A DNA stretch of 60,834 bases, taken from a virus. Positions 1-60,834 of the stretch are shown here, piece by piece (positions within the stretch are counted from its first letter, which is position 1; each line of letters opens with the position of its first letter). The translations under genes were made by a program, and so were the position numbers. Below the pieces are notes generated by a model. The model did not search any database. It was given only the letters and a program-made list of their open reading frames with translations, and was not told where the DNA came from. The stretch lies in IMG/VR virus record IMGVR_UViG_3300044972_001994, positions 1 to 60,834 of that record; one strand, 5' to 3'.

Positions 1-971
1 CTTACTCTGAATATGTAGCTGAGAACTTAGACAAATCTGTAGAATATTCTAAATATTTAGCAGAAAAAGTAGACGAGTCTATCCAATACTCAGAATACGT
101 AGCAGAAAAAGTAGATACTAATATCTCTTACTCTGAATACTTAGCTGAAAATCTTGATAGAGGAATTTCTTATTCTGAATATCTAGCTGAAAAAGTAGAT
201 CAAGGAATTGGATACAGTGAATACATCGCAGAAAAATTAGATCAAGGAATCGGATACACTGAATACCTAGCAGAAAATGTTAACAAAGGTATCGCTTATT
301 CTGAATATCTAGCTGAGAATTTGAACAAAGGAATTTCTTATTCAGATTATTTAGCTGAGAAGATCAAAAACAATATCGCTTACTCTGAGTATATCGCAGA
401 AAATGTAAACACTACATTTGCAGGTAGCATCAATGAAAGTGAAAACCCAAGAGAAAAGGCAGACCTTGCTTCAAGCGCAGGTCTATTCGAATCTGGATTT
501 GCAGGAGATTACACAACAATCTCTTCTAAGATAGATTCACTTATAGAATCAGTTCAAACCCAAAAAACTGAAACCCTTACCAAAACAGTTGCTGAAAGAA
601 TGCAACCAGCTGCTCAAACCCAAAAGGCAGAACAAGCTCTAAACGAAAGTGAGGAGACAGAACAAAAACCAAGTTCAGGACACAAATTCGTAGACGAAGC
701 TCCGGCAGAATACGCTCAGATTTGGGAAAGTCTAAACGAAGGACACAAACAATCTTTGATTGCTCAAGCGTCTTTCTACAATTTAGAAACCCCTTATCAG
801 ATCAAAAACTTCTGGTCAACACGTCAACTTGGTAGAAACATTGGTCTTCAAAAATTAGTTGAAAGCGAAAGTATCGAAACACCAGTAGAGAGAACAACAA
901 CTAAAGCTTATTCTAACGAATATTTAAACTTTATTGCAGAATCTTTAAATGGTAAATTCCTAAAAAAATAA
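1..971 (+). CDS. Prohead core/scaffold-like protein with 14-residue repeats (5' partial)
   Basis: The reading frame is open from base 3 to the stop at 971, so the start lies upstream of the window; the TTG at 321 is only an internal Leu codon. The visible N-terminal part is ten tandem 14-residue repeats of the type YSEYLAENLDKGIS. A low-complexity Glu/Gln/Thr-rich linker follows, then a C-terminal region ending in FIAESLNGKFLKK. The repeats look helical and amphipathic. Several sites fit the T4 gp21 cleavage rule (I/L)-x-E|(S/G/A): INES, LNES, LNEG and IAES. It lies directly before the major capsid gene, where T4 carries its core genes (21, 22), which suggests a gp22-like prohead core protein. 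The role is inferred from position, composition and cleavage-like sites; no sequence homology to gp22 was established. Confidence 0.6.
   Translation, partial: YSEYVAENLDKSVEYSKYLAEKVDESIQYSEYVAEKVDTNISYSEYLAENLDRGISYSEYLAEKVDQGIGYSEYIAEKLDQGIGYTEYLAENVNKGIAYSEYLAENLNKGISYSDYLAEKIKNNIAYSEYIAENVNTTFAGSINESENPREKADLASSAGLFESGFAGDYTTISSKIDSLIESVQTQKTETLTKTVAERMQPAAQTQKAEQALNESEETEQKPSSGHKFVDEAPAEYAQIWESLNEGHKQSLIAQASFYNLETPYQIKNFWSTRQLGRNIGLQKLVESESIETPVERTTTKAYSNEYLNFIAESLNGKFLKK
3..422 (+). repeat. Ten tandem 42-bp (14-residue) coding repeats
   Basis: Ten in-frame units of exactly 42 bp. The consensus is Y-S-E-Y-(L/V/I)-A-E-(N/K)-(L/V)-(D/N)-x-(G/S/N)-I-x. Every unit keeps the (L/V/I)-A-E triplet. 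Units differ at synonymous sites, so the array is old rather than freshly amplified. It may extend upstream of the window. Confidence 0.95.
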
Positions 972-996
972 AACAAAAATAAAAAAATAACAAGTT

Positions 997-2709
997 ATGA
1001 AACTTATTAACGAACAAGAAATTTTTGATACATGGTCTCCAATCATCGAGTCTAAAACTGGTATCAACGATTCATCAAAAACTCAGTGGTTAGCTAAATA
1101 TTGCCATTACCACTCATTAAACGAATCTGCCGGTGCTTACAACTCTTTAGCAGTTGTTAACGGTATGGGTGCAGTTACACCTCCAAACTTCCCAGGATCT
1201 ACTTTAGGTGCTGTTAGTAACGGTGGTCTTACCCCTAACCAAGGATTCTACAGCTCAACCTGGCAAGGTTCTGGCGATAAATTCCCTTCATTACTTCCAT
1301 TAGCTATTCAAGTAGCTGCGAAGACTGTAGGATTTGATATCGTTCCAGTTATCCCTATGTCTGGTCCTTCTGGAGTATTATCTTACTTAGATTATGTGTA
1401 TGCTGGTGGTAAAATCAGTCCTAGCTCTGCTGGAACTACAGCTGCTGAAGCTTTAGCAGTTGCTCCTACAATGATTAAAGTTCCTGTAGGTTCTACAGCT
1501 TCTGCTTTAGTAGTAGGTACTGTTTACTACATCGCTGCTGCTACTTCTGCAGGTGCTGCTTTAACTACTGCTTTCGTAGGTTACTCTAGAATCGATGGCT
1601 TCCCAATCTTCAGAATCACTGGGGTTACTGCAGGTGAAACTGTTGCTGATATCGTAGCTGCTGGTTCTACAATCGGTACAGGAAGTGCAGGTAGTGTTAC
1701 TGGCGGTGGATATGCTACTGGAGTTGCTCAATTGGTTAAAGCATTAGAAGATCACATCCAAGGTTTCTCTGGAGCTGGTTTCTATGACAACCAAGCTTAC
1801 CAAGGTCCATACGTAGATGGTACTAAGTCTTACAATCCAATGTTGAGATCTGTTGCGGAAAGCACTTATTACAACTCAATGGGTCTAACAACTTTCACCA
1901 AATTCGTTGAAGCTGACACTTTCCAAGTAGCTGCTTCTGTAACAACTGAGCAAATCCAAGATTTGAACAAACAGTTTGGTATTGATGTTATCTCTATGAT
2001 CGAGAATGCATTGGTAAATGAGGTTTCTCAAGCTATCAACAAGCACATCTTATCTAGAGCATTCCAATTAGGATGGTCTAACTGTTACAACTTCAACGCA
2101 ATTGAAGGTCAAAACTTAAACCTTAACCTTGTAATAGGCGGTGCTACTTCTGGTTCTACTGCTCTAGATTACTTAGGAAAAGAAGATACTCAATTGTTCA
2201 TGTCAATTCCAGGAGGTCCTGCATCAGGTACATACGAGAACTTATCAACTCTACAAAGAAGATTATTCTCTAGAATCCTGGCAGCTGCTAACGTTGTAGC
2301 TAATAGAGGTAGAAGAGGTCCAGCTAACTTCATCGTTACTAACGCTAACCTAGCGTCTGCAATGCAAGATATTAGCCAATTCACTTTCGCTCCATTTGCT
2401 AACACTTTAACTCAAAACAACGGAACTCTATATCCAGTAGGTTCTCTAGCTGGTATGACAGTATATGTTGACCAGAACATGAGATTCTCTGATAACAGAA
2501 TCCTAGTAGGTAGAAAAGGTGGCGACGACGAACCAGGTCTTAAATTCATGCCTTACATGATGGCGGAGTCAATCCAAACCATCTCTGAAGGTACTATGTC
2601 TCCTAAGATCGCAGTTAAATCAAGATACGCATTAGTAGAAGCAGGTTTCAACCCAGAAACTTTATACTTCACTTTCTACGTTCAAACTCCAGTTGGAGGA
2701 TTAAACTAA
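997..2709 (+). CDS. gp23: Major capsid protein, T4 gp23-like
   Basis: 570 residues, compared with 521 for T4 gp23. The C-terminal half has features I recognise from gp23: RGRRGPANFIVTNANLASAM, a segment around GSLAGMTVYVDQNMRFSDN, and GLKFMPYMMAESIQT followed by KSRYALVEAGFNPETLYF. The N-terminus carries SLNE|S at residues 40-44, matching the gp21 protease rule, so the mature protein probably starts at Ser44. Residues about 145-245 form an Ala/Gly/Thr/Val-rich insertion that may be a surface domain. Asn and Phe codons are mostly AAC and TTC, unlike most neighbours, as expected for a very highly expressed gene. A strong terminator follows. The start is ATG after an A-rich leader with no Shine-Dalgarno sequence. 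Confidence 0.93.
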   Translation: MKLINEQEIFDTWSPIIESKTGINDSSKTQWLAKYCHYHSLNESAGAYNSLAVVNGMGAVTPPNFPGSTLGAVSNGGLTPNQGFYSSTWQGSGDKFPSLLPLAIQVAAKTVGFDIVPVIPMSGPSGVLSYLDYVYAGGKISPSSAGTTAAEALAVAPTMIKVPVGSTASALVVGTVYYIAAATSAGAALTTAFVGYSRIDGFPIFRITGVTAGETVADIVAAGSTIGTGSAGSVTGGGYATGVAQLVKALEDHIQGFSGAGFYDNQAYQGPYVDGTKSYNPMLRSVAESTYYNSMGLTTFTKFVEADTFQVAASVTTEQIQDLNKQFGIDVISMIENALVNEVSQAINKHILSRAFQLGWSNCYNFNAIEGQNLNLNLVIGGATSGSTALDYLGKEDTQLFMSIPGGPASGTYENLSTLQRRLFSRILAAANVVANRGRRGPANFIVTNANLASAMQDISQFTFAPFANTLTQNNGTLYPVGSLAGMTVYVDQNMRFSDNRILVGRKGGDDEPGLKFMPYMMAESIQTISEGTMSPKIAVKSRYALVEAGFNPETLYFTFYVQTPVGGLN

Positions 2710-2735
2710 TCTTAAAAATTAGAAATCAACTATAC

Positions 2736-2768
2736 AAAAAACCTCTGAGAAATCAGAGGTTTTTTTTG
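2736..2768 (+). terminator. Rho-independent terminator after the capsid gene
   Basis: A perfect 8-bp stem ACCTCTGA / TCAGAGGT (2741-2748 and 2753-2760) closes a GAAA tetraloop. It is flanked by A5 and followed by T7 (2761-2767). It lies 31 nt after the capsid stop codon and before the next promoter box, so it should insulate high capsid transcription. Confidence 0.93.
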
Positions 2769-2798
2769 TGTCTTGAAATTAAAAATAAAATCCGGGTG

Positions 2799-2807
2799 GA
2801 TATATAG
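2799..2807 (+). promoter_or_regulatory. Putative late promoter box GATATATAG
   Basis: GATATATAG lies 24 nt before the ATG at 2832 and just after the capsid terminator. The same box recurs upstream of most first genes of transcription units in the window. It is not the Bacteroidota vegetative -7 element (TAnnTTTG) and resembles the single-box late promoters of T4-like phages. Confidence 0.7.
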
Positions 2808-2831
2808 ATCATAAATAATTAAATTACAAAG

Positions 2832-3875
2832 ATGAAATTAATCCCAAGTTATCAAGAATTCGTAGATAATATGTCTCTAACCGAAAAAATTAGCCCTGAA
2901 CTTGCAGAAAGTTTAGCTGCGGATTTAGAAGAAATTGAATCACTAAACGAAGGAGTCTTAGATTCAATTAAAAACACTTTATCCAAGACTTTTTTAGGGT
3001 CTCTATCTTCTATCAATATGATAGATAAATCAAGAGAAATGATATTGAAAGACCGAAAAGATCTTCTTAGCAAAAAATATTCTCATGAGGATGAAATTGA
3101 ATCATTGAATGCTAGTCTAAAAAAAGCTCAGGATGACAAAGACACTGCTAACGCAGATAAAATAAGTAAAACCATAGCCAACAAGGAGAATGAGTACAAG
3201 ACTTACGTAAACATGATTAATAAAAGAATCGAGAAGACTGAGGATGTGGCAGAAAAAATAATTGAAGGGAACAAGAGAAAATCCGAATATTATGATGCAG
3301 GAGTATCTCAAGATGAGTTAACAATTGCAGAGTTTGAATATAAGCTTGCAAAATCAAGATCTAATGTAGATCCAAAAGAAATTAAAGAACTTGAAACTAA
3401 GATTCAAACTGCTAAAGTAGAATCCGAAAAAGCTCAGGCAGAATTGAAGGCAAGCGAAGAAAAAAAAGCAAAAGAAGCTGAGGACAAAAAAGAAAAAGTT
3501 AAATCCGAGCTTTCGTCTCAAGTAGATGAAATTGATTCTAAAATAGAAGAATTAGAAAAGAAAATCGAAGAATTACAAGTTAAAAGGATACAAAACAAAA
3601 ATAAAAGATTAAGTCCAGTAGATCAGGACTCTTTAGAGTCAAACAAAGCTTCTTTAAAGAAGATGAAGGATCGTAAGAAAGATATAGAGAAAGCTCTAAG
3701 AGGATCTGGATCCAGAAAGAATCAAAAGCTTGATAAATACGTGGATTTTACCAAAAATCAAAAAAATGCTAAACCTGTTCTGACAGCTAGCAAAGGAGGT
3801 AAAGCGGATAAAGAGGAAGCTGGAGCATCAGCAGCTTCAAAACCAAGAGGAAGAAGAAAAAGATCAAATAGCTAA
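2832..3875 (+). CDS. Tagged head protein, coiled-coil rich
   Basis: 347 residues. The N-terminus MKLIPSYQEFVDN resembles the capsid-targeting sequence of T4 internal proteins (MKTYQEF...). A gp21-type site SLNE|G falls at residues 37-41. The rest is charged, Lys/Glu-rich and strongly helical, with long heptad stretches around residues 85-125 and 190-290, and a basic tail PRGRRKRSNS. This composition fits a DNA-contacting internal or core head protein that is packaged and trimmed by the prohead protease. It is the first gene of a unit, and the next gene starts 2 nt after its stop. No specific family recognised. Confidence 0.6.
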   Translation: MKLIPSYQEFVDNMSLTEKISPELAESLAADLEEIESLNEGVLDSIKNTLSKTFLGSLSSINMIDKSREMILKDRKDLLSKKYSHEDEIESLNASLKKAQDDKDTANADKISKTIANKENEYKTYVNMINKRIEKTEDVAEKIIEGNKRKSEYYDAGVSQDELTIAEFEYKLAKSRSNVDPKEIKELETKIQTAKVESEKAQAELKASEEKKAKEAEDKKEKVKSELSSQVDEIDSKIEELEKKIEELQVKRIQNKNKRLSPVDQDSLESNKASLKKMKDRKKDIEKALRGSGSRKNQKLDKYVDFTKNQKNAKPVLTASKGGKADKEEAGASAASKPRGRRKRSNS

Positions 3876-3877
3876 TA

Positions 3878-4741
3878 ATGACTACTTTAAAATTCACAGA
3901 TTGGGATAAAGCTTATTATTCTATAGATGAATCCTTAGGGGAGAACATCCATAACTGGCTGAGCAAAAACTTCGGAGGTAAAGTTAGTGAAATAGACGGA
4001 ATTCTTTCTGACATAGTTCGTGCAGAGAAGGAGTATTCTAAGGAATGGGAAAAACTAGAACTTGAAAATGATTCCATGAAATCCCAAATAGAATCAGGAA
4101 GCTTAGAAGAGAAAGAAGAGAAAGAACTAAGGAAGAAGATAAAAAACAATACAGAGTTAATTTCTATTTCTCTAAGAAAAAAGAACCAAAAGGTTAGAGT
4201 ACTGGATTCGAAAGGTGATAAAATAGTTCAAGGAAATCCTAGACTTAGTAAATACTGGGAGCTAAAAAAAGCAGAATCTGATCTAGAAATAATAGAAAAT
4301 CTTTATAAAATATCCAAGAACCTTTCGGACAAAGGGATTCAAGATGATCTATATGGAAAATATAAAAGATCATATTCTTCTCTACAAGGCAAAAAAGAAA
4401 AAGCCGAAAAGGTAGAAAAAGAAATTGACACAGAAGAGGATTCCTCTTATGATGATTCTGAGCTTGAATCACTTATCTCTATGAGTAATTCTAAATTCAG
4501 AGATGAGACTGAAGAATATTCTCCAAGAGAGATAAAATCTCTCAAGAGGGATTTAATAAATCAAAAGAATTCTTATATGAACGATTTAAGAATGCTCAAA
4601 AAGAGAAAAGAGAAAGAATCAAGTTCTGCTTCAACTTCTAGGGAAAGAAAGGAAATAACTACTAAGTTTAGCCCTAAGATCTCTGCATTAGGAGATAGAA
4701 TAGATAGAATAAGAGAAAAAATTGCAATTCTAAATGACTAA
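3878..4741 (+). CDS. Tagged head protein, charged helical
   Basis: 287 residues. The N-terminus MTTLKFTDWDKAYYSIDES contains an I-D-E|S site at residues 16-19, matching the (I/L)-x-E cleavage rule. The remainder is very rich in Lys, Glu and Ser and predicted mostly helical or coiled-coil. Composition resembles the preceding gene, so the two may be distant paralogues. Its stop overlaps the next gene's start region by 8 nt (4734-4741), indicating coupled translation. An internal head protein is inferred from the tag and context; no family recognised. Confidence 0.5.
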   Translation: MTTLKFTDWDKAYYSIDESLGENIHNWLSKNFGGKVSEIDGILSDIVRAEKEYSKEWEKLELENDSMKSQIESGSLEEKEEKELRKKIKNNTELISISLRKKNQKVRVLDSKGDKIVQGNPRLSKYWELKKAESDLEIIENLYKISKNLSDKGIQDDLYGKYKRSYSSLQGKKEKAEKVEKEIDTEEDSSYDDSELESLISMSNSKFRDETEEYSPREIKSLKRDLINQKNSYMNDLRMLKKRKEKESSSASTSRERKEITTKFSPKISALGDRIDRIREKIAILND

Positions 4742-5021
4742 TTTAATTACCAGATATAAAAATTTCCTTTTTGAAGCAGAAGGAATGAATGCTAAAATAG
4801 AACAAACAAAACTTGAAATAGCAAAAATTCATGACGAAATTACAGCTGCAAAAGAGGAGGCAAAGGCTAAGAAAAAAGCAGACCCAAATAACGTTGCTGC
4901 AGACATAGATAGCATTAAGAAGCAAGCAGTTTCTTATGGAAAATTACCAGCTCTAATGACAACTCTTGCGACTCAGATGGCGGAATCAGCTAAACAAAAA
5001 AGTTCTGCAAACATTTACTAA
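4734..5021 (+). CDS. Small tagged head protein
   Basis: 95 residues. The N-terminus MTNLITRYKNFLFEAEGMN is a close match to the tag shared by this block: basic/hydrophobic start, aromatic-x-x-F, then L-F-E|A at residues 12-15. The body is a short Lys/Ala/Glu-rich helix around residues 20-50 and a second helix near the C-terminus. It overlaps the preceding gene by 8 nt. Size and composition are like small internal head proteins; the function after packaging is unknown. Confidence 0.5.
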   Translation: MTNLITRYKNFLFEAEGMNAKIEQTKLEIAKIHDEITAAKEEAKAKKKADPNNVAADIDSIKKQAVSYGKLPALMTTLATQMAESAKQKSSANIY

Positions 5022-5030
5022 CAGAATCAT

Positions 5031-7448
5031 ATGACACCAAAATATTTAAATACCAACCCTATAGCAAAGATGATGTCTTTGGAAACTCTTAGAATTTTCG
5101 AAAACGAATCTGTTGACGAGTTGATGCAAAAAATATCAACTTCTTTATTTGATATTTTTAAAAAAGTAACCGTAGATTTTTCAACACCGAAGCAAAGAAA
5201 AATCACAACAGTTAAGGAGAAATTAAAAGACACAGCAAATTCTTCATCTCTAAAATCGATGGTAGCAAAGATGAAAGATTATGCAAAAGAATCAGAGCTG
5301 GAACATTCTTCTTTTGCCGATGTTAAATCTCTTTATATTGATGGAATGGAACAACTTGCAGATTCTTTAAAAAGATCTGTTGAAGTTGACCCTAAACTGG
5401 AAGACAAAATCATCAAATATTTTCAAACCAGAACCACTAGGTATGTTCAAGCTTTAGACCAAGCTTATAAGCACGAAAAAGAAGCTTTGAATGAATCTGT
5501 TCAGATGGGATTGAAAGGGAGAGTTAATTCTTTAAAGAATAAATTACAGAAAGTTCTAATCCCAGAATCTGTTGGAAAAACCGACGATAATGGATATGGA
5601 AGAAACTGGCACAGAATTTTCAGTGAAATCGATCAGAAACTTTCGGTTATTGATGGAAAGAAAGAAATTTCTAACGAGAAAGAAAAGAAAGCTTTGAAAG
5701 ATCTAGAATCACAAACCGATAAATTATCTAAAGAATTCTATACATATTGCATTAAAGCTACTGAAGCTCCTTTTAAAAAGATCCTATCCGACGACGAAAT
5801 ATCTTCTAAATTCGAGGATGTAAAAGAAATTCTTTCTGGAGCACTTGACGTTTTAACTAGAGCTACTGTGGAAGAAGCTAGCGTGGAAGACCGAACTAGA
5901 GAGAAAATGGAAGGTCACGACAAGAAGGTTACTTCTATGGTTTTTCCTATTAAAGTTGGAGATAAAGACACAGATAAGAAATTTAAGGAATCTCTAATCA
6001 TTGCAAACGTTCAGAAAGCTCTAATGAATGCTTTTCCTCCGATTAAAGATCTTCTTGTTAAAAGAGGAGGAGCGGACGGTAAATTTACCTCAGCTTTCGA
6101 AGTAGCCATTAAATCTCTACAAGGAGTTCTTGGAAATAAAAATGTTAGTGGTGAACTTGATAGAAATTTACTTGACATCATTTTGGATGCTGATAAGATT
6201 TCAAATTCAGATAAAGAATCTATCGCTGACAGTTTAGACATTCTAAGAAAAGAATATGTTAACGAGAGCATAGAATTTATGAAAGGAAAATCTGTCGATG
6301 CAAGAATTTTAAATTCTTCACAGTTTTTTGGCCTTGTAAACGAATCCTCTATCCACATTGATGCAGATAAATTAGCTTCAGAAGTAGAGAAATATGAGAA
6401 AGAACTTTCTGAACCTGCAACTTCCAAAGGCGGAAGATCTGCTTTGGGCCACGGAGACAATTCAGATAACACAGATTTAGCTTACACTCTTGCTAAAATT
6501 TTAAGAAGCAAAGGGTTAGTTAAAGATGCGGAAGAAGAAACCTTCTTAAGAGAAGATGGATCTCTCAGAGCATCATATACCCCAGAATTTATGAATGGAT
6601 GGATTAAAACTGCTGAGGAAGCAGATAAAAATGATCCCCCTTTATATTTTTGGGTTGATTTCAAAGGAAGTAAAATAGATGGATTATATGCTTCTAGAAG
6701 ACTTTCAACTAGTGCAAAGAAACCTTGCAACTGGCCTAAGTGGAGTGAAATTGCAGGAGATACTGATAGCGAGGACGTTAAGAATTTTTCCGAATGGTAT
6801 ACAAGCTATTACTCTAATTTTGGAGGAATCGATACGAATTCTTTAACTTCCCTTGCTAAATCTATTTTTGATTACAACAGAGAAGAAAAAGAAGAAAATA
6901 GCAAAGTTTACGATAAACTTTATTCTTATTTTGGAACTAAAGAATATAAAACCAATTATGTTCCTTCTGATGTTCTAGAGTCAATCAAAAGTGCATTTAG
7001 AAGAGGGTCTCAAGTCGATGAGAAAATTCAAGACTTAACCGAATCTGATTTTGGACTACTTGCAAATTTAATAGCATTCAATGCTACAACTTTTACCTTT
7101 GATAGCAAGGGAGATAAATTTGTTCCTGTTTTAGAAATAATAATGGATGAGATTTTAACAGAATCGGAACTTAAAAAATTATCTTCTGAAGAAATTCTTG
7201 CTTCTGACGAACCAAGTTCAGATCAAGTTGCAATTCTAGACACTAAAAAAGGAATCAGAAAAGCTAACAAACAAGATAGAGAATCAGGGGAAAGCAGAAA
7301 TAAATCTGTATTTGAACACAATTTAAAAGAAGCTAAAACTCATCATCTACCAATTGTTGAAAAACAAGTTGCTAGAATGAACGCTAAAACTTCTGACGAT
7401 CTTTCAAAAAGAGAATCTAAGAGAATCTATAAGGTTCCTATCGAATAA
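5031..7448 (+). CDS. Large probable head-associated protein
   Basis: 805 residues, mostly helical and charged, no transmembrane segment, no recognised domain. Near the N-terminus the sequence MMSLETLRIFENES contains I-F-E|N and E-N-E|S. If translation began at Met14 or Met15 (about 5070) instead of Met1, this segment would lie in the same position as the tags of neighbouring genes. Another LNES occurs at about residues 153-156. It sits inside the run of tagged genes and is probably packaged or processed too. A large internal virion protein is the best guess, by context only. Confidence 0.45.
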   Translation: MTPKYLNTNPIAKMMSLETLRIFENESVDELMQKISTSLFDIFKKVTVDFSTPKQRKITTVKEKLKDTANSSSLKSMVAKMKDYAKESELEHSSFADVKSLYIDGMEQLADSLKRSVEVDPKLEDKIIKYFQTRTTRYVQALDQAYKHEKEALNESVQMGLKGRVNSLKNKLQKVLIPESVGKTDDNGYGRNWHRIFSEIDQKLSVIDGKKEISNEKEKKALKDLESQTDKLSKEFYTYCIKATEAPFKKILSDDEISSKFEDVKEILSGALDVLTRATVEEASVEDRTREKMEGHDKKVTSMVFPIKVGDKDTDKKFKESLIIANVQKALMNAFPPIKDLLVKRGGADGKFTSAFEVAIKSLQGVLGNKNVSGELDRNLLDIILDADKISNSDKESIADSLDILRKEYVNESIEFMKGKSVDARILNSSQFFGLVNESSIHIDADKLASEVEKYEKELSEPATSKGGRSALGHGDNSDNTDLAYTLAKILRSKGLVKDAEEETFLREDGSLRASYTPEFMNGWIKTAEEADKNDPPLYFWVDFKGSKIDGLYASRRLSTSAKKPCNWPKWSEIAGDTDSEDVKNFSEWYTSYYSNFGGIDTNSLTSLAKSIFDYNREEKEENSKVYDKLYSYFGTKEYKTNYVPSDVLESIKSAFRRGSQVDEKIQDLTESDFGLLANLIAFNATTFTFDSKGDKFVPVLEIIMDEILTESELKKLSSEEILASDEPSSDQVAILDTKKGIRKANKQDRESGESRNKSVFEHNLKEAKTHHLPIVEKQVARMNAKTSDDLSKRESKRIYKVPIE

Positions 7449-7452
7449 AATT

Positions 7453-8208
7453 ATGATGAAAAGAATTTACTCATTTAGAGAATTTATTTTAGAAGCAGAA
7501 ATGTCTATTAGTAACCCAGAAGAAGCTGGAGATAAATTTGCTAAAATATTAGGTGATCATAAAGACACTAAAGAATCCCCCAAAGGATCTAATAAGGGAC
7601 CCGAAGTTACTGCTTATCTTAAAAGCACAGGACTTCCTGGAGGAAACCCTTGGTGCATGGCGTTTGTTTATTATGTTTTTCAAGAACTATCTAAATCATT
7701 AGGAACTACGAATCCTCTAGTAAAAACTGCAGGGGTTAAGGATCATTGGAATAAAGCGGATAAAAGCTTAAAAATTGATATAGCTAAAGCTAAAGCAGAT
7801 CCTAGTCTAGTTAAACCCGGTCAAATCTTTATTATGAGCCGTCCTGGAGCAGGTCTAGGGCATACGGGAATTGTTCTAAGCGTGGATCCTTCTGCAAAAA
7901 CTATTACTACCATAGAGGGAAACACCAACGATCAAAAGTCTGGAGAGGGAGATAGAGTTGGTATAAACAAAAGACCTTTGAATGGAACACCTTTCTTAGG
8001 ATTCATCGATTATTTTAAGTCAAAAAGAACCCCAGAGTTCGAAAAAAATATAGTAAAAGCTTTGAGTCCTAGCGAGCTTGGAAAAATTTCTACACTTTCT
8101 GCTTCTAAATCCTCTGATTTTCCTGAGGCGGGTGTTACCATTCCAATAAGCGCAGAAGCTATTTTGAAAGCCTGGGCAGAATCAGAAAAAAATCCTATAA
8201 AATTCTAG
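7453..8208 (+). CDS. CHAP/NlpC-like peptidase with capsid-targeting-like tag
   Basis: 251 residues. Residues 1-16, MMKRIYSFREFILEAE, are the clearest match in the window to the T4 capsid-targeting sequence, with I-L-E|A at 12-15. The body has a papain-like amidohydrolase signature: NPWCMAFVYYVF with the candidate nucleophile Cys68, GHTGIVLSV with His137, and TTIEGNTND supplying the third polar residue around 155-157. Such domains cleave peptide crosslinks of peptidoglycan. There is no signal peptide. With the tag it may be carried inside the head and delivered on infection; alternatively it is an ordinary lysis enzyme. The domain is well supported; packaging is inference. Confidence 0.75.
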   Translation: MMKRIYSFREFILEAEMSISNPEEAGDKFAKILGDHKDTKESPKGSNKGPEVTAYLKSTGLPGGNPWCMAFVYYVFQELSKSLGTTNPLVKTAGVKDHWNKADKSLKIDIAKAKADPSLVKPGQIFIMSRPGAGLGHTGIVLSVDPSAKTITTIEGNTNDQKSGEGDRVGINKRPLNGTPFLGFIDYFKSKRTPEFEKNIVKALSPSELGKISTLSASKSSDFPEAGVTIPISAEAILKAWAESEKNPIKF

Positions 8209-8314
8209 GTCTGATAAATTTAAGGAATTCTTAGCAAAGAAATTCTATTAATTTACTGAATGGATTCTTATATTTTATAAAGGAACAAGTTAACAACATT
8301 CCTCTATAAATTAT
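8209..8314. other. 106-bp intergenic spacer, no gene
   Basis: AT-rich spacer. It contains a weak inverted repeat AGGAA / TTCCT (8281-8285 and 8299-8303) shortly before the next ATG, and an AT run TATTTTATAA (8271-8280). No convincing copy of the GATATATA box is present, so the downstream kinase and asnB genes may be read through from 2799 or use a different promoter. Confidence 0.4.
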
Positions 8315-8854
8315 ATGCTTACAATATTTGAAGGAGCTAGAAATTCCGGAAAAACCCATCTTGCAAACCTTGCAGCATCCTATAATAAAATTCCGATCTT
8401 TAAGTTCGAATTTGTGGATTGGTTTAATCTTTTAAAACTAGAAGACTCTTCAGAAGGAATACACCTATTTGCTCTTGGTAAAGAAATATCAATCCAACAG
8501 ATGAATCGGGAAGGTATTCTCCCTGATATGATAATGGATAGAGGATTTCTAACTGTAATCGTTTGGGGAATACTATCTAAGAGAATATCAGAAGAAAATG
8601 CTTACAAACAATTAGATCTAATAATTTCTCTCGGATTATTAAAAAATTCTAGAGTTTATTATATCCATGGGGACAATCCAAACAAGTCCAGCAGAAACAA
8701 AGATAATTGGGATTTCATGGACAATACTTCTATAGAAAAAAAACTCTATGAGAAGTTCATTAAATATCTTAAAGAGAATACAGATCCTTCCGAATTTGAA
8801 ATTTATGTTTTTGAAAACAAATTTGATGAATCATCTATAATTAAAGAATTATAA
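8315..8854 (+). CDS. P-loop kinase-like protein, possibly (deoxy)nucleotide kinase
   Basis: 179 residues. A Walker A motif GARNSGKT lies at residues 7-14 directly after a hydrophobic first strand. A DMIMDRG segment at 71-77 resembles the D-R-(Y/F) motif of thymidylate/deoxynucleoside kinases. The length fits small phage nucleotide kinases. Substrate residues cannot be assigned by eye, so another P-loop phosphotransferase is possible. It has no capsid tag, so it is probably a soluble enzyme in the infected cell. It is followed after 3 nt by asnB, suggesting co-translation. Confidence 0.6.
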   Translation: MLTIFEGARNSGKTHLANLAASYNKIPIFKFEFVDWFNLLKLEDSSEGIHLFALGKEISIQQMNREGILPDMIMDRGFLTVIVWGILSKRISEENAYKQLDLIISLGLLKNSRVYYIHGDNPNKSSRNKDNWDFMDNTSIEKKLYEKFIKYLKENTDPSEFEIYVFENKFDESSIIKEL

Positions 8855-8857
8855 TTT

Positions 8858-10258
8858 ATGTGTGGAATATTATTAACTCTAGATGGATCCGAATCTTCTC
8901 TAGGCTCAATTAAACATCGCGGGATAGAAAGAACAGTGGTTGAGAAGAATGGCGTGTTCTTATGTCACCATAGGCTCCCTATACAGACAGAAGATGGGGA
9001 TACTTGGAACCAACCAAGAGAAATATCCCCTGGAATTTATCTAATGTTCAACGGAGAGATTTTTAACTATGATAGGGTAGTTTATTCTTCAGATACAGAA
9101 TATCTTTGTACCCTCTTCGGAATGTATAAAGGTGGATCTTTTGAATTATTTACTGCTTTGTTCCTTCCACATATTCAATTATGGGATGGATTCTGGGCTA
9201 TCGTTATCTACGATTCGAATACAGGAGACATAATTTCTTTCACAGATCCACTCGGAAAGAAACCTTTATACTATAGCGAGAATGGAGAAATATGTTCAGA
9301 GATAAAAGGTCTTGCATACAATCAAAGTCCAATAGATCAAGTTTTCATTTCCGAAACTAGAAAATGGGGATACAATACTGATAACAGAACTCCATACACT
9401 GACGTAAAGAGATTTATACCAAATACAATTTACTACTACAATATAAAATCTCCAGATTTTAAAACCACTTACCCTGCTTATTATAAACTTTGGGATTCCC
9501 CTATTCCAGAACTTTATGAAAAGTCCTACGAAGATCACATGGATTGGCTTTGGAGAAAAATGATAGAGTCAGTTCAGAATAGATTGATCTCTAAAAATTA
9601 TCCAATCTCCCTCTTAATTTCAGGTGGTTTAGATTCTTCTATTATTGCAGCAATTCTTCAAGGAACAGACACTGATGTTACTTGGTATAGCATAGAAAAT
9701 GGAGAATCCGAATTTGTAAATATCTTATCCGAGAAATTTGACAAGAAAGTAAATTTTCTAAAGTATGATATGGATGATTCTTTGAATCAAATAATCTATC
9801 AATACTGGAACGAAACTCCTATTGATTTAGGATCTGTTATACCCCAGTATCATCTCTTCAAAGCAATCAAAGATAATAGCGACCATAGAATTGTTATAAG
9901 TGGGGACGGAGCAGATGAGTTATTTGGTGGATATAGAAGAATTCACGAGTATGATTCACAGGCTTCTGATATTTTTGAAGAGCTAACATATTACCATCTT
10001 CCAAGATTAGATAAAATGTCAATGGCTCATACTCTAGAATTGAGAAGTCCTTTTCTAAATCTAGAGATTGTTAGATTTGCTTTAAATCTTCCCCTTGAAT
10101 GGAGAAAGGATAAAAAAATTCTAAAAGATACTTTTGCTCCACTTCTCCCAGAGGAGATTATAAATAGGGATAAAGCTCCTCTTAAAAATCCAGGCATCAA
10201 GGAAGACAAGATAGCATACAGATATAAAGCCATAGATTTATTTCTCCAAGGTAGATAA
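8858..10258 (+). CDS. asnB: Asparagine synthetase (glutamine-hydrolysing), class II amidotransferase
   Basis: 466 residues, somewhat shorter than cellular AsnB (usually over 500). The glutaminase half starts with the catalytic Cys2 (MCGI) and keeps RLPI (39-42), FNGEIFNY (64-71) and SDTEY (78-82). The synthetase half has the PP-loop SGGLDSS (255-261), SGDGADELFGGY (348-359) and MAHTLELRSPFLN (389-401). Both sites look intact, so it should transfer ammonia from glutamine to a carboxylate, classically aspartate to asparagine with ATP to AMP. It lies in a late head-gene block 3 nt after a P-loop kinase-like gene. It could supply Asn for the Asn-rich virion proteins or amidate another acceptor; the acceptor is not decidable from sequence. 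Confidence 0.9.
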   Translation: MCGILLTLDGSESSLGSIKHRGIERTVVEKNGVFLCHHRLPIQTEDGDTWNQPREISPGIYLMFNGEIFNYDRVVYSSDTEYLCTLFGMYKGGSFELFTALFLPHIQLWDGFWAIVIYDSNTGDIISFTDPLGKKPLYYSENGEICSEIKGLAYNQSPIDQVFISETRKWGYNTDNRTPYTDVKRFIPNTIYYYNIKSPDFKTTYPAYYKLWDSPIPELYEKSYEDHMDWLWRKMIESVQNRLISKNYPISLLISGGLDSSIIAAILQGTDTDVTWYSIENGESEFVNILSEKFDKKVNFLKYDMDDSLNQIIYQYWNETPIDLGSVIPQYHLFKAIKDNSDHRIVISGDGADELFGGYRRIHEYDSQASDIFEELTYYHLPRLDKMSMAHTLELRSPFLNLEIVRFALNLPLEWRKDKKILKDTFAPLLPEEIINRDKAPLKNPGIKEDKIAYRYKAIDLFLQGR

Positions 10259-10275
10259 TTTACTATTTTAGAAAG

Positions 10276-10284
10276 GATATATAG
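10276..10284 (+). promoter_or_regulatory. Putative late promoter box GATATATAG
   Basis: GATATATAG lies 19 nt before the ATG at 10304 in the short gap after asnB. Spacing and sequence match the boxes at 2799 and 12112. Confidence 0.7.
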
Positions 10285-10303
10285 TCTAAAAATATTCTTA
10301 TAA

Positions 10304-10933
10304 ATGAGTAAAATTATAAAGAACTTTTCAGAATTTGAATCCGCAAATGAGGGATTTGATGTTACCAGTCTACTAGGAAATCTTGGAGACGTAGGAGCAG
10401 ATTTAGTAAAAAGTAAAGCAGCAGAATATCTATATGGATATTTAGGAATAAAACCCGAATCTCTGTTAGGGACTATTATCTCTAAATTAGTACAGACTGT
10501 AGATTTCAAAGAATACTGGGATATTATAACAGGAAAAGGAGATTTTCCTATAAGTAAAATTGCTCCTAAATTGGCAGATGCAACTATTGAGGTAGTTACA
10601 GACAAAGGTGTTGATGGAATTGCTTCATCTTTCAATTCAACTTTAGATAAGAACGGATTAATTTACAGAGCAATAAAAGAAATGATTACTAATCAATCTA
10701 GAAAAGCTGAATTTAGAGAAAATCTAATTTCTATGTATACTTCTATACTTACAGCAGGAAAAGGAGGTTTAAGTTCCCCTAAAAAGAGTCCTTTCACTTT
10801 TACCCCTTCAGAAGCAAAAACCTTGGCAAGTGACCCTGCACTAAAACAAAAAGCTGCTTCGGGATCTGGATCTACTGACTTGGTTCAATCTCTCTTTGGA
10901 GGAAAAGCATCAACAGGAACCACACAAGGATAA
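10304..10933 (+). CDS. Tagged probable internal head protein
   Basis: 209 residues. The N-terminus MSKIIKNFSEFESANEGFD has the block's tag pattern (basic, aromatic-x-E-F) and A-N-E|G at residues 14-17 as the likely cleavage site. The middle is Ala/Leu/Lys-rich with LLGNLGDVGADLVKSKAAEYL near residue 25, and the C-terminus is a low-complexity Gly/Ser/Thr tail. No enzymatic motif seen. First gene of a unit under the box at 10276. A packaged protein is inferred from the tag. Confidence 0.5.
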   Translation: MSKIIKNFSEFESANEGFDVTSLLGNLGDVGADLVKSKAAEYLYGYLGIKPESLLGTIISKLVQTVDFKEYWDIITGKGDFPISKIAPKLADATIEVVTDKGVDGIASSFNSTLDKNGLIYRAIKEMITNQSRKAEFRENLISMYTSILTAGKGGLSSPKKSPFTFTPSEAKTLASDPALKQKAASGSGSTDLVQSLFGGKASTGTTQG

Positions 10934-10951
10934 TAAAACAATTTAAAAATT

Positions 10952-11344
10952 ATGAATTTAGAAGACATTTCAAAAAGAGAAATTTTAGATTTTAAGAAAT
11001 TTAGATCTAAAGTTATGGACGATACATTTAAACCTTTAGCCCCAGAAAATCAAGATCCATTGAGTTCTGCAAAAACTGGTTTACACCAAATCAAAAGACA
11101 AGCTGCTTATGATTGGGTTGGATATGCAAATGCAGTATTTAGTCCAGATAAAGCTGGTATTACTTTCCCTGGATTTAATTCTCAAGGAGATAGAAATTAC
11201 GTAAATGGTGTTGGTGTGACTACTGTTGATTTACAAAATAAAGCAGCTCAGCCAAACTCGGTTTTCAATATGGATACCAGCGAATCTGAAAAATTTAATG
11301 CTAAAGAATTTAAAGTCCTAAGACTTAACGAATTCAAAGGCTAA
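10952..11344 (+). CDS. Hypothetical virion-associated protein
   Basis: 130 residues, not recognised. The N-terminal 25 residues are charged and helical (ISKREILDFKKFRSKV); the rest is polar with aromatic and Asn/Gly-rich stretches. A C-terminal RLNEFKG places an (I/L)-x-E site six residues from the end, which could allow C-terminal trimming. It follows the tagged 10304 gene by 18 nt. Its stop overlaps that of the convergent minus-strand gene. Confidence 0.45.
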   Translation: MNLEDISKREILDFKKFRSKVMDDTFKPLAPENQDPLSSAKTGLHQIKRQAAYDWVGYANAVFSPDKAGITFPGFNSQGDRNYVNGVGVTTVDLQNKAAQPNSVFNMDTSESEKFNAKEFKVLRLNEFKG

Positions 11345-12054
11345 TCTGGATCAATTTCCCTAAGGAATTTTTCCTTAGCAATTTTAAAAATCTCCGAGCT
11401 CTGATTAAAGGTCTCGGAGATTTCTATGATAATACAGGGGAATTTTTCCATAGAATCGACTCCTGCTGCAACTAGAATCTCGCACATAATAAATTCATAA
11501 GACATAGAATAGTAATCGTGCGGAATATAAATAGGCTTCATCATAACGCCTTTTTTAACTTCCTCCCCTATTCTAATTTCGGTTTTATTCCACCAGTAGG
11601 TAAAGATCTCGTTAGAAGTCATGCTTCTAAATATAACCATCCCATTCTTTTTATTATCGGTTACAACTTCTAGACTGTGGATCTTAATTTGATCCTCCAG
11701 ACTTCTTAAAAGTTTTAGACCACTCTCTGCATATTTTCCTAGCACTCGGAGAGAATTTTTTATTATCTCATCTATTTCTCTAACCTCATCATCTGAAAAA
11801 TACCCATTAACATAAGAATCCAGCAAATCTAAATCCTCTTCTGATAGATTCTCATCTAAGAAATTCTCTAGAGTTCTGTATTGGTAGAAATGGTCTAATT
11901 CTTTAGAAAGAGATAAGACAGTTCTAAGAGGTGAATGGAAGTTATCTTTTTTAATTTCTTGGCTGACCGATTTTAGAAAATCCAGAAGAATATAGTATTT
12001 TTCTTCGACGTCTATCGGATCTTTAAGAAACCAAACAGGACTCAGAGTTTTCAT
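11341..12054 (-). CDS. Hypothetical acidic protein on the minus strand
   Basis: 237 residues, rich in Glu, Asp, Leu and Ile, with no motif I recognise and no transmembrane segment. It is one of only two minus-strand genes in the window. Its own promoter-like box GAATATATAA lies 26 nt upstream (12081-12090 complement), so it is probably expressed with the late genes. The stop overlaps the stop of the plus-strand neighbour. Two perfect inverted repeats lie in its 3' end and may terminate opposing transcription. Confidence 0.6.
   Translation of the reverse strand: MKTLSPVWFLKDPIDVEEKYYILLDFLKSVSQEIKKDNFHSPLRTVLSLSKELDHFYQYRTLENFLDENLSEEDLDLLDSYVNGYFSDDEVREIDEIIKNSLRVLGKYAESGLKLLRSLEDQIKIHSLEVVTDNKKNGMVIFRSMTSNEIFTYWWNKTEIRIGEEVKKGVMMKPIYIPHDYYSMSYEFIMCEILVAAGVDSMEKFPCIIIEISETFNQSSEIFKIAKEKFLREIDPD
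11360..11378. other. Inverted repeat CTAAGGAA-ttt-TTCCTTAG
   Basis: A perfect 8-bp stem with a 3-nt loop, 16 nt after the plus-strand stop at 11344, inside the 3' end of the convergent minus-strand gene. It could act as a terminator for plus-strand transcription while remaining coding on the other strand. No long T-run follows, so activity is uncertain. Confidence 0.4.
11388..11423. terminator. Possible bidirectional terminator: 11-bp perfect inverted repeat
   Basis: AAATCTCCGAG (11388-11398) and CTCGGAGATTT (11413-11423) are perfectly complementary across a 14-nt loop. The stem has a GC-rich core and an AAA/TTT end, as in bidirectional terminators. It lies just downstream of a plus-strand unit and inside the antisense gene. 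A U-tract is short on the plus strand. Confidence 0.4.
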
Positions 12055-12080
12055 AGCCTTAATTTAGTTATTGAGTTAAC

Positions 12081-12090
12081 TTATATATTC
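12081..12090 (-). promoter_or_regulatory. Putative late promoter box GAATATATAA (minus strand)
   Basis: The reverse complement of 12081-12090 is GAATATATAA, 26 nt before the ATG at 12054. It is back-to-back with the plus-strand box at 12112-12120, giving a compact divergent promoter region. Confidence 0.55.
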
Positions 12091-12111
12091 GAATGATAAA
12101 AATTCAATTTA

Positions 12112-12120
12112 GATATATAG
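12112..12120 (+). promoter_or_regulatory. Putative late promoter box GATATATAG
   Basis: GATATATAG lies 19 nt before the ATG at 12140, the same spacing as at 10276 and 26936. Confidence 0.7.
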
Positions 12121-12139
12121 ACAAAAGAATCTAATTTAT

Positions 12140-12574
12140 ATGCCAAGAGTCGAAGATTATAATAGCTATTTTGCAGGAAAGAATAAAAATTTCTCTAATG
12201 AGCACTATTTCATTTCCAGTTTAGGTTACACAGATATTGTTGTTATTGGGAACCCACCAGAAATAACCAACGTAGATGATGCTAAGTGTGAAGTTGAATA
12301 TGAAGCTGTAGTTTCCAGAAATACAAAGGGGATAGATGGAATAGACTTCAAAATCCACAGAATAGAACTTGAGATAGCTGTAGATGATTATCCCAATGAT
12401 AAAAAAACTTTCGATTTTGAAATCGAACCTGGCATCAATATAAATCCAGAAATGGTAATGGCAGATCCCTTGGAATACATTCTTCCTACATATCCAACAC
12501 AGATTAGAATCGATATGAGAAAATCGATGGAAGTAAAAGATTTCAAGGTAATGGTAAGTTTTGGTAGAGACTAA
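12140..12574 (+). CDS. Hypothetical protein, possible tail/neck component
   Basis: 144 residues, acidic, with alternating beta-prone segments (DIVVIGNPPEI, CEVEYEAVV, IELEIAVDDYP, FKVMVSFGRD). It has no capsid tag, unlike the gene that follows. A small beta-rich virion protein is plausible, but no family is recognised. Its stop shares one base with the next ATG (TAATG), indicating translational coupling. Confidence 0.5.
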   Translation: MPRVEDYNSYFAGKNKNFSNEHYFISSLGYTDIVVIGNPPEITNVDDAKCEVEYEAVVSRNTKGIDGIDFKIHRIELEIAVDDYPNDKKTFDFEIEPGININPEMVMADPLEYILPTYPTQIRIDMRKSMEVKDFKVMVSFGRD

Positions 12575-13545
12575 TGAAATTCAATTCTGTATATAACTTT
12601 GACGATTATTCATATTCTCTTAATGAAGGAAATTCATATAAGAAAGATCTTGGAATCATAGGCCCCTTTTCGGATCAATGGGGGTATAAGATCAGAACTT
12701 CTTGCCCTTCCGAGGGGGGAGAAGAATCAGATTCAATTCTTCTAGCAGAAGAATCTGGAGACGGAAATATAATTTTAAAATACAATTACCCTGGAGGAAG
12801 TTCATCTCTTCCACTTTCTATGGGATGTTTTGATATTACCGGTTCTCCTAAGAACCCAATACTTCAGACTAGAAAAAATTCTAAATGGTGGGATGAAGAA
12901 AAACAAGAAGATTTTGATTCCTTTATAGATTCTTTTATCGAATCTAAATTTTTTACTGTTGATAAATCTGATTCTGCACACGAAGACATTTCCGATATCT
13001 TAGATCTTTTCGGAATAGAATCTGAAATTAAAAACATCGAAAAGAAAAAAGATCTACATTGGATTGCATATTTGGACAATGGATCAGAAATAGAACTTAG
13101 GAAAAAAAACGATAACAATTTTCTTAAAAGTTTAAAAATTTATCTGAATAAAGATTCATATTCCCCCGAGGTGGAAATACGTAAAGATGGAACTGGATTT
13201 GAAACTACTTTCTCTACTCCAAAGGGTAAGTTTACTAGAAGAGCAGAAAAATTTAGCGATGTGTATAAAGATCCAATTCATAAGTATCTTTTTCATTCTA
13301 GTATGAAGAAAGATCCGACTCTATATCATGAACCTGTTATGAATTATTTAAATTCAATTTTAAAAAATCACGACTGGAGACCTCCTTCTAAAAAAAATCC
13401 AGAAGAAGTAAAGTTAAGAGAATTTGAGATTAACAGGATTAAAAAGATGCTAACTAATACTATAGACGAATCTGCCCTGGATGAGATTTATTCTAGAGCT
13501 AGAGAAAAATATTCTAAAGACTCTCCCTCGACCCGAAACTCTTAA
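12574..13545 (+). CDS. Tagged probable internal head protein
   Basis: 323 residues. The N-terminus MKFNSVYNFDDYSYSLNEG shows the tag shared by this block, with SLNE|G at residues 15-19, nearly identical to the sites in the capsid protein and the 2832 protein. The body is charged and mixed alpha/beta (residues 55-90 Ser/Gly-rich, 130-230 Lys/Asp/Glu-rich), without a recognised domain. The start is fixed by the tag and the TAATG overlap with the gene before it. A candidate for delivery into the host with DNA; function unknown. Confidence 0.55.
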   Translation: MKFNSVYNFDDYSYSLNEGNSYKKDLGIIGPFSDQWGYKIRTSCPSEGGEESDSILLAEESGDGNIILKYNYPGGSSSLPLSMGCFDITGSPKNPILQTRKNSKWWDEEKQEDFDSFIDSFIESKFFTVDKSDSAHEDISDILDLFGIESEIKNIEKKKDLHWIAYLDNGSEIELRKKNDNNFLKSLKIYLNKDSYSPEVEIRKDGTGFETTFSTPKGKFTRRAEKFSDVYKDPIHKYLFHSSMKKDPTLYHEPVMNYLNSILKNHDWRPPSKKNPEEVKLREFEINRIKKMLTNTIDESALDEIYSRAREKYSKDSPSTRNS

Positions 13546-13639
13546 TTCTCAATTAACTATAAAAATAAGTTCACTATTATTTTATTTGGTCGGAAACATT
13601 ATATCTAAATCCGATATAATATAAAGAACCCAACATAAA

Positions 13640-14293
13640 ATGTTGAAATCGATAATAGCTAACATATTTAAAAAGAAAAATAAAATGAGTTTAGAAGATA
13701 AATCTCTAGAAGAATTAAGAGCCGAGCTGTCAAATTCGGATTTCCAATGGATTAAGGGAGAACAGACCGGAATGATTGAAAAATACGAAAGTGTTTCCGA
13801 GGAAAATTCCATGAAATTTATAAATTTTAAAGGTGGAAATAGAATCAACATTGAAATTCTAAGAGAATTCATGGACATTTTTCCTTCTTCTCCTGTAGAT
13901 TTTGGGATCAATCCAGCTCCAGCAAAAAATAATTCCCCACAGCCACCTAAGGAATCAAAGGTTAATTCTATAAAATATGATTCTACTGTTCAAGTTGGGG
14001 TAGAAGAATCTCCAATTTATAAACTTTTAAAGAAACAAAAGCCTAATTGGGTAAATGTTAATATAAGTTTAAAACTCAACCTTCCTACTAAATCTCTTTA
14101 TAATGTTTTAGTTTCTTCTTTTGAAGACGCAGACACAGAGATTTCGAACTATGTAACTGAAGGTGTTGAGATAGAAGACATTAGAAATGCAATTGCAGAA
14201 TCCATTAGAACCTCTTTCTACGACGCAAAGAAAAATTCAGATTCAAAGATCAATAAAAAAGAAATAGAAAAAAATGAACTTTCCGAAGATTAA
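13640..14293 (+). CDS. Hypothetical protein with basic N-terminal extension
   Basis: 217 residues, not recognised. The first 15 residues (MLKSIIANIFKKKNK) form a basic amphipathic segment; an internal Met16 at 13685, also after an A-rich leader, is an alternative start. Residues 16-80 are acidic and mixed, a Pro/Asn/Ser linker spans about 88-105, and a second charged domain follows. A degenerate promoter-like run GATATAATA lies at 13613-13621. The gene overlaps the Nudix gene by 20 nt. Confidence 0.5.
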   Translation: MLKSIIANIFKKKNKMSLEDKSLEELRAELSNSDFQWIKGEQTGMIEKYESVSEENSMKFINFKGGNRINIEILREFMDIFPSSPVDFGINPAPAKNNSPQPPKESKVNSIKYDSTVQVGVEESPIYKLLKKQKPNWVNVNISLKLNLPTKSLYNVLVSSFEDADTEISNYVTEGVEIEDIRNAIAESIRTSFYDAKKNSDSKINKKEIEKNELSED

Positions 14294-14864
14294 AACCATA
14301 CACGAAAACGATGAATTCCAATTCTTAGAATGTGGAAACTTTACAGGAATAAAACCTCTTTTTACTAATGTGGTAGTTATGCCTTTTACTTCTGACGATC
14401 AAGGTTTACCTTTATCGATTGGAGTTTTACACGAGCCAAATCCTTTTAGAGAGGGTGGAATTAATATCAGTCTAGTTACCGGATGCACCGAAGATGAAGA
14501 CGGAGATCTTCTTTCAACTGCTCAAAGAGAACTTTACGAAGAAACTGGTTTAAATGTACCTGACATCTCTAAATGGTATTATCTTGGATCTGTTACTTCT
14601 TCTAAATTCGTAGATCATGAACAGCCTTGTTTTGCTGTTGATGTGACTGGAGTATCTAGAGAAATACCAAAGACTGACGGAACAACAAAAGAATCCCAAT
14701 CCCAATTTAAATTTATACCAGCAAATGATGTCGTGAAAGCAAAAGACATATTTATTCCTGGTCTTTTTTTAAAGCTTTTCAAATACGTCTTAGGAATAGA
14801 CGTACAAGCTCCTTCAACCGATTTTGAATTTGGAGCAGAAAAATCAAACGATTTAGAGTCTTAA
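14274..14864 (+). CDS. Nudix hydrolase
   Basis: 196 residues. RELYEETGL at residues 85-93 exactly fits the second half of the Nudix box (R-E-U-x-E-E-x-G-U), which binds the metal and catalyses hydrolysis of nucleoside-diphosphate-linked substrates. The first half is unusual: Gly70 is 15 rather than 14 residues before Arg85, and acidic residues (EDEDGD, 73-78) stand where a single Glu is expected, implying a one-residue insertion in the loop. Substrate unknown: candidates are NDP sugars, Nudix housekeeping substrates or RNA caps. It overlaps the preceding gene by 20 nt. Confidence 0.8.
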   Translation: MNFPKIKTIHENDEFQFLECGNFTGIKPLFTNVVVMPFTSDDQGLPLSIGVLHEPNPFREGGINISLVTGCTEDEDGDLLSTAQRELYEETGLNVPDISKWYYLGSVTSSKFVDHEQPCFAVDVTGVSREIPKTDGTTKESQSQFKFIPANDVVKAKDIFIPGLFLKLFKYVLGIDVQAPSTDFEFGAEKSNDLES

Positions 14865-14875
14865 TATATACAAAA

Positions 14876-15130
14876 ATGAGCGAATCAAGAAGATATAGAA
14901 GAGCAATGGCAAAACAGTTTGGTCTACTTTCCAAAAAAGAAACTTTGGACCAAATGTTAGAAAGGTATAGAAGATCGATCCAAATGGGAGATCAATTTCA
15001 TACCCAACATCTACAAGACTTAAAAAATAAAGAAATTTTACGAGCTGAAGAAAATTCAGACACAGATAAAAAAGACTCTGAAGAATCAACCTCAGAGGAA
15101 AACCCTTACGGATTTTTAGGAAAGAGATAA
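14876..15130 (+). CDS. Small charged hypothetical protein
   Basis: 84 residues, very charged: a basic helix at the N-terminus (SRRYRRAMAKQFG), further helix to about residue 55, then an acidic Ser/Glu/Asp tail (residues 58-76) ending in NPYGFLGKR. Composition suggests an adaptor, chaperone or disordered assembly factor. An AATATATAC run lies only 4 nt before the ATG and overlaps the Nudix stop, too close for an ordinary promoter of this gene. Confidence 0.5.
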   Translation: MSESRRYRRAMAKQFGLLSKKETLDQMLERYRRSIQMGDQFHTQHLQDLKNKEILRAEENSDTDKKDSEESTSEENPYGFLGKR

Positions 15131-15131
15131 T

Positions 15132-15500
15132 TTGGAAGATAATTACTATTTTGAAGAAGATCAAATAGATCCTGGTGATCTGCAGGAAGTTAAATTTCTG
15201 TTGGCAGGATGTTCTATTAAAGAGGCAAAAAAGAAATATTGCTCTGACAAGGATCTGTTCATAGTGGATATTGGAAAAATCATCAAAGATCTTGGATATG
15301 ATTCAGATTCTCTTTCTAAAGAATCTGAATTTGTTATTAATTACTCAGTTACAAAGAAAATTACACAAGGAATATATAGTACTAAATGTAATGGAATATT
15401 AGTGGTACATAAGAACATCTCTTTAACTTTCGTAGAAAATTTAAAACATTTTTTAGAAGATTTAAATGAAGAGATTACTTATACCATCGAGATTCTATAA
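15132..15500 (+). CDS. Small hypothetical protein, TTG start
   Basis: 122 residues, acidic. The only plausible start is TTG at 15132, one base after the previous stop (TAATTTG); no internal Met codon lies near the N-terminus. Features: acidic N-terminus EDNYYFEEDQIDPGD, a Cys-containing helix, then beta-prone segments (GILVVHKNISLTFVENL). Position between small assembly-like genes and the tail block hints at tail assembly, but no family is recognised. Confidence 0.45.
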   Translation: MEDNYYFEEDQIDPGDLQEVKFLLAGCSIKEAKKKYCSDKDLFIVDIGKIIKDLGYDSDSLSKESEFVINYSVTKKITQGIYSTKCNGILVVHKNISLTFVENLKHFLEDLNEEITYTIEIL

Positions 15501-15516
15501 AAAATGTATTATATAA

Positions 15517-17415
15517 ATGGGTTTAAGCACCAATGATCCAACCACGGGGAATCCCCAAGCAAATGCCCAAGATGGGCAGAGATTAAACACGGGGAATACA
15601 CAAGCATTCCTTCAGAACGCAAGTAAGGATTTAGTAAATGCTAGGTATAATAGCGGAGTAGTAAATCCCTATGCAGGTCCAACACCAAAATCTTTATTTT
15701 ACAATGCTGCTACTTATAGAGACGGGAATTCTAATTATGCTCAGTATTTATTTTATTCTATAGTAGGAAACAATGATCCGAGTTTTATTGAAAATTATTA
15801 TCTTTCGGAAAGAACGGATCAAAACGCTAGAATATCGGAAGTTAATGCTATTTCAGGAGCTTCCAGAAATCCTAGTGCAGGATTCTTAGTAAGACAGACA
15901 GCTGCCAATCAAGGGGTTTTAAAAACAGCCAGATCCAATATTTTTAGTTATTTATTTGGGCCTGGGGATCACGGATCCTATATAATAGGAGGAGCTTCTG
16001 CCCCTTACTTCTGGAAAGATTTTTTATATTGTAAATATTACGGCCACATTCCTAATAATCACATGATTACTCTTAGAAGATTTCCAAGTCCCATGAGAGA
16101 TAATTTATCCTTACCAGCGAAGGTTAAAAATAGTGATGCATATAAAGTTAAAGGAGCGGGTCAGCCAGTTGCTCAAGCAGTTACCTGGTGGGGAGGAAAC
16201 ACAGAAAATACATTAAACTCAATTTTAAAGTTTTCAACGAGTCTTAAATGGGAGCCTTATGATGTTAAAGATAAAATAGAGCAGTCTTCTTTAAACCAAG
16301 GTATTTTTAAAGCAATTTCTGATAACCCAACACTAAGTGCGATTACATCTAAGATCCCAGGATTTAGCGTTATCACAAAAGCTGCCGAGTCAGTTGTGTC
16401 TGCTAGTAATTCTGGGTTTGAAGAAACTACAAATGCAAAAGTAAATTTTGCATTAAGGGACAAGGCAGAGAAAGAGGGAGGACCTTTAAGTAAATTTATT
16501 TGGACCTCGGTAGATACTATCACTAAAGCTACTATGAGGGCAAGAGGTTTAAATGGACATGATGAACAATTTTCTATCAAATTCCATTACGAGCTGACCT
16601 CCGTAGGTGAAGTCAATACCAAAGCTGCAATGGTGGATATTATTGGTAATTTATTAGGTCTTTGTACAAATTATGGACAGTTTCTAACCCCCGAGATCAG
16701 ATATGATAATGGATTTCCGGCTTTTAATTTTCCAGGAGGAGATCCGGGGTTAAACCAATTTTATTCAGATCCAGTAAGGTATATTAAATCCTTAATTTTA
16801 TATTCAATGGATCCAAATTCTTCTTCTACAGATCCAGCTGCTGGAACTGTATCTGGTGCGGTAAGTCAAGTAACAAAAGCAACAGATTGGTTAAATAATG
16901 CTCTAAAGAATCTAGAGGGACAAACTGAAGGAAATATCAAGGACGGATTGCTTAAAATTCTAGATTCTGATGAGTTCAGCAATCTGGTAAAAACCGGAAT
17001 GGCTGACAAATTTATAGAAAATGTTTATATGCCTCAGCTTGTTCTAACGGGAGCTCCTGTTGGGGAATGGCACTTGGTAGTTGGAAATCCTTGCAACCCT
17101 ATAGCAATGATAGGAAATCTTATTTGTTTGGATCTTAGCATAGAGTTTGGAGAGAATTTAGGTCCTGATGATTTTCCAACAGAATTAACTGCTACAATTC
17201 AGCTGCAGCATGCAACAGAAAGAGAAAGAGGTCAAATAGAATCTATGTTCAATCGAGGAGGGGGAAGACTTTACCAATCTTCTGCACCAGTATATTCTAA
17301 TAGCCAATCTCTGGAATCTCAAGGAACTACACAAGGAAATAATATTCCATTTGATAGCGCAGGAGGAGTAATAAATCTAGCTACAGTATTTGGTAGCACT
17401 TTCGAAAATCAATAA
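15517..17415 (+). CDS. Tail/baseplate structural protein
   Basis: 632 residues. Notable features are YFWKDFLYCKYYGHIPNNHM and ITLRRFPSPMRDNL at about residues 165-200, and a C-terminal domain with GAPVGEWHLVVGNPCNPIAM, then LDLSIEFGENLGPDDFP and QLQHATERERGQIESMFNRG. The C-terminal domain looks like a beta-sandwich reminiscent of tail-tube or baseplate-tube proteins. It opens a run of baseplate genes (gp53-, hub- and gp5-like). Structural role well supported by context, exact identity not. Confidence 0.6.
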   Translation: MGLSTNDPTTGNPQANAQDGQRLNTGNTQAFLQNASKDLVNARYNSGVVNPYAGPTPKSLFYNAATYRDGNSNYAQYLFYSIVGNNDPSFIENYYLSERTDQNARISEVNAISGASRNPSAGFLVRQTAANQGVLKTARSNIFSYLFGPGDHGSYIIGGASAPYFWKDFLYCKYYGHIPNNHMITLRRFPSPMRDNLSLPAKVKNSDAYKVKGAGQPVAQAVTWWGGNTENTLNSILKFSTSLKWEPYDVKDKIEQSSLNQGIFKAISDNPTLSAITSKIPGFSVITKAAESVVSASNSGFEETTNAKVNFALRDKAEKEGGPLSKFIWTSVDTITKATMRARGLNGHDEQFSIKFHYELTSVGEVNTKAAMVDIIGNLLGLCTNYGQFLTPEIRYDNGFPAFNFPGGDPGLNQFYSDPVRYIKSLILYSMDPNSSSTDPAAGTVSGAVSQVTKATDWLNNALKNLEGQTEGNIKDGLLKILDSDEFSNLVKTGMADKFIENVYMPQLVLTGAPVGEWHLVVGNPCNPIAMIGNLICLDLSIEFGENLGPDDFPTELTATIQLQHATERERGQIESMFNRGGGRLYQSSAPVYSNSQSLESQGTTQGNNIPFDSAGGVINLATVFGSTFENQ

Positions 17416-17426
17416 ATGATAGAAAA

Positions 17427-18014
17427 ATGATAGAAATAGACACACTTTCCAGAAATAAAAATATATTCAATCCCAATAAGGATCTTCAAAATCAGGGGAT
17501 AGGAATTCTAGATCTAACCAGATCATCTCTTAGTTTTGGCAATATAAATTTAAAAATTAGCCAATTTTATAGAGTTCCCGAGGATGCACAGATGAGACCA
17601 GATCTAATTTGTTTGCAAGGATATGGAAATTTAACCAACGTAGGATCTCTTATGAAAACTAATGGAATATCGAATCCTTTTGCAATCAGCACTGGAACTC
17701 TTTTTGCAATGCCTGAGGCTGAAGGACTTGAATCTGCATTCGAACAAAAGAAGATGACTCTAACCAGTGGAAATACTACCGACAATCCAAATACTGCCTT
17801 TAGAAAATCTCAGGAAAATAAAGCTTTCAAAACTAGTGATAGCAGAAAAAACTTCATAGAACAACAAAGTAAAGCAAAGAATCCTATATCCGAGCCTCTT
17901 CCTCCTAATTTATTACAGGACGGAGAAGTTCAAACCCTAAAAACACCATCTGTTATTGCTCTTGGACCTAGCACTAGTGCAGCAGGACCAAATCCTAATG
18001 GTTTACCTAGCTAA
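17427..18014 (+). CDS. Baseplate wedge protein, gp53/LysM-like
   Basis: 195 residues. Residues about 43-95 read YRVPEDAQMRPDLICLQGYG, then NLTNVGSLMKTNGISNPF, ISTGTLFAMPE. This is the pattern of the T4 gp53/phage tail X domain: a LysM-like fold where 'RPDLIA..xYGN...W......I.(D/N)PF.I..G..L.IP' recurs. gp53 staples adjacent baseplate wedges. The C-terminal 90 residues are polar and low complexity. Position next to hub-like and gp5-like genes supports a baseplate role. Confidence 0.65.
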   Translation: MIEIDTLSRNKNIFNPNKDLQNQGIGILDLTRSSLSFGNINLKISQFYRVPEDAQMRPDLICLQGYGNLTNVGSLMKTNGISNPFAISTGTLFAMPEAEGLESAFEQKKMTLTSGNTTDNPNTAFRKSQENKAFKTSDSRKNFIEQQSKAKNPISEPLPPNLLQDGEVQTLKTPSVIALGPSTSAAGPNPNGLPS

Positions 18015-18025
18015 TTTAATTTAAT

Positions 18026-19549
18026 ATGGCATCAGAAAAATCTATTATAAGAAATTATGCTAAAACTGGAATAGTCCTCGACGAACTTGCTATCGCAAAT
18101 AGATCGGGTAATATTGATAACCCAAATCCAGACATAATCGATACTGACGATAAAGAAGCTGGATACACAACTCCTGTAATCTTCATCAATGGATATTTTG
18201 TTCAGAGGTATCTGATGGATTTTCATTTGGACATGAATGGAATTCTTCCGGTAGTGAAATTTAAATTTTATATGGGTGGTACTACGTTTCTGACAGTTAA
18301 TTATCCTAAAGACGGAGATATAATTTCAATTTATATAAGATCTAATGTATCTGTCTATAAACCTATCCGAATGGATTTTAATGTTCTTAGTGTAGATTCT
18401 AATGTTTCCGGAGACCCGGAAGGGAACCTACTAATTTTTTCTATCCTGGGGGAATGCAGAATTCCTGGATTTTATACCGATGTTTGTAAAGCGTATCCAA
18501 ATAGAACTTCTCGGGATGCTTTATTCGCAGTTTCCCAAGATTTAGATTTAGGATTTGCTACAAACGATTCTTCTTTAAACGATTCAATGACTTGGATTTG
18601 TCCATTTATTTCGTATTATAATTTTATAAAGGAAGTAACCAAAAGTTCATATAAAGATGATAGAAGTTTTTATGCTACTTGGGTAGACATTTACTACAAT
18701 TTAAATTTTGTCAATCTTAACAATCAATTGGAAGCTAATAACATATCACAGCTTGTAAGAGTTCAGCCTACTGCAGGTAGAGGACAAGCAAATGATGTTA
18801 AATTTACCGGAACAGAACTTCAGAGTATTGAAACCTATTTGACAGTTACCAACGATCCAGAATTTGCAGGATATCCTTTTTTTATAAACGGCTACACTCT
18901 ACTAAGCGAAGCCGGGAATGTAACAAACGGGGCTGGATATATTCAAGTTGTTCAACTTTATAACGAAAGTTCACAATATCAGAGATCCCCAGCAGAAAAA
19001 GAAGTCACTTACAGCATACAAGCAACAACAACAGAAAACATAAGGGAAAATATGGTTCTTCAGAGAGGAAGAGCTTCGGAAAAAGAATATTTAAAAGAGG
19101 TTAGAACAAAATGGATGGGAATCTTAGATTCCGGAGAAAATGGATCAGTTCACGATAACTATTTACAGGCAAGAGTTCAAAATCCGTTAAATATATCCGA
19201 CGTAACTAAATTCACCCTTCAAGTAGAAACAATTTCTTATTTTCCAGGATTCTATAGAGGGCAGGCAATACCTGTTCTAATCTATGTTACGGATAAAGGA
19301 TTAAGAATGGATAATACCGGTAGATCTTCTAATCAGAATTCAAAAAATACAGATGGAAAAATTTTAGATCAATTTTTATCTGGCCAGTATATTTTAATGG
19401 GGTATACTGTCAGCTGGAGTCCAGAAAAGGGGTTCTATCAAATTCTAAACTTATGTAAAAGAGAATGGATTCTTAACAGTGCAGGGTCAATGCCAAAAGC
19501 ATTTCCTATCAATGTTGTTAGCGGAAGTACTCAACAGAACAATAGATAA
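18026..19549 (+). CDS. Baseplate hub-like protein (gp27/gpD-like, tentative)
   Basis: 507 residues, mixed beta. GYFVQRYLMDFHLDMNG is followed by beta-rich segments with PVVKFKFYMGG and DGDIISIYIRS (about residues 50-110), resembling the tube-like domains of hub proteins. ISYYNFIKEVTKSSYKDDRS and FYATWVDIYYNLNFVNLNNQ (about 195-235) resemble the central segment of gp27/late-control-D hubs. It lies upstream of a gp5-like spike, as expected for hub and spike partners. Identity tentative, structural role firm. Confidence 0.55.
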   Translation: MASEKSIIRNYAKTGIVLDELAIANRSGNIDNPNPDIIDTDDKEAGYTTPVIFINGYFVQRYLMDFHLDMNGILPVVKFKFYMGGTTFLTVNYPKDGDIISIYIRSNVSVYKPIRMDFNVLSVDSNVSGDPEGNLLIFSILGECRIPGFYTDVCKAYPNRTSRDALFAVSQDLDLGFATNDSSLNDSMTWICPFISYYNFIKEVTKSSYKDDRSFYATWVDIYYNLNFVNLNNQLEANNISQLVRVQPTAGRGQANDVKFTGTELQSIETYLTVTNDPEFAGYPFFINGYTLLSEAGNVTNGAGYIQVVQLYNESSQYQRSPAEKEVTYSIQATTTENIRENMVLQRGRASEKEYLKEVRTKWMGILDSGENGSVHDNYLQARVQNPLNISDVTKFTLQVETISYFPGFYRGQAIPVLIYVTDKGLRMDNTGRSSNQNSKNTDGKILDQFLSGQYILMGYTVSWSPEKGFYQILNLCKREWILNSAGSMPKAFPINVVSGSTQQNNR

Positions 19550-19567
19550 ATATAAAAATACACATCA

Positions 19568-21943
19568 ATGGGAATTAAAGCAACAGATAAAAATAGGTCC
19601 TTATTTCTAAAAGGGTTTAATCTTTCTAATTCAGGAGCGAATGAGGATCCAACCTATCTTGGATTTAAGTTTGTATTTGATTTTGGATCTCTTCCGGTAA
19701 ATCTGGAATATGGATGGGCCCCGAGTCCTTTACTAAGAATCCCCAATTATACAAGTGTAAATGGTGCTGCCAATATGCCAAAAAATTTATTTGGTCAACC
19801 TCAGTACCAAAACGTAAATAGCAATGTTACCTATTATTCTGCTTATAATTATTTGCTTGAGAGAGATGGTTCTTATAGAGGATCAAATGGTCTAAAAAGA
19901 GCAAATGCTTTAAAACAATTTCAAATCCTTCTCAATAACATAAATTCAAATGCTCCTTGGTTTTTTCAATCCATAGATGGTCTAGATAAACTTGAACAAA
20001 TTGCTCTTTCCGGATTTCAAGACGAACAGGGTATGGATTCTTTCGATCCTGCAAGAACAAACAGGAAGACACTGAAAATAAATTGTTTAGAATCTTTAAA
20101 TTTAAGAATGACAGCTCTTGCAAATCTATATAATCAAGCAACTTTTGATGCTGATAATATGAGATGGCTTGTTCCTAGAAATTTGAGAAAATTCACAATG
20201 TGGATTTACGTAACGGAGATTAGAAATTTTTTCAAAACGACTAGATTAACTGGAACTTCTGCTGTAATTTCACAATTAGATGATCTTACTTCTTTACTTA
20301 CTAGCGACAGAAACCCAGGAGGAGCTATTTCAAATACCCCAGAAGGAGAAAGACAACCATCTGGCCCAGGTGCACCTGGAAATGCTTTCAATTCATTTGC
20401 TAGAGGAGTTTTATCCCAATCTGGACTAATGAACGAAGTAGATTCTTTTAGAAACCAGCAAGATCAAAGCGGGATAAAACCAGTTTTAATTTATGAGCTA
20501 AGTCAATGTGAATTCGATTTTAGTGAAAGTACCCCATTACAAACTTCTGTAGATGTAGGGATACAACCAAATGCAGCTACCCAATCTTTTAAGATCCACG
20601 TTGGAAAGGTTAGAATGAAAACTCAATTCCCCAACATCAGAACGGATAATAATTATCTTGTACTTGCAGATGGATACGATCAAAATAAAAGCTCGGTTCA
20701 AATTTATTCTGACACTTTAGATTTAGAAACCATCGTTAGCTTAGGAAGGGAGGCACTAACTAACATCACATCTCAAGCTATTAGTGATCTTATAAACGAA
20801 GGAATTAGTCAGCTTGTAAACCCAACTACTTCTGGTATCGATCAAACTTCACTCGGAAATATCTACACTTTTAACCCTTCCCAATTAGCCAGATTGACCA
20901 ATCAAGGTGGCCAATTTGGATTTAACAATGCTCAGAATTTTTTAAATGGGGCAGCAGATACAGGTATAGATAATGTATTTAAAGGAAATCTACCTACACC
21001 TCAATCAATGGGTCTTGGTGGTCCACCGGATAGACTTTACCCAATTATACAAACGGATAAAGACGTTTATTCTGGGGTTCCAGGACCAGATCTAGGTGTT
21101 CCTGGAAGAGTTTATCCTGCACCAGGTGGAGACGTTTATTCTGGGGTTCCGGGACCAGATCTAGGAGTTCCCGACAGAGTTTATCCTGCACCAGGTGGAG
21201 ATGTTTATCCAGACGTTCCTGGTCCAGATCTAGGTGTTCCTGGAAGAGTTTATCCTGCACCAGGTGGAGACGTTTATTCTGGGGTTCCGGGACCAGATCT
21301 AGGAGTTCCCGACAGAGTTTATCCTGCACCAGGTGGGGACGTTTATTCTGGAGTTCCTGGACCAGATCTTGGGGTTCCTGATAGAGTTTATGTTGATCCA
21401 ACAGGAGATGTTTATCCAAATTCTCCGGGCAGGGATCTTGGAGTTCCTGATAGAGTTTATGTTGATCCAGCAGGAGATGTTTATCCAAATTCTCCAGGAA
21501 GAGATCTTGGAGTTCCAGATAGAGTTTATGTTGATCCAGCAGGAGATGTTTATCCTACTGTTCCAGGAGGAGATCTTGGGGTTCCGGATAGAGTTTATAA
21601 AGACCCTTCTGGAAAAGTCTACCCGGATCCAGCAGGAGCTTCAATATTTCCTGGCCAAGATATAGGAAAAGTTTATTCTCCAGGGACTTTAATTTCTTCG
21701 GGATCTGAATTAAGATCTCCTGAAAATACCTTTCCTTCACCTCCTTCTCCAGTTTATGCACCACCGACGTTTAACTATCAGAGAGGGGAGATTGGAAAAA
21801 TTTACCCACCGACATCTGGGGACTTTATTGCAATGGCTCCTATTGATTTAGGAAACACCAAAGGTCCAGATAAATTTAACATAAGTCTTGGAACTTTAAA
21901 TCCACCAGACCAAACTGATTCACCAACTAGTCCAATAATATAA
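19568..21943 (+). CDS. Baseplate/tail protein with 23-residue Pro/Gly repeats
   Basis: 791 residues. The N-terminal 480 residues are a structural domain: YLGFKFVFDFGSLPVNLEYG at about 32-51, RNLRKFTMWIYVTEIRNFF at about 203-221, and ELSQCEFDFSESTPLQTSVD at about 316-335, which suggest a tail-tube or hub-cap-like fold. Residues about 499-682 are eight 23-residue repeats, followed by a degenerate ninth unit and a Pro-rich tail. It sits between the hub-like gene and the gp5-like spike gene, 1 nt before the latter, so it probably forms part of the central baseplate. The repeats may be an extended stalk or a ruler-like linker (inference). Confidence 0.6.
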   Translation: MGIKATDKNRSLFLKGFNLSNSGANEDPTYLGFKFVFDFGSLPVNLEYGWAPSPLLRIPNYTSVNGAANMPKNLFGQPQYQNVNSNVTYYSAYNYLLERDGSYRGSNGLKRANALKQFQILLNNINSNAPWFFQSIDGLDKLEQIALSGFQDEQGMDSFDPARTNRKTLKINCLESLNLRMTALANLYNQATFDADNMRWLVPRNLRKFTMWIYVTEIRNFFKTTRLTGTSAVISQLDDLTSLLTSDRNPGGAISNTPEGERQPSGPGAPGNAFNSFARGVLSQSGLMNEVDSFRNQQDQSGIKPVLIYELSQCEFDFSESTPLQTSVDVGIQPNAATQSFKIHVGKVRMKTQFPNIRTDNNYLVLADGYDQNKSSVQIYSDTLDLETIVSLGREALTNITSQAISDLINEGISQLVNPTTSGIDQTSLGNIYTFNPSQLARLTNQGGQFGFNNAQNFLNGAADTGIDNVFKGNLPTPQSMGLGGPPDRLYPIIQTDKDVYSGVPGPDLGVPGRVYPAPGGDVYSGVPGPDLGVPDRVYPAPGGDVYPDVPGPDLGVPGRVYPAPGGDVYSGVPGPDLGVPDRVYPAPGGDVYSGVPGPDLGVPDRVYVDPTGDVYPNSPGRDLGVPDRVYVDPAGDVYPNSPGRDLGVPDRVYVDPAGDVYPTVPGGDLGVPDRVYKDPSGKVYPDPAGASIFPGQDIGKVYSPGTLISSGSELRSPENTFPSPPSPVYAPPTFNYQRGEIGKIYPPTSGDFIAMAPIDLGNTKGPDKFNISLGTLNPPDQTDSPTSPII
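21062..21613 (+). repeat. Eight tandem 69-bp repeats (23 residues each)
   Basis: Eight exact-length in-frame units with a core of the form DVYSGVPGPDLGVPDRVY followed by PAPGG, VDPTG, VDPAG or KDPSG. Units 2 and 4 are identical in protein and units 6 and 7 also, indicating recent duplication or gene conversion. A degenerate ninth unit follows. The array creates long spurious open frames on both strands. Confidence 0.97.
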
Positions 21944-21944
21944 T

Positions 21945-22778
21945 ATGGCAAATCCTCACGTTCATCTCGGAGAAATAGTAGATATAAATGATCCTCTTAA
22001 ACAAGGGAGGGCTAGGGTCAGAGTGTTCGGTTTTTTTGACGAACTTGAAATTGAAGACATTCCCTGGGCAGAACAGATTTCTGGTCTTTCTTTTTCATCT
22101 TCTTTAGGTAGTGGAAATATTTCAATTCCTAGACTAGGAGCAGTGGTCAATACCCAATTTGATGGAGTTAATTACTATAAAATATTCTATGAATTTGAGA
22201 AAGAAACTGCCCCAGCTCTGCTAGATGAAATATCTAATTCTTATGAGGGAGCTCAATCTCTAATTTATGACACGGATGCTGTTAATTCAAATGGAGATAC
22301 TGGATTGAAATTATTTTTCACCAGGGGAGAAAACGGTAAAGGATTCGTTTCGGATTTTGGTGGTAGCATGCTAAACATCAGAATGGATAGTTCGGTCTAT
22401 CTGAACTCAAATTCTAAAGTACCGGGTGCTAATGTCATTCACATCAAGGATGGAAAGATTAGTTTAGGTTTAGAAAACGAAAGTAAACAACCAGCAGTTT
22501 TAGGGGATCATAACGAAAGTGCTCTAAATTCCTTATTGAGTAGACTTAACGAAGTAATGATTGCTTTGCAGACTTATTCTATTGCTCAAACTGCAGTTAC
22601 CTCTGCAATACCTATATTTTCACCACTTATTCCTGCTTTAACGGTTTTGAATACACAGATAGCAGCAGCTCAAAGCCAACTGACAAGCATTACTGCACCA
22701 ATGATAGAGACAACAAAATCCAAGACCGTTTCCATCGGAGGTGAGGGGGATGGGATTAATCCAATCACAAAACTATAA
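21945..22778 (+). CDS. gp5: gp5/VgrG-like baseplate spike protein
   Basis: 277 residues. The N-terminal 75 residues have the gp5/phage-baseplate-V OB-fold pattern: HLGEIVDINDPLKQGRARVR, VFG, IPWAEQISG, PRLGAVVNTQFDGVNYY. Further beta segments continue to about residue 180 and may form the spike stem. T4 gp5's lysozyme domain is absent, as in many gp5/gpV relatives. The C-terminus has a helical stretch (about 190-255) and ends VSIGGEGDGINPITKL. It should form the trimeric membrane-puncturing spike at the hub centre. Confidence 0.8.
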   Translation: MANPHVHLGEIVDINDPLKQGRARVRVFGFFDELEIEDIPWAEQISGLSFSSSLGSGNISIPRLGAVVNTQFDGVNYYKIFYEFEKETAPALLDEISNSYEGAQSLIYDTDAVNSNGDTGLKLFFTRGENGKGFVSDFGGSMLNIRMDSSVYLNSNSKVPGANVIHIKDGKISLGLENESKQPAVLGDHNESALNSLLSRLNEVMIALQTYSIAQTAVTSAIPIFSPLIPALTVLNTQIAAAQSQLTSITAPMIETTKSKTVSIGGEGDGINPITKL

Positions 22779-22784
22779 TAGAAC

Positions 22785-23381
22785 ATGACCAGAGATCAAT
22801 TTATAATTATATACGAAAGATTTGAATCTGAGTATTCAAATGCGTTAAAAAAAGCAGATTTAGAATATCAAGAGGTAATAGCTTCTGTAAATTCATATCA
22901 AAAAATAGTTAATCCTGTAGGTAAAGAAGTCGGGAAAGCAATTTCTCCAGATGTTGAATTCGTTCTAAAAGATAAAATTCTGCCGAACGGGAATACACAA
23001 AAATCAGAAATATATTTCTTTAAAGAAGATCCTCTAACTTTAACTATACCAAGTGGAATCGAAGGGTATCCAGATTTTGGACCTTTTGATATTGATCCGG
23101 TGGATCATCCAAGTGATAAAGGATTGTCGTCCGAAAAATTGTCTGTAATTTATGGAAAAATTGTTTCTGGATATACCTCTCCAATTCTATTTAAGTATTT
23201 AGAAGTGAATTTTCTTCTCGATGAAGTAAGTTTCTTACGTAAGGAAATAGTAACTCTGCAAACGGAAGTAAAGGATCTGAGGAGAGATGTCAGATTATTG
23301 CAAATTCAGTTGGGTATTTTGACAGGAGGGGCAACAACACTACCAGATATAATAAAATATCTAAAAGATAAATTAATCTAA
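22785..23381 (+). CDS. Hypothetical coiled-coil protein after the spike gene
   Basis: 198 residues. The N-terminal helix (QFIIIYERFESEYSNALKKA) and a strong C-terminal coiled coil at about residues 140-178 (LLDEVSFLRKEIVTLQTEVK) bracket a polar Pro/Asp-rich middle. Located 6 nt after the gp5-like gene and last in its unit, it may be a spike-associated or baseplate assembly protein. No family recognised. Confidence 0.5.
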   Translation: MTRDQFIIIYERFESEYSNALKKADLEYQEVIASVNSYQKIVNPVGKEVGKAISPDVEFVLKDKILPNGNTQKSEIYFFKEDPLTLTIPSGIEGYPDFGPFDIDPVDHPSDKGLSSEKLSVIYGKIVSGYTSPILFKYLEVNFLLDEVSFLRKEIVTLQTEVKDLRRDVRLLQIQLGILTGGATTLPDIIKYLKDKLI

Positions 23382-23391
23382 TTTAATTAGA
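23377..23391 (+). terminator. Possible weak terminator/inverted repeat
   Basis: TCTAATT-T-AATTAGA is a perfect 7-bp inverted repeat with a 1-nt centre overlapping the stop codon at 23379-23381, followed by ATTTT. All pairs but one on each arm are AT, so it would be weak. It lies just before the promoter box at 23402. Confidence 0.25.
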
Positions 23392-23401
23392 ATTTTACGA
23401 A

Positions 23402-23410
23402 GATATATAC
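23402..23410 (+). promoter_or_regulatory. Putative late promoter box GATATATAC
   Basis: GATATATAC lies 29 nt before the ATG of the S1-like gene. It matches the window's recurring box with C at the last position. Confidence 0.6.
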
Positions 23411-23439
23411 ATTCAATCACCCTTTAAACAATAAAAATA

Positions 23440-24606
23440 ATGCAAGTAATTTCTCTATTAGAAAAAGAAACAGAAACATTTAACTGGGATCTACCCAGCG
23501 GATTCATCGTAAATAAAAAAATCCAAACCCCAAGCTACATCAAAATTTATTCCCACGAAAAATATGCTGCAGAATTATATGCTTCATATAGAGGAATCAA
23601 TCCCGGAAATCTAGAATCAGGAAAGGATTTAGAAGAAGGAAAAGTATACACGTGCAGAATTACTAGCACAGATAAAGATAGTGGATTTGCCCACACCGAC
23701 TCAGGTCAAACAATCTATTTAGACCTAAAGAAAGAAAGAAAAGATGCTCAGAAATTAGGAATACAAGGTCTTGATTTTACGATAGGAACATCCATTAAAA
23801 CTTTAATTAAGGAAATAGACGGATCTTATTATGGATCAATTGTTGATTGTTATGTACAAAATTTAAAAGATGAATTCTTCGATCAAATTAAATCTGCTTC
23901 TACAGCTTATCCAGCAAAAGTTGAAGCAATTAATAAAGGAGGATATTTAGTTGACATTTCGGGTGTTAAGTGTTTCCTTCCTGGATCACTTGCAGCAGCA
24001 AATAAAATTACAGATTTTGAATCTCTAGTAGGTAAAACAATCTATGTAATGATAGACGGTTATGTTGCACCAAAAGATATTTTCGTAGTTTCTTACAAGA
24101 AATATCTAAGCAAAATCATAGGTCAAAAAATTCAAGAATTAGATTTAACTAAGAAGTACCAAGGTACTGTTACCGGATCTTCTTCATTTGGCTTGTTTGT
24201 TGAATGGGAAGAGTTTTACACTGGTCTAATTCATAAAACGGAATTTCCAAATCAAACCGTTCAAGGATTCAATCCTGGAGACGAAATTGAATTCTATGTA
24301 AGAGAAGTTAAAGAAGACAATAAACTAACTCTTAGCTTTGAAGCACCTGTAGAAAAAATTGTTAAGCTTTATGAAATTAAAGAGGCTGTTGAAAAAGGAA
24401 CAATTTCAGAAATGGCGGCAATTGTTAAATACAGAAGAAAAAATGGTTGCTTAGTTGAATTACCAGAATCCGGTTTGATGGCTATGATACCACAAGAAAG
24501 AATAGACTCAGATGCTGATATCAGACCTGGAGACAGAGTTGGTATTTTAGTATATGAGATTGACCCAGTAATGGGTAAAATATTTGCAGACATCGTAAAT
24601 GGCTAA
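23440..24606 (+). CDS. Ribosomal protein S1-like RNA-binding protein (four S1/OB domains)
   Basis: 388 residues. Four successive S1-like beta-barrels can be seen: about 60-135 (EEGKVYTCRITSTDKDSGFA), 155-225 (YPAKVEAINKGGYLVDISGV), 235-305 (KYQGTVTGSSSFGLFVEWEE, then a segment ending LTLSFE) and 318-388 (AAIVKYRRKNGCLVELPESG, then GDRVGILVYEIDP). The third is the most canonical. Cellular S1 binds mRNA and helps load leaders lacking a Shine-Dalgarno sequence, and such leaders are the norm in this window. A role in favouring phage late mRNAs or protecting RNA is inference. The gene starts a unit and overlaps the amidoligase start by 8 nt. Confidence 0.85.
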   Translation: MQVISLLEKETETFNWDLPSGFIVNKKIQTPSYIKIYSHEKYAAELYASYRGINPGNLESGKDLEEGKVYTCRITSTDKDSGFAHTDSGQTIYLDLKKERKDAQKLGIQGLDFTIGTSIKTLIKEIDGSYYGSIVDCYVQNLKDEFFDQIKSASTAYPAKVEAINKGGYLVDISGVKCFLPGSLAAANKITDFESLVGKTIYVMIDGYVAPKDIFVVSYKKYLSKIIGQKIQELDLTKKYQGTVTGSSSFGLFVEWEEFYTGLIHKTEFPNQTVQGFNPGDEIEFYVREVKEDNKLTLSFEAPVEKIVKLYEIKEAVEKGTISEMAAIVKYRRKNGCLVELPESGLMAMIPQERIDSDADIRPGDRVGILVYEIDPVMGKIFADIVNG

Positions 24607-26017
24607 TTTCCAAAATCACTTTGATAGACTACAAGCTCTAAATGCTTCCATAATTGGATTTGAATTCGAATTCTTTTCCAATATGGTTAGAGGAAGAATT
24701 GTGGAATCCCTATCTAAGTTATTAGGAAAAAAAGTAATACTTTCGTCTAGATACCACTCAAAAATTCCAGTTACCCAATCCGTTTTTAAACTTGAGCCTG
24801 ATTATTCAGGGGGGAGTAAAATGAACGAGCTTATCACTGGTCCACTTCCATATGCCGAAGCAATTCCGGTTCTCATCAAAGTTCTTAAATGGATAGATGA
24901 AAACGGGTGGACAAATGATAAATGTGCTTTTCAGTTTAATATCAGTTTTGATAAAATGAGAAAAGATGTAGGAATGAGAATGGAAAATCTTGACAGACTT
25001 CAATTCATTTTAGGAATTGACGAGGGAATGATCTATTCTAAGTTTGGAAATAGAATGAATAACGTTTATGCAAAGTCAATCAAGAAGATAGTTCCTAGAA
25101 ATAGATTCTCTTCTATTGACGATCTAACAACAATTGATCCTAAGTTATTCAAACTTCCGGACGACAAATATTACGGAGCTAATTTTACAAAATTAAAAGA
25201 CGGCTATATCGAAATCAGATATTTAGGAGGTAGAGATTATCAAAAGAAAATATCTGAAATTAGAGAAATTCTTGACTATGTCATAATTCATCTTTATAAT
25301 ATTCTCAGCGGAAGATCTACATATTCACAGAAAGATCTTGATACGTTAAAGAAAATGATGAAAGAATACTCAAAGGTAGTAAAAAGTTTTTCGGATCCTA
25401 GAGCTTTCTTCATGAATTATCCAGATTTCCACTTGTTGGTGGATCTAAAAGGATTTGAAGAGAACATCAAGACTTATTTCCCTATGATCAGAGACAAAGT
25501 TTTTGATCTTATCGTAGAAGGGGGAGTTCGTCACGGGTTCTTTAATTATGATACTTCAACAGGAAGATTTCAGTTAAAAGATGCAAGATGCAGGGATGCT
25601 TCTTATATTACAGATTTTGACCTTCTTAATTGTGACATCAAAGGATCTAGAGTTATCAATTGCAATCTTTATTCTTGTAAAGTTAAAAATTGCCAAGTAG
25701 AAGATTCTCAATTACTAACAGGAAATACAATCGAAAATAGCAAAGTTAAAAACACATCTGCTGAATATTCTAATAGTTTAGAAGAGTGTTATATAGACTG
25801 CGCAGGAAAATCCATAGACTGTAATATAAAAGGTGGAGTAATTAGAAAGGCAGATCTTGGAAGAAATGCAAAAGTTTCTAAAGAAACTGAAGAGGTGAAA
25901 GATTTTGATGACGTTAGAAAAGCTAGATTCGTTTCCGATTCTAGATTAAAGGACTCAAATACTCTTTATAAACCTCAATCTTTCAAAGATCAAAACTGGA
26001 AGTATAAAAAACTATAA
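24599..26017 (+). CDS. Amidoligase-like enzyme fused to a pentapeptide-repeat domain
   Basis: 472 residues. Residues 1-300 have the layout of the putative amidoligase family (glutamine synthetase/GCS-like COOH-NH2 ligases): GFEFEFF (20-26), KLEPDYSGG (64-72), NELITGPLPYAEAIPVLIKV (76-95), AFQFNISFD (110-118) and GYIEIRYLGG (202-211). These correspond to the metal/ATP-binding Glu/Asp motifs of that fold. Residues about 330-420 are pentapeptide-like repeats of the form (C/S)-x-(I/V/L)-x-x (CDIKG SRVIN CNLYS CKVKN CQVED), predicting a right-handed beta-helix. The family is expected to form amide bonds using ATP; the substrate is unknown. It overlaps the S1-like gene by 8 nt, so the two are translationally coupled. 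Confidence 0.7.
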   Translation: MANFQNHFDRLQALNASIIGFEFEFFSNMVRGRIVESLSKLLGKKVILSSRYHSKIPVTQSVFKLEPDYSGGSKMNELITGPLPYAEAIPVLIKVLKWIDENGWTNDKCAFQFNISFDKMRKDVGMRMENLDRLQFILGIDEGMIYSKFGNRMNNVYAKSIKKIVPRNRFSSIDDLTTIDPKLFKLPDDKYYGANFTKLKDGYIEIRYLGGRDYQKKISEIREILDYVIIHLYNILSGRSTYSQKDLDTLKKMMKEYSKVVKSFSDPRAFFMNYPDFHLLVDLKGFEENIKTYFPMIRDKVFDLIVEGGVRHGFFNYDTSTGRFQLKDARCRDASYITDFDLLNCDIKGSRVINCNLYSCKVKNCQVEDSQLLTGNTIENSKVKNTSAEYSNSLEECYIDCAGKSIDCNIKGGVIRKADLGRNAKVSKETEEVKDFDDVRKARFVSDSRLKDSNTLYKPQSFKDQNWKYKKL

Positions 26018-26022
26018 CTAAA

Positions 26023-26796
26023 ATGACTGAAGCAGAATTAATACAAGACATTAAAGACGATCTTTCCGCATCTTGTTCCCTTCCATACAATTTAAACGAT
26101 CAAGAAATAATTAGAATTATCAATAGAGCGAAAGCTTGGATGTATGATAACTATCAATATGCGGTAGAGCAAAGATTCTTTGTTCTAGGTTCTACTCTTT
26201 TTTCTACACAAGAATTTCTAAAGACGAGACAAATTCAACTTCCGGATAAGATTGTAACAGTTTTCGATGTCAGGGAAGCAAATAATCCTGGTGTTTCTGG
26301 AAACCCCGACAGAGACTTTGGGAGTTCAAAACTTCTTGGTTCTGAACTTCTTCTATCTCCTTTTATGGGAGACAACTTGGTTTATAGAACAGTAATGTAT
26401 TCTTATTTCGATTTAGCTAAAGCTTATTTATTAGAAACTTTTGCATTCAGATGGAACAAGAACACTAAGAAACTTACGATACTAGGAAGAAATCCTGCAG
26501 GATCACCTAACAACGTGGGAACTGGGCCGAACAACTATGTTAAGTCCGTGGCAGTTAGCTGCTTTGTTGCAATTGAAGATCATGAGTTATTTGACGATGA
26601 ACTTTTCTCCAGATACTGCAGAGCAAAAGCAAAGCAAAGTTTAGCAAGAGTTATTGGTGCTTTCAATTATAATCTTCCAGGTGGAGTTCAAGTTAACTTT
26701 TCAGAGATAAAAGCAATGGGAGATGCAGAGATGCAGGAGGTAATGGAAATGATAAATGGTGAGAATACTCCTTCATATTTCCTTCAGTGGAATTAA
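26023..26796 (+). CDS. Possible neck/head-tail connector protein
   Basis: 257 residues. The N-terminal helices (EAELIQDIKDDLSASCSLPY, NDQEIIRIINRAKAWMYDNY) resemble small adaptor or connector proteins. A beta-rich middle and a C-terminal region MGDAEMQEVMEMINGENTPS follow. No motif identifies it with a specific T4 neck protein (gp13, gp14, gp15). It is last in the S1/amidoligase unit. A structural role is inferred from size and context. Confidence 0.45.
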   Translation: MTEAELIQDIKDDLSASCSLPYNLNDQEIIRIINRAKAWMYDNYQYAVEQRFFVLGSTLFSTQEFLKTRQIQLPDKIVTVFDVREANNPGVSGNPDRDFGSSKLLGSELLLSPFMGDNLVYRTVMYSYFDLAKAYLLETFAFRWNKNTKKLTILGRNPAGSPNNVGTGPNNYVKSVAVSCFVAIEDHELFDDELFSRYCRAKAKQSLARVIGAFNYNLPGGVQVNFSEIKAMGDAEMQEVMEMINGENTPSYFLQWN

Positions 26797-26963
26797 TTTT
26801 TTTATTTAGGAAACCTTTTTGCTAGAAACCATCTAAAAGAATTACTTATATTCCCAGGGGAAGAATCTAATATACAGGGTTCCCTAACCCCAATCTTAAC
26901 TAAAATTCATTAGTTTACCCCAGTTTCTAAACGTAGATATATAATGGGAAATAAAAAATCCCA
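26797..26963. other. 167-bp intergenic leader, largest gap in the window
   Basis: No gene seen. It begins with a T7 run directly after the stop codon (possible weak termination) and contains a small inverted repeat AGGG-TT-CCCT near 26877-26886, the promoter box at 26936-26944, and a hairpin TGGGA (26945-26949) / TCCCA (26959-26963) with a 9-nt AT loop ending at the base before the gp25 ATG. The hairpin could affect gp25 translation. Confidence 0.5.
26936..26944 (+). promoter_or_regulatory. Putative late promoter box GATATATAA
   Basis: GATATATAA lies 19 nt before the ATG at 26964, heading the baseplate-wedge unit. Confidence 0.7.
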
Positions 26964-27335
26964 ATGATAGAGATTTACAATAGAGATCCAGGAGACTTCG
27001 GATATAAAGAAGGAATACTTGAAACTACAGATCCCATCGAGATCTGCATAGGTCAATTGAAGATGCTTCTTTTAACCAACAAAGGAGAAGTTTTAGGTGA
27101 CCCTGAATTTGGAATTAGCTTAGATGAATTAGTTTTTAATTTGGAGCTTTCCGAAACTTCTATCAAAAAAGAAATAGATTTTCAAATCAACACTTATTGC
27201 ACTTTGTTCTATGAACTTGGTGGATACTTTGATTTGAAATTTTATCAGGGAACTATGAGGGATATAGCCACAATAGATTTTTATATTTCCTCTCAATCAA
27301 CAAAGAGTCCAATCATAACATTACAGGTAACATAA
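26964..27335 (+). CDS. gp25: Baseplate wedge protein gp25-like
   Basis: 123 residues, the usual size of gp25 (132 in T4). The hallmark segment is LKMLLLTNKGEVLGDPEFGI at about residues 31-50: a helix, 'L.T..GE....P.FG', then L. It is followed by a helix and two beta strands as in the GPW/gp25 family. gp25 links baseplate wedges to the sheath through its handshake strands. Directly followed by gp6, the conserved order in contractile injection systems. Confidence 0.87.
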   Translation: MIEIYNRDPGDFGYKEGILETTDPIEICIGQLKMLLLTNKGEVLGDPEFGISLDELVFNLELSETSIKKEIDFQINTYCTLFYELGGYFDLKFYQGTMRDIATIDFYISSQSTKSPIITLQVT

Positions 27336-27344
27336 TTAACATAG

Positions 27345-29072
27345 ATGAATAATATTTTTCAGAAAAATAATATTTTAATTAGAGGTCTTTTAAACACGAC
27401 CTATAATTTCTTGCAGCAAACTTTCAATCAAACAAGAAATGTCTTTACGACTGCTTCTGCTTGGGGACAAATATTATTTGTTCTTGAAAACCTATCCCAG
27501 CTAATTCTTTACTTCATCGAAGATTCGATTACAGAATTAAATATCTATGAAGCTACTAGAGACTACTCGGTTAGAAGTTTGGCTAGAATAGCAGGATATG
27601 ATCCTGCAAGAGCCATGGGAGCCCAAGGTGAAATTGAAGTCTCCTGGAACACTAAAGCAACTACCACTGGAGGCGGAGCAGTTTTACTACAGGAAAATAC
27701 CAGAATCCAATGTGATCAAAATGGACTCGTTTATACTATTATTCTAAATGGACCTAGAGTAAAGATTCCTTTAACCAGAGGAAATTCTTTTAGGTTTAAA
27801 ATTGTGCAAGGAACTTTTAATGAGACTATATTTACTGGAAACGGGGCTGCACTCCAAAGTTTTAACATCCCAATCAAAGGAGGATCTCTTGTTGATCAAT
27901 TTTATATCAACACTACAGTCAACGATAACAAATGGAAAAAATATGATTCTCTCTATGATATTCCTCTTCAGGGAGAAGGGTATTTAGTAAAGACCGGAAT
28001 TAGCGAGGGAATAGACATTTATTTTGGAAATTCTAATTTTGGAAAAGTTCCACCAAGAGGATCTTTGATTAAAGTTCAATATTTACAAACTCTAGGATTT
28101 GCTGGAAATCTTAGATCTACCTCTACCAGTAAAATTACTTACAGATTTTTAGATACAGGTACTGATTTATTTGGGGCAGAAGTAAATCTTAATGACTACC
28201 TTCAAATTGTCAATACGGTAGATCCTTCTTTTGGAGCTAATGAAGAACCAATTTCTATTACAAGACTTGCAGCTCCGAAGACAAGCAGAGCTTTTGTTTT
28301 TGCTAATGCTGGAAACTATGAAATTTACTTACAGAGATTTAATATATTTTCTCAGATACAAGCATTTTCTACCTTTGATGATGAATACTTAGATGACGAT
28401 AATGTTGTTTACTTGTATTTAATTCCTGATATAACGATAGGTTTATCTTCTAATGAGGACTATTTTAGTATTCCTCTTTCAAGTTTTCTTTTGACGAATG
28501 CACAAAAATTGGCAATTTTAAATCTTATTGAAGATTCAGGGTCTATGATAGCAACTACTGTTGTTAAAATAATAGAGCCTACTATTCAAAGGTTTGTAGG
28601 AAACGCAGTTCTAACTGTTTTCGAGGGATATGATCCTGAGATTATTAAAGATAAGATTCAAGCTTCTATTTCTTCTTACATGATAAATCTAAAGAGAAGA
28701 GATAAAATTCCAAAGTCTGATATGATTGCTCTTATAGAATCTATTCCTGGGGTTGACTCGGTTAGCTTCTATTTTGTAGGACAAGCCAATGAAGCTTACC
28801 ATGCAACTGTAGATTTCCTCCCTAACGTTAGCACAAGTCAGCTTACAACTAATATAGGATTTGATCAATTCGGAGACATTATTATTGGGAGGGGAGAACT
28901 AGTAGTTTTGAGAGGGGGATGGAACGATAGAAATGGGATGTACTATGAACTTGGGGTAGTACCAGGTAAACCTTCTGCTTTGAATATTTCAATTAGTGGA
29001 TTTGTCCCTGTTAATTATCTTTCTGAACTTAATGCTGAAACTAAAGCACAATTAATAGCTGCAAATAGATAA
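27345..29072 (+). CDS. gp6: Baseplate wedge protein gp6-like (baseplate J)
   Basis: 575 residues (T4 gp6 is 660). The N-terminal helical domain (LRL-type helices to residue 75, then RDYSVRSLARIAGYDPARAM) leads into a beta domain with GEIEVSWNTKA. The C-terminal part has KRRDKIPKSDMIALIESIPG followed by VDSVSFYF, the typical J-domain end where the 'I..IPGV..V' helix-strand occurs. Order gp25-gp6 supports it. gp6 forms the inner baseplate ring with gp7 and gp53. Confidence 0.82.
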   Translation: MNNIFQKNNILIRGLLNTTYNFLQQTFNQTRNVFTTASAWGQILFVLENLSQLILYFIEDSITELNIYEATRDYSVRSLARIAGYDPARAMGAQGEIEVSWNTKATTTGGGAVLLQENTRIQCDQNGLVYTIILNGPRVKIPLTRGNSFRFKIVQGTFNETIFTGNGAALQSFNIPIKGGSLVDQFYINTTVNDNKWKKYDSLYDIPLQGEGYLVKTGISEGIDIYFGNSNFGKVPPRGSLIKVQYLQTLGFAGNLRSTSTSKITYRFLDTGTDLFGAEVNLNDYLQIVNTVDPSFGANEEPISITRLAAPKTSRAFVFANAGNYEIYLQRFNIFSQIQAFSTFDDEYLDDDNVVYLYLIPDITIGLSSNEDYFSIPLSSFLLTNAQKLAILNLIEDSGSMIATTVVKIIEPTIQRFVGNAVLTVFEGYDPEIIKDKIQASISSYMINLKRRDKIPKSDMIALIESIPGVDSVSFYFVGQANEAYHATVDFLPNVSTSQLTTNIGFDQFGDIIIGRGELVVLRGGWNDRNGMYYELGVVPGKPSALNISISGFVPVNYLSELNAETKAQLIAANR

Positions 29073-29075
29073 ATC

Positions 29076-29648
29076 ATGGCACTAGATTATTCACCACAAT
29101 TCAATCAGGAAGGTAAAAACGCATACAATAACTATAAAGTTGTTCCTTCGAGCAATTCTTCAGGGAAGAATGAAGGAGGCTACACGTATAAAAACTATAC
29201 GACTAATTTTGATACCTTAGATGATCTTTATCCTACCTCTACACAAGCTTCTGAAAGAGCTTATAATCTTGGATGCTCTGGGTATAGAAAACGTTTAATT
29301 AGCTCTGCTGGAAATTATCAGTATGCTCCTTGTCAAACCTCTGTTGAATACATTTCTATTATGGGAGGTATACCAAAGGGAGATATGGAAAGAAGATATT
29401 ATTTATTTGATCAAACTGAGAATGTTTTTGATGTAACTGAATCTATAAACGACACAGCTACTACTGGATTTAATTATAAGGAACAGATCTTCCCAAGAAC
29501 ACTTTCTAATCTAATCTATAGAGACCCTAGTAAAATTTTAATTTTGGACAAATATCAGAGGGTAGTTTTTGCTTTGATTGAATCTGTTAAGCAGATAAAA
29601 AACTATTTTAATTACACAGTTCCTTTCAACAACAGAAGAGTATTCTAA
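29076..29648 (+). CDS. Baseplate-associated hypothetical protein
   Basis: 190 residues between gp6-like and the 1414-residue protein, overlapping the latter's start by 1 nt (TAATG). The N-terminal third is Tyr/Asn/Ser-rich; the C-terminal third contains FPRTLSNLIYRDPSKILILD and a hydrophobic helix (YQRVVFALIESVKQIKNYF). Probably a small wedge component, by position; no family recognised. Confidence 0.5.
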   Translation: MALDYSPQFNQEGKNAYNNYKVVPSSNSSGKNEGGYTYKNYTTNFDTLDDLYPTSTQASERAYNLGCSGYRKRLISSAGNYQYAPCQTSVEYISIMGGIPKGDMERRYYLFDQTENVFDVTESINDTATTGFNYKEQIFPRTLSNLIYRDPSKILILDKYQRVVFALIESVKQIKNYFNYTVPFNNRRVF

Positions 29649-32600
29649 TGGCTAATCTACACTTAAGATTTTTTGACAAACAAGGAGATCCTTTAAACTA
29701 CCAATACGTAGGACCAACCGGTTCTGTGGATCTGGATTTTAGCTTTTCGTATCTTTCTACAAATACTGGATCTACCCCATCACAGGGATATGTTTCCTTT
29801 TCAGACGTAGACTCTGGAGTTTTATATCTTAACTCAACAGATCAAAATAGATCTTCTATTCTTCCATGGGCAAATGAAGTTTTAAGCTCAATTATCAACG
29901 GAGCAACGATTAGAGTAAATTTTGCAGTTTATCCTGCCAATAGTTTAAACTTTAGAGTTACTAATGTTTCTTTTGCTGGCAGCGTTGTTGTTCTTGATAT
30001 TAGTAAAATCGTAGGGTCTACGATAATTTCAAATAACAATAGCATCATTTTAACCACCGAATACACAAATCTCCCAGGAGGGTACTTCTACGGGGAAGTG
30101 TATTTTGATCCTGTATCTGCTGGACTTTATGAAAATCAGCAGATCTTTGTTGTTCAAGAGCTAGTAAATTCAGGATCTCTAGAATTGGGTTATCCGCATA
30201 CAAATGCAACCGGAGGAACTGGAGCTAATATATGGAGAACGAGATGGGCAAATGACACTTACGGAAATACCGATGTTACTGAAATTATATTCACGTATAA
30301 AATAACTCCTCACGACTCTGATATTGATGGGTTTCCTGCAATAGTAAACTATCAAAATATTGCTATTCCAGTTACCCAAGAATCAGGTGATTTTTATTCC
30401 ATAGCTTATCCAGGTTATCTACAAACCACTTCTGTAGATTCTTCTGCATTGACAATTAACGTTGCTTTAAATGCTCCGGATGTTGCAGCAGAGGTATATG
30501 AAAGAAGATTAATAGTTGAGGACTTAACTTCTGGGACTCCGGAGAAAGTTTTGGAAATTTTATTTTATGGTCAAATCATAGGGGAAGATTCGAGACTTGA
30601 TGTACTAACAGCAAATTTAGGAAGAGCTTTCTACCAAATCGATTCTAATATTCTAAGGGGACATGATCCTTATGAGCCGCTTCCAAACTGGATAGAGATT
30701 AACGAAAAGAGAAAAGAGCTGATGGTTGCAGGGGAAGAAATCTTCCCATATATCGGAGCTTATAAAGGTTTAATAGGAGCACTCCAATTCTTTGGCTATC
30801 AAGATTTGAGAATAAAAGAGTATTGGTTAAATCTTGCATACCAAAAAGTTAAACTTAGTCCACTTTTAGAAAATCAGAATTTTCTGAATAAGTATGATCA
30901 AAGTTTCATGGTCAATCAGTCAATTCAGATTGCAGACCTTCTAGATAACGAAAATAGTGGAAAATATAGGCTTCAGGAAACTTATGGTCCAGATGCTGAT
31001 GGGAATTACGTTTTAAATGTTTCTGGAGAGGACACACTTCTTCCAAGCAAAACTTACAAGAAAACATCTTTATTTGGTCTTTACTATGATTTGAATAAAT
31101 CTACAGATCTGGAGGATCCTTATGGATACCCTATTACACAAGAAGCATTCATTTTTAGCCAGGAAGAAATTCTAGTAAAACTATTTGCTTTAAAGCAAAG
31201 ACTTAAACAAACATATCTTCCACTAAATGCTAGAATCGTTGATATAACTGGTGAAGGTGTTTATTTTGAAGTCTATAATACCAAATCGTGGACGGACTCA
31301 ATGGAAAGAAATGATATTGAGTCTGGGTTTTATCTAGATGTAAAATCAAATCCTCCTAAGGGATTCATAGAAGATCTTAGAGCATTCAGTCTGAGAACAT
31401 ATCCAAATTCTATCCAGACTCCTATGAACTACTTCAACGTTGTAGATTATACCGTTTCTGTTGCAGGTCCTTCTGGTGATGCTCTTACTTTTTCTGGTGT
31501 TGCTGGTTATAATCCAACTCTAACTTTTGAAAAAGGAAAGACTTATAATTTCACGGTTTCAAGTTCAAACTACGATTTCTATTTAACTACAAATCCTTCT
31601 TTGGCTCAATCTGATCCACTTGGAGTAATTAATAATGGGTCTTATGGAGGTTCTACCGGATCTGTTGTTTCTATAAATGTTAATCCACAAGAGCAAACTA
31701 CGATTTATTATTATTCAAGCGTAAATCCTAGCAAAATGTTTGGAAGTATTAATATTGTAGACTCTAGCATTTCTGATTTTGGAAACGTATCCTTTCCTTT
31801 AGCTGATAATCAGATCTATAATTCTACCCAGAATTCTGCAATGCAAACTGCTATTGCTAATTTCTACACTCTGAAGGAAAACAATGGAATAAAATTTTTA
31901 GGCGACGGTACATCAGATCCTATACTATTTACTGATCCCGCTACAGGATTGCCTTATCAAAATCCGATAGGAATGCCAGTGATTCTGGAATCTATTCTTG
32001 ATCAATGGATCTGGGACGAAATGGGTATCAGCTGGAATTCCCTTAAATTGCCTGAATTTAAAGTTGGTGATTTGATAGACGTTAAAACATATCAAGATCC
32101 AAATGGTCCTTTTTATGGACCAACTGGACCAACCGGAACAACCGGGGGTGTTGGAGGGCAGATTCTTTCTGCTTCCTATGATCTACAAACCTATAGCGTT
32201 AGACTCTCCTCTGATTTTTCTATAGTAACTCTATCTGCAAATTTATTGACATCTTCAATTCAAGATACCCAGTTACTAACCTGGGCAAATATAGATTTTT
32301 CAACTTACACTGAAATAGAATGGATAATTGAGAAGCCAACCTCTCAACCGGGAAGTCCATATTATTTCAAGAAGAGAGGACTGATTATGGACTATTACAA
32401 AATGGCTCATTTCCTTCCTTATGTTGGTGAGTACAATATTACATGTACAGTTTATGACTCTTTTAACTATCAGAGTAAAGTCATAAAAAATTCATTAATT
32501 AAAGTTGATCCGATTCAAATTGATATAAATGCTTGGACTAGATACAGAGAAAATGAGAATTATCTGTGGGATCAAACAGTTAGAAATTGGGATTCTTATG

Positions 32601-33892
32601 AATCAATCTGGGAGTATCCTGCAGAAGGAAAAACTATTCAAGAACTAACTAATAGAATTCCTCCGGAGGTTCTTGAGTTTTCAACTTATGGAAACAATGT
32701 TCAAGGAACCCAAGATATGCTGGTTAAAGTTCCAATTAATCCAATTGGGGCATCCGGTAATATTGTTCTTCAACAGGCCGTATATTCTATTGATTCTGCT
32801 TACTCTGCATTTATCTCAGGAAGCCAGTATGGGTTTGTACAGATATTTACCAATCAGCCCCATAATTTTGAAGAGGGTTCTTTAGTTTTTATTACCGGAT
32901 CTTCCCCTCAGATTAATGGAGCTTGGAATATTACTATACCAACTGGATCAACTGGGAATTCTTTTGAAATACCTGTAGCTCTAGTAGGAGGACCTGGTGT
33001 GATAGCTCCGACAACTCCAGGAGCTACCTCAACCTATATTGATCCTGGATATTATCCTGACCAGACTGTTACGGGAGGAGGGAATATTTCTATTTCAGTA
33101 AACGGAAGAGTGATTGGAGCTACCTCAGCAGGGGCAAGTCTACAATCTACAGTTAATTCTATAGTTGAAGTTGTAAATTCAGTTTATACCCAGCCAGATT
33201 ATTTTGCAGGATCCACCGCTCCTAATTCTATTCCTGCTACTTTAAATATTCTAGCAAACACAGATTCTGGAAACGTTGGAAATGGAGACGTTTTAACTGC
33301 AGTTGTTACCGGGTCCCTTTCGGTAGTTTCCATAGATTCTACCTTTTCTGGAGGTGGAACTTCTGGAACTCAATATATTACCTGGAACGAAAATTATGGA
33401 AGTTTTCCTGACGAAAATCTGAGATATTGGGGAACACAAAATTTAAATTGGGATTCTATTCCAACCTCAACTTGGGATGAAGCTTATGCTCACGGATGGT
33501 ATGATTTTGAGTATGAAAACGGATGGCTTGGTGGATTTGAAATTCATAGTATTAAAGTTGGCGACAATATCAAAGTTAGTACTGGGAATGAGACGTTTCC
33601 TTTCCCCGTAGGGGTTACTTTTAGCGCGACTGGAGGAGTTACGGGTCCTACAGGATATATCACCTTAGGTGGAGCAGTAAGTGAATTAAACAGCTCTACA
33701 GATCCCCATATCGCTAACTTTTATTATAGGGTTACTCCTTATGGGTCTGATGATCTTCTGACAACAAACGGTCCAGTACAAACATCTTTTAGCATTTTTG
33801 GAGCAACAGCAGGAGGATATTCAGCACCACCAACAGTTCCTGGAGCACCTCCTGAACTGATAGTATCTTTCACATACGCAACAGGACCATAA
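29648..33892 (+). CDS. Large baseplate/tail protein (gp7- or gpI-like region)
   Basis: 1414 residues. After a beta-rich N-terminal part, residues about 315-395 read ANLGRAFYQIDSNILRGHDP, then EEIFPYIGAYKGLIGALQFF, GYQDLRIKEYWL. This helical pattern occurs in gpI-type tail proteins, and with gp6 upstream it suggests a gp7-like wedge function. Further on are a cupredoxin-like beta domain (about 610-695), a PKD-like segment (about 880-960) and an FCCH-like beta domain (about 1048-1125) also present in the 1976-residue protein. The C-terminus is Gly/Pro/Thr-rich. No membrane segment. Confidence 0.65.
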   Translation: MANLHLRFFDKQGDPLNYQYVGPTGSVDLDFSFSYLSTNTGSTPSQGYVSFSDVDSGVLYLNSTDQNRSSILPWANEVLSSIINGATIRVNFAVYPANSLNFRVTNVSFAGSVVVLDISKIVGSTIISNNNSIILTTEYTNLPGGYFYGEVYFDPVSAGLYENQQIFVVQELVNSGSLELGYPHTNATGGTGANIWRTRWANDTYGNTDVTEIIFTYKITPHDSDIDGFPAIVNYQNIAIPVTQESGDFYSIAYPGYLQTTSVDSSALTINVALNAPDVAAEVYERRLIVEDLTSGTPEKVLEILFYGQIIGEDSRLDVLTANLGRAFYQIDSNILRGHDPYEPLPNWIEINEKRKELMVAGEEIFPYIGAYKGLIGALQFFGYQDLRIKEYWLNLAYQKVKLSPLLENQNFLNKYDQSFMVNQSIQIADLLDNENSGKYRLQETYGPDADGNYVLNVSGEDTLLPSKTYKKTSLFGLYYDLNKSTDLEDPYGYPITQEAFIFSQEEILVKLFALKQRLKQTYLPLNARIVDITGEGVYFEVYNTKSWTDSMERNDIESGFYLDVKSNPPKGFIEDLRAFSLRTYPNSIQTPMNYFNVVDYTVSVAGPSGDALTFSGVAGYNPTLTFEKGKTYNFTVSSSNYDFYLTTNPSLAQSDPLGVINNGSYGGSTGSVVSINVNPQEQTTIYYYSSVNPSKMFGSINIVDSSISDFGNVSFPLADNQIYNSTQNSAMQTAIANFYTLKENNGIKFLGDGTSDPILFTDPATGLPYQNPIGMPVILESILDQWIWDEMGISWNSLKLPEFKVGDLIDVKTYQDPNGPFYGPTGPTGTTGGVGGQILSASYDLQTYSVRLSSDFSIVTLSANLLTSSIQDTQLLTWANIDFSTYTEIEWIIEKPTSQPGSPYYFKKRGLIMDYYKMAHFLPYVGEYNITCTVYDSFNYQSKVIKNSLIKVDPIQIDINAWTRYRENENYLWDQTVRNWDSYESIWEYPAEGKTIQELTNRIPPEVLEFSTYGNNVQGTQDMLVKVPINPIGASGNIVLQQAVYSIDSAYSAFISGSQYGFVQIFTNQPHNFEEGSLVFITGSSPQINGAWNITIPTGSTGNSFEIPVALVGGPGVIAPTTPGATSTYIDPGYYPDQTVTGGGNISISVNGRVIGATSAGASLQSTVNSIVEVVNSVYTQPDYFAGSTAPNSIPATLNILANTDSGNVGNGDVLTAVVTGSLSVVSIDSTFSGGGTSGTQYITWNENYGSFPDENLRYWGTQNLNWDSIPTSTWDEAYAHGWYDFEYENGWLGGFEIHSIKVGDNIKVSTGNETFPFPVGVTFSATGGVTGPTGYITLGGAVSELNSSTDPHIANFYYRVTPYGSDDLLTTNGPVQTSFSIFGATAGGYSAPPTVPGAPPELIVSFTYATGP

Positions 33893-33905
33893 TTAATTTA
33901 ATCTA

Positions 33906-35618
33906 ATGGCAGACATTTTACAAATATACCAATATCAGACAGTAAATTTTACTGACACTAGTACAGGAGCTCTTCCTTTGACAAGACTTTGGAGTTTTCC
34001 TGGAGGGACCCCTATAACTACTCCAAATCCTTTAACCTCTAGTCCAACAAATATAAAGTATCTAGTTCCTGGAACATATAGTGTTACCTTGACGGAAACT
34101 GACAACTTCGGAACAACTAAATCCTTAACTGAGGTTAATATCATTCAGGTTTCTCCTTCAAGTTTAACTGCTGGAATTTCTGGCCCTTCCCCTGCGTCGG
34201 TTAAGATGGACGAGGGATATCAATTAGACGATGCAAGTACAGGAACCCCCTTTGCACCAACCTCTTGGGCTTGGACTCTTCCTTATGGAAGATCTGCAAC
34301 CACACAAAATGTTGGGGTTACCGGATATGGGGATTGGAACACCTTAACTGGAACTTATTCTGGAGCACCAGGTTCTACATATACGGGAAATATTTCTTTG
34401 ACCTCTTCTGCTAACATTTCAGGAACTACTCTTAACAGTACTTCTTCCACTACAGTTGATGTTTCTAAGCTAGGACCTCTAGAAAATTTATATTTAAATG
34501 CAACAGGATCTAATCCTAGTCAATACGTGACGGGACTTTCCGGAGGACTTGTGGTTTTTCCCGGAAATATTCCTGCAATAGGATCGGATTTTGGATATCC
34601 TGCAAATACTAATCTTGTTATTAAATTAGATTATAGACTTAGAGGATTTGGTAATAATTCAAATCTTTATTTTCATTCGACCAACGAGATCGGAAATGTT
34701 ACTATGCTTACTGGTTTATGGTCACCAAATTATAATGATATTATAAATGGATTTTTAATAATACAGGCTCCTATCTACAGCCAATTTTCGGCAGTTCCTG
34801 TTGATTCTGCTATTAGCTTAGGTAATTATATTGTATCGGGTCAAAGTCCAGATATTTTTCTAATTGACGAAAGTGGTCTTCTTTCAAATCTCTATAACAA
34901 TTACAATTACAATCCTGACCTTCTTAGCTATCTAATAGTAAATCCTTACAAGATAATTTTTAGTGGAAATATTCAGTATATTAATCAGAGTGGAGCTCCT
35001 GGAACCCCTATGACATTTGTAGACACAGGGGGAGGAAGTAATTCTAATCCTGTTGTGTATTCCCCTCAAGCTTTGATATCTAAGGGTCTACCTCCTCTTC
35101 CTACTCCTGTTTATACCGTTACCATTTCAGTCACATTTAATAATTTACCGCAAACCCCAATAGTTGTTAATTTTAATGGACCAACCGGGAATGATCTGGT
35201 AACTGGTGAATACTATGTCGCTCAAGATAATAGTAATGGACAGGGATTTGTCAGCATCCTAAATAGCGCTATAAACTTATCCGGTATTCCCTTTGGAGGA
35301 TTATCTTCTTTAGAATTTAAGGCTAATCCTATATTTTCAATTCTTAACGGAACTGGATATGATTCTGCTGGATTCAATGGGGTTTCTCTTGAAATAAAAA
35401 CCCCTGCAATCTCTTTGGTTACTATAACTGATAATTCTGCGACTTTGAGCACTCCCCTAGTAACGGTAGCTCCTTTTATGGGAAATTATTTTAATACACA
35501 AGGATCAACCGAGACCTGCACCGGAATGTTCTCTGTAGGACCTTCCGGGAACCCGGGGAACTTTCCTAACAATGCTCCCTATTATAATGATCTAATTTTT
35601 GGAGGATCAATCTATTAA
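33906..35618 (+). CDS. Tail protein with PKD domain
   Basis: 570 residues. Residues about 8-82 form a PKD-like Ig domain: YQTVNFTDTSTGALPLTRLW, SFPGGTP, YLVPGTYSVTLTETDNFGTT, VNIIQV. A second related beta domain follows (about 90-150). The rest is Gly/Ser/Asn-rich beta structure. PKD domains in phage tails often lie in peripheral fibres and contact glycans or proteins. It follows the 1414-residue protein by 13 nt, in the same unit. Confidence 0.6.
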   Translation: MADILQIYQYQTVNFTDTSTGALPLTRLWSFPGGTPITTPNPLTSSPTNIKYLVPGTYSVTLTETDNFGTTKSLTEVNIIQVSPSSLTAGISGPSPASVKMDEGYQLDDASTGTPFAPTSWAWTLPYGRSATTQNVGVTGYGDWNTLTGTYSGAPGSTYTGNISLTSSANISGTTLNSTSSTTVDVSKLGPLENLYLNATGSNPSQYVTGLSGGLVVFPGNIPAIGSDFGYPANTNLVIKLDYRLRGFGNNSNLYFHSTNEIGNVTMLTGLWSPNYNDIINGFLIIQAPIYSQFSAVPVDSAISLGNYIVSGQSPDIFLIDESGLLSNLYNNYNYNPDLLSYLIVNPYKIIFSGNIQYINQSGAPGTPMTFVDTGGGSNSNPVVYSPQALISKGLPPLPTPVYTVTISVTFNNLPQTPIVVNFNGPTGNDLVTGEYYVAQDNSNGQGFVSILNSAINLSGIPFGGLSSLEFKANPIFSILNGTGYDSAGFNGVSLEIKTPAISLVTITDNSATLSTPLVTVAPFMGNYFNTQGSTETCTGMFSVGPSGNPGNFPNNAPYYNDLIFGGSIY

Positions 35619-35632
35619 AGATAAATACATAA

Positions 35633-38600
35633 ATGGCAAGTACATCAGCATATATTAACGGAACAGCTCTAGACGAATTTAATAACGTATGGGCAGTTGG
35701 GAGGGATCTAACTAAATTTGATGGGTCTTCTTGGACCTATTATGATTCTACCAATTCCGTAGTTCCGGGAAATATCCCATATTATTTAGATACTAGAAGT
35801 ATTTCTATATCTCCAAATTCAACTAAATGGGTGGGATGTGCTTATTCACCTTCTTTGCCAACCCCTTTAGTTTTTAGCGCAGCAGGACCTTATGCTGCTA
35901 CTGGATCTAGCTGGACTGCTTCCGAGATTACTGGGTCTGGATCTCAGGCTTTAGATGTTCCTACTATTTATGCATCTCCCTTTGGCGACGAAATTCTTGC
36001 TTTTATTTCTCCTTTAAATGGAGGAGCTGGAACTGGACCTGCTGGAGTTTTTGGAGTTACCGGAGGAAGTCTTTATACTTATAGCACTGTCTTAAAAACT
36101 TGGTTTGAAAATGCACCTGATTTTGTTTGGCCACACATTTATGATATTAAAGCAAAGGGAATAGACGGATATAGATTTAGCTATTACCTAGCAACACAAT
36201 ACGGAATTTATATAATTCCGGACGGGGATCTTAGCGTTTCTTCTTTAGAAGGAGGAGAGCCTTATATAGAAAATTCTACAGTCTGGAACAGTAAAAATAC
36301 CTCTCTCCCTTCTGATATAGTTTATTCTTTAGATTTTGATGAAAATGGTAATCTTTGGATTGGAACTTCTGCAGGTCTAGTTTATTGGGACCAAAATAAA
36401 TTCTACGTTTGGGACGATACAACTCTACCAAATTTAGGAAGCAATGAAATTAGATTTGTCCAAAGTAGACCAAATGGACACGTTTTCTTTAGCGCTGGAA
36501 ATCCTTTAAACTCACAAGGAACTGGATTGTATTACTTCAACGGGGATACTCTTACTGTTTATAATTCTTCTAATTCTTCTCTTCCTACTGATAATATAGT
36601 TTCTATTATGCTGGTTGAGAATAAATCGGTTAATATCGGGCTTAAAATATTTCCAAATGACATATTTGTAGCTGATGAAACTTCTATTGGACTATTTGAT
36701 TATGTTATTCCTCACGTTTATGCTTCATCAAAATATGCAGGAACTACCGGATGGAATTTTGTAGATTATACTCCAACAACAGAAGCTTTAACTACTGACG
36801 AAGCGGCTTTACCTAAAGCTGACAAGTATACCTGGAATTATCCTTCTTGGAGAAACTATCAAAACTATGATCTTCAGTATAAACATCCAGGATTAGATCC
36901 TAGAAATTTATTTTTAGAAGCAAACCTAAAAGCAATTGCCGACGGTACAGCTGGAACCCAGGACTACTGGAATCTCGGACAAATTCCTAATTTTGATTCT
37001 GTTCAATTAGCACAATCGTTACAAAATTCTTCTTGGGTTAATGGGGTAACTGGTGGAGTAACTAAAAATACTTCTTCCACATATCTGGATGGAAAATATA
37101 TAGTTGGAGGATATACCACTTTAGACACCGCATATTTTGGATTAAAAAATAATTTAGAACCTCTGGTTCTTAACAATCCAAATCCGACTTTATCAAGTAT
37201 TCCAAGATCCGGACAAAAAGTTGGATACATTTCTTATTATAACGAGAATGGTCAAATTCAAGACGTTATTACAATCAGAGGTGAAGAAACTGAGGTGTGG
37301 GATGTACAATCGTCCCCAGATCAAAAGTCCCTTTACGTTTTAGGATCATATAAAGGATACATTGAAGCTGGAGATCTCATCTGGTCTTCTGTTTATCCAG
37401 GAGCAGCCGGAATGACAGGTCCTATTGGAGGACCAATCGGTTTTTCTAATGTACAAACTCCTGGAATTACAGGAAGCCCTTATCTTTACCCTTGGATCTA
37501 CAACGGAACACAAACTCTTCCTGCTACAGGTCCATTTCTTCCTGTTACCACAATATCAGTTGTCAATGTTTCAGTACCTGGAATTTTTGTGATGGAAATA
37601 GAAAAAAATCTGGGGAATCAAACTTCTTATGGAGGAATAAATTTCGGATCTACTGGTTCTTTAGAAACTTCTTATAGACTTAAGAATTTCAGATCTTTCC
37701 CTGGAGCAAGTTCAATTTATGATCCTCTTTCTTCATCTTCAACTATAGACACAGCTTTCTATGAAAAAACTTTATCTCTATCAGTTTCTGATTATGATGT
37801 TGATATAGTTGGAACTTTAGAAGGTGGAATTTCAACTTATAAAAATGGGTACGGAAGAACTTTGGATAGCATAGAAACTTCCGAATTTTTATTTTCTTCC
37901 TGGAATTCTTCATCTTATTTAAAAGATGGATTTTGGATTTCTCTAGGGACAGAATTAGAACTTCTAAAAACTAATGCAACCTATGGAACGGGCGGAAATA
38001 AAGTTTTTAATTCGATTCAGAAAGATCAAGGAACTTTAACGTATTTAATTACGGGAACTTCTGATTGCCCTAGTTTTAGTTTCTTAGGAACATCTGTTAC
38101 CGGTGGAACTTCTGGAGTTTTACCTTTCTACCTTATCTCTAATTATACCCCTTCAGTTTCGTCTTACAATTTTATCCAAACAAACTCTGCTCCAATTGAT
38201 ACAGACCAAGGAATAGATTCTGGATACAGAGATGGAAAATATTTCTTCGGAACAACCTATTCAGGAACTGCTTCTTTTGGATCTTATACAGCTTCACAGG
38301 AGGAAAATTACAATGGATATAGTTTATTGACTGTTGAGATTACACCTTCTCAGTCTTTTACAACACTATCTAGTAATAAAATACTTCCGGTAGATTTAAA
38401 TTCTACTGCTATTGGAATTGATGATATTGAAATGGGAAAAGAAGGACAAATTTTCTATTCTGTCTTTAGTCAAGGAGGAACCGCTACTAATAATATCTAT
38501 AAGATCAACCAGTATGGTGGATTAAATGGTTCTATTTTAGTCGGTGGAACTGGACACCTGAGACTTGCATTAGACGAAAAAGATAATTTATTGATTGGTG

Positions 38601-39244
38601 GATATAGAATTGGATCAACTGGTCCTGATAGTTTACCTGTCGTTTCTTCAACAACAGATAGTTCTTTTGCTTCCTTAATTCCCCAGTATATTCCAGGAGT
38701 CGGTATTGATTTAGGAAATATAATTTCTAGAGCTGGATCTGGAGCTTGGACTTGGGCAGACGTTCACGATTCATACGGGGATCTTCCAGTTCCTCTTTTA
38801 TCCACAGTTTTCTTTACTAATTACGGATCTAATATTTTTGGAAAACAAAATAATCAATGGATTCTAAAAGATGAAGTTAGCGGAACTGTTATTTTAGATG
38901 TTAAATCAATCCCTTATTTTATTTACACCTTTACTGAGGTGGGATACTATTCAATAGAGAATAAAGTTGAGGATTCTTTAGGTAATGTCTACCAAATATC
39001 AAAGCCAGCCTTTATCAAGGTATTCAATCAATCTGTTCCTTCTGAATCAGATCCAAACCCGGAATATGTGAATTCTGTAGATTATGGATATCCTCAGGTT
39101 ATGCCAGGAGATAGAAATAACTCAGCCCAATTGAGCAAGGATCTTTTGGAACAGCAGGCGGTTATTCTTGAAGAAATGAGACAGCCATTTGGTTCTGGAT
39201 TAATTCTAAAGAACGATCCAGACGCTACTTTTAGTGGAAATTAA
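35633..39244 (+). CDS. Large tail protein with beta-propeller-like repeats
   Basis: 1203 residues. The N-terminal about 330 residues contain repeats like two-component-regulator propeller blades: GTALDEFNNVWAVGRDLTKF, DGSSWTYYDS, VYSLDFDENGNLWIGTSAGL, VYWDQNKFYVWDD, GLYYFNGDTLTVYNSSNSSL. Blades of the form 'D..GN.W.GT..GL...dG..w..Y' form beta-propellers. A PKD-like domain lies near the C-terminus (about 1040-1140) and the end is helical (LSKDLLEQQAVILEEMRQPF). A receptor-binding or peripheral baseplate protein is likely. Its stop overlaps the convergent phoH stop at TTAA. Confidence 0.6.
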   Translation: MASTSAYINGTALDEFNNVWAVGRDLTKFDGSSWTYYDSTNSVVPGNIPYYLDTRSISISPNSTKWVGCAYSPSLPTPLVFSAAGPYAATGSSWTASEITGSGSQALDVPTIYASPFGDEILAFISPLNGGAGTGPAGVFGVTGGSLYTYSTVLKTWFENAPDFVWPHIYDIKAKGIDGYRFSYYLATQYGIYIIPDGDLSVSSLEGGEPYIENSTVWNSKNTSLPSDIVYSLDFDENGNLWIGTSAGLVYWDQNKFYVWDDTTLPNLGSNEIRFVQSRPNGHVFFSAGNPLNSQGTGLYYFNGDTLTVYNSSNSSLPTDNIVSIMLVENKSVNIGLKIFPNDIFVADETSIGLFDYVIPHVYASSKYAGTTGWNFVDYTPTTEALTTDEAALPKADKYTWNYPSWRNYQNYDLQYKHPGLDPRNLFLEANLKAIADGTAGTQDYWNLGQIPNFDSVQLAQSLQNSSWVNGVTGGVTKNTSSTYLDGKYIVGGYTTLDTAYFGLKNNLEPLVLNNPNPTLSSIPRSGQKVGYISYYNENGQIQDVITIRGEETEVWDVQSSPDQKSLYVLGSYKGYIEAGDLIWSSVYPGAAGMTGPIGGPIGFSNVQTPGITGSPYLYPWIYNGTQTLPATGPFLPVTTISVVNVSVPGIFVMEIEKNLGNQTSYGGINFGSTGSLETSYRLKNFRSFPGASSIYDPLSSSSTIDTAFYEKTLSLSVSDYDVDIVGTLEGGISTYKNGYGRTLDSIETSEFLFSSWNSSSYLKDGFWISLGTELELLKTNATYGTGGNKVFNSIQKDQGTLTYLITGTSDCPSFSFLGTSVTGGTSGVLPFYLISNYTPSVSSYNFIQTNSAPIDTDQGIDSGYRDGKYFFGTTYSGTASFGSYTASQEENYNGYSLLTVEITPSQSFTTLSSNKILPVDLNSTAIGIDDIEMGKEGQIFYSVFSQGGTATNNIYKINQYGGLNGSILVGGTGHLRLALDEKDNLLIGGYRIGSTGPDSLPVVSSTTDSSFASLIPQYIPGVGIDLGNIISRAGSGAWTWADVHDSYGDLPVPLLSTVFFTNYGSNIFGKQNNQWILKDEVSGTVILDVKSIPYFIYTFTEVGYYSIENKVEDSLGNVYQISKPAFIKVFNQSVPSESDPNPEYVNSVDYGYPQVMPGDRNNSAQLSKDLLEQQAVILEEMRQPFGSGLILKNDPDATFSGN

Positions 39245-39927
39245 GATTCGTATTCTCTGTAGATATCGAGAATTTTAGGAACGATAGGATTTCTATGGTT
39301 CTTTAGAAGAGTAATTACTTTAACCCCCTCAACTCTAGCTTCTAGAATTTTGAAGAAGTCTATTCCTGAGTCTTTCTTAGATCTTAAATCTATCTGAGAA
39401 GTGTCCCCGCAGAATACCATTCTGGAATTTGTACCAAGTCTTCCTACTATCATTTCAGTTTGCTTTCCGTTAACGTTTTGACATTCGTCCACGATAACCA
39501 TAGCATCTACGAAAGTTCTACCCCTAACGAATGTAAAAGGCAGAATTTCTATAGTCTGACTTTCTATCATTTTGTCGATAGTTTCCTTGTTGTATAGCAT
39601 GTAAAGGTTTGCGTAAATAGGAGCTAACCAAGGGTCCATCTTTGCTTTAATATCCCCAGGAAGAAATCCCATTGGATCTGCTGCATCAACTACTGGTCTG
39701 GTGATGATAATCTTTTCGATTTCTCGATTAAAGAATAGATCTAGAGCTATTTGACAAGCTAATAGAGTTTTTCCCGATCCTGCCTGTCCCTTTACTAAGG
39801 TAACTACATTTTTTAGGATTTCTGATTTTGCTGCTTTTTGTTCTTCGTTTAGAGCGAGTGCAAATTTGATTTCACCTTTAGGTTTTCTCTTTACAGCGTT
39901 TTTGTTGGCGGTTTGTTTTTGATCCAT
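39241..39927 (-). CDS. phoH: PhoH-like ATPase
   Basis: 228 residues. Walker A GQAGSGKT at 47-54, IITRPVVDAADPMGFLPGDI (75-93), Walker B VIVDECQN at 144-151, and MVFCGDTSQIDLR (170-182) are all present. This is the complete PhoH ATPase core, fused in some relatives to an RNase domain that is absent here. PhoH is frequent in phages; the proposed role is RNA or nucleotide metabolism under host stress. It is one of two minus-strand genes, with its own box at 39945-39953. Expression with late genes is inferred. Confidence 0.93.
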   Translation of the reverse strand: MDQKQTANKNAVKRKPKGEIKFALALNEEQKAAKSEILKNVVTLVKGQAGSGKTLLACQIALDLFFNREIEKIIITRPVVDAADPMGFLPGDIKAKMDPWLAPIYANLYMLYNKETIDKMIESQTIEILPFTFVRGRTFVDAMVIVDECQNVNGKQTEMIVGRLGTNSRMVFCGDTSQIDLRSKKDSGIDFFKILEARVEGVKVITLLKNHRNPIVPKILDIYREYES

Positions 39928-39944
39928 GAGTAATAAATCTTATG

Positions 39945-39953
39945 GTATATATT
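39945..39953 (-). promoter_or_regulatory. Putative promoter box AATATATAC (minus strand)
   Basis: The reverse complement of 39945-39953 is AATATATAC, 17 nt before the phoH ATG. It is divergent from the plus-strand box at 39999. Confidence 0.5.
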
Positions 39954-39998
39954 AACTTAAATTTTGAAATTTTAATTTTAGACTTGTTTTAGTGCATT

Positions 39999-40007
39999 GA
40001 TATATAG
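39999..40007 (+). promoter_or_regulatory. Putative late promoter box GATATATAG
   Basis: GATATATAG lies 40 nt before the ATG at 40048, a longer leader than at most other copies. It heads the large fibre-gene unit. Confidence 0.65.
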
Positions 40008-40047
40008 AAAGAATAAAAATATATCAGCAGAAAACAAATAAATTAAA

Positions 40048-40944
40048 ATGGCAACAGTAACTACAACCTCCATTCTTGGATCAGATTCGATATCAGCTTC
40101 GAGAATAACAATCAACTCTAATTTTCTAATTTTGGATAATTGGGTAAACGGATTCGTTAGTACCTTTGGGATCGACACAAACACCGGAATTTTAAACCTT
40201 TCCTCGGCTTCAACAGGATCTATTTATGCAAAAACAGGTTATTTCGACCAGGTTCAAGTACCTGCTGTAGGATCTTTCCTTGCTAGAATTCTATCAAGCG
40301 GAGCAGCATCTTTTACAGGGGTTAGCACAACAACATTTACTTCTAGCGGACTGACCACTATCAGCGGATCTTTAGTTCAAAACGGAGCATCTACTTTTGG
40401 AGCAACTGCGGCTTTTAATAGCCCAGTAAATATAAACGGATCTTTAATTATAGGTTCATTAGGAAATTTAAGAAGTACTAATACAACTTACGTTTCAGGA
40501 GCTACTGCAGGTCAAGCATTCCCAGTTTCTGATACTCTTGGAGGAGGTGGACTTTTTACTACTGTAAATGCACCTTATGCTATCACCGGACAAGAAGACG
40601 TTATTTATGCAAATTGTGGTCCTACTGGATTTTTCATGTCTGTAGTAGCTGGAAATGGAGCAACCGCTGCTAATATTCCTGCTGGATATAGAATCAGGAT
40701 TGTTAATACAAGTGGAGCTACTGGATACATTTATACCGGGGTAACCGGGGGTGGGTCTGATTATTATACCGGATTTAACACATCTTCATCTTACGGAAAC
40801 TATCCAACAGGAGGAATCGTGGTAAATCAGAACAGCCAATATCAGGCTTCTGTTCACCTTCAATGGGAACCCAGAATTGCACAAGGGCAAGCAAGCCAAC
40901 AAGGATCTTGGATCGTTCTTTCTGGAACTAACGTAACAATATAA
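40048..40944 (+). CDS. Fibre-like beta-repeat protein
   Basis: 298 residues, Ser/Thr/Gly-rich. Residues about 65-155 show short beta-strand repeats (AASFTGVSTTTFTSSGLTTI, GSLVQNGASTFGATAAFNSP) like trimeric fibre shafts. A C-terminal domain (about 175-298) contains TGFFMSVVAGNGATAANIPA and ends QQGSWIVLSGTNVTI, as in small fibre tips where a final W-x-V strand is common. First gene of the fibre unit; a tail-fibre or head-decoration role is inferred. Confidence 0.55.
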   Translation: MATVTTTSILGSDSISASRITINSNFLILDNWVNGFVSTFGIDTNTGILNLSSASTGSIYAKTGYFDQVQVPAVGSFLARILSSGAASFTGVSTTTFTSSGLTTISGSLVQNGASTFGATAAFNSPVNINGSLIIGSLGNLRSTNTTYVSGATAGQAFPVSDTLGGGGLFTTVNAPYAITGQEDVIYANCGPTGFFMSVVAGNGATAANIPAGYRIRIVNTSGATGYIYTGVTGGGSDYYTGFNTSSSYGNYPTGGIVVNQNSQYQASVHLQWEPRIAQGQASQQGSWIVLSGTNVTI

Positions 40945-40959
40945 AATTAAAAAGCTTAG

Positions 40960-43161
40960 ATGGCTACAACCCCTTTCATTCGCCCACTACAAGTACAAGG
41001 AGGAACCTTCTATAGTTTCTCTTCTTCTGCTGAGGATTTATCATTCACATTTAATAATTCGGTTAACAAATTTAAATTTTCTAAGTTTGCCCTTCTAAAT
41101 ATTCCCCCTTTAAATAACGGGGACCCTCTTGGGAATTCCCTTAAATTAAACGCTCCAGATAGTGCTTTCTTAGATTTTGCTACTAATGCTCAGCAAATAA
41201 TTACCGGAAATGCAAATATAGATTTTTCTCAAAGTTTTCAAAGCTATTGCTTAAATTTAGAATCTACAATTTTAAGTTCCACTGACTATAATTCAGATAT
41301 TAAGCAAACCGTTGCAGAAAAAGTTTTCTTTAAGTGGTTAAAAGAAATCGGTGGGATTAGATATCAGCCGGCTAATTCAACCCAGGTTACTCCTTTATTA
41401 AATCAAAATCAAGTTCCAGTAAATGTAAACGGTCTTCCAACTTCTAATCAATTAAGATGGGTAGAGGGAGATCCTGTTGGAGGTACTGGATCTTACGGTC
41501 TAACTGGTGCAAACTATAATAGAGTTGTTCAGTATATTGGGAACTTGGATATTGTAAACTCTGTTAAGAATAATAATAACACTTACTCAGAAGTTTATGT
41601 TTATGTTCCAACTAAAGACGGAAACACTCCGACAGTTTTATTTAAGAACACCTTAGACGTAAATTACCTTCAAGATTATCAATGGACAAATAATCCGACA
41701 GATCCGCTTAATGACGAATATCTACAAGGAAGAGCTTATGATGAATTAAATCCAAGTGGATTAACTAATTTAGCTATCTTTGACGATGACGTATTAGGTG
41801 CACCAACAGTTACCTTTACCGACACTGACGACGGTGCTACAGGATCAGGAAATTGGTATACACCAAGAGATACTGCTGACACGTATTTCACCGACACTAT
41901 TTTCTATGATCCAACTTCTCAGATTTTAACTAAAACATTCAATTCAGTTTCTCAGACTTATGTTAGAACTAAATTGGATTCAGTGGGGATTGATTTTGAT
42001 CCGGATTCATATCAACAGATAGTTTCTGATTCCTCAATTTCTACAATAGAGGAATTTAATTCCACAGCTGCTTCTGAGGATTTTAACTTCAACTGTGTTT
42101 TAATTTACTATGATGTTTACGATCCTGCCACCCCAGCAGATTCTGCTACTAATCTATACGGAGTTCTTTTCTTGGATGATGTTCAAGATTCAGGAGCAAA
42201 TATTTATTCGATCCCGACACTTAAGAAATATAAACCAAATATCGTCACTAAATTAAATGGTAATTCTTATGGGTTCAAAATAAATCTTAAGTTTGATGTT
42301 GATATAGATCAAACCGGAGTAGAACAAGCAATTAATGATTATTCTCCTTTCTCTTTAAGTATGTTTATGGATTCCATGAACGTTCTTCAGGATGCAACTT
42401 CAACTATAAATAACACAGCATCTACTTACGTTGGACTAGAACAAAGGGTTTCTAATTTGGAAAGTTTGTCTCTTACTTCTGATAGTGTATTTAATATCGA
42501 TAAAAGAATTGCTGATTTAGAAGCTTCTTTAGCAGCTAACCAGGCAATATTTAATAACACCCAAGCAATAATGGGGCTGATTAATCAAAACTATGAATTA
42601 GTTAGATCATTAATCAACAACGAGACAAGTATTGAGGTTTCTTATAATTTAAATCTTATTAAGCAAGGACCTGGTATTGTTGTAGACAGAAGCATTCCAA
42701 ACCAACTAATTATCTCTAATGATAATCAAGATTATAATATTGGAGTAGATGGAGGAGTGGTTACTTTATCAACAACTTCTAATAATGTAATTTCATTAAG
42801 ACCATATGGAAATTACACTAAACACGTTAACAACGGAACACCTATTACTCTAACCTCGGATCTAACAATCAGATTAAATGACACAGATCAAAAATGGAGA
42901 AGAGGTCAAGTTTATAGATTCTCATTTGGAGATCAGATCTACCCAGGAGATTATAACGTTACATTCTTAACCGATGCAACAGGATCTTATCCTGTTTCTT
43001 CACCTTCTGGAGTTCCTTATGGCAATTTAATTATTTCTTTAAACAAGACCGAATTTGAAGCTAAAGATTATCTTCCAGTGATTGATATAATTTGTACAAA
43101 TTCTGAAAACTTAACCTTCCAGGTTGATATGATAGGTAATAGTCTAACCAATAACTCTTAA
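40960..43161 (+). CDS. Large virion structural protein
   Basis: 733 residues, Asn/Ser/Asp-rich beta protein. A short coiled coil lies at about residues 490-550 (VSNLESLSLTSDSVFNIDKR, IADLEASLAANQ), then a C-terminal beta domain ending FQVDMIGNSLTNNS. The coiled coil suggests trimerisation. Co-directional with the next two giant genes, spaced by 16 nt. Exact family not recognised; tail fibre or baseplate periphery. Confidence 0.5.
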   Translation: MATTPFIRPLQVQGGTFYSFSSSAEDLSFTFNNSVNKFKFSKFALLNIPPLNNGDPLGNSLKLNAPDSAFLDFATNAQQIITGNANIDFSQSFQSYCLNLESTILSSTDYNSDIKQTVAEKVFFKWLKEIGGIRYQPANSTQVTPLLNQNQVPVNVNGLPTSNQLRWVEGDPVGGTGSYGLTGANYNRVVQYIGNLDIVNSVKNNNNTYSEVYVYVPTKDGNTPTVLFKNTLDVNYLQDYQWTNNPTDPLNDEYLQGRAYDELNPSGLTNLAIFDDDVLGAPTVTFTDTDDGATGSGNWYTPRDTADTYFTDTIFYDPTSQILTKTFNSVSQTYVRTKLDSVGIDFDPDSYQQIVSDSSISTIEEFNSTAASEDFNFNCVLIYYDVYDPATPADSATNLYGVLFLDDVQDSGANIYSIPTLKKYKPNIVTKLNGNSYGFKINLKFDVDIDQTGVEQAINDYSPFSLSMFMDSMNVLQDATSTINNTASTYVGLEQRVSNLESLSLTSDSVFNIDKRIADLEASLAANQAIFNNTQAIMGLINQNYELVRSLINNETSIEVSYNLNLIKQGPGIVVDRSIPNQLIISNDNQDYNIGVDGGVVTLSTTSNNVISLRPYGNYTKHVNNGTPITLTSDLTIRLNDTDQKWRRGQVYRFSFGDQIYPGDYNVTFLTDATGSYPVSSPSGVPYGNLIISLNKTEFEAKDYLPVIDIICTNSENLTFQVDMIGNSLTNNS

Positions 43162-43177
43162 AATTGTAAAATAAAAA

Positions 43178-46100
43178 ATGGCATATACACAAAATTCTAT
43201 AAGTTCATTAGTAGCTCAGTTTCTGAGACTTCAAAAGAATGCTTTAGAAATAATTAACGGTTTAAATCAAGTAGCAACCTCAACAAACGATACTGTAGAG
43301 ATTCAATTACTAGATGAGTTAGGTTTCCCTACAACTTCTAGTATTCCAGCCTATGGTTATTTAAGAAGCCAAATCCAAAGACTTGATAGTAATGTACAAG
43401 CTCTAGCAGGATTAGGTGCCAATTTTTCTACCGTTAGAAACCCAGACGGAACATATTCACAAATTTATAAAGCAAGTCCGCTGAGAGATCCATCACCGTT
43501 GGTCGGTCTTCCAGTTCCTAGCACATTTTCTATTAAGGACAATTGGTTTTTTGAAAGTTTTCTTTCCCCACTTCTTTATATTAGCATAGATGTTACTGGT
43601 CAAATTCCAGACGAATCGGACAGAATCAAGATAAAAAGAATTATAGCAAATACCGTTACCGATGCTCAAAAAACTTATTTTGATCAAAATTTAAAGGGGA
43701 GAAACGATGTAACTGAAGTTGGATTTATTAACGCTTTAACTGCGGGTGGAATTGGATATTTTACTGATGAGGATATAATTCCACTTCCTCTTAGATCAAT
43801 AAGATATTCTGGAAACTTCAGTGTTCTTGGGGTATTTGATAGCGTGGTTTCTACTACAGACGCTAATAATCAAACTGTTCAGCAGACCGTAAGAAACTAC
43901 AAATTAAATAGTTTAAATTACACAGACACATCTTCCAATATATTAAACGGAAAAACTCTAGCTGTAAATGATAATCTTTTAACCCTTGACGGGTCTATGT
44001 ATCAAATAGTTTCTGTTAATATTAACGAAACTACAGTTCAGCTTAGAAGGGTTTCTGGATTTCAGCCGGTTCAAGAGGGTGCAGATACTTTAAGTTTATC
44101 TAGCACTGATCTAGGACCAAGATCTATCCAAGTTAATGTTGGGTATAATGAGAGACAGGGGGTTTTCTTTAAGAAAATTGATGATAACTACAACATAGTT
44201 TCTACCACATGGTCTACTGGAATTACCTTCTTTAGTAACGAGCTTCGAATTAATACTACTGCTGGGATTCAAACTCTAGAAACATTCTATCTAAATTCTG
44301 TTGCAGATATAGGGCAACTTCTTCTGAGCGCAGCTAAGGAGAAAAAAGTTCCTTCTTATGATGGATTAGTTCCAAATGTTCCTACCCTGGTAGATACTAA
44401 CTTCAAGGTAGTTCAAATTAACACACAATTAACTGCTGGAACTTCCATTGAAGATTTAAACTCTAAAGTTTCTGCTAAAACCGCACTTCAATCAGAAATT
44501 GTACAACTGGACAGTGCTCTTGCAAATGCAAGATCTGTAGCAAATTCCAATACTAGTTCTATAGTTTCTTCTAATGTTTTAGAATCTGTCGTATCACCAA
44601 TTCAATCTGCTACTAGTTCTAGTTCTGTACAAGCTCAGATTAATAATTTAACTGTCCAAAGAACTCAAAAACAGCAATTACTTTCCTCTCTCGTTCAAGA
44701 TATAACTACCCTAAGCCAGAGTACACCTAGCTTATTCGAAGCTCCAAAATATAGAGTTAGAGGATTCTGGGCTATTCCTGAACCTGTAGTTAGTCCGAAA
44801 ACTGGTCCTCAACAGGTTATTCAATTCTCTGTTCAGTACAGATACTTAAGTGATTCAGGATCTGCTAATCCAATACAGCAAGTTGATTACATTGATAACA
44901 ACGGACAAACTAAGACGGGAGCATTTAGTAACTGGAACGAATACAAAACTGAGATTAGAAAAAAGGTTTATGACGCCGCAACGGGAACTTATGTTTGGGC
45001 ACCGGAAATTACAGCAGATGCAGATGCTAATAATGTAAATCAGTTAGATATTCCTATAACGAGAGGAGAAAGAGTTGAAATTAGAATTAAATCTATCTCT
45101 GAAGCTGGATGGCCTGATAATCCTCAAACCTCCGATTTTTCTGAGAGTGTTATAATTTCTTTTCCAGCGGATCTTTCAGTTCAATCTGCATCCGCAAATA
45201 CCACTACCAATTTAAAAGACGCAGCAGTATTAGAGATTCAACAAGATTTACAATCTAGAGGAATTGACGGACTTTTAAACAAGCAAGTTGTTTATGGGGC
45301 GAAGACCTATTATTTAGATGCCGCTTCAATTTATAGCGGAACAGTTAGTTCTTCAGGACAACCTATGGATCTTCTTCAGAAGATCAATGAACTCCAAGAT
45401 CAAATCAGTTCACTTCAAGCAGTAGTAGAAAAAGCAGTTGGAACTTTGGAAGTTTACGTTGTTTTACCTGATGGAACTTCTGCTAAGATGTCTCCTGGTT
45501 CTATTTTTGAATTGCCACCTGTTATTTATAACCAGGTATTCCCAAACCCAACTACTGCAGATGCTGGTAGAATATCTTCTTCGATTTATTCTATTCAAAT
45601 CTTAAATTCTTCGTCAGGACTTCTTGAATTATCGAGTGCACTTCCAGGAGGGCTAAATACTCTTGCGGGATCTAGCAACACATACACACTTCCTGATGGA
45701 TACACTCAGAATCTTAGATATGGAGAAATTCCAATTTCAATCACATCTCTAAATCCCTCTAATATTGTTCCTCCTGGATCTCAAGTGGCTACCGTGAATT
45801 CCTTCCAGCTTCTACAGCAGGCTTCACCTTATATGTCTGCTAATGAAAATGGACAATTTATTTATCCGAGATGGAAAAGTGTCGGTTTAGATTCTACTTA
45901 TTATGTAACCCCTGCTCCTTATATTGGATCTTATTCATATGGAACAATAGCAGGTCAAGGACCCCTTGACGGAAGTGCACTCCTTCCCTTTTCTCCATCT
46001 TCTACGACACCAGTTTACCCTAATGGAGGAATAAACGGATCAGTTTGGAACGGTGGGGTAACAGGAACAACCGGATCTTATGTTGGAACAGGAAACGGAT

Positions 46101-46783
46101 ATATTTCTGAATTCTGCATCAGTAAGGACCACCCAGCAATTGCTTTAGGAGATCCTGATAATACTACAAATACAATTTTTACCCAATTGGTAACCCCTGA
46201 TTTTTCTAATGATGGATCTGTCGTTTATCCTTATTTTAGGCATTCTGATTATTTCTACACGGATGTTAATTCTGCTACTACTACAACTACTAATCCTTAT
46301 GCACAACTAGGATGGTCTGAAGTTGATAACACCTTTGCAACTGGACCAACTGCTTCAAGAACCGATTCAATGTATCCAAATAAACTTGGATTTGATCCCA
46401 ACGATCAATATTTGATAGGAAAATACACTTGCGGAGCTTATCTTTTCTTAGGACCTCCAACAACATCTTTAATTCAGGTAGAAGGATCAACTGCACTTGC
46501 CAGCAGATATGTTAAACAAGGGACGGCCAATTCGATTAATGTCCCTCTAATTTTTCAATTTAGAGCAACCGATAATTTAGGTTTTATTGGTGGATATCGT
46601 TTATCCGGAAATCCTAGCAATATCATATATCAAAAGAAAATCGGTATAGATATTCAAGTTAGAAATTCGGCTCCTTTCTCTTTTGATCTTCTTGCTACAG
46701 GATCTTATAAGAAACAAACCCTTGCTGGATTCGGAATAGGATCTGCTAGCTCACCTTCAGGAAACGCTTTAACTGGATTTTAA
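43178..46783 (+). CDS. Large tail protein with fibronectin III-like domain and coiled coil
   Basis: 1201 residues. The N-terminal helix (SSLVAQFLRLQKNALEIING) resembles attachment segments. A helical stretch near 420-515 (LQSEIVQLDSALANARSVAN) leads to an Fn3-like domain at about 525-670: RVRGFWAIPEPV, QQVIQFSVQYRYLSD, VEIRIKSISEAGWPDNPQTS. A second coiled coil follows at about 728-752 (LLQKINELQDQISSLQAVVE). The C-terminal half is beta-rich. Organisation suggests an elongated tail fibre or a baseplate-to-fibre connector. Confidence 0.55.
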   Translation: MAYTQNSISSLVAQFLRLQKNALEIINGLNQVATSTNDTVEIQLLDELGFPTTSSIPAYGYLRSQIQRLDSNVQALAGLGANFSTVRNPDGTYSQIYKASPLRDPSPLVGLPVPSTFSIKDNWFFESFLSPLLYISIDVTGQIPDESDRIKIKRIIANTVTDAQKTYFDQNLKGRNDVTEVGFINALTAGGIGYFTDEDIIPLPLRSIRYSGNFSVLGVFDSVVSTTDANNQTVQQTVRNYKLNSLNYTDTSSNILNGKTLAVNDNLLTLDGSMYQIVSVNINETTVQLRRVSGFQPVQEGADTLSLSSTDLGPRSIQVNVGYNERQGVFFKKIDDNYNIVSTTWSTGITFFSNELRINTTAGIQTLETFYLNSVADIGQLLLSAAKEKKVPSYDGLVPNVPTLVDTNFKVVQINTQLTAGTSIEDLNSKVSAKTALQSEIVQLDSALANARSVANSNTSSIVSSNVLESVVSPIQSATSSSSVQAQINNLTVQRTQKQQLLSSLVQDITTLSQSTPSLFEAPKYRVRGFWAIPEPVVSPKTGPQQVIQFSVQYRYLSDSGSANPIQQVDYIDNNGQTKTGAFSNWNEYKTEIRKKVYDAATGTYVWAPEITADADANNVNQLDIPITRGERVEIRIKSISEAGWPDNPQTSDFSESVIISFPADLSVQSASANTTTNLKDAAVLEIQQDLQSRGIDGLLNKQVVYGAKTYYLDAASIYSGTVSSSGQPMDLLQKINELQDQISSLQAVVEKAVGTLEVYVVLPDGTSAKMSPGSIFELPPVIYNQVFPNPTTADAGRISSSIYSIQILNSSSGLLELSSALPGGLNTLAGSSNTYTLPDGYTQNLRYGEIPISITSLNPSNIVPPGSQVATVNSFQLLQQASPYMSANENGQFIYPRWKSVGLDSTYYVTPAPYIGSYSYGTIAGQGPLDGSALLPFSPSSTTPVYPNGGINGSVWNGGVTGTTGSYVGTGNGYISEFCISKDHPAIALGDPDNTTNTIFTQLVTPDFSNDGSVVYPYFRHSDYFYTDVNSATTTTTNPYAQLGWSEVDNTFATGPTASRTDSMYPNKLGFDPNDQYLIGKYTCGAYLFLGPPTTSLIQVEGSTALASRYVKQGTANSINVPLIFQFRATDNLGFIGGYRLSGNPSNIIYQKKIGIDIQVRNSAPFSFDLLATGSYKKQTLAGFGIGSASSPSGNALTGF

Positions 46784-46798
46784 AGGAATTTATAAAAA

Positions 46799-49700
46799 AT
46801 GACAACAGAAAAACTATTTGATTACAATAGTTCCTTCGGGGTACTTAGGACTAATCCAAAACTAACAGGAAATTTAAAATTAACACTAGATTCCACAGGT
46901 GGGATCTGGCTTAATTCTATGGACGTAAATCCAACCCTAAGTCTTCAGAAATATAAAAAGTTTAGCGTTACTGGACAGAACACGTATGCTAAAGATGTTC
47001 ACAATTTCTTCGATGAAGGAAATACCCCAAACGATATAGTTTTTCAGGTTGGAAATTTCACAAATGGTGCTAGACAACCAGCGGATACATTTAGTTCACA
47101 ATATGATTTTTTCTATGCATCCGGGGCTTCAACTCTAGTTGATAAAAATTATCCAGAAAATTTTAGGTATTTTCAGCCTCTTTGGATAAGAGACGTTATT
47201 CCTGATTATTTTGTTATTTTTAAAGTTCCAAATCCTATAAGTTATCCATATCCAGCCAATGTGGATACTATAGCTAACGGGTCTCAATATAAAGTAATAG
47301 CAAGTCCAGACTCAACAGAACCTTTCATTATTCAATATTGGAACAATGAAACTAGTTCTTTTCAAAATTACGCAGATGGGGAATTCTTCAACGGTAATAG
47401 CATTTACAGCACGTATACGATCGTTCAAGGATCAGGTTCAGTAACTCTGATGGATGAATTAAAAAACTACGCAGACGTGAATAACGTCGAGCAATTTTTT
47501 AATTCTAAGATCCTTCCAAATGCTCAAGCAATTGCTACATTTGATCTAAGATCTAAAACTAACATTGGAAGATATATCAGATCTATTGTTGCTAACCCTG
47601 GATTTAATCCAAATCCTTTTGATTTCAGTTTACAATCAAACACTTATAGCTACTACAACGGGATTAGTATAAAGAATGGGGTTTACACCCAAAAAGGAGA
47701 ATTTTTAAATTCCTATTTAACTTCTCCTAATTCGAGTTCTCAGATTGACTTTGAAGAATATATCACAGATGGATTTTCTAGAAATGGAATAATTTGTCCA
47801 AATCTTCTAAACATGGAATTCCTGTTCGATGATCCTGATGCTGATTTATATTCTATCAATAGATATTTTGGATTCTATGTTTCTAGAAACGACGTGGGTG
47901 AATTCAAATTAAATGGTCAATATTTCTTTGACAATAAGAATGCCTCTGACAATTTAAATCTTCCAAAGCCTTCTAGAAATAACATAGGATATTATTATAG
48001 TTCAACTCCGGCTTTCCAAAGTAGCACTGGAGGGGTTAGACTTTATTATCAAGGAGCTTCTGGATGGATGCCGGGATCTGAAGATGTGAACATTTACGAC
48101 CCTCAAAAACTTTATTATGTAACTGACAAATATGACAGATTTTATAGCCTATCTAGATATGAGAACTATGAAAAAAATGGGGCTCCCTTGTCATATAACC
48201 CTTACACTAACACATATTCTTTAGGAGATTGGTTAAATAACACGCCAGACTATTTAAAATTTGGACCTTATTATCAAGACGTTCAAAAAATAACTAAAGC
48301 TTATTCTTTATTAGTTAGCGGAAGCCAATATGGATATGTCAATATTGTAACAGAATCTAATCACGGTCTTTCCGACAATGATCTAGTTACTATTTCAGGG
48401 CCAAGTCAACAAATTGAAGGATCTTGGAGGATTACTATTCCTTTAGGTGCTACTGGAAATTCGTTCCAGATCCCTACAGTTTTATCTTCAGGCCCAGGTG
48501 TAGTTACCGGAAGCACAGGATTTATACCTGGTCAAACTTCAAATTATATTTTTATAGGTGGATCTACTGGATACACTTTATCCGGGTCATATTATTTTGG
48601 AACCACCGGATCAAGCTCTATAAAAACCGGATCTTTGGTTATTAGTGACACCAGTGTAAATCTATTAGATTTTACTGGACCTGATGAAAAAATTGGTTCT
48701 TATATTGGAAAAATAGACGGACAAAAAGGAAAGGCTTACACAAATGTGACTTTCCAGAAAAATCTAGATCTTACTCTTCCTGTGACATTCAAAATATTCT
48801 GGCCAAACGGATCAAGAGGAGAATTGGGAAGTAAATATGATTTAATAACATCAGGGGATTATGCCGGAACACTTCTGTCTTGGTCTTCTGGATCTCACTA
48901 TGCTGCAGGGAATAACTATTATTTCAATTGGTATCAAGGAACAACATCAGAAGTAGCTAAGGCATTCTCTGGTTCTTTTTCTGATATTTCTACTGTGGTT
49001 TGGGATGCGGGAACATCCGATGCAGATTCTATCATTAGAGTTAAAAACCCAGGATCTAAACAGAATCTCGAATACCAAATTACTGTTTTCTCCGATTATA
49101 CCACATTTGAATCTAATTATCAAGGAGTTTGGAACAATATTTCTGCTTATTCAGTAGGGAATATAGTTATCTATAATAACACATACTATAAGTCTGTATC
49201 TGCAGTTCCTCAGAATTCCTTTAATTATAATCCTTCCCCAGACCAAAGTTCGGATTGGACACTTTATTATCCTTTTTCTTATCCTGGGTATGTTAGCATA
49301 GCAGGGGTAGATGCATCTCAAATATCTTATATCCAGAAATTTCAAGGGGGAACCGATTATTCAAAAAATAGGGTTGTATTCTCTAATCTAGAATCCGGAA
49401 ATGTTATTCCTGGGAATTGGATAGAAGTTGAAAGCGGAAAGGGAATTACCGGTGGATTATCTATGATTTCTAGTGTTACCAGATATGTAGATTCCCCAAT
49501 TTATGATAACGATATTACCTCAACGACAGGAACCGTAACCGGATTTTCTGGATATAAGGAATATTTAGTTGCTACCCTATCTGATGATCGTGCAGTTATT
49601 AATCTAGGATCAAATTCTAGTTTTAATGTTTATAGCATGACTAATTTATACACCGGGGTATTTTCTTTCTTTGATATGAAGGAAATAGATTTTGATTTCT

Positions 49701-52700
49701 GGTCTTCTACTTATGGAATAACTCCAACTTCAGAATTTCACAGATACTTTCAATTGATACCAAATCAAGACGATCAGCTTAAGTTTGGTGTTAAATACTA
49801 TGTTAGAAGAGGATCTATTGTGGTTGAAAGAGGAACAGTCAATCAAAGGGTAGTTAATCAAGGAAGTGTTTTTATTTGTTTAGGATCAACATCTTTTCAG
49901 GATCTAAATTTAAATAATCAACCTGCCATAGTTCTTCCTGCTGTTTTTACCCGGATGGGATATGTAAATTCTGTTTCCTACGGATCAACTTCACCTTATA
50001 ACTACGGAACAACTGTTGCTTCAGAGCAAGATCTAAATTCGTTTAATGGGTTCTACGGAATACAAAGTCTCAATCCGTCTGGTAATTTCGACGAGAATGT
50101 TAAAGAAACCTTATTTGAATATGGTAAATTATCTACCGAATATCAATATCTAGAAGAGAATTACACAGTAACAAGAGCAAATAAATCTAGAATAGTTCCT
50201 TATATAAACAAATGGGTTTATAACGGCGGAACCGACGCTAGAGGAAATGCTTATAGGCTAAATGTTAGCCCAGCTTTTACCCCAACTAATTTCTCGCCAG
50301 GATTCCAGCAGGATTTTCCGTCTCCTCAATATTTCACCCACGAGTGGATGCTTCTAGAAGGTGTTCCTAGAGAATTTCCTATTGATGGTATCATTTCCCA
50401 AAATAATTATTTACCATATAAGATAGATTTAGAAAGAGCAAAGAATGCAGATCCTTCAGATGCGGATTACTTCAATTCATATTTCACTGTAGATCCTATC
50501 GATTATCCATCACCATATAATACCGATGTTAATGAAGTAAAAGAATTCTTTACCCCCTTTAAGTATAATAGTGTAACTGGTTTTTATGATACGATTTTCA
50601 GAGGGATTAAAATTTCTCTGAAAAGAAGAAGTACTTTACCTGATCCAAAAAATGATCTAGAAAAATTTGTTCCTAACTTTAGGGGTTTCCAAGATTATAA
50701 ATTTTCTTCTATTCTGAGGGTTATTCCAGAAGATCCATCAATTATACAATCTCCAGTTAGATATGAGGTTATTGAAAATGTAACTCAAAAATCTATTCTA
50801 TTTGTTACTTATGCAGTGATCAAAGATTACAGAGCCCTTCCGATAGGATATACCGGAGGTACTGGAGGAGATCCTTATTTGGATTATCTTCTCATGTATT
50901 CACTAAGCGGTAAAAAGAAAAAGACGGACGTTGGAATTACAGGAAACCCAGGCCCAACTGGATCACCTTTGTATGCTATCGATGATATAAAATTGAGTGC
51001 AGCATTAGATCTTTCTTTTTCCTCTAATAGTAATTGCGGTCAATCTGTAGATGGTCAAATTTACATCATCCCAAATCCTGAGTATGATACAGATCTAAGA
51101 GAAGAAATAAATTTATACTATCCCTCAGGATCTACCGGAATCGCAGGATTTGGAACATTAGGAACTACTGGAACTTTTAAAGTTCTTGCAGGTTCTTCTT
51201 CTTATTCTTACTATCCTTGGCCTACCGGAAGATCACAGAATGTGGTTAATTTTGGACCTACTAATCCAAGCAATTATTATTTCGATATTCCTTTTTCTCC
51301 AACTTATCCTGGACCAACTTTAAATATTCCTCTAGCTTCTCAAGGAGCTTATAAGGGTAAACCAGTTGTACAGATTGAAGGAGGAGAAAATTATTTTGAT
51401 TTTATTCTAAAAAGATTATCCCTGTCTTACATAGCTAATCAAGTAAATACAGAAAGTTCTTATATTACTTATACAACTTACGACTGGAATAAAACAACAC
51501 AGGAAACAGTATCAATTTCGGATTACTTTGATCTTTCTTTTGTTCAGCCAACTGCTATTAAAAAACCTACTGGAACAACTCCAGTGAAGAGCTATTCGGG
51601 TCCACAGACCTTAGGACAAAATCAACCTACTGGATATGATATTATCAACGGTGGAATTTCTCTATCTGCTGATATTCTAAGATATTCCGGAGGATATGAA
51701 CCTGCATTTAAGAAATCTATCATGTATAAAAATGACAAGATAGATACAATTACAGGAGCTACTGGAATCGATCTTAGCTACAGAAACTGCACATTTGCAC
51801 CTGAGAAGATAGGATTTGGGTTAATTGACAATCTTAGTTACACTAAGGTCTCCCTGGGTAAAAATATTCTTAGCGCATCGCAAAATCTTGCACAGGGATC
51901 TGTTTATCCATTAATTGGAGAAACCCCAATCGAGAAAAAGAATTTCCCTATTTTCTCTTCGACTTGGGATCCTGGATATTACAATCTTTACACCAGCAGC
52001 GTGGATCAAACTCCAGTTGCGGGAACTAGAGCCATGCTAGAATATAAGACTTTCATGGGATCTAAAATGATGCAAACTCCCGGAACTATTAGCACTTACA
52101 CTTTTATAGCTTTGGAAATTTCCAAAACAGAAGGGACTTCAGATCCGCAAGTTATAAATTTAGAAGCTCAATCTGCAACCTCAACTATCCAGTCAATGAC
52201 CCCTTCCCAGTCAAACACAGGGATAGGTCAATTGGGTCCTGCTCTCTCAGGGGTGGATCTTTCTAAATTAGACGAGAGCATTTATCCTGATATTGAGGTA
52301 TTCTGGCAAAAAGACCCCGTTGCTAATCTTGTGTATGGTGTGATTAGATTAGATCGAATTCTAAGAAGATATATTCTGAATTCTGGAATAAGCTCTGTTT
52401 TTATCAATAATATAATTACCGAATATGGAGTTGGTAATCCTAATGACATCCAGGATGACATCAAAACTTACATAGACCAGAATATAGTTCCGATCTACGA
52501 AGGGAAACAACTAAATCTTTCTGTTCTAAAAAGAGGACAGCCTTTAACTTCTACCCAAATTTTAGTAAGAGGGGATTTAATTAATCCGGACAAAATTAAA
52601 TATGGATATGTTCCACAGCCTAATTTTAAGCTAACTCAAAGAACATCTTTGACCTATGAGTTTGAATACGCTTTAGATGTAAACCAGAACTACTCTCTGA

Positions 52701-52729
52701 CCTTTAATTTTGAGATTGGAAAAATATAA
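46799..52729 (+). CDS. Giant tail/fibre protein
   Basis: 1976 residues, the largest protein here, rich in Tyr, Asn, Ser, Gly and Pro and without membrane segments. Residues about 500-585 contain an FCCH-like beta domain (LLVSGSQYGYVNIVTESNHG, then GNSFQIPTVLSSGPGVV) clearly related to one in the 1414-residue protein. A short Gly-Pro-Thr stretch (GNPGPTGSP) lies near 1382-1390. The C-terminus (DVNQNYSLTFNFEIGKI) ends in a beta strand. Probably a proximal tail-fibre or baseplate-arm protein; no family recognised beyond that. Confidence 0.55.
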   Translation: MTTEKLFDYNSSFGVLRTNPKLTGNLKLTLDSTGGIWLNSMDVNPTLSLQKYKKFSVTGQNTYAKDVHNFFDEGNTPNDIVFQVGNFTNGARQPADTFSSQYDFFYASGASTLVDKNYPENFRYFQPLWIRDVIPDYFVIFKVPNPISYPYPANVDTIANGSQYKVIASPDSTEPFIIQYWNNETSSFQNYADGEFFNGNSIYSTYTIVQGSGSVTLMDELKNYADVNNVEQFFNSKILPNAQAIATFDLRSKTNIGRYIRSIVANPGFNPNPFDFSLQSNTYSYYNGISIKNGVYTQKGEFLNSYLTSPNSSSQIDFEEYITDGFSRNGIICPNLLNMEFLFDDPDADLYSINRYFGFYVSRNDVGEFKLNGQYFFDNKNASDNLNLPKPSRNNIGYYYSSTPAFQSSTGGVRLYYQGASGWMPGSEDVNIYDPQKLYYVTDKYDRFYSLSRYENYEKNGAPLSYNPYTNTYSLGDWLNNTPDYLKFGPYYQDVQKITKAYSLLVSGSQYGYVNIVTESNHGLSDNDLVTISGPSQQIEGSWRITIPLGATGNSFQIPTVLSSGPGVVTGSTGFIPGQTSNYIFIGGSTGYTLSGSYYFGTTGSSSIKTGSLVISDTSVNLLDFTGPDEKIGSYIGKIDGQKGKAYTNVTFQKNLDLTLPVTFKIFWPNGSRGELGSKYDLITSGDYAGTLLSWSSGSHYAAGNNYYFNWYQGTTSEVAKAFSGSFSDISTVVWDAGTSDADSIIRVKNPGSKQNLEYQITVFSDYTTFESNYQGVWNNISAYSVGNIVIYNNTYYKSVSAVPQNSFNYNPSPDQSSDWTLYYPFSYPGYVSIAGVDASQISYIQKFQGGTDYSKNRVVFSNLESGNVIPGNWIEVESGKGITGGLSMISSVTRYVDSPIYDNDITSTTGTVTGFSGYKEYLVATLSDDRAVINLGSNSSFNVYSMTNLYTGVFSFFDMKEIDFDFWSSTYGITPTSEFHRYFQLIPNQDDQLKFGVKYYVRRGSIVVERGTVNQRVVNQGSVFICLGSTSFQDLNLNNQPAIVLPAVFTRMGYVNSVSYGSTSPYNYGTTVASEQDLNSFNGFYGIQSLNPSGNFDENVKETLFEYGKLSTEYQYLEENYTVTRANKSRIVPYINKWVYNGGTDARGNAYRLNVSPAFTPTNFSPGFQQDFPSPQYFTHEWMLLEGVPREFPIDGIISQNNYLPYKIDLERAKNADPSDADYFNSYFTVDPIDYPSPYNTDVNEVKEFFTPFKYNSVTGFYDTIFRGIKISLKRRSTLPDPKNDLEKFVPNFRGFQDYKFSSILRVIPEDPSIIQSPVRYEVIENVTQKSILFVTYAVIKDYRALPIGYTGGTGGDPYLDYLLMYSLSGKKKKTDVGITGNPGPTGSPLYAIDDIKLSAALDLSFSSNSNCGQSVDGQIYIIPNPEYDTDLREEINLYYPSGSTGIAGFGTLGTTGTFKVLAGSSSYSYYPWPTGRSQNVVNFGPTNPSNYYFDIPFSPTYPGPTLNIPLASQGAYKGKPVVQIEGGENYFDFILKRLSLSYIANQVNTESSYITYTTYDWNKTTQETVSISDYFDLSFVQPTAIKKPTGTTPVKSYSGPQTLGQNQPTGYDIINGGISLSADILRYSGGYEPAFKKSIMYKNDKIDTITGATGIDLSYRNCTFAPEKIGFGLIDNLSYTKVSLGKNILSASQNLAQGSVYPLIGETPIEKKNFPIFSSTWDPGYYNLYTSSVDQTPVAGTRAMLEYKTFMGSKMMQTPGTISTYTFIALEISKTEGTSDPQVINLEAQSATSTIQSMTPSQSNTGIGQLGPALSGVDLSKLDESIYPDIEVFWQKDPVANLVYGVIRLDRILRRYILNSGISSVFINNIITEYGVGNPNDIQDDIKTYIDQNIVPIYEGKQLNLSVLKRGQPLTSTQILVRGDLINPDKIKYGYVPQPNFKLTQRTSLTYEFEYALDVNQNYSLTFNFEIGKI

Positions 52730-52746
52730 GGGATAAATTCCTTAGG

Positions 52747-52755
52747 AATATATAG
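52747..52755 (+). promoter_or_regulatory. Putative late promoter box AATATATAG
   Basis: AATATATAG (preceded by G at 52746) lies 15 nt before the ATG at 52771. A small inverted repeat ATTCC-TTA-GGAAT overlaps its upstream edge. Confidence 0.55.
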
Positions 52756-52770
52756 AGAAAGAAGAGAAAA

Positions 52771-54255
52771 ATGCCAAACTTAACCATAATAAATCTTAAC
52801 CCTGGGGATACCCAAGAAGATCTGATCAATAAAATAAATCAGAATTTTGATGCTATCGTTGCAAACGGTGGAGGACCTCAAGGTGCAGACGGAAAACAAG
52901 GGGATCAAGGACCAATAGGACCAGAAGGTCCAATTGGAGATACAGGAGTTCCTGGAGAAAGAGGGACTAGATGGTTCCTTTCTAATATTGCTCCAGAAAC
53001 TCAAACAGGATTCGACGAAGTACTTTTAGTTGGGGATTATTGGGTAAATACAAACCCGTCATTTAATAAAGCAGTTTCTATTTATACAACAAGTGGGTGG
53101 GTATCTACAGGTCAGAGCTTACAAGCTCAAGACGTTTTTACAACTTTAACTGGAATAACTGGCCCGTCAAATGCATCTTTGAAAAATGCAATAGTACAGT
53201 CTTCTTCTACTCCTGGGAATAATACTTTTGTTTTGAGCGACGATAGAGTTATTCCTGCTACTGCAAATCCAACATATTCTAAATTTTTAATTGCTACTAA
53301 TGCATCTAATGGATTTCCTTTATTAGAATTTGCAAAAAGTAATTTAATGGATCAAGATACCGCTCTTCCTTCTGATTATAATAGACATCCTTATTTTGAT
53401 TGGAAAAATCCATCCTCTACAGATTACGCTATTAGATTTGTGTCACCTTCAGATTCCCTAGACATAATAGCTGGTAAAAATTTAAATCTTCAAAGTACCA
53501 ACGGAGACATTACAGTTTCCGGAATTTCTTCAAGTTTAACTGCTAATACGTCCATGAGTTTTACGACTTCTGGATTGATGAATCTAAATTCTGGAACTTC
53601 AAATCTTTTGGTAAATTCTAATCAATTGGTTTTAAATGGAGCGTCTGCTGTATTTAATATCCCTATCACCATTAATGGATCTTTTTCTGGTTCATCCATG
53701 GCTTCTTTTGTAAATACAAGCACAGGAGGAGGAATTAGTGTTAATTTAACAGGAACTGCTTCAACCAGTAGATTCTTGGCTAATTTTTCTACGGCTTCTT
53801 CTAGTAAATTTTCTGTTAGATCAGACGGAAAAATAAAATTCGATAAAACCCTCTATGCTTATTCTACAAATACTAGGGGAGGGACTGGAGATTATCAGGT
53901 AAGCAATAAGTTTTATAATTTAGTTGGCCCCAGCGTTATTACAAACGGTAATATTGCAATGGTTAGTTTTTTAGGAAATGGAGCTACGGGGGCAGGAATT
54001 GCTATTCCCCTGATGCCTGGTCCTACCGGATTTTCAGATCTTATAGGAGTTGGGGAATCTTATCAAATGAATGTTTTTAGTTCTTCTACTGCTAATACTC
54101 TCTCTGGAATTTCATTGACTACAAACGGAACAACTTCTCTAACCGCAGGAACTTTTACTGCAACTTCATCGGTTTCAATAAACATTGTTAGATTAGCCAG
54201 TTCTTGGATAGTTTACTATGATACACCTTCAGTTTCAGGAATTCTTACCGCATAA
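52771..54255 (+). CDS. Tail fibre with collagen-like stalk (paralogue 1)
   Basis: 494 residues. Residues 1-33 (PNLTIINLNPGDTQEDLINK) are a helical attachment domain, then eleven Gly-x-y triplets (about 35-67, GPQGADGKQGDQGPIGPE and onward). A globular segment TRWFLSNIAP...VGDYWVN follows, then Ser/Thr-rich beta shaft and a C-terminal tip ending ASSWIVYYDTPS. Collagen-like triplets in phage fibres form trimeric stalks. It is paralogous to the next gene and 2 nt before it. Confidence 0.7.
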   Translation: MPNLTIINLNPGDTQEDLINKINQNFDAIVANGGGPQGADGKQGDQGPIGPEGPIGDTGVPGERGTRWFLSNIAPETQTGFDEVLLVGDYWVNTNPSFNKAVSIYTTSGWVSTGQSLQAQDVFTTLTGITGPSNASLKNAIVQSSSTPGNNTFVLSDDRVIPATANPTYSKFLIATNASNGFPLLEFAKSNLMDQDTALPSDYNRHPYFDWKNPSSTDYAIRFVSPSDSLDIIAGKNLNLQSTNGDITVSGISSSLTANTSMSFTTSGLMNLNSGTSNLLVNSNQLVLNGASAVFNIPITINGSFSGSSMASFVNTSTGGGISVNLTGTASTSRFLANFSTASSSKFSVRSDGKIKFDKTLYAYSTNTRGGTGDYQVSNKFYNLVGPSVITNGNIAMVSFLGNGATGAGIAIPLMPGPTGFSDLIGVGESYQMNVFSSSTANTLSGISLTTNGTTSLTAGTFTATSSVSINIVRLASSWIVYYDTPSVSGILTA

Positions 54256-54257
54256 AA

Positions 54258-55967
54258 ATGAACTTTAATACCAACTACATACTTCCGGGAGACGATAAAA
54301 ATCAAATAATAGCAAAGACTAATTATAATTTTTCTCAGATCCTTTCTAATTCTACTGGATTACCTGGAGAATTTGGACCCATTGGTTCCACCGGTATCGT
54401 AGGACAAGTGGGAAGAGATGGACTACCCGGAGCAACAGGCCAGAGGGCTACTAATTGGTATTTTCAAGAAAATGCCCCTTATGTCTCACTACCTGCTAAC
54501 GAAAGACCTCTTATATTTGGAGATATTTGGATCGATTCATCGCCTTCAGGAAACCAACCAATATATACCTACAATGGATCATCTTGGGTAAGTACCCCAT
54601 ATAACTTCATATCCGAAGGAGTTTTTACTGTTGTGTCTGGAATAAGTGGCCCAGGAGAAGTAAATGAAAATAATGCAATAGTTATTGGACCGACTGCTTT
54701 GGTAAATCAGCCAATTACAACTTTTGTATTTAGTGATTCTCTTGTCAATGTAAATAATGCAAATCCAACTTATTCAAAGGTTTTAGTCTCAACCGATGCT
54801 TCTTTAACTGCTTCACTTCCAATATTCTCTTTTGATAAGACTTTTTATCAATCTTCAAATCTACCTTCTTTTAGATGGGGAAGTACAGGGTCTGATTATA
54901 ATATTCAATTCTCTTCCGATGATGCCATTGCTATTCAGTCTCAAGCAACTGGAACTTATAGTTCTACAGGTGGAACTGTTTCCTTGATAGGAAATAATGT
55001 TGGATTTTCTTCTAATACCGCTACCATTACTGGAACGGGGGGAATCAACATAAATTCCTCTTCGATAGGTTTTCTTGGAAGAAACATTTCCCTAAATAAT
55101 AGTAGAGCAGAATTTAGAGAAAATAGTGGAGGATTTAGCTTAAGCACTACAAGTTCTTCCAACGCTTTAACTGTAAATTCAGATTTAAAAGATTCCCAAA
55201 CAGCGCTTTCCTATACTGGAGTATCTAATTCAGGAGCTCTTAATCTCTCCATGGGAGGGAATTCTCTATTTAGAGTTACTGGTGGATCTAATTATTCAAA
55301 TATTGGAATTGGATTTACAGGGGCAACCGGAATAACCGGAGGAACCGGAGCTTTCGTAGTTAAATCTTATCAGAATATTACAGATACAGTTTCTTCAACG
55401 GTAAGCGTTATAGCTACAAGAAGGATTGCTGGATTTACTGTGACCACACTCTTATTAAATCCAGCAATTACGATTGTTCCCGATGGAGATGTTATTGTAG
55501 TAACCCCAAATCCTTCTAGATCAATTGAATCTGATTTTAGAGCAAATAGAATTTGGCTTAATGTAACCGGATTTAAAAATCCGTATGTTGAAGCTGGAAA
55601 CGTTTCCGTGGTTGATATTTACATGAATTCGTCGTCTTATTCTATAGGAGGTGTTTATATAAATACTAATATTTCCTCTCTCAATAATGCCAATAAAATA
55701 AAAATAATAGATTCAGCGGGAAATTCACCTACAACTACTCTCCCTTCCGCTACTGGAGGATGTAGACATGTGAGATTAACCTACTTTGGATCTCCTTTCA
55801 ATTCAACATCTAATAAATTAGTTTATCTGCAAGCTTTCTCTTCTGGAAATAACACATCAACTTTATTGAATTATGAATACAATCTAGGAACTGGTATAGG
55901 AACTGCCGATCAAATTAACCAAACTGTTGACCCTAGTAGGCTTGGAGGAATTTCCCCTGTTCAGTAA
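54258..55967 (+). CDS. Tail fibre with collagen-like stalk (paralogue 2)
   Basis: 569 residues. It has the same plan as the preceding protein: an N-terminal segment NYILPGDDKNQIIAKTNYNF, ten Gly-x-y triplets (34-63, GLPGEFGPIGSTGIVGQV and onward), then ATNWYFQENAP...FGDIWIDSS. Its C-terminal half diverges and is beta-rich. The shared N-terminus and stalk with different tips suggest alternative fibres or a hetero-fibre. Confidence 0.7.
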   Translation: MNFNTNYILPGDDKNQIIAKTNYNFSQILSNSTGLPGEFGPIGSTGIVGQVGRDGLPGATGQRATNWYFQENAPYVSLPANERPLIFGDIWIDSSPSGNQPIYTYNGSSWVSTPYNFISEGVFTVVSGISGPGEVNENNAIVIGPTALVNQPITTFVFSDSLVNVNNANPTYSKVLVSTDASLTASLPIFSFDKTFYQSSNLPSFRWGSTGSDYNIQFSSDDAIAIQSQATGTYSSTGGTVSLIGNNVGFSSNTATITGTGGININSSSIGFLGRNISLNNSRAEFRENSGGFSLSTTSSSNALTVNSDLKDSQTALSYTGVSNSGALNLSMGGNSLFRVTGGSNYSNIGIGFTGATGITGGTGAFVVKSYQNITDTVSSTVSVIATRRIAGFTVTTLLLNPAITIVPDGDVIVVTPNPSRSIESDFRANRIWLNVTGFKNPYVEAGNVSVVDIYMNSSSYSIGGVYINTNISSLNNANKIKIIDSAGNSPTTTLPSATGGCRHVRLTYFGSPFNSTSNKLVYLQAFSSGNNTSTLLNYEYNLGTGIGTADQINQTVDPSRLGGISPVQ

Positions 55968-55990
55968 AAGAATATTTTAAGAATTTTAAG

Positions 55991-56000
55991 GTATAAATAG
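55991..56000 (+). promoter_or_regulatory. Putative late promoter with T4-type TATAAATA box
   Basis: GTATAAATAG contains TATAAATA, the T4 late consensus, 15 nt before the ATG at 56015. It is the only copy of this form among the unit-heading boxes. Confidence 0.6.
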
Positions 56001-56014
56001 AGTCAGATAAATAT

Positions 56015-56281
56015 ATGAATAAGAATTTAACAATCAAAGAAGAAAAAAAAGCTAGAAATTTAAAGACTGAATTCACCTCAGTTCATTCTCAAATTCAAGG
56101 AATCCAAATTGAAATGGAATTTCTCCAGAAGAGAGCAAAAGAATTGATAGATCAGTTAGAAAATCTAAGAGCAGAAGAATCAACCTTTGCTAAATCGCTA
56201 GAAGAAAAATATGGGGAAGGAAAACTAAACCCATTCACATTAATATACGAACAAAAAGAAGAAGAAAATGCAAACAACTAA
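56015..56281 (+). CDS. Small coiled-coil protein
   Basis: 88 residues, almost entirely helical, with heptads through about residues 10-65 (SQIQGIQIEMEFLQKRAKEL, IDQLENLRAEEST). No signal peptide or membrane span. Overlaps the next gene by 14 nt. May partner the membrane protein that follows or act in assembly. Confidence 0.5.
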   Translation: MNKNLTIKEEKKARNLKTEFTSVHSQIQGIQIEMEFLQKRAKELIDQLENLRAEESTFAKSLEEKYGEGKLNPFTLIYEQKEEENANN

Positions 56282-56867
56282 AAAAATATTTCCTTACATT
56301 ATTATTGCAATTTTAGCTGTAATAATATTTTATCAAAAAGGATGTTCAGGTAAAAAAACCCCAGGATCTACCGTTAATATAGGTGGAACTGATTATGAAG
56401 TTCTTAAACACGAGATTGATACTTTCTATCAGATTGATACACAGAGATTCTATAGAAAAGGCAAAGACATAGTTAAAATAGTTGAGGTAGTGAAAGAAAT
56501 TCCTGCCGATATAGATACTCTAAATATTCTAAAGGATTATTATGCAAGAGTATTTTATAAAGACACTTTCAAGCTAAAAGATTCTTTAGGTTATATTGTT
56601 ATCAACGACACAATCACTACCAATAGAATATTCGCTAGAGGTTTTACCTCTTATGTAAATATTCCAACTATTAGAGAAACAATCTACCTAAAAGAATTGG
56701 AGAACACATTATTTTTTGGACCTGCTATTCAGCTAGGAAAAATCCCTTCTTTTGGAGGAGATCTTCATCTTAAAACTAAAAAAGATATGCTTCTCGGATT
56801 TGGACTTGGATTTAATCTAAATGCATCCCCTTATTTCAGAGGATCGATTGGATGGAAAATAAAATAA
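56268..56867 (+). CDS. Membrane-anchored protein, possibly lysis/spanin-like
   Basis: 199 residues. A single N-terminal membrane span (FPYIIIAILAVIIFYQ, about 8-23) is followed by Cys26; the context YQKGC is not a good lipobox. Then comes an Asp/Thr-rich segment (HEIDTFYQIDTQRFYRKGKD) and a C-terminal beta-rich region with alternating Gly/hydrophobic residues (LLGFGLGFNLNASPYFRGSI). Inner membrane anchoring plus an extended periplasmic domain resembles an i-spanin-like topology, but this is inference; a host-envelope effector is also possible. It is embedded in a structural unit. Confidence 0.5.
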   Translation: MQTTKKIFPYIIIAILAVIIFYQKGCSGKKTPGSTVNIGGTDYEVLKHEIDTFYQIDTQRFYRKGKDIVKIVEVVKEIPADIDTLNILKDYYARVFYKDTFKLKDSLGYIVINDTITTNRIFARGFTSYVNIPTIRETIYLKELENTLFFGPAIQLGKIPSFGGDLHLKTKKDMLLGFGLGFNLNASPYFRGSIGWKIK

Positions 56868-56876
56868 AATAGTTTA

Positions 56877-59384
56877 ATGGCATATTCTAGCACTTCTAAA
56901 TACGTTCAGTTAACTCCATACTTGGTGATGGAGTACCTGTATGCGGATCAACCAGATCCAGAAACCTATCCGGTTAATACGGGATCAACTACTGTTGCCT
57001 ATGATAAATTAATCAATGGTATTATAAAAGGTGCTGGGTCAACTGCTTCTAATGATGTTCAGATTTTTAACCAAAGTCAGGATTATTCTATAACTGCTAA
57101 CACATCTCTTAATAGTGTTGTTAAAGTTACAGATAACAGTTACATAACTTTGGACCCAAACTATATCGTTCCTTATAACGATTTTAATCCCAATTTAACT
57201 TCAACCGCAGATCTACCAGTTACTTTCTCCAGTAATATTTTTCTAACCTATGATTCTGTTAGATATCATATTTTAGCTGGTTATAATCTGGGAAATATAG
57301 ACGGGCTAATACTTGGGATAGATTTTCTAGATGTTGATGGATCTTACGTTACTTTCTCTCAGATTTTCTTGAACAACGGATTTTCAGATCAATACACTCT
57401 AAATCCAAGTCCGTTGATGATAGGAATAAATTCTTATGACAAGTATTTTGAAATTAAAATTCCAAGTCTTCTTTTTTTAAATAATCAATATATTTCTTCT
57501 GCAAATCCATCTCTAACTGCAGCTGCTCTATTTAGCAAAAGCGGAAGAGGATTCGTAATTGGATCTCCGATGAGAATTAGAGCATACGAGGTTTTAAATA
57601 CAACTCTAACTTCTGGATATGAAACTTATGGGGCTAATCTAATTGCAACCCTTTCTCTAGAATCTGAAGACCCATTTACAAACATCGGAGCTCAGATTGC
57701 TCCTGCTGATACTGGGGACTTCTTTGAATTCTTTGCAACTGATAATGATGGATTTATAGAAAATTTTATTCTTTTTCAAAACTCTATAGGTAATGCTTAT
57801 TATATCCAAAACAATATAGAAGTAATAGAACAAATTGGAACATCTTTTATTCAAACTGCTAATTTCTTTACAATCCAAACTACTGCATACGATATTCCTA
57901 ATCTTTACAGACCGATCATCAGAAATGCCGGTGTGGCATCTTCATTTACACTAAGGTATACGATGACTTTAGTTAATTCCACAGATCAATCAAGAGTTAC
58001 AAGAATAGCTTCGTACACGTCAACTAATGCAGCTAAATATGGGTCTTTTATAGCCCCATTGCAATTACAAACCCTTCCTCAAGTACAGAAGATTTACAAT
58101 AAACTTGCTACTGCTACTAACATCGCAGTTCCAAACTCTAGTACCTCACCGAAGGTGGTAGTTAAATACAGCAATGTGTTTTTTGAAAGAGGTCTTGTGA
58201 ATACCACTTTGACAAATCTAGTGGTGAAAGGAAACGAAATAACTACCGCAGCTGGGCAATCTTCACAGAATGAAATAGCCTATGGGCAGGGGAAAGCATA
58301 TATTTTTATTAGCCCTTTTGATAACTATTACAAGTTTACTTTTTATAAACAAGGGACAGATGGAAATACTCAGCTAATAGACTTGGAAGCTTCTGGTACT
58401 TATTACATGGTTTTTATTAACAATAGTAATAAAAAAGTTTCTGCTCCTACTATAGATAATAAAAACATAGCTAATCCGTCCAAGGGAGAACTTGCATTTA
58501 AAGTTACAGAAACTCTTTCTACTGAAATTTTACAGTACACAAATAGAAATTTCTACATTACTAATAGACCTCCTGCAGCATCAGATCCAGATATTATTCA
58601 GGATCAAATTCCTACGGGATCAGCTGCCAAAGATGCTTTGGCTAAAAAATCTACCTCTTTGAATGATTCTTCAAAGGATCTAATTCTAGCAGCCAAGCAA
58701 ATAAATGAGGGTCTACTTACAAATAAGCTTACTGTTTCTGCTAATTCTTCTTCTGTTCTATACTATGGTAATTGGTTGAAGGAAGGTGAAGCTATTCCTT
58801 CAGTTGGTGCAACTGGAGCAACTGGTGCAACTGCAGCTAACACTAATGCTACAGTATTACCAAGTTTAGTCGGCACTGCTATTTCCGGGGCTGACCTCGC
58901 ACTCAATCCAGATCTTATATCTGAAGTTTCGACTGTTTCATCTTGGCAGACCATTGGGCCTACTGTGATAGCATCTTCTGGAGATGAAGTAATTACTTTA
59001 GGTGGTTTAACTAATCCTAACCTTCTTGTTAGTAATTTAAATAGTTCTACCCAATTAGTTTCGACAGGTAAATTAACCCCGGTAGAGCTTCAATCTGCAG
59101 TATCTGCGGATGTTAGAGGCAAGATAGCTTTAAATTGGGCGACTTATGATATAATTTCTTACTTCCTAGATCCTACTCAACCTGGATACAAACTGTACGT
59201 GGGTCTGACAAAGTCAACCTTCACCCAAGCAGTAACTGGAATTTTCGATGATTCTGCTTTGATTATTCTGAACAATTATGGTAATACTGGAAATGGTTTA
59301 ACTAACGGAGGTGCTGGTGCTGTCAAAGGAAGTACCACTGCTCAAACAGGAACAGATAATGGGATGTTCGCTAGACCACAATAA
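56877..59384 (+). CDS. Large virion structural protein
   Basis: 835 residues, beta-rich with many Asn/Thr/Ser residues. The N-terminus is TSKYVQLTPYLVMEYLYADQ. A helical segment lies near 595-630 (AKDALAKKSTSLNDSSKDLI), and a short GATGATGAT tract at about 643-651. No membrane span. It is followed by the tail-tube-like gene after 14 nt. Exact role not recognised. Confidence 0.5.
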   Translation: MAYSSTSKYVQLTPYLVMEYLYADQPDPETYPVNTGSTTVAYDKLINGIIKGAGSTASNDVQIFNQSQDYSITANTSLNSVVKVTDNSYITLDPNYIVPYNDFNPNLTSTADLPVTFSSNIFLTYDSVRYHILAGYNLGNIDGLILGIDFLDVDGSYVTFSQIFLNNGFSDQYTLNPSPLMIGINSYDKYFEIKIPSLLFLNNQYISSANPSLTAAALFSKSGRGFVIGSPMRIRAYEVLNTTLTSGYETYGANLIATLSLESEDPFTNIGAQIAPADTGDFFEFFATDNDGFIENFILFQNSIGNAYYIQNNIEVIEQIGTSFIQTANFFTIQTTAYDIPNLYRPIIRNAGVASSFTLRYTMTLVNSTDQSRVTRIASYTSTNAAKYGSFIAPLQLQTLPQVQKIYNKLATATNIAVPNSSTSPKVVVKYSNVFFERGLVNTTLTNLVVKGNEITTAAGQSSQNEIAYGQGKAYIFISPFDNYYKFTFYKQGTDGNTQLIDLEASGTYYMVFINNSNKKVSAPTIDNKNIANPSKGELAFKVTETLSTEILQYTNRNFYITNRPPAASDPDIIQDQIPTGSAAKDALAKKSTSLNDSSKDLILAAKQINEGLLTNKLTVSANSSSVLYYGNWLKEGEAIPSVGATGATGATAANTNATVLPSLVGTAISGADLALNPDLISEVSTVSSWQTIGPTVIASSGDEVITLGGLTNPNLLVSNLNSSTQLVSTGKLTPVELQSAVSADVRGKIALNWATYDIISYFLDPTQPGYKLYVGLTKSTFTQAVTGIFDDSALIILNNYGNTGNGLTNGGAGAVKGSTTAQTGTDNGMFARPQ

Positions 59385-59398
59385 ATTGATAACAACAC

Positions 59399-59950
59399 AT
59401 GATACTAAATTCGAGAGCCAATAGTTTTTACTTTGTTTTTCCGAAGGGATTTTTTCCACCCGATGTGGAGAGCAAATATTTTGCTTATATTAAGGGACAG
59501 TCTTTTCCTTATGACACTCTAACTCAGTTCATGAATAGCACGATTCAATCAATTTCTTTTCCTTCAATTCAAGCTACTAGTGTTACTCAAACTAGACCTT
59601 TAGGTAAAACCATTACTTATCAAAGTGCAACTCCAGTTCAAAACCTATTTTCACCGGGTGTTCAGGTTACTTTTAGAATGGGAGAAGGATTTATCAATTA
59701 CTTCGTAATGATGGAGACAATCTTAGCTCACTTAAATTTTAAAAATCCTGCTCTCTTTGTAGATAATCTTCCTCTTAGAATTCTGGACAATCAAGGAAAT
59801 ATTATCACGAGCGTTCTTTTTAAAGGGATAACAATAGCATCTCTTTCTGAGCTAAGTCTAAACTATACCCAAAATGCTCCAGCTGCCACTTCATTTAGTG
59901 TTGGATTTAACTATAATTATATTTCGATAGATCTAGAAATGGCTAGATAA
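59399..59950 (+). CDS. Tail tube-fold protein (gp19/gp54-like, tentative)
   Basis: 183 residues. The pattern ISFPSIQATSVTQTRPLGKT, then QVTFRMGEGFINYFVMMETI, then ELSLNYTQNAPAATSFSVGF and YNYISID fits the beta-sandwich and intermediate helix of tail tube proteins (strands ending with 'f.v.f.y.y..i'). Size is close to T4 gp19 (163). It could be the tube, or a tube-initiator or hub-tube relative. No sheath gene is adjacent in the window, which lowers confidence in the main tube assignment. Confidence 0.5.
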   Translation: MILNSRANSFYFVFPKGFFPPDVESKYFAYIKGQSFPYDTLTQFMNSTIQSISFPSIQATSVTQTRPLGKTITYQSATPVQNLFSPGVQVTFRMGEGFINYFVMMETILAHLNFKNPALFVDNLPLRILDNQGNIITSVLFKGITIASLSELSLNYTQNAPAATSFSVGFNYNYISIDLEMAR

Positions 59951-59965
59951 TTTTTATCAAGATTA

Positions 59966-59974
59966 GATATATAA
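59966..59974 (+). promoter_or_regulatory. Putative late promoter box GATATATAA
   Basis: GATATATAA lies 21 nt before the ATG at 59996 and starts the last unit in the window. Confidence 0.7.
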
Positions 59975-59995
59975 GGAATAAAATAATAGAAAACA

Positions 59996-60241
59996 ATGAG
60001 AAAATTTTCAGAACTTACCAAAATAAACGAGATGAAGTATGGTCAACCAATGTACGGAAAAAATGACCACAAACAGCACATGAAAGATGTGCTAGTTGCT
60101 GCTTCAGGTAACGATCAAAGGGTTTTAAACGATATAGTTGATTGTTTAACCGACGATCAAATGGAAAAGTGTTACGACAAGCTAGTTAAAGTTTATCAAT
60201 TTACAGGACAAGTAGGACAAGCAGTAAAGCCTAATATGTAA
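59996..60241 (+). CDS. Small tagged protein
   Basis: 81 residues. The N-terminus MRKFSELTKINEMKYG resembles a shortened capsid tag with I-N-E|M at residues 10-13. The rest is helical, with DVLVAASGNDQRVLNDIVDC and two Cys residues (about 51 and 60). Small helical internal protein is plausible; the cleavage site has Met at P1', less usual than Ala/Ser/Gly. No family recognised. Confidence 0.45.
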   Translation: MRKFSELTKINEMKYGQPMYGKNDHKQHMKDVLVAASGNDQRVLNDIVDCLTDDQMEKCYDKLVKVYQFTGQVGQAVKPNM

Positions 60242-60249
60242 TATAACCA

Positions 60250-60591
60250 ATGTCAAGTCTTCTGATTCAGATAAAATATGGTCTTGACTCTAATGGTAAT
60301 ATTCTAACACTATCTGTAAATCCCAAAAACGTTGGATCATATAGGTCAGAATTAAATAGGTTTTATATTTTTCTGAACGGGATAGACTATAGTTCAAACC
60401 CACTTCCTTCTTGTAGGAACTTCCAGACAAAGCTAGAATTTTTAGCGCCAACAGGGTCAATCGGAGCTACCGCAGCAGGTAACTTCATGGAAGGACTATG
60501 GAATAACGCAGTTTATGGATCAGATCTGATTAGCACGATAGACTTTCAAAGTCCTGGATTCTTATTTTATCAAACTATTTTATCCACTTAA
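60250..60591 (+). CDS. Hypothetical virion protein
   Basis: 113 residues, beta-prone (SSLLIQIKYGLDSNGNILTL), with a Gly/Ala-rich loop LAPTGSIGATAAGNFMEG and a hydrophobic C-terminus. Its stop overlaps the next ATG by one base (TAATG). Likely a small tail or head component; no family recognised. Confidence 0.45.
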   Translation: MSSLLIQIKYGLDSNGNILTLSVNPKNVGSYRSELNRFYIFLNGIDYSSNPLPSCRNFQTKLEFLAPTGSIGATAAGNFMEGLWNNAVYGSDLISTIDFQSPGFLFYQTILST

Positions 60592-60834
60592 TGAAGGCAA
60601 TAAGAATAGCACATATCTCGGGAGGTGAAAAAATGTACACCTCTTTCTCTTTGGACACCTTTTCGGAGATTAAAGCAGAAAAAGACTATGTCTATTTATT
60701 TTTTAACTCCCTAATTTATCAGAATCCCTATGTAGCTACTGCATATTATTATGGAACCAGAGTTGAGTTTTACAAAGCAGATTTTGGATATCAATTTTAT
60801 GGAGAAATAGTTCAAACCCTATCCCAGTTAAATT
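60591..60834 (+). CDS. Hypothetical protein, 3' truncated by window end
   Basis: Open from ATG at 60591 to the window end (81 codons visible), starting MKAIRIAHISGGEKMYTSFS and rich in Tyr and Phe (KDYVYLFFNSLIYQNPYVAT). It overlaps the preceding stop in a TAATG arrangement like other coupled genes here. Nearby GGAGGTG at 60620-60626 precedes Met15, so that internal ATG at 60633 is an alternative start with a rare Shine-Dalgarno-like sequence. Function unknown. Confidence 0.45.
   Translation, partial: MKAIRIAHISGGEKMYTSFSLDTFSEIKAEKDYVYLFFNSLIYQNPYVATAYYYGTRVEFYKADFGYQFYGEIVQTLSQLN

Follow-up and report, generated by a model that had tools for sequence, protein, structure and literature searches.

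The window, i.e. the whole stretch of DNA analysed here, is a viral contig of 60,834 bases from IMG/VR, and its first base already lies within a cluster of head genes. Phage records searched at the DNA level gave no match to the locus. By the major capsid protein, the closest named relatives are uncultured huge phages, the Lak phages, Tenacibaculum phages, PAU and others. The features of the window are listed below; a vertical stroke marks a predicted cut, and n is the number of sequences compared.

3..971, plus strand: C-terminal part of a protease-scaffold fusion, 5'-truncated by the contig start (open frame 3; full-length homologues in relatives carry an N-terminal Peptidase_S77).
3..422, plus strand: ten tandem 14-residue scaffold repeats, consensus Y-S-E-Y-L-A-E-N-L-D-K-G-I-[SA] (translation; 273 distinct units from relatives).
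997..2709, plus strand: major capsid protein of the T4 gp23 family (Pfam Gp23, E=2.1e-38), predicted cut LNE43|S (nt 1123-1125); LNES in 62/62 clade A loci.
2832..3875, plus strand: coiled-coil protein with the tag MKLIPSYQEF (nt 2832-2861) and a predicted cut at LNE|G, after E40; aromatic residue 10 and E40 invariant (n=52).
3878..4741, plus strand: protein with the tag MTTLKFTDW (nt 3878-3904) and a predicted cut at SIDE18|S; aromatics 6 and 9 and E18 invariant (n=54).
4734..5021, plus strand: small coiled-coil protein, tag and site RYKNFLFE14|A; F11 and E14 invariant (n=14).
7453..8208, plus strand: CHAP-domain peptidoglycan hydrolase (Pfam CHAP, E=1.2e-11, residues 63-157), tag and site SFREFILE14|A; tagged orthologs in large contigs.
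10304..10933, plus strand: helical protein, FSEF tag, site ANE16|G (NFSEFESANE16|G); F11 invariant, F8 and E16 in at least 90% (n=32), with indels between tag and site.
10952..11344, plus strand: candidate with an LDFKKF pair at residues 12-17 and no site; pair in 37/37 distinct orthologs (shuffled 7%), site in 0.
12140..12574, plus strand: candidate with an N-terminal DYNSY pair and no clear site; 94% of the orthologs have the pair (shuffled 55%) and 12% a site.
12574..13545, plus strand: tagged protein, FDDY tag, site LNE18|G (NFDDYSYSLNE18|G; translation); 2/2 distant orthologs tagged.
59996..60241, plus strand: small protein, weak candidate, site FSELTKINE12|M without the aromatic pair; second aromatic in 0/2 orthologs.

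A sequence-only reading had claimed that seven proteins, starting at 2832, 3878, 4734, 7453, 10304, 12574 and 59996, share a T4-like targeting tag and a protease site on unrelated bodies. Translation confirmed all seven open reading frames at these positions. Six of them have an aromatic-x-x-aromatic pair followed by x-x-Glu, whereas 59996 has the site only. Basic and hydrophobic residues precede the aromatic pair in the tags, and the tags run for 10-20 residues up to the site (40 in 2832). The same reading had proposed a motif search; with the pattern [ILV].{1,2}[FY].x[FYW] in residues 2-20, 9 of the 46 window genes matched, as against 1.8 +/- 1.3 in 300 shuffles. A T4-type tag and a gp21-type site on unrelated bodies are supported by the sequence; moreover, these phages encode an S77 protease, and their capsid protein has the matching LNE|S.

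The tag was also conserved in the orthologs. Among distinct orthologs, the tag fraction was 0.80 for 2832 (n=55), 1.00 for 3878 (n=53), 0.77 for 4734 (n=13), 0.80 for 7453 (n=5) and 0.86 for 10304 (n=36), as against 0.07-0.23 after shuffling, and the site fraction in these five families was 0.86-1.00. The control gene 8858 (asparagine synthetase-like) had a tag fraction of 0.00 among its orthologs, and the control gene 5031 had 0.31 versus 0.23 when shuffled. Alignment of four unrelated families showed that the second aromatic is invariant and that the site Glu is kept in 97-100%, and in the 10304 family the linker from tag to site varies in length through indels. Because the second aromatic and the Glu are each conserved and the linker length is variable, they represent two separable elements. 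Structure prediction of the bodies was also proposed in the sequence-only reading; the AlphaFold model of 10304, of low confidence (pLDDT 61), showed a disordered tag, and no significant Foldseek match was obtained.

The scaffold repeats (nt 3-422) were absent from the sequence-only reading, and they are the most informative part of the locus. In 215 relatives of three capsid clades, a single frame upstream of the capsid gene combines a gp21-family protease with a scaffold that contains a tandem array of 11-15 repeats of 14 residues, YSEYLAENLDKGI. The typical copy numbers in the three clades are 13-15, 12-14 and 11. Peptidase_S77 was above the family cut-off in the fused gene of two of the three relatives tested; the search of the window gave no S77 match, because the contig begins inside the fused gene. 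A Met at residue 236 of the fusion is conserved in clade A, the pattern being present in 50/62 clade A loci and rarely or never in clades B and C, which only suggests a nested scaffold start inside the fusion. The array is also present in the 735-kb genome LR756501. Runs of the repeat were found in two non-scaffold proteins of huge phages (LR756501 and LR745206), as expected for a portable docking module. No cultured phage with this scaffold type was among the matches listed in phage records. The AlphaFold model of the fusion was left aside (mean pLDDT 49); its repeats were helical at low confidence.

The tag was also counted in the N-termini of other genomes. Observed and shuffled matches were 43 vs 12.7 and 49 vs 12.3 in G003 and G002, large contigs that are relatives of the window, and 51 vs 18.8 and 40 vs 17.4 in the uncultured huge phages LR756502 and LR756500. 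The tiles that were read covered most of G003, G002 and LR756500 and about 380 kb of LR756502. The excess over chance is about 25-40 tagged proteins per genome in these four repeat-bearing relatives. The count was not above shuffles in PTm1, pT24, MaF61 and T4, and PAU showed a weak excess (12 vs 6.9, z 2.0). Since repeat-bearing and repeat-free phages may differ by descent, the co-occurrence of tag and repeat is not independent evidence.

The 27-39 tagged proteins per genome fall into 27-39 families, i.e. about 30 unrelated families. MAFFT consensus sequences of unrelated tagged proteins were MxxIxxFxxF...NE and MKxIKxYxxFxxE. The bodies behind the tag in the relatives include adenylate kinase, RimK-like ATP-grasp, SLT transglycosylases, CHAP and SET proteins, a leucine-rich-repeat family, and a metallopeptidase that also has a VWA-like domain. 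For example, the tagged adenylate kinase has a near-complete ADK domain from residue 27, with the tag ahead of it. PADLOC gave few matches on the tagged bodies, and none was counted as evidence for a role. Literature searches gave no match to the tag and repeat strings. In a de novo motif search on the N-termini, general N-terminal composition dominated and the tag motif emerged weakly.

The tag resembles the scaffold repeat. A matrix was built from the repeat units alone, without any tag, and applied to T4, where the internal proteins IPI-III carry the capsid-targeting sequence MKTYQEFIAEA (Mullaney and Black 1996; reviewed in PMC9026906 and PMC9958956). Of the 49,312 T4 heptapeptides, those in the tags of IPII and IPIII ranked 1 and 2; the two tags are identical and therefore count as one observation. 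Only 8 of the 5040 column permutations did as well, and the result was independent of the pseudocount. IPI ranked 116 of 259, and its cut site lies further away. The same matrix also ranked the genes of the window: the seven of the sequence-only reading scored higher than the remaining 39 (Mann-Whitney p=1.2e-4). The reciprocal test, with matrices trained on tags, used seven genome pairs. In four of them scaffold repeats were recovered, with 4-9 of the top 25 windows versus 0.16 expected; in the other three pairs there was no recovery within the top 25. The scaffold protein gp22 of T4 showed no array, and its best heptapeptide ranked 19; T4 therefore does without array mimicry.

The likeness is not complete. 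In the tags, Phe is favoured, as is a hydrophobic residue at -3, whereas the repeats use Tyr and Ile at -2. The capsid protein sites are LNE|S in 62/62 loci of clade A and INE|N in 78/79 of clade B, and the sites near tags favour Asn at P2 (49/148) and Ser, Ala, Asn or Gly at P1'. In the scaffold repeats, P2 is Ala in 90% and P1' is Asn or Lys. Because the repeats differ from the capsid sites at P2, the likeness is more than a common cutting site, and the P2 and P1' differences indicate that the repeats resemble the targeting half of the tag more than its processing half.

A mechanism for cargo loading may be proposed. During prohead assembly, the amphipathic aromatic-x-x-aromatic segment would dock a tagged protein into the scaffold core. 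The docking would be by mimicry: the tag would imitate one repeat unit (Y-S-E-Y-L-A-E) and fill the position of a repeat, either in the core or at a surface bound by the repeats. After closure of the shell, the scaffold-fused S77 protease would cut after the nearby x-x-Glu, the tag would leave and the body would remain in the head. Packaging, cutting and docking of the tagged proteins are what we infer from the sequences. The tag is very probably a T4-type capsid-targeting sequence, and the whole explanation, in which such a tag docks cargo by repeat imitation and is then cut off, appears probable. Docking by scaffold-repeat mimicry is the best mechanism at hand, and it may be correct, with the balance slightly on the side of doubt. 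A wider reading is more tentative still: the cargo tags could be single copies of the scaffold repeat, so that in giant phages from three or more capsid clades unrelated proteins would be loaded by the dozen through mimicry, and the T4 targeting sequence could be a survivor of the same code.

Other explanations were weighed against this proposal. A chance origin was considered, since short motifs are easily seen where N-termini contain much K, I, F and E, and shuffling predicts about 13 of the 43 matches to the pattern in one genome; with about one third of matches expected by chance, single tag assignments are uncertain. For the tag as a whole, chance is hardly credible and was rejected on the shuffling counts and the ortholog conservation: the enrichment has z values of 5.5-11.6 in the five repeat-bearing sequences, and the motif is conserved across orthologs of several unrelated families. 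It is also improbable that the motif forms an amphipathic helix which directs proteins elsewhere, e.g. to the host membrane or a replication compartment. The basic and hydrophobic residues ahead of the aromatic pair would suit such a helix, whereas the conserved protease site, and the agreement of the motif with the scaffold repeats and with the residues mapped as targeting in T4, argue against it.

The likeness of tag and repeat might instead reflect the preference of the protease only, both being substrates of the fused S77 enzyme, with targeting by another contact. L/I-x-E suffices for T4 gp21 (PMC9026906), the repeats contain Y-L-A-E, and T4 gp22 is cut at many places. However, nearly every capsid site of clades A and B is LNE|S or INE|N and the tag sites favour Asn at P2, where the repeats have Ala; moreover, the aromatic pair is not part of the x-x-E core, from which it is conserved separately. 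This explanation is rather unlikely. A possibility of more weight, which we still lean against, is that the tagged proteins are normal building parts of the core or scaffold that help to form the large head, like T4 gp67, gp68 and the IPs, and not effectors. The coiled-coil genes 2832, 3878 and 4734 adjoin the capsid gene and have orthologs in most relatives, and their products look like core or scaffold parts more than effectors; elsewhere, however, the tag precedes the enzymatic and leucine-rich-repeat domains named above. A core role would be compatible with the tag as a targeting sequence. The sequence-only reading had also suggested that the proteins may be injected and act in host takeover or anti-defence; for the window bodies, injection and anti-defence roles are speculation. 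Such roles can occur, as T4 IPIII is required for infection of one E. coli strain (PMC9391042).

The likeness of tag and repeat, preferred here as the sign of docking by mimicry, suggests a testable code for cargo loading into phage heads. A scaffold array resembling the tag provides a concrete binding hypothesis, and the sequence rule yields predictions of packaged proteins for uncultured giant phages, LR756501 among them.

Several known systems are comparable. In lambda (C/Nu3) and the herpesviruses (UL26/UL26.5), protease and scaffold are also in one frame, as here; the protease or scaffold families differ. In phage P1, the N-terminal 30 residues of DarB suffice for packaging of a reporter (PMC9024508); unlike the tagged set here, the Dar proteins have no common consensus, and there is no separate scaffold. 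For phiKZ and SPN3US, the available part of one report (PMC5694885) gives most mapped head propeptides as much longer, often >100 residues, and in that part no short common tag is described and no gp22 counterpart confirmed. These are likewise giant phages with many packaged proteins cut by a prohead protease, packaging and cutting being predicted in the present case; as far as that part of the report goes, the window tags differ from the long propeptides in being short and shared. PAU has its own tag, MK[TS][IL]xxLYE[ANS]KLNE[AS], on unrelated proteins (the 'internal capsid proteins' gp142 and gp154), and LYE[AS] occurs in 17 of its proteins versus 0.5 when shuffled; the PAU tag differs in having no second aromatic, and the PAU scaffold has no YSEYLAE array.

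The closest parallel is with T4. As with gp21 and gp22, the S77 protease and the scaffold lie directly upstream of a gp23-type capsid gene; whereas gp21 and gp22 are separate genes, here they form one frame, with 11-15 near-identical 14-residue repeats that are absent from gp22. Unlike the T4 IPs, with three or four carriers, about 25-40 carriers above chance are found per genome, the linker from pair to site is variable, many carriers have an [ILV]-x-x lead, and the scaffold has an array of a similar motif. The T4 IPs are otherwise similar: the N-terminal 10-20 residues, aromatics at i and i+3, a hydrophobic-x-Glu site, unrelated bodies and a gp21-family protease are common to both. In T4, mutations showed that residues 4 and 7 (Tyr4 and Phe7) function in targeting, and residues 8 and 10 in processing (PMC9026906). 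The aromatic pair and the predicted processing site of the giant phages mirror this arrangement, being separable as mapped in T4.

The scaffold repeat, a 14-residue tandem unit in the fused S77 protease-scaffold gene upstream of the capsid gene, was nearly constant in copy number within each of the three capsid clades of relatives (about 13-15, 12-14 and 11; L001-L080 and L218-L377), and the number per clade could be related to head size. The repeat was also found in two non-scaffold proteins:

L387:1123-1746, protein of the uncultured huge phage LR756501 (207 aa, three repeats)
L386:1453-1704, protein of LR745206 (83 aa, about four repeats)

The head cluster of the window also includes an asparagine synthetase-like gene (8858-10258), which is kept in relatives. 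In the tail region, tandem PGxDLGVPxRVY repeats (21000-21700) lie inside the protein 19568-21943, and a P-loop ATPase-like ORF (VKGQAGSGKTLLACQ; 39241-39927, minus strand) is located among tail genes of the opposite strand.

The LDFxxF motif (residues 12-17) of the window protein 10952-11344 was kept in all 37 distinct orthologs, none of which contained a cut site. In the huge phage LR756500 (tiles L198-L217), the N-terminal tag MKYIKEYEEFLLEA was highly uniform; some of the proteins that bear it belong to a family of six leucine-rich-repeat paralogs. Sphingomonas phage PAU (L086) has a distinct tag, MK[TS][IL]xxLYE[ANS]KLNE[AS], carried by annotated internal capsid proteins and related proteins.

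Follow-up and report, generated by a model that had tools for sequence, protein, structure and literature searches.

A 251-residue CHAP-domain peptidase, encoded in a 60,834-nucleotide stretch of viral DNA (IMG/VR record IMGVR_UViG_3300044972_001994; hereafter the window), begins with a short segment that matches the capsid-targeting tags of T4 internal proteins in kind. On balance we lean toward the enzyme being a head-loaded, protease-trimmed peptidoglycan hydrolase that is probably ejected with the DNA. The parts of this reading differ in strength. Judged from the sequence, packaging in the head and trimming are likely, and once packaging is granted, peptidoglycan at entry is a fairly probable target, the site of action being the weakest step. 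The tag itself is more than chance and is not special to the CHAP enzyme, as about 28 protein families carry it. If the reading is correct, a cell-wall hydrolase is placed in the head of a contractile-tailed phage, cargo may bind to a core built of repeats of its own tag, and a simple sequence rule would predict which unknown giant-phage proteins travel inside the particle.

The gene (7453..8208, plus strand) is real, and its coordinates, strand and start are as an earlier note on this DNA had given them. The open reading frame has 251 codons and an ATG-ATG start, no alternative ATG, GTG or TTG start lies upstream in its open frame, and the opposite strand carries many stops. It starts 4 nt past the stop of the gene for an 805-aa head-module protein (5031..7448, plus strand), and in this phage CHAP is inside the head operon. 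An asparagine-synthase-like gene, named by eye, also lies within this module (8858-10258) and is kept in the related records G002 and G004. The location of the CHAP gene is different in the relatives. G002 has a gene of similar size (836 aa) in place of the 805-aa gene, with no CHAP between it and the ATPase-like gene. None was seen in the corresponding stretch of G004, where the large head gene was missed by the ORF caller. In G002, G004 and the other loci listed, CHAP is located elsewhere, away from head genes, and this lack of a head-gene neighbourhood in the relatives examined is a point against head loading. Across relatives, it is the tag and not the neighbourhood that is the constant.

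The catalytic domain spans residues 63-157 (7639..7923, plus strand) and matches Pfam PF05257 with 45.3 bits over a cut-off of 26 (E=1.2e-11). The earlier note had called the protein a CHAP-like peptidase with Cys68 and His137; both residues are where it put them, and an alignment of 11 sequences shows no variation at either, nor at Glu155 and Asn157. The part played by the latter two is presumed from this conservation and from the biochemistry of CHAP endolysins. Five PHROGs labelled "endolysin" also match, while TIGR02594 (28.1 bits) stays below its curated cut-off of 70.55. For the predicted structure (mean pLDDT 79, from 11 sequences), VIA-align superposes residues 18 to 192 on LysIME-EF1, a CHAP endolysin, over 138 residues (Z 12.9, rmsd 2.9 A), which leaves the tag beyond the edge of the CHAP domain. 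The best structural matches are endolysins: LysK, LysGH15, LysIME-EF1 and PlyGRCS. Because Foldseek on the PDB is weak (best E 3e-3, TM at most 0.42 for endolysin rows), the structural reading rests on VIA-align and Pfam. From these data the protein is a predicted peptidoglycan hydrolase and should cut the bacterial cell wall. The C-terminal extension (residues 195-251; 8035..8205, plus strand) is mostly modelled at low confidence, and Pfam at E<=1 gives CHAP alone, with no peptidoglycan-binding domain beside it. LysK, LysGH15, LysIME-EF1 and PlyGRCS are lysis enzymes with extra binding domains, and endolysins with a single domain also exist. The CHAP protein shares their fold and catalytic Cys-His, and differs from them in its head-type tag and in having no binding domain that we could find.

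The CHAP domain, the endolysin PHROGs and the endolysin structural matches are what one would expect if the protein were an ordinary late endolysin, whose N-terminal helix is either accidental or a leader kept by descent that plays no part in packaging. We consider this unlikely; the missing binding domain argues against it, as does the behaviour of the tag itself. The tag, MMKRIYSFREFILE (residues 1-14; 7453..7494, plus strand), is a predicted capsid-targeting propeptide on the basis of conservation, the match to T4 IPII and IPIII and the L/I-x-E rule. Residues 4 and 7 of T4 IPIII matter for targeting and residues 8 and 10 for processing, and the T4 protease gp21 cleaves after L/I-x-E (PMC9026906). 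IPII and IPIII both begin with MKTYQEFIAEA, with IPIII cut as MKTYQEFIAE/A. The CHAP tag matches all four key positions in kind (FREFILEA against YQEFIAEA), and this predicts a mature N-terminus at Ala15, in agreement with the earlier note, with a cut after Glu14 at a gp21-type I-x-E site, so that the full tag would read MMKRIYSFREFILE/AE.

Conservation follows the same line. A scan of viral contigs yielded 20 confirmed CHAP loci from 25 stretches, and the tag is present in 16 of them (L001-L016). These 16 close relatives all keep it, which speaks against an incidental helix. They have eight distinct N-termini, seven of which fit the strict pattern [FYW]xx[FYW][ILV]xE within residues 2-23; L016 fails through a one-residue insertion. 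The tag is absent from L017-L020, four proteins that are 46-49% identical. G002 encodes another CHAP paralogue, probably from a GTG start, that is tagged as well (VKILSFSEYLFES), and unrelated enzymes also have the tag; both points argue against an ordinary endolysin. Among bacterial CHAPs, the nearest come from Ignavibacteria and Bacteroidetes assemblies (53-57% identity); where the phage protein has its tag, they have a longer N-terminal region, which we read by eye as peptidoglycan-binding. The earlier note had called this the best capsid-targeting-like tag of the window. A tag it is, though "best" holds only with qualification, since the strict pattern occurs in two of 44 window ORFs, the other encoding a 95-aa head-module protein with the same class of tag (YKNFLFE/A; 4734..5021, plus strand), and the CHAP protein ranks third in the window on a profile of scaffold repeats. 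As a separate observation, runs of adjacent genes in L002, L004, L006 and L016 encode proteins with an MKxLxxFxLFE-like tag at the start and the residues (S/A)ADLGELGF at the end; the latter may be a C-terminal tag.

To place the tag among other proteins, ORFs from five records (G004, G002, G008, G001 and the window) were called mechanically, with an ATG start, at least 70 aa and overlaps pruned. Such a set may include spurious ORFs and leaves genes out; the GTG-start CHAP of G002, for example, is called truncated. With scaffolds removed, the strict pattern is found at the N-terminus of 38 of 1205 ORFs and in 38 of 9930 internal windows (odds ratio 8.5). The rise is limited to the first 20 residues, with counts by 20-residue bin of 38, then 8, 9, 2, 4, 4, 4, 6, 0 and 3. 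With CHAP genes removed too, 34 of 1199 ORFs remain against 38 of 9877 internal windows. Not one of 143 tail and neck genes is tagged, against 34 of 1056 genes elsewhere (P=0.012). The related records are not independent, and clustering into families is a partial correction: 28 of 711 families are tagged, where 200 draws of internal windows gave a mean of 5.5 and a maximum of 13. As a control, the strict pattern matches three of 217 T4 ORFs, two of which are IPII and IPIII; it misses IPI and Alt. In a Pfam scan of ten tagged proteins, six matched a family (adenylate kinase, RimK-like ATP-grasp, OmpA, AAA_5, RNase_T and GDPD) and four had no match. The adenylate kinase, at G004:142406-143035 (FNEFLNE) and G002:128426-129052 (FEQFLNE), would be an odd head cargo.

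The tag also has a counterpart in the scaffold. An S77 protease fused to a scaffold is encoded directly before the capsid gene in G002 and G004, and an S77 prohead protease is present in four of ten related records, namely all of those above 280 kb. The window includes only the C-terminal, scaffold end of this fused gene (3..971, plus strand; start outside the window), recognised by its motif and by the whole genes of G002 and G004, with tandem 14-residue repeats at 3-422. It is followed by the gp23-like major capsid protein (997..2709, plus strand; Pfam Gp23, 2.1e-38), which has a candidate cut site, LNE/S, at residue 43. The scaffold is a tandem array with the consensus unit YSEYLAENLDKNIS and a 14-residue period; the motif has 64 matches in five scaffolds, mostly at 14-residue spacing, and each unit contains the tag pattern together with a possible cleavage site. 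The tag core FREFILEA (residues 8-15; 7474..7497, plus strand) is, by motif comparison, of the same class as the scaffold repeat YSEYLAEN; the tag resembles a single unit of the scaffold attached to a cargo protein. A profile built from scaffold repeats only was rejected as a tag detector. It is too narrow, separating N-termini from interiors by about 2-2.5-fold at most thresholds and giving the window CHAP a low score of 0.8, and this weak enrichment counts against head loading. The likeness of tag and scaffold therefore rests on four positions and not on close identity. The five scaffolds with the motif include those of 642-kb and 735-kb phage records, which have long 14-residue repeat arrays (L102:3806-5905 and L105:3490-5913), and the LR756500 scaffold has two motif matches; no array was found in the ORFs called in the head regions of Lak-A2, PTm1, PAU, MaF61 and MA9V-1.

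An untagged Amidase_2 is found in three of 11 records (G004, G005 and G006, whose matches are nearly identical and which may be close relatives; the N-terminus was read in G004 only). Where present, it is a better lysis candidate than CHAP and argues against an endolysin role for the latter. The G004 Amidase_2 has no homologue but itself among the 1205 ORFs. Phage_lysozyme is found in none of 11 records, and M15_4 and M23 (PF13539 and PF01551) each gave no match in six of six; a search with PF05838 was uninformative, as the control genomes had no match. In the other eight of 11 records (G000, G001, G002, G003, G007, G008, G009 and G010), mostly fragments, CHAP is the sole lysin seen among the families tested, which favours the endolysin alternative. 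CHAP could be the lysin of these eight, and a lysis role, alone or besides head cargo, may exist.

Expression was approached through an upstream motif, GATATATA, which lies mostly 10-39 nt ahead of starts. Of 1163 starts in G004, G002, G008 and G001, 149 have it within 80 nt, against 0.10-0.12 per strand-kb overall, a promoter-like distribution. Because it precedes head and tail genes, we read it as a putative late promoter. Of the tagged genes, 18 of 36 have it in the 80 nt before the start, compared with 131 of 1127 untagged ones (P=4e-8); it is also there at six of nine CHAP loci checked. The window CHAP, which follows a head-module gene by 4 nt, has no GATATATA upstream. The Amidase_2 gene has the motif as well, and timing therefore cannot separate cargo and lysis roles.

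Head packaging is supported because the tag is conserved, resembles that of IPII and IPIII, is enriched at N-termini only and is absent from tail genes, and because the scaffold repeats the same motif, the long relatives have a prohead protease and three records hold an untagged lysin candidate. From this we infer the following course of infection. First, CHAP would be made alongside the proteins of the head. The helix at its N-terminus, FREFILEA, would then join the prohead core, sharing the pattern of the scaffold tandem units (YSEYLAEN...), and the scaffold-linked S77 protease would cut after [ILV]-x-E, in the scaffold units as well as in the tag. Mature CHAP, beginning at Ala15, would be freed inside the head, leave it with the DNA and most likely cut peptidoglycan stem-peptide bonds near the entry site. 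More broadly, the giant phages of this group may have a general cargo system, in which the scaffold is a string of 10-14 short units, one such unit at the N-terminus of a protein loads it into the prohead and the same protease removes the unit, with dozens of enzymes including CHAP delivered into the host. We hold the chances of this to be evenly balanced; if true, a large protein payload is delivered to the host.

Whether the substrate would be the wall is a matter on which the T4 comparison weighs against us, since the head proteins of T4 end up inside the cell, on the wrong side of the wall. CHAP might then be head cargo for the cytoplasm, where precursors of peptidoglycan or some other peptide would be its substrate. 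Its closest relatives in bacteria have the look of wall hydrolases, and to our knowledge no CHAP cuts peptidoglycan precursors, which makes this rather improbable. It does accord with the cytosolic look of other tagged proteins (adenylate kinase, RimK-like ATP-grasp and the RNase_T exonuclease) and with T4 internal proteins and fusions reaching the host cell (PMC9026906). It is very unlikely that the tag serves not head loading but some general N-terminal assembly, localisation or inhibitory function in this phage group: about 28 tagged families, including metabolic enzymes unexpected in a head, would suit such a role, but the tag matches IPII and IPIII, the scaffold repeat and the protease rule, and is missing from tail genes.

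The preferred reading, head loading of a wall hydrolase, has partial parallels. As in T4 IPII and IPIII, CHAP has a short N-terminal tag of the form aromatic-xx-aromatic-aliphatic-x-Glu and the L/I-x-E cut rule, and an S77-family protease is present, here in long relatives. Unlike in T4, the cargo is a CHAP peptidase with four extra residues before the tag core, protease and scaffold form one fusion protein whose scaffold part is a tandem array of the motif, and packaging is predicted. A precedent for a wall-cutting domain in the head is T7 gp16, an ejected internal protein with a transglycosylase domain (PMC8954989); carriage of such an activity in the head is shown for T7 and proposed for CHAP. 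The two differ in that gp16 is a large core protein of a podovirus, has another fold and is not known to have a capsid-targeting tag of this kind. In P1, an N-terminal segment directs DarB into the head, as proposed here for CHAP, and the spike is without lysozyme, whereas the wall-cutting domain is on the tape measure and DarB is not a wall hydrolase (PMC9024508). Our literature search found no report of capsid targeting combined with an endolysin, which leaves absence from print unproven.

The earlier note had suggested that the phage, with a gp5-like spike that has no lysozyme domain, may have shifted this activity to the head. The head packaging that it proposed is well backed, if indirectly, by the tag, scaffold repeats, protease and enrichment, and its description of the spike stands: the 277-aa gp5-like protein (21945..22778, plus strand) matches baseplate PHROGs and no Pfam family at E<=1. 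Ten large tail-region proteins contain no lysin domain at E<=0.01. The relocation itself is rejected because an enzyme packed in the head comes out only once the tail tube is open and cannot simply replace a tail lysozyme. Just ahead of the spike gene, at 19568-21943, a tail-region protein consists in part of many tandem copies of a unit like DVYSGVPGPDLGVPGRVYPAPGG.
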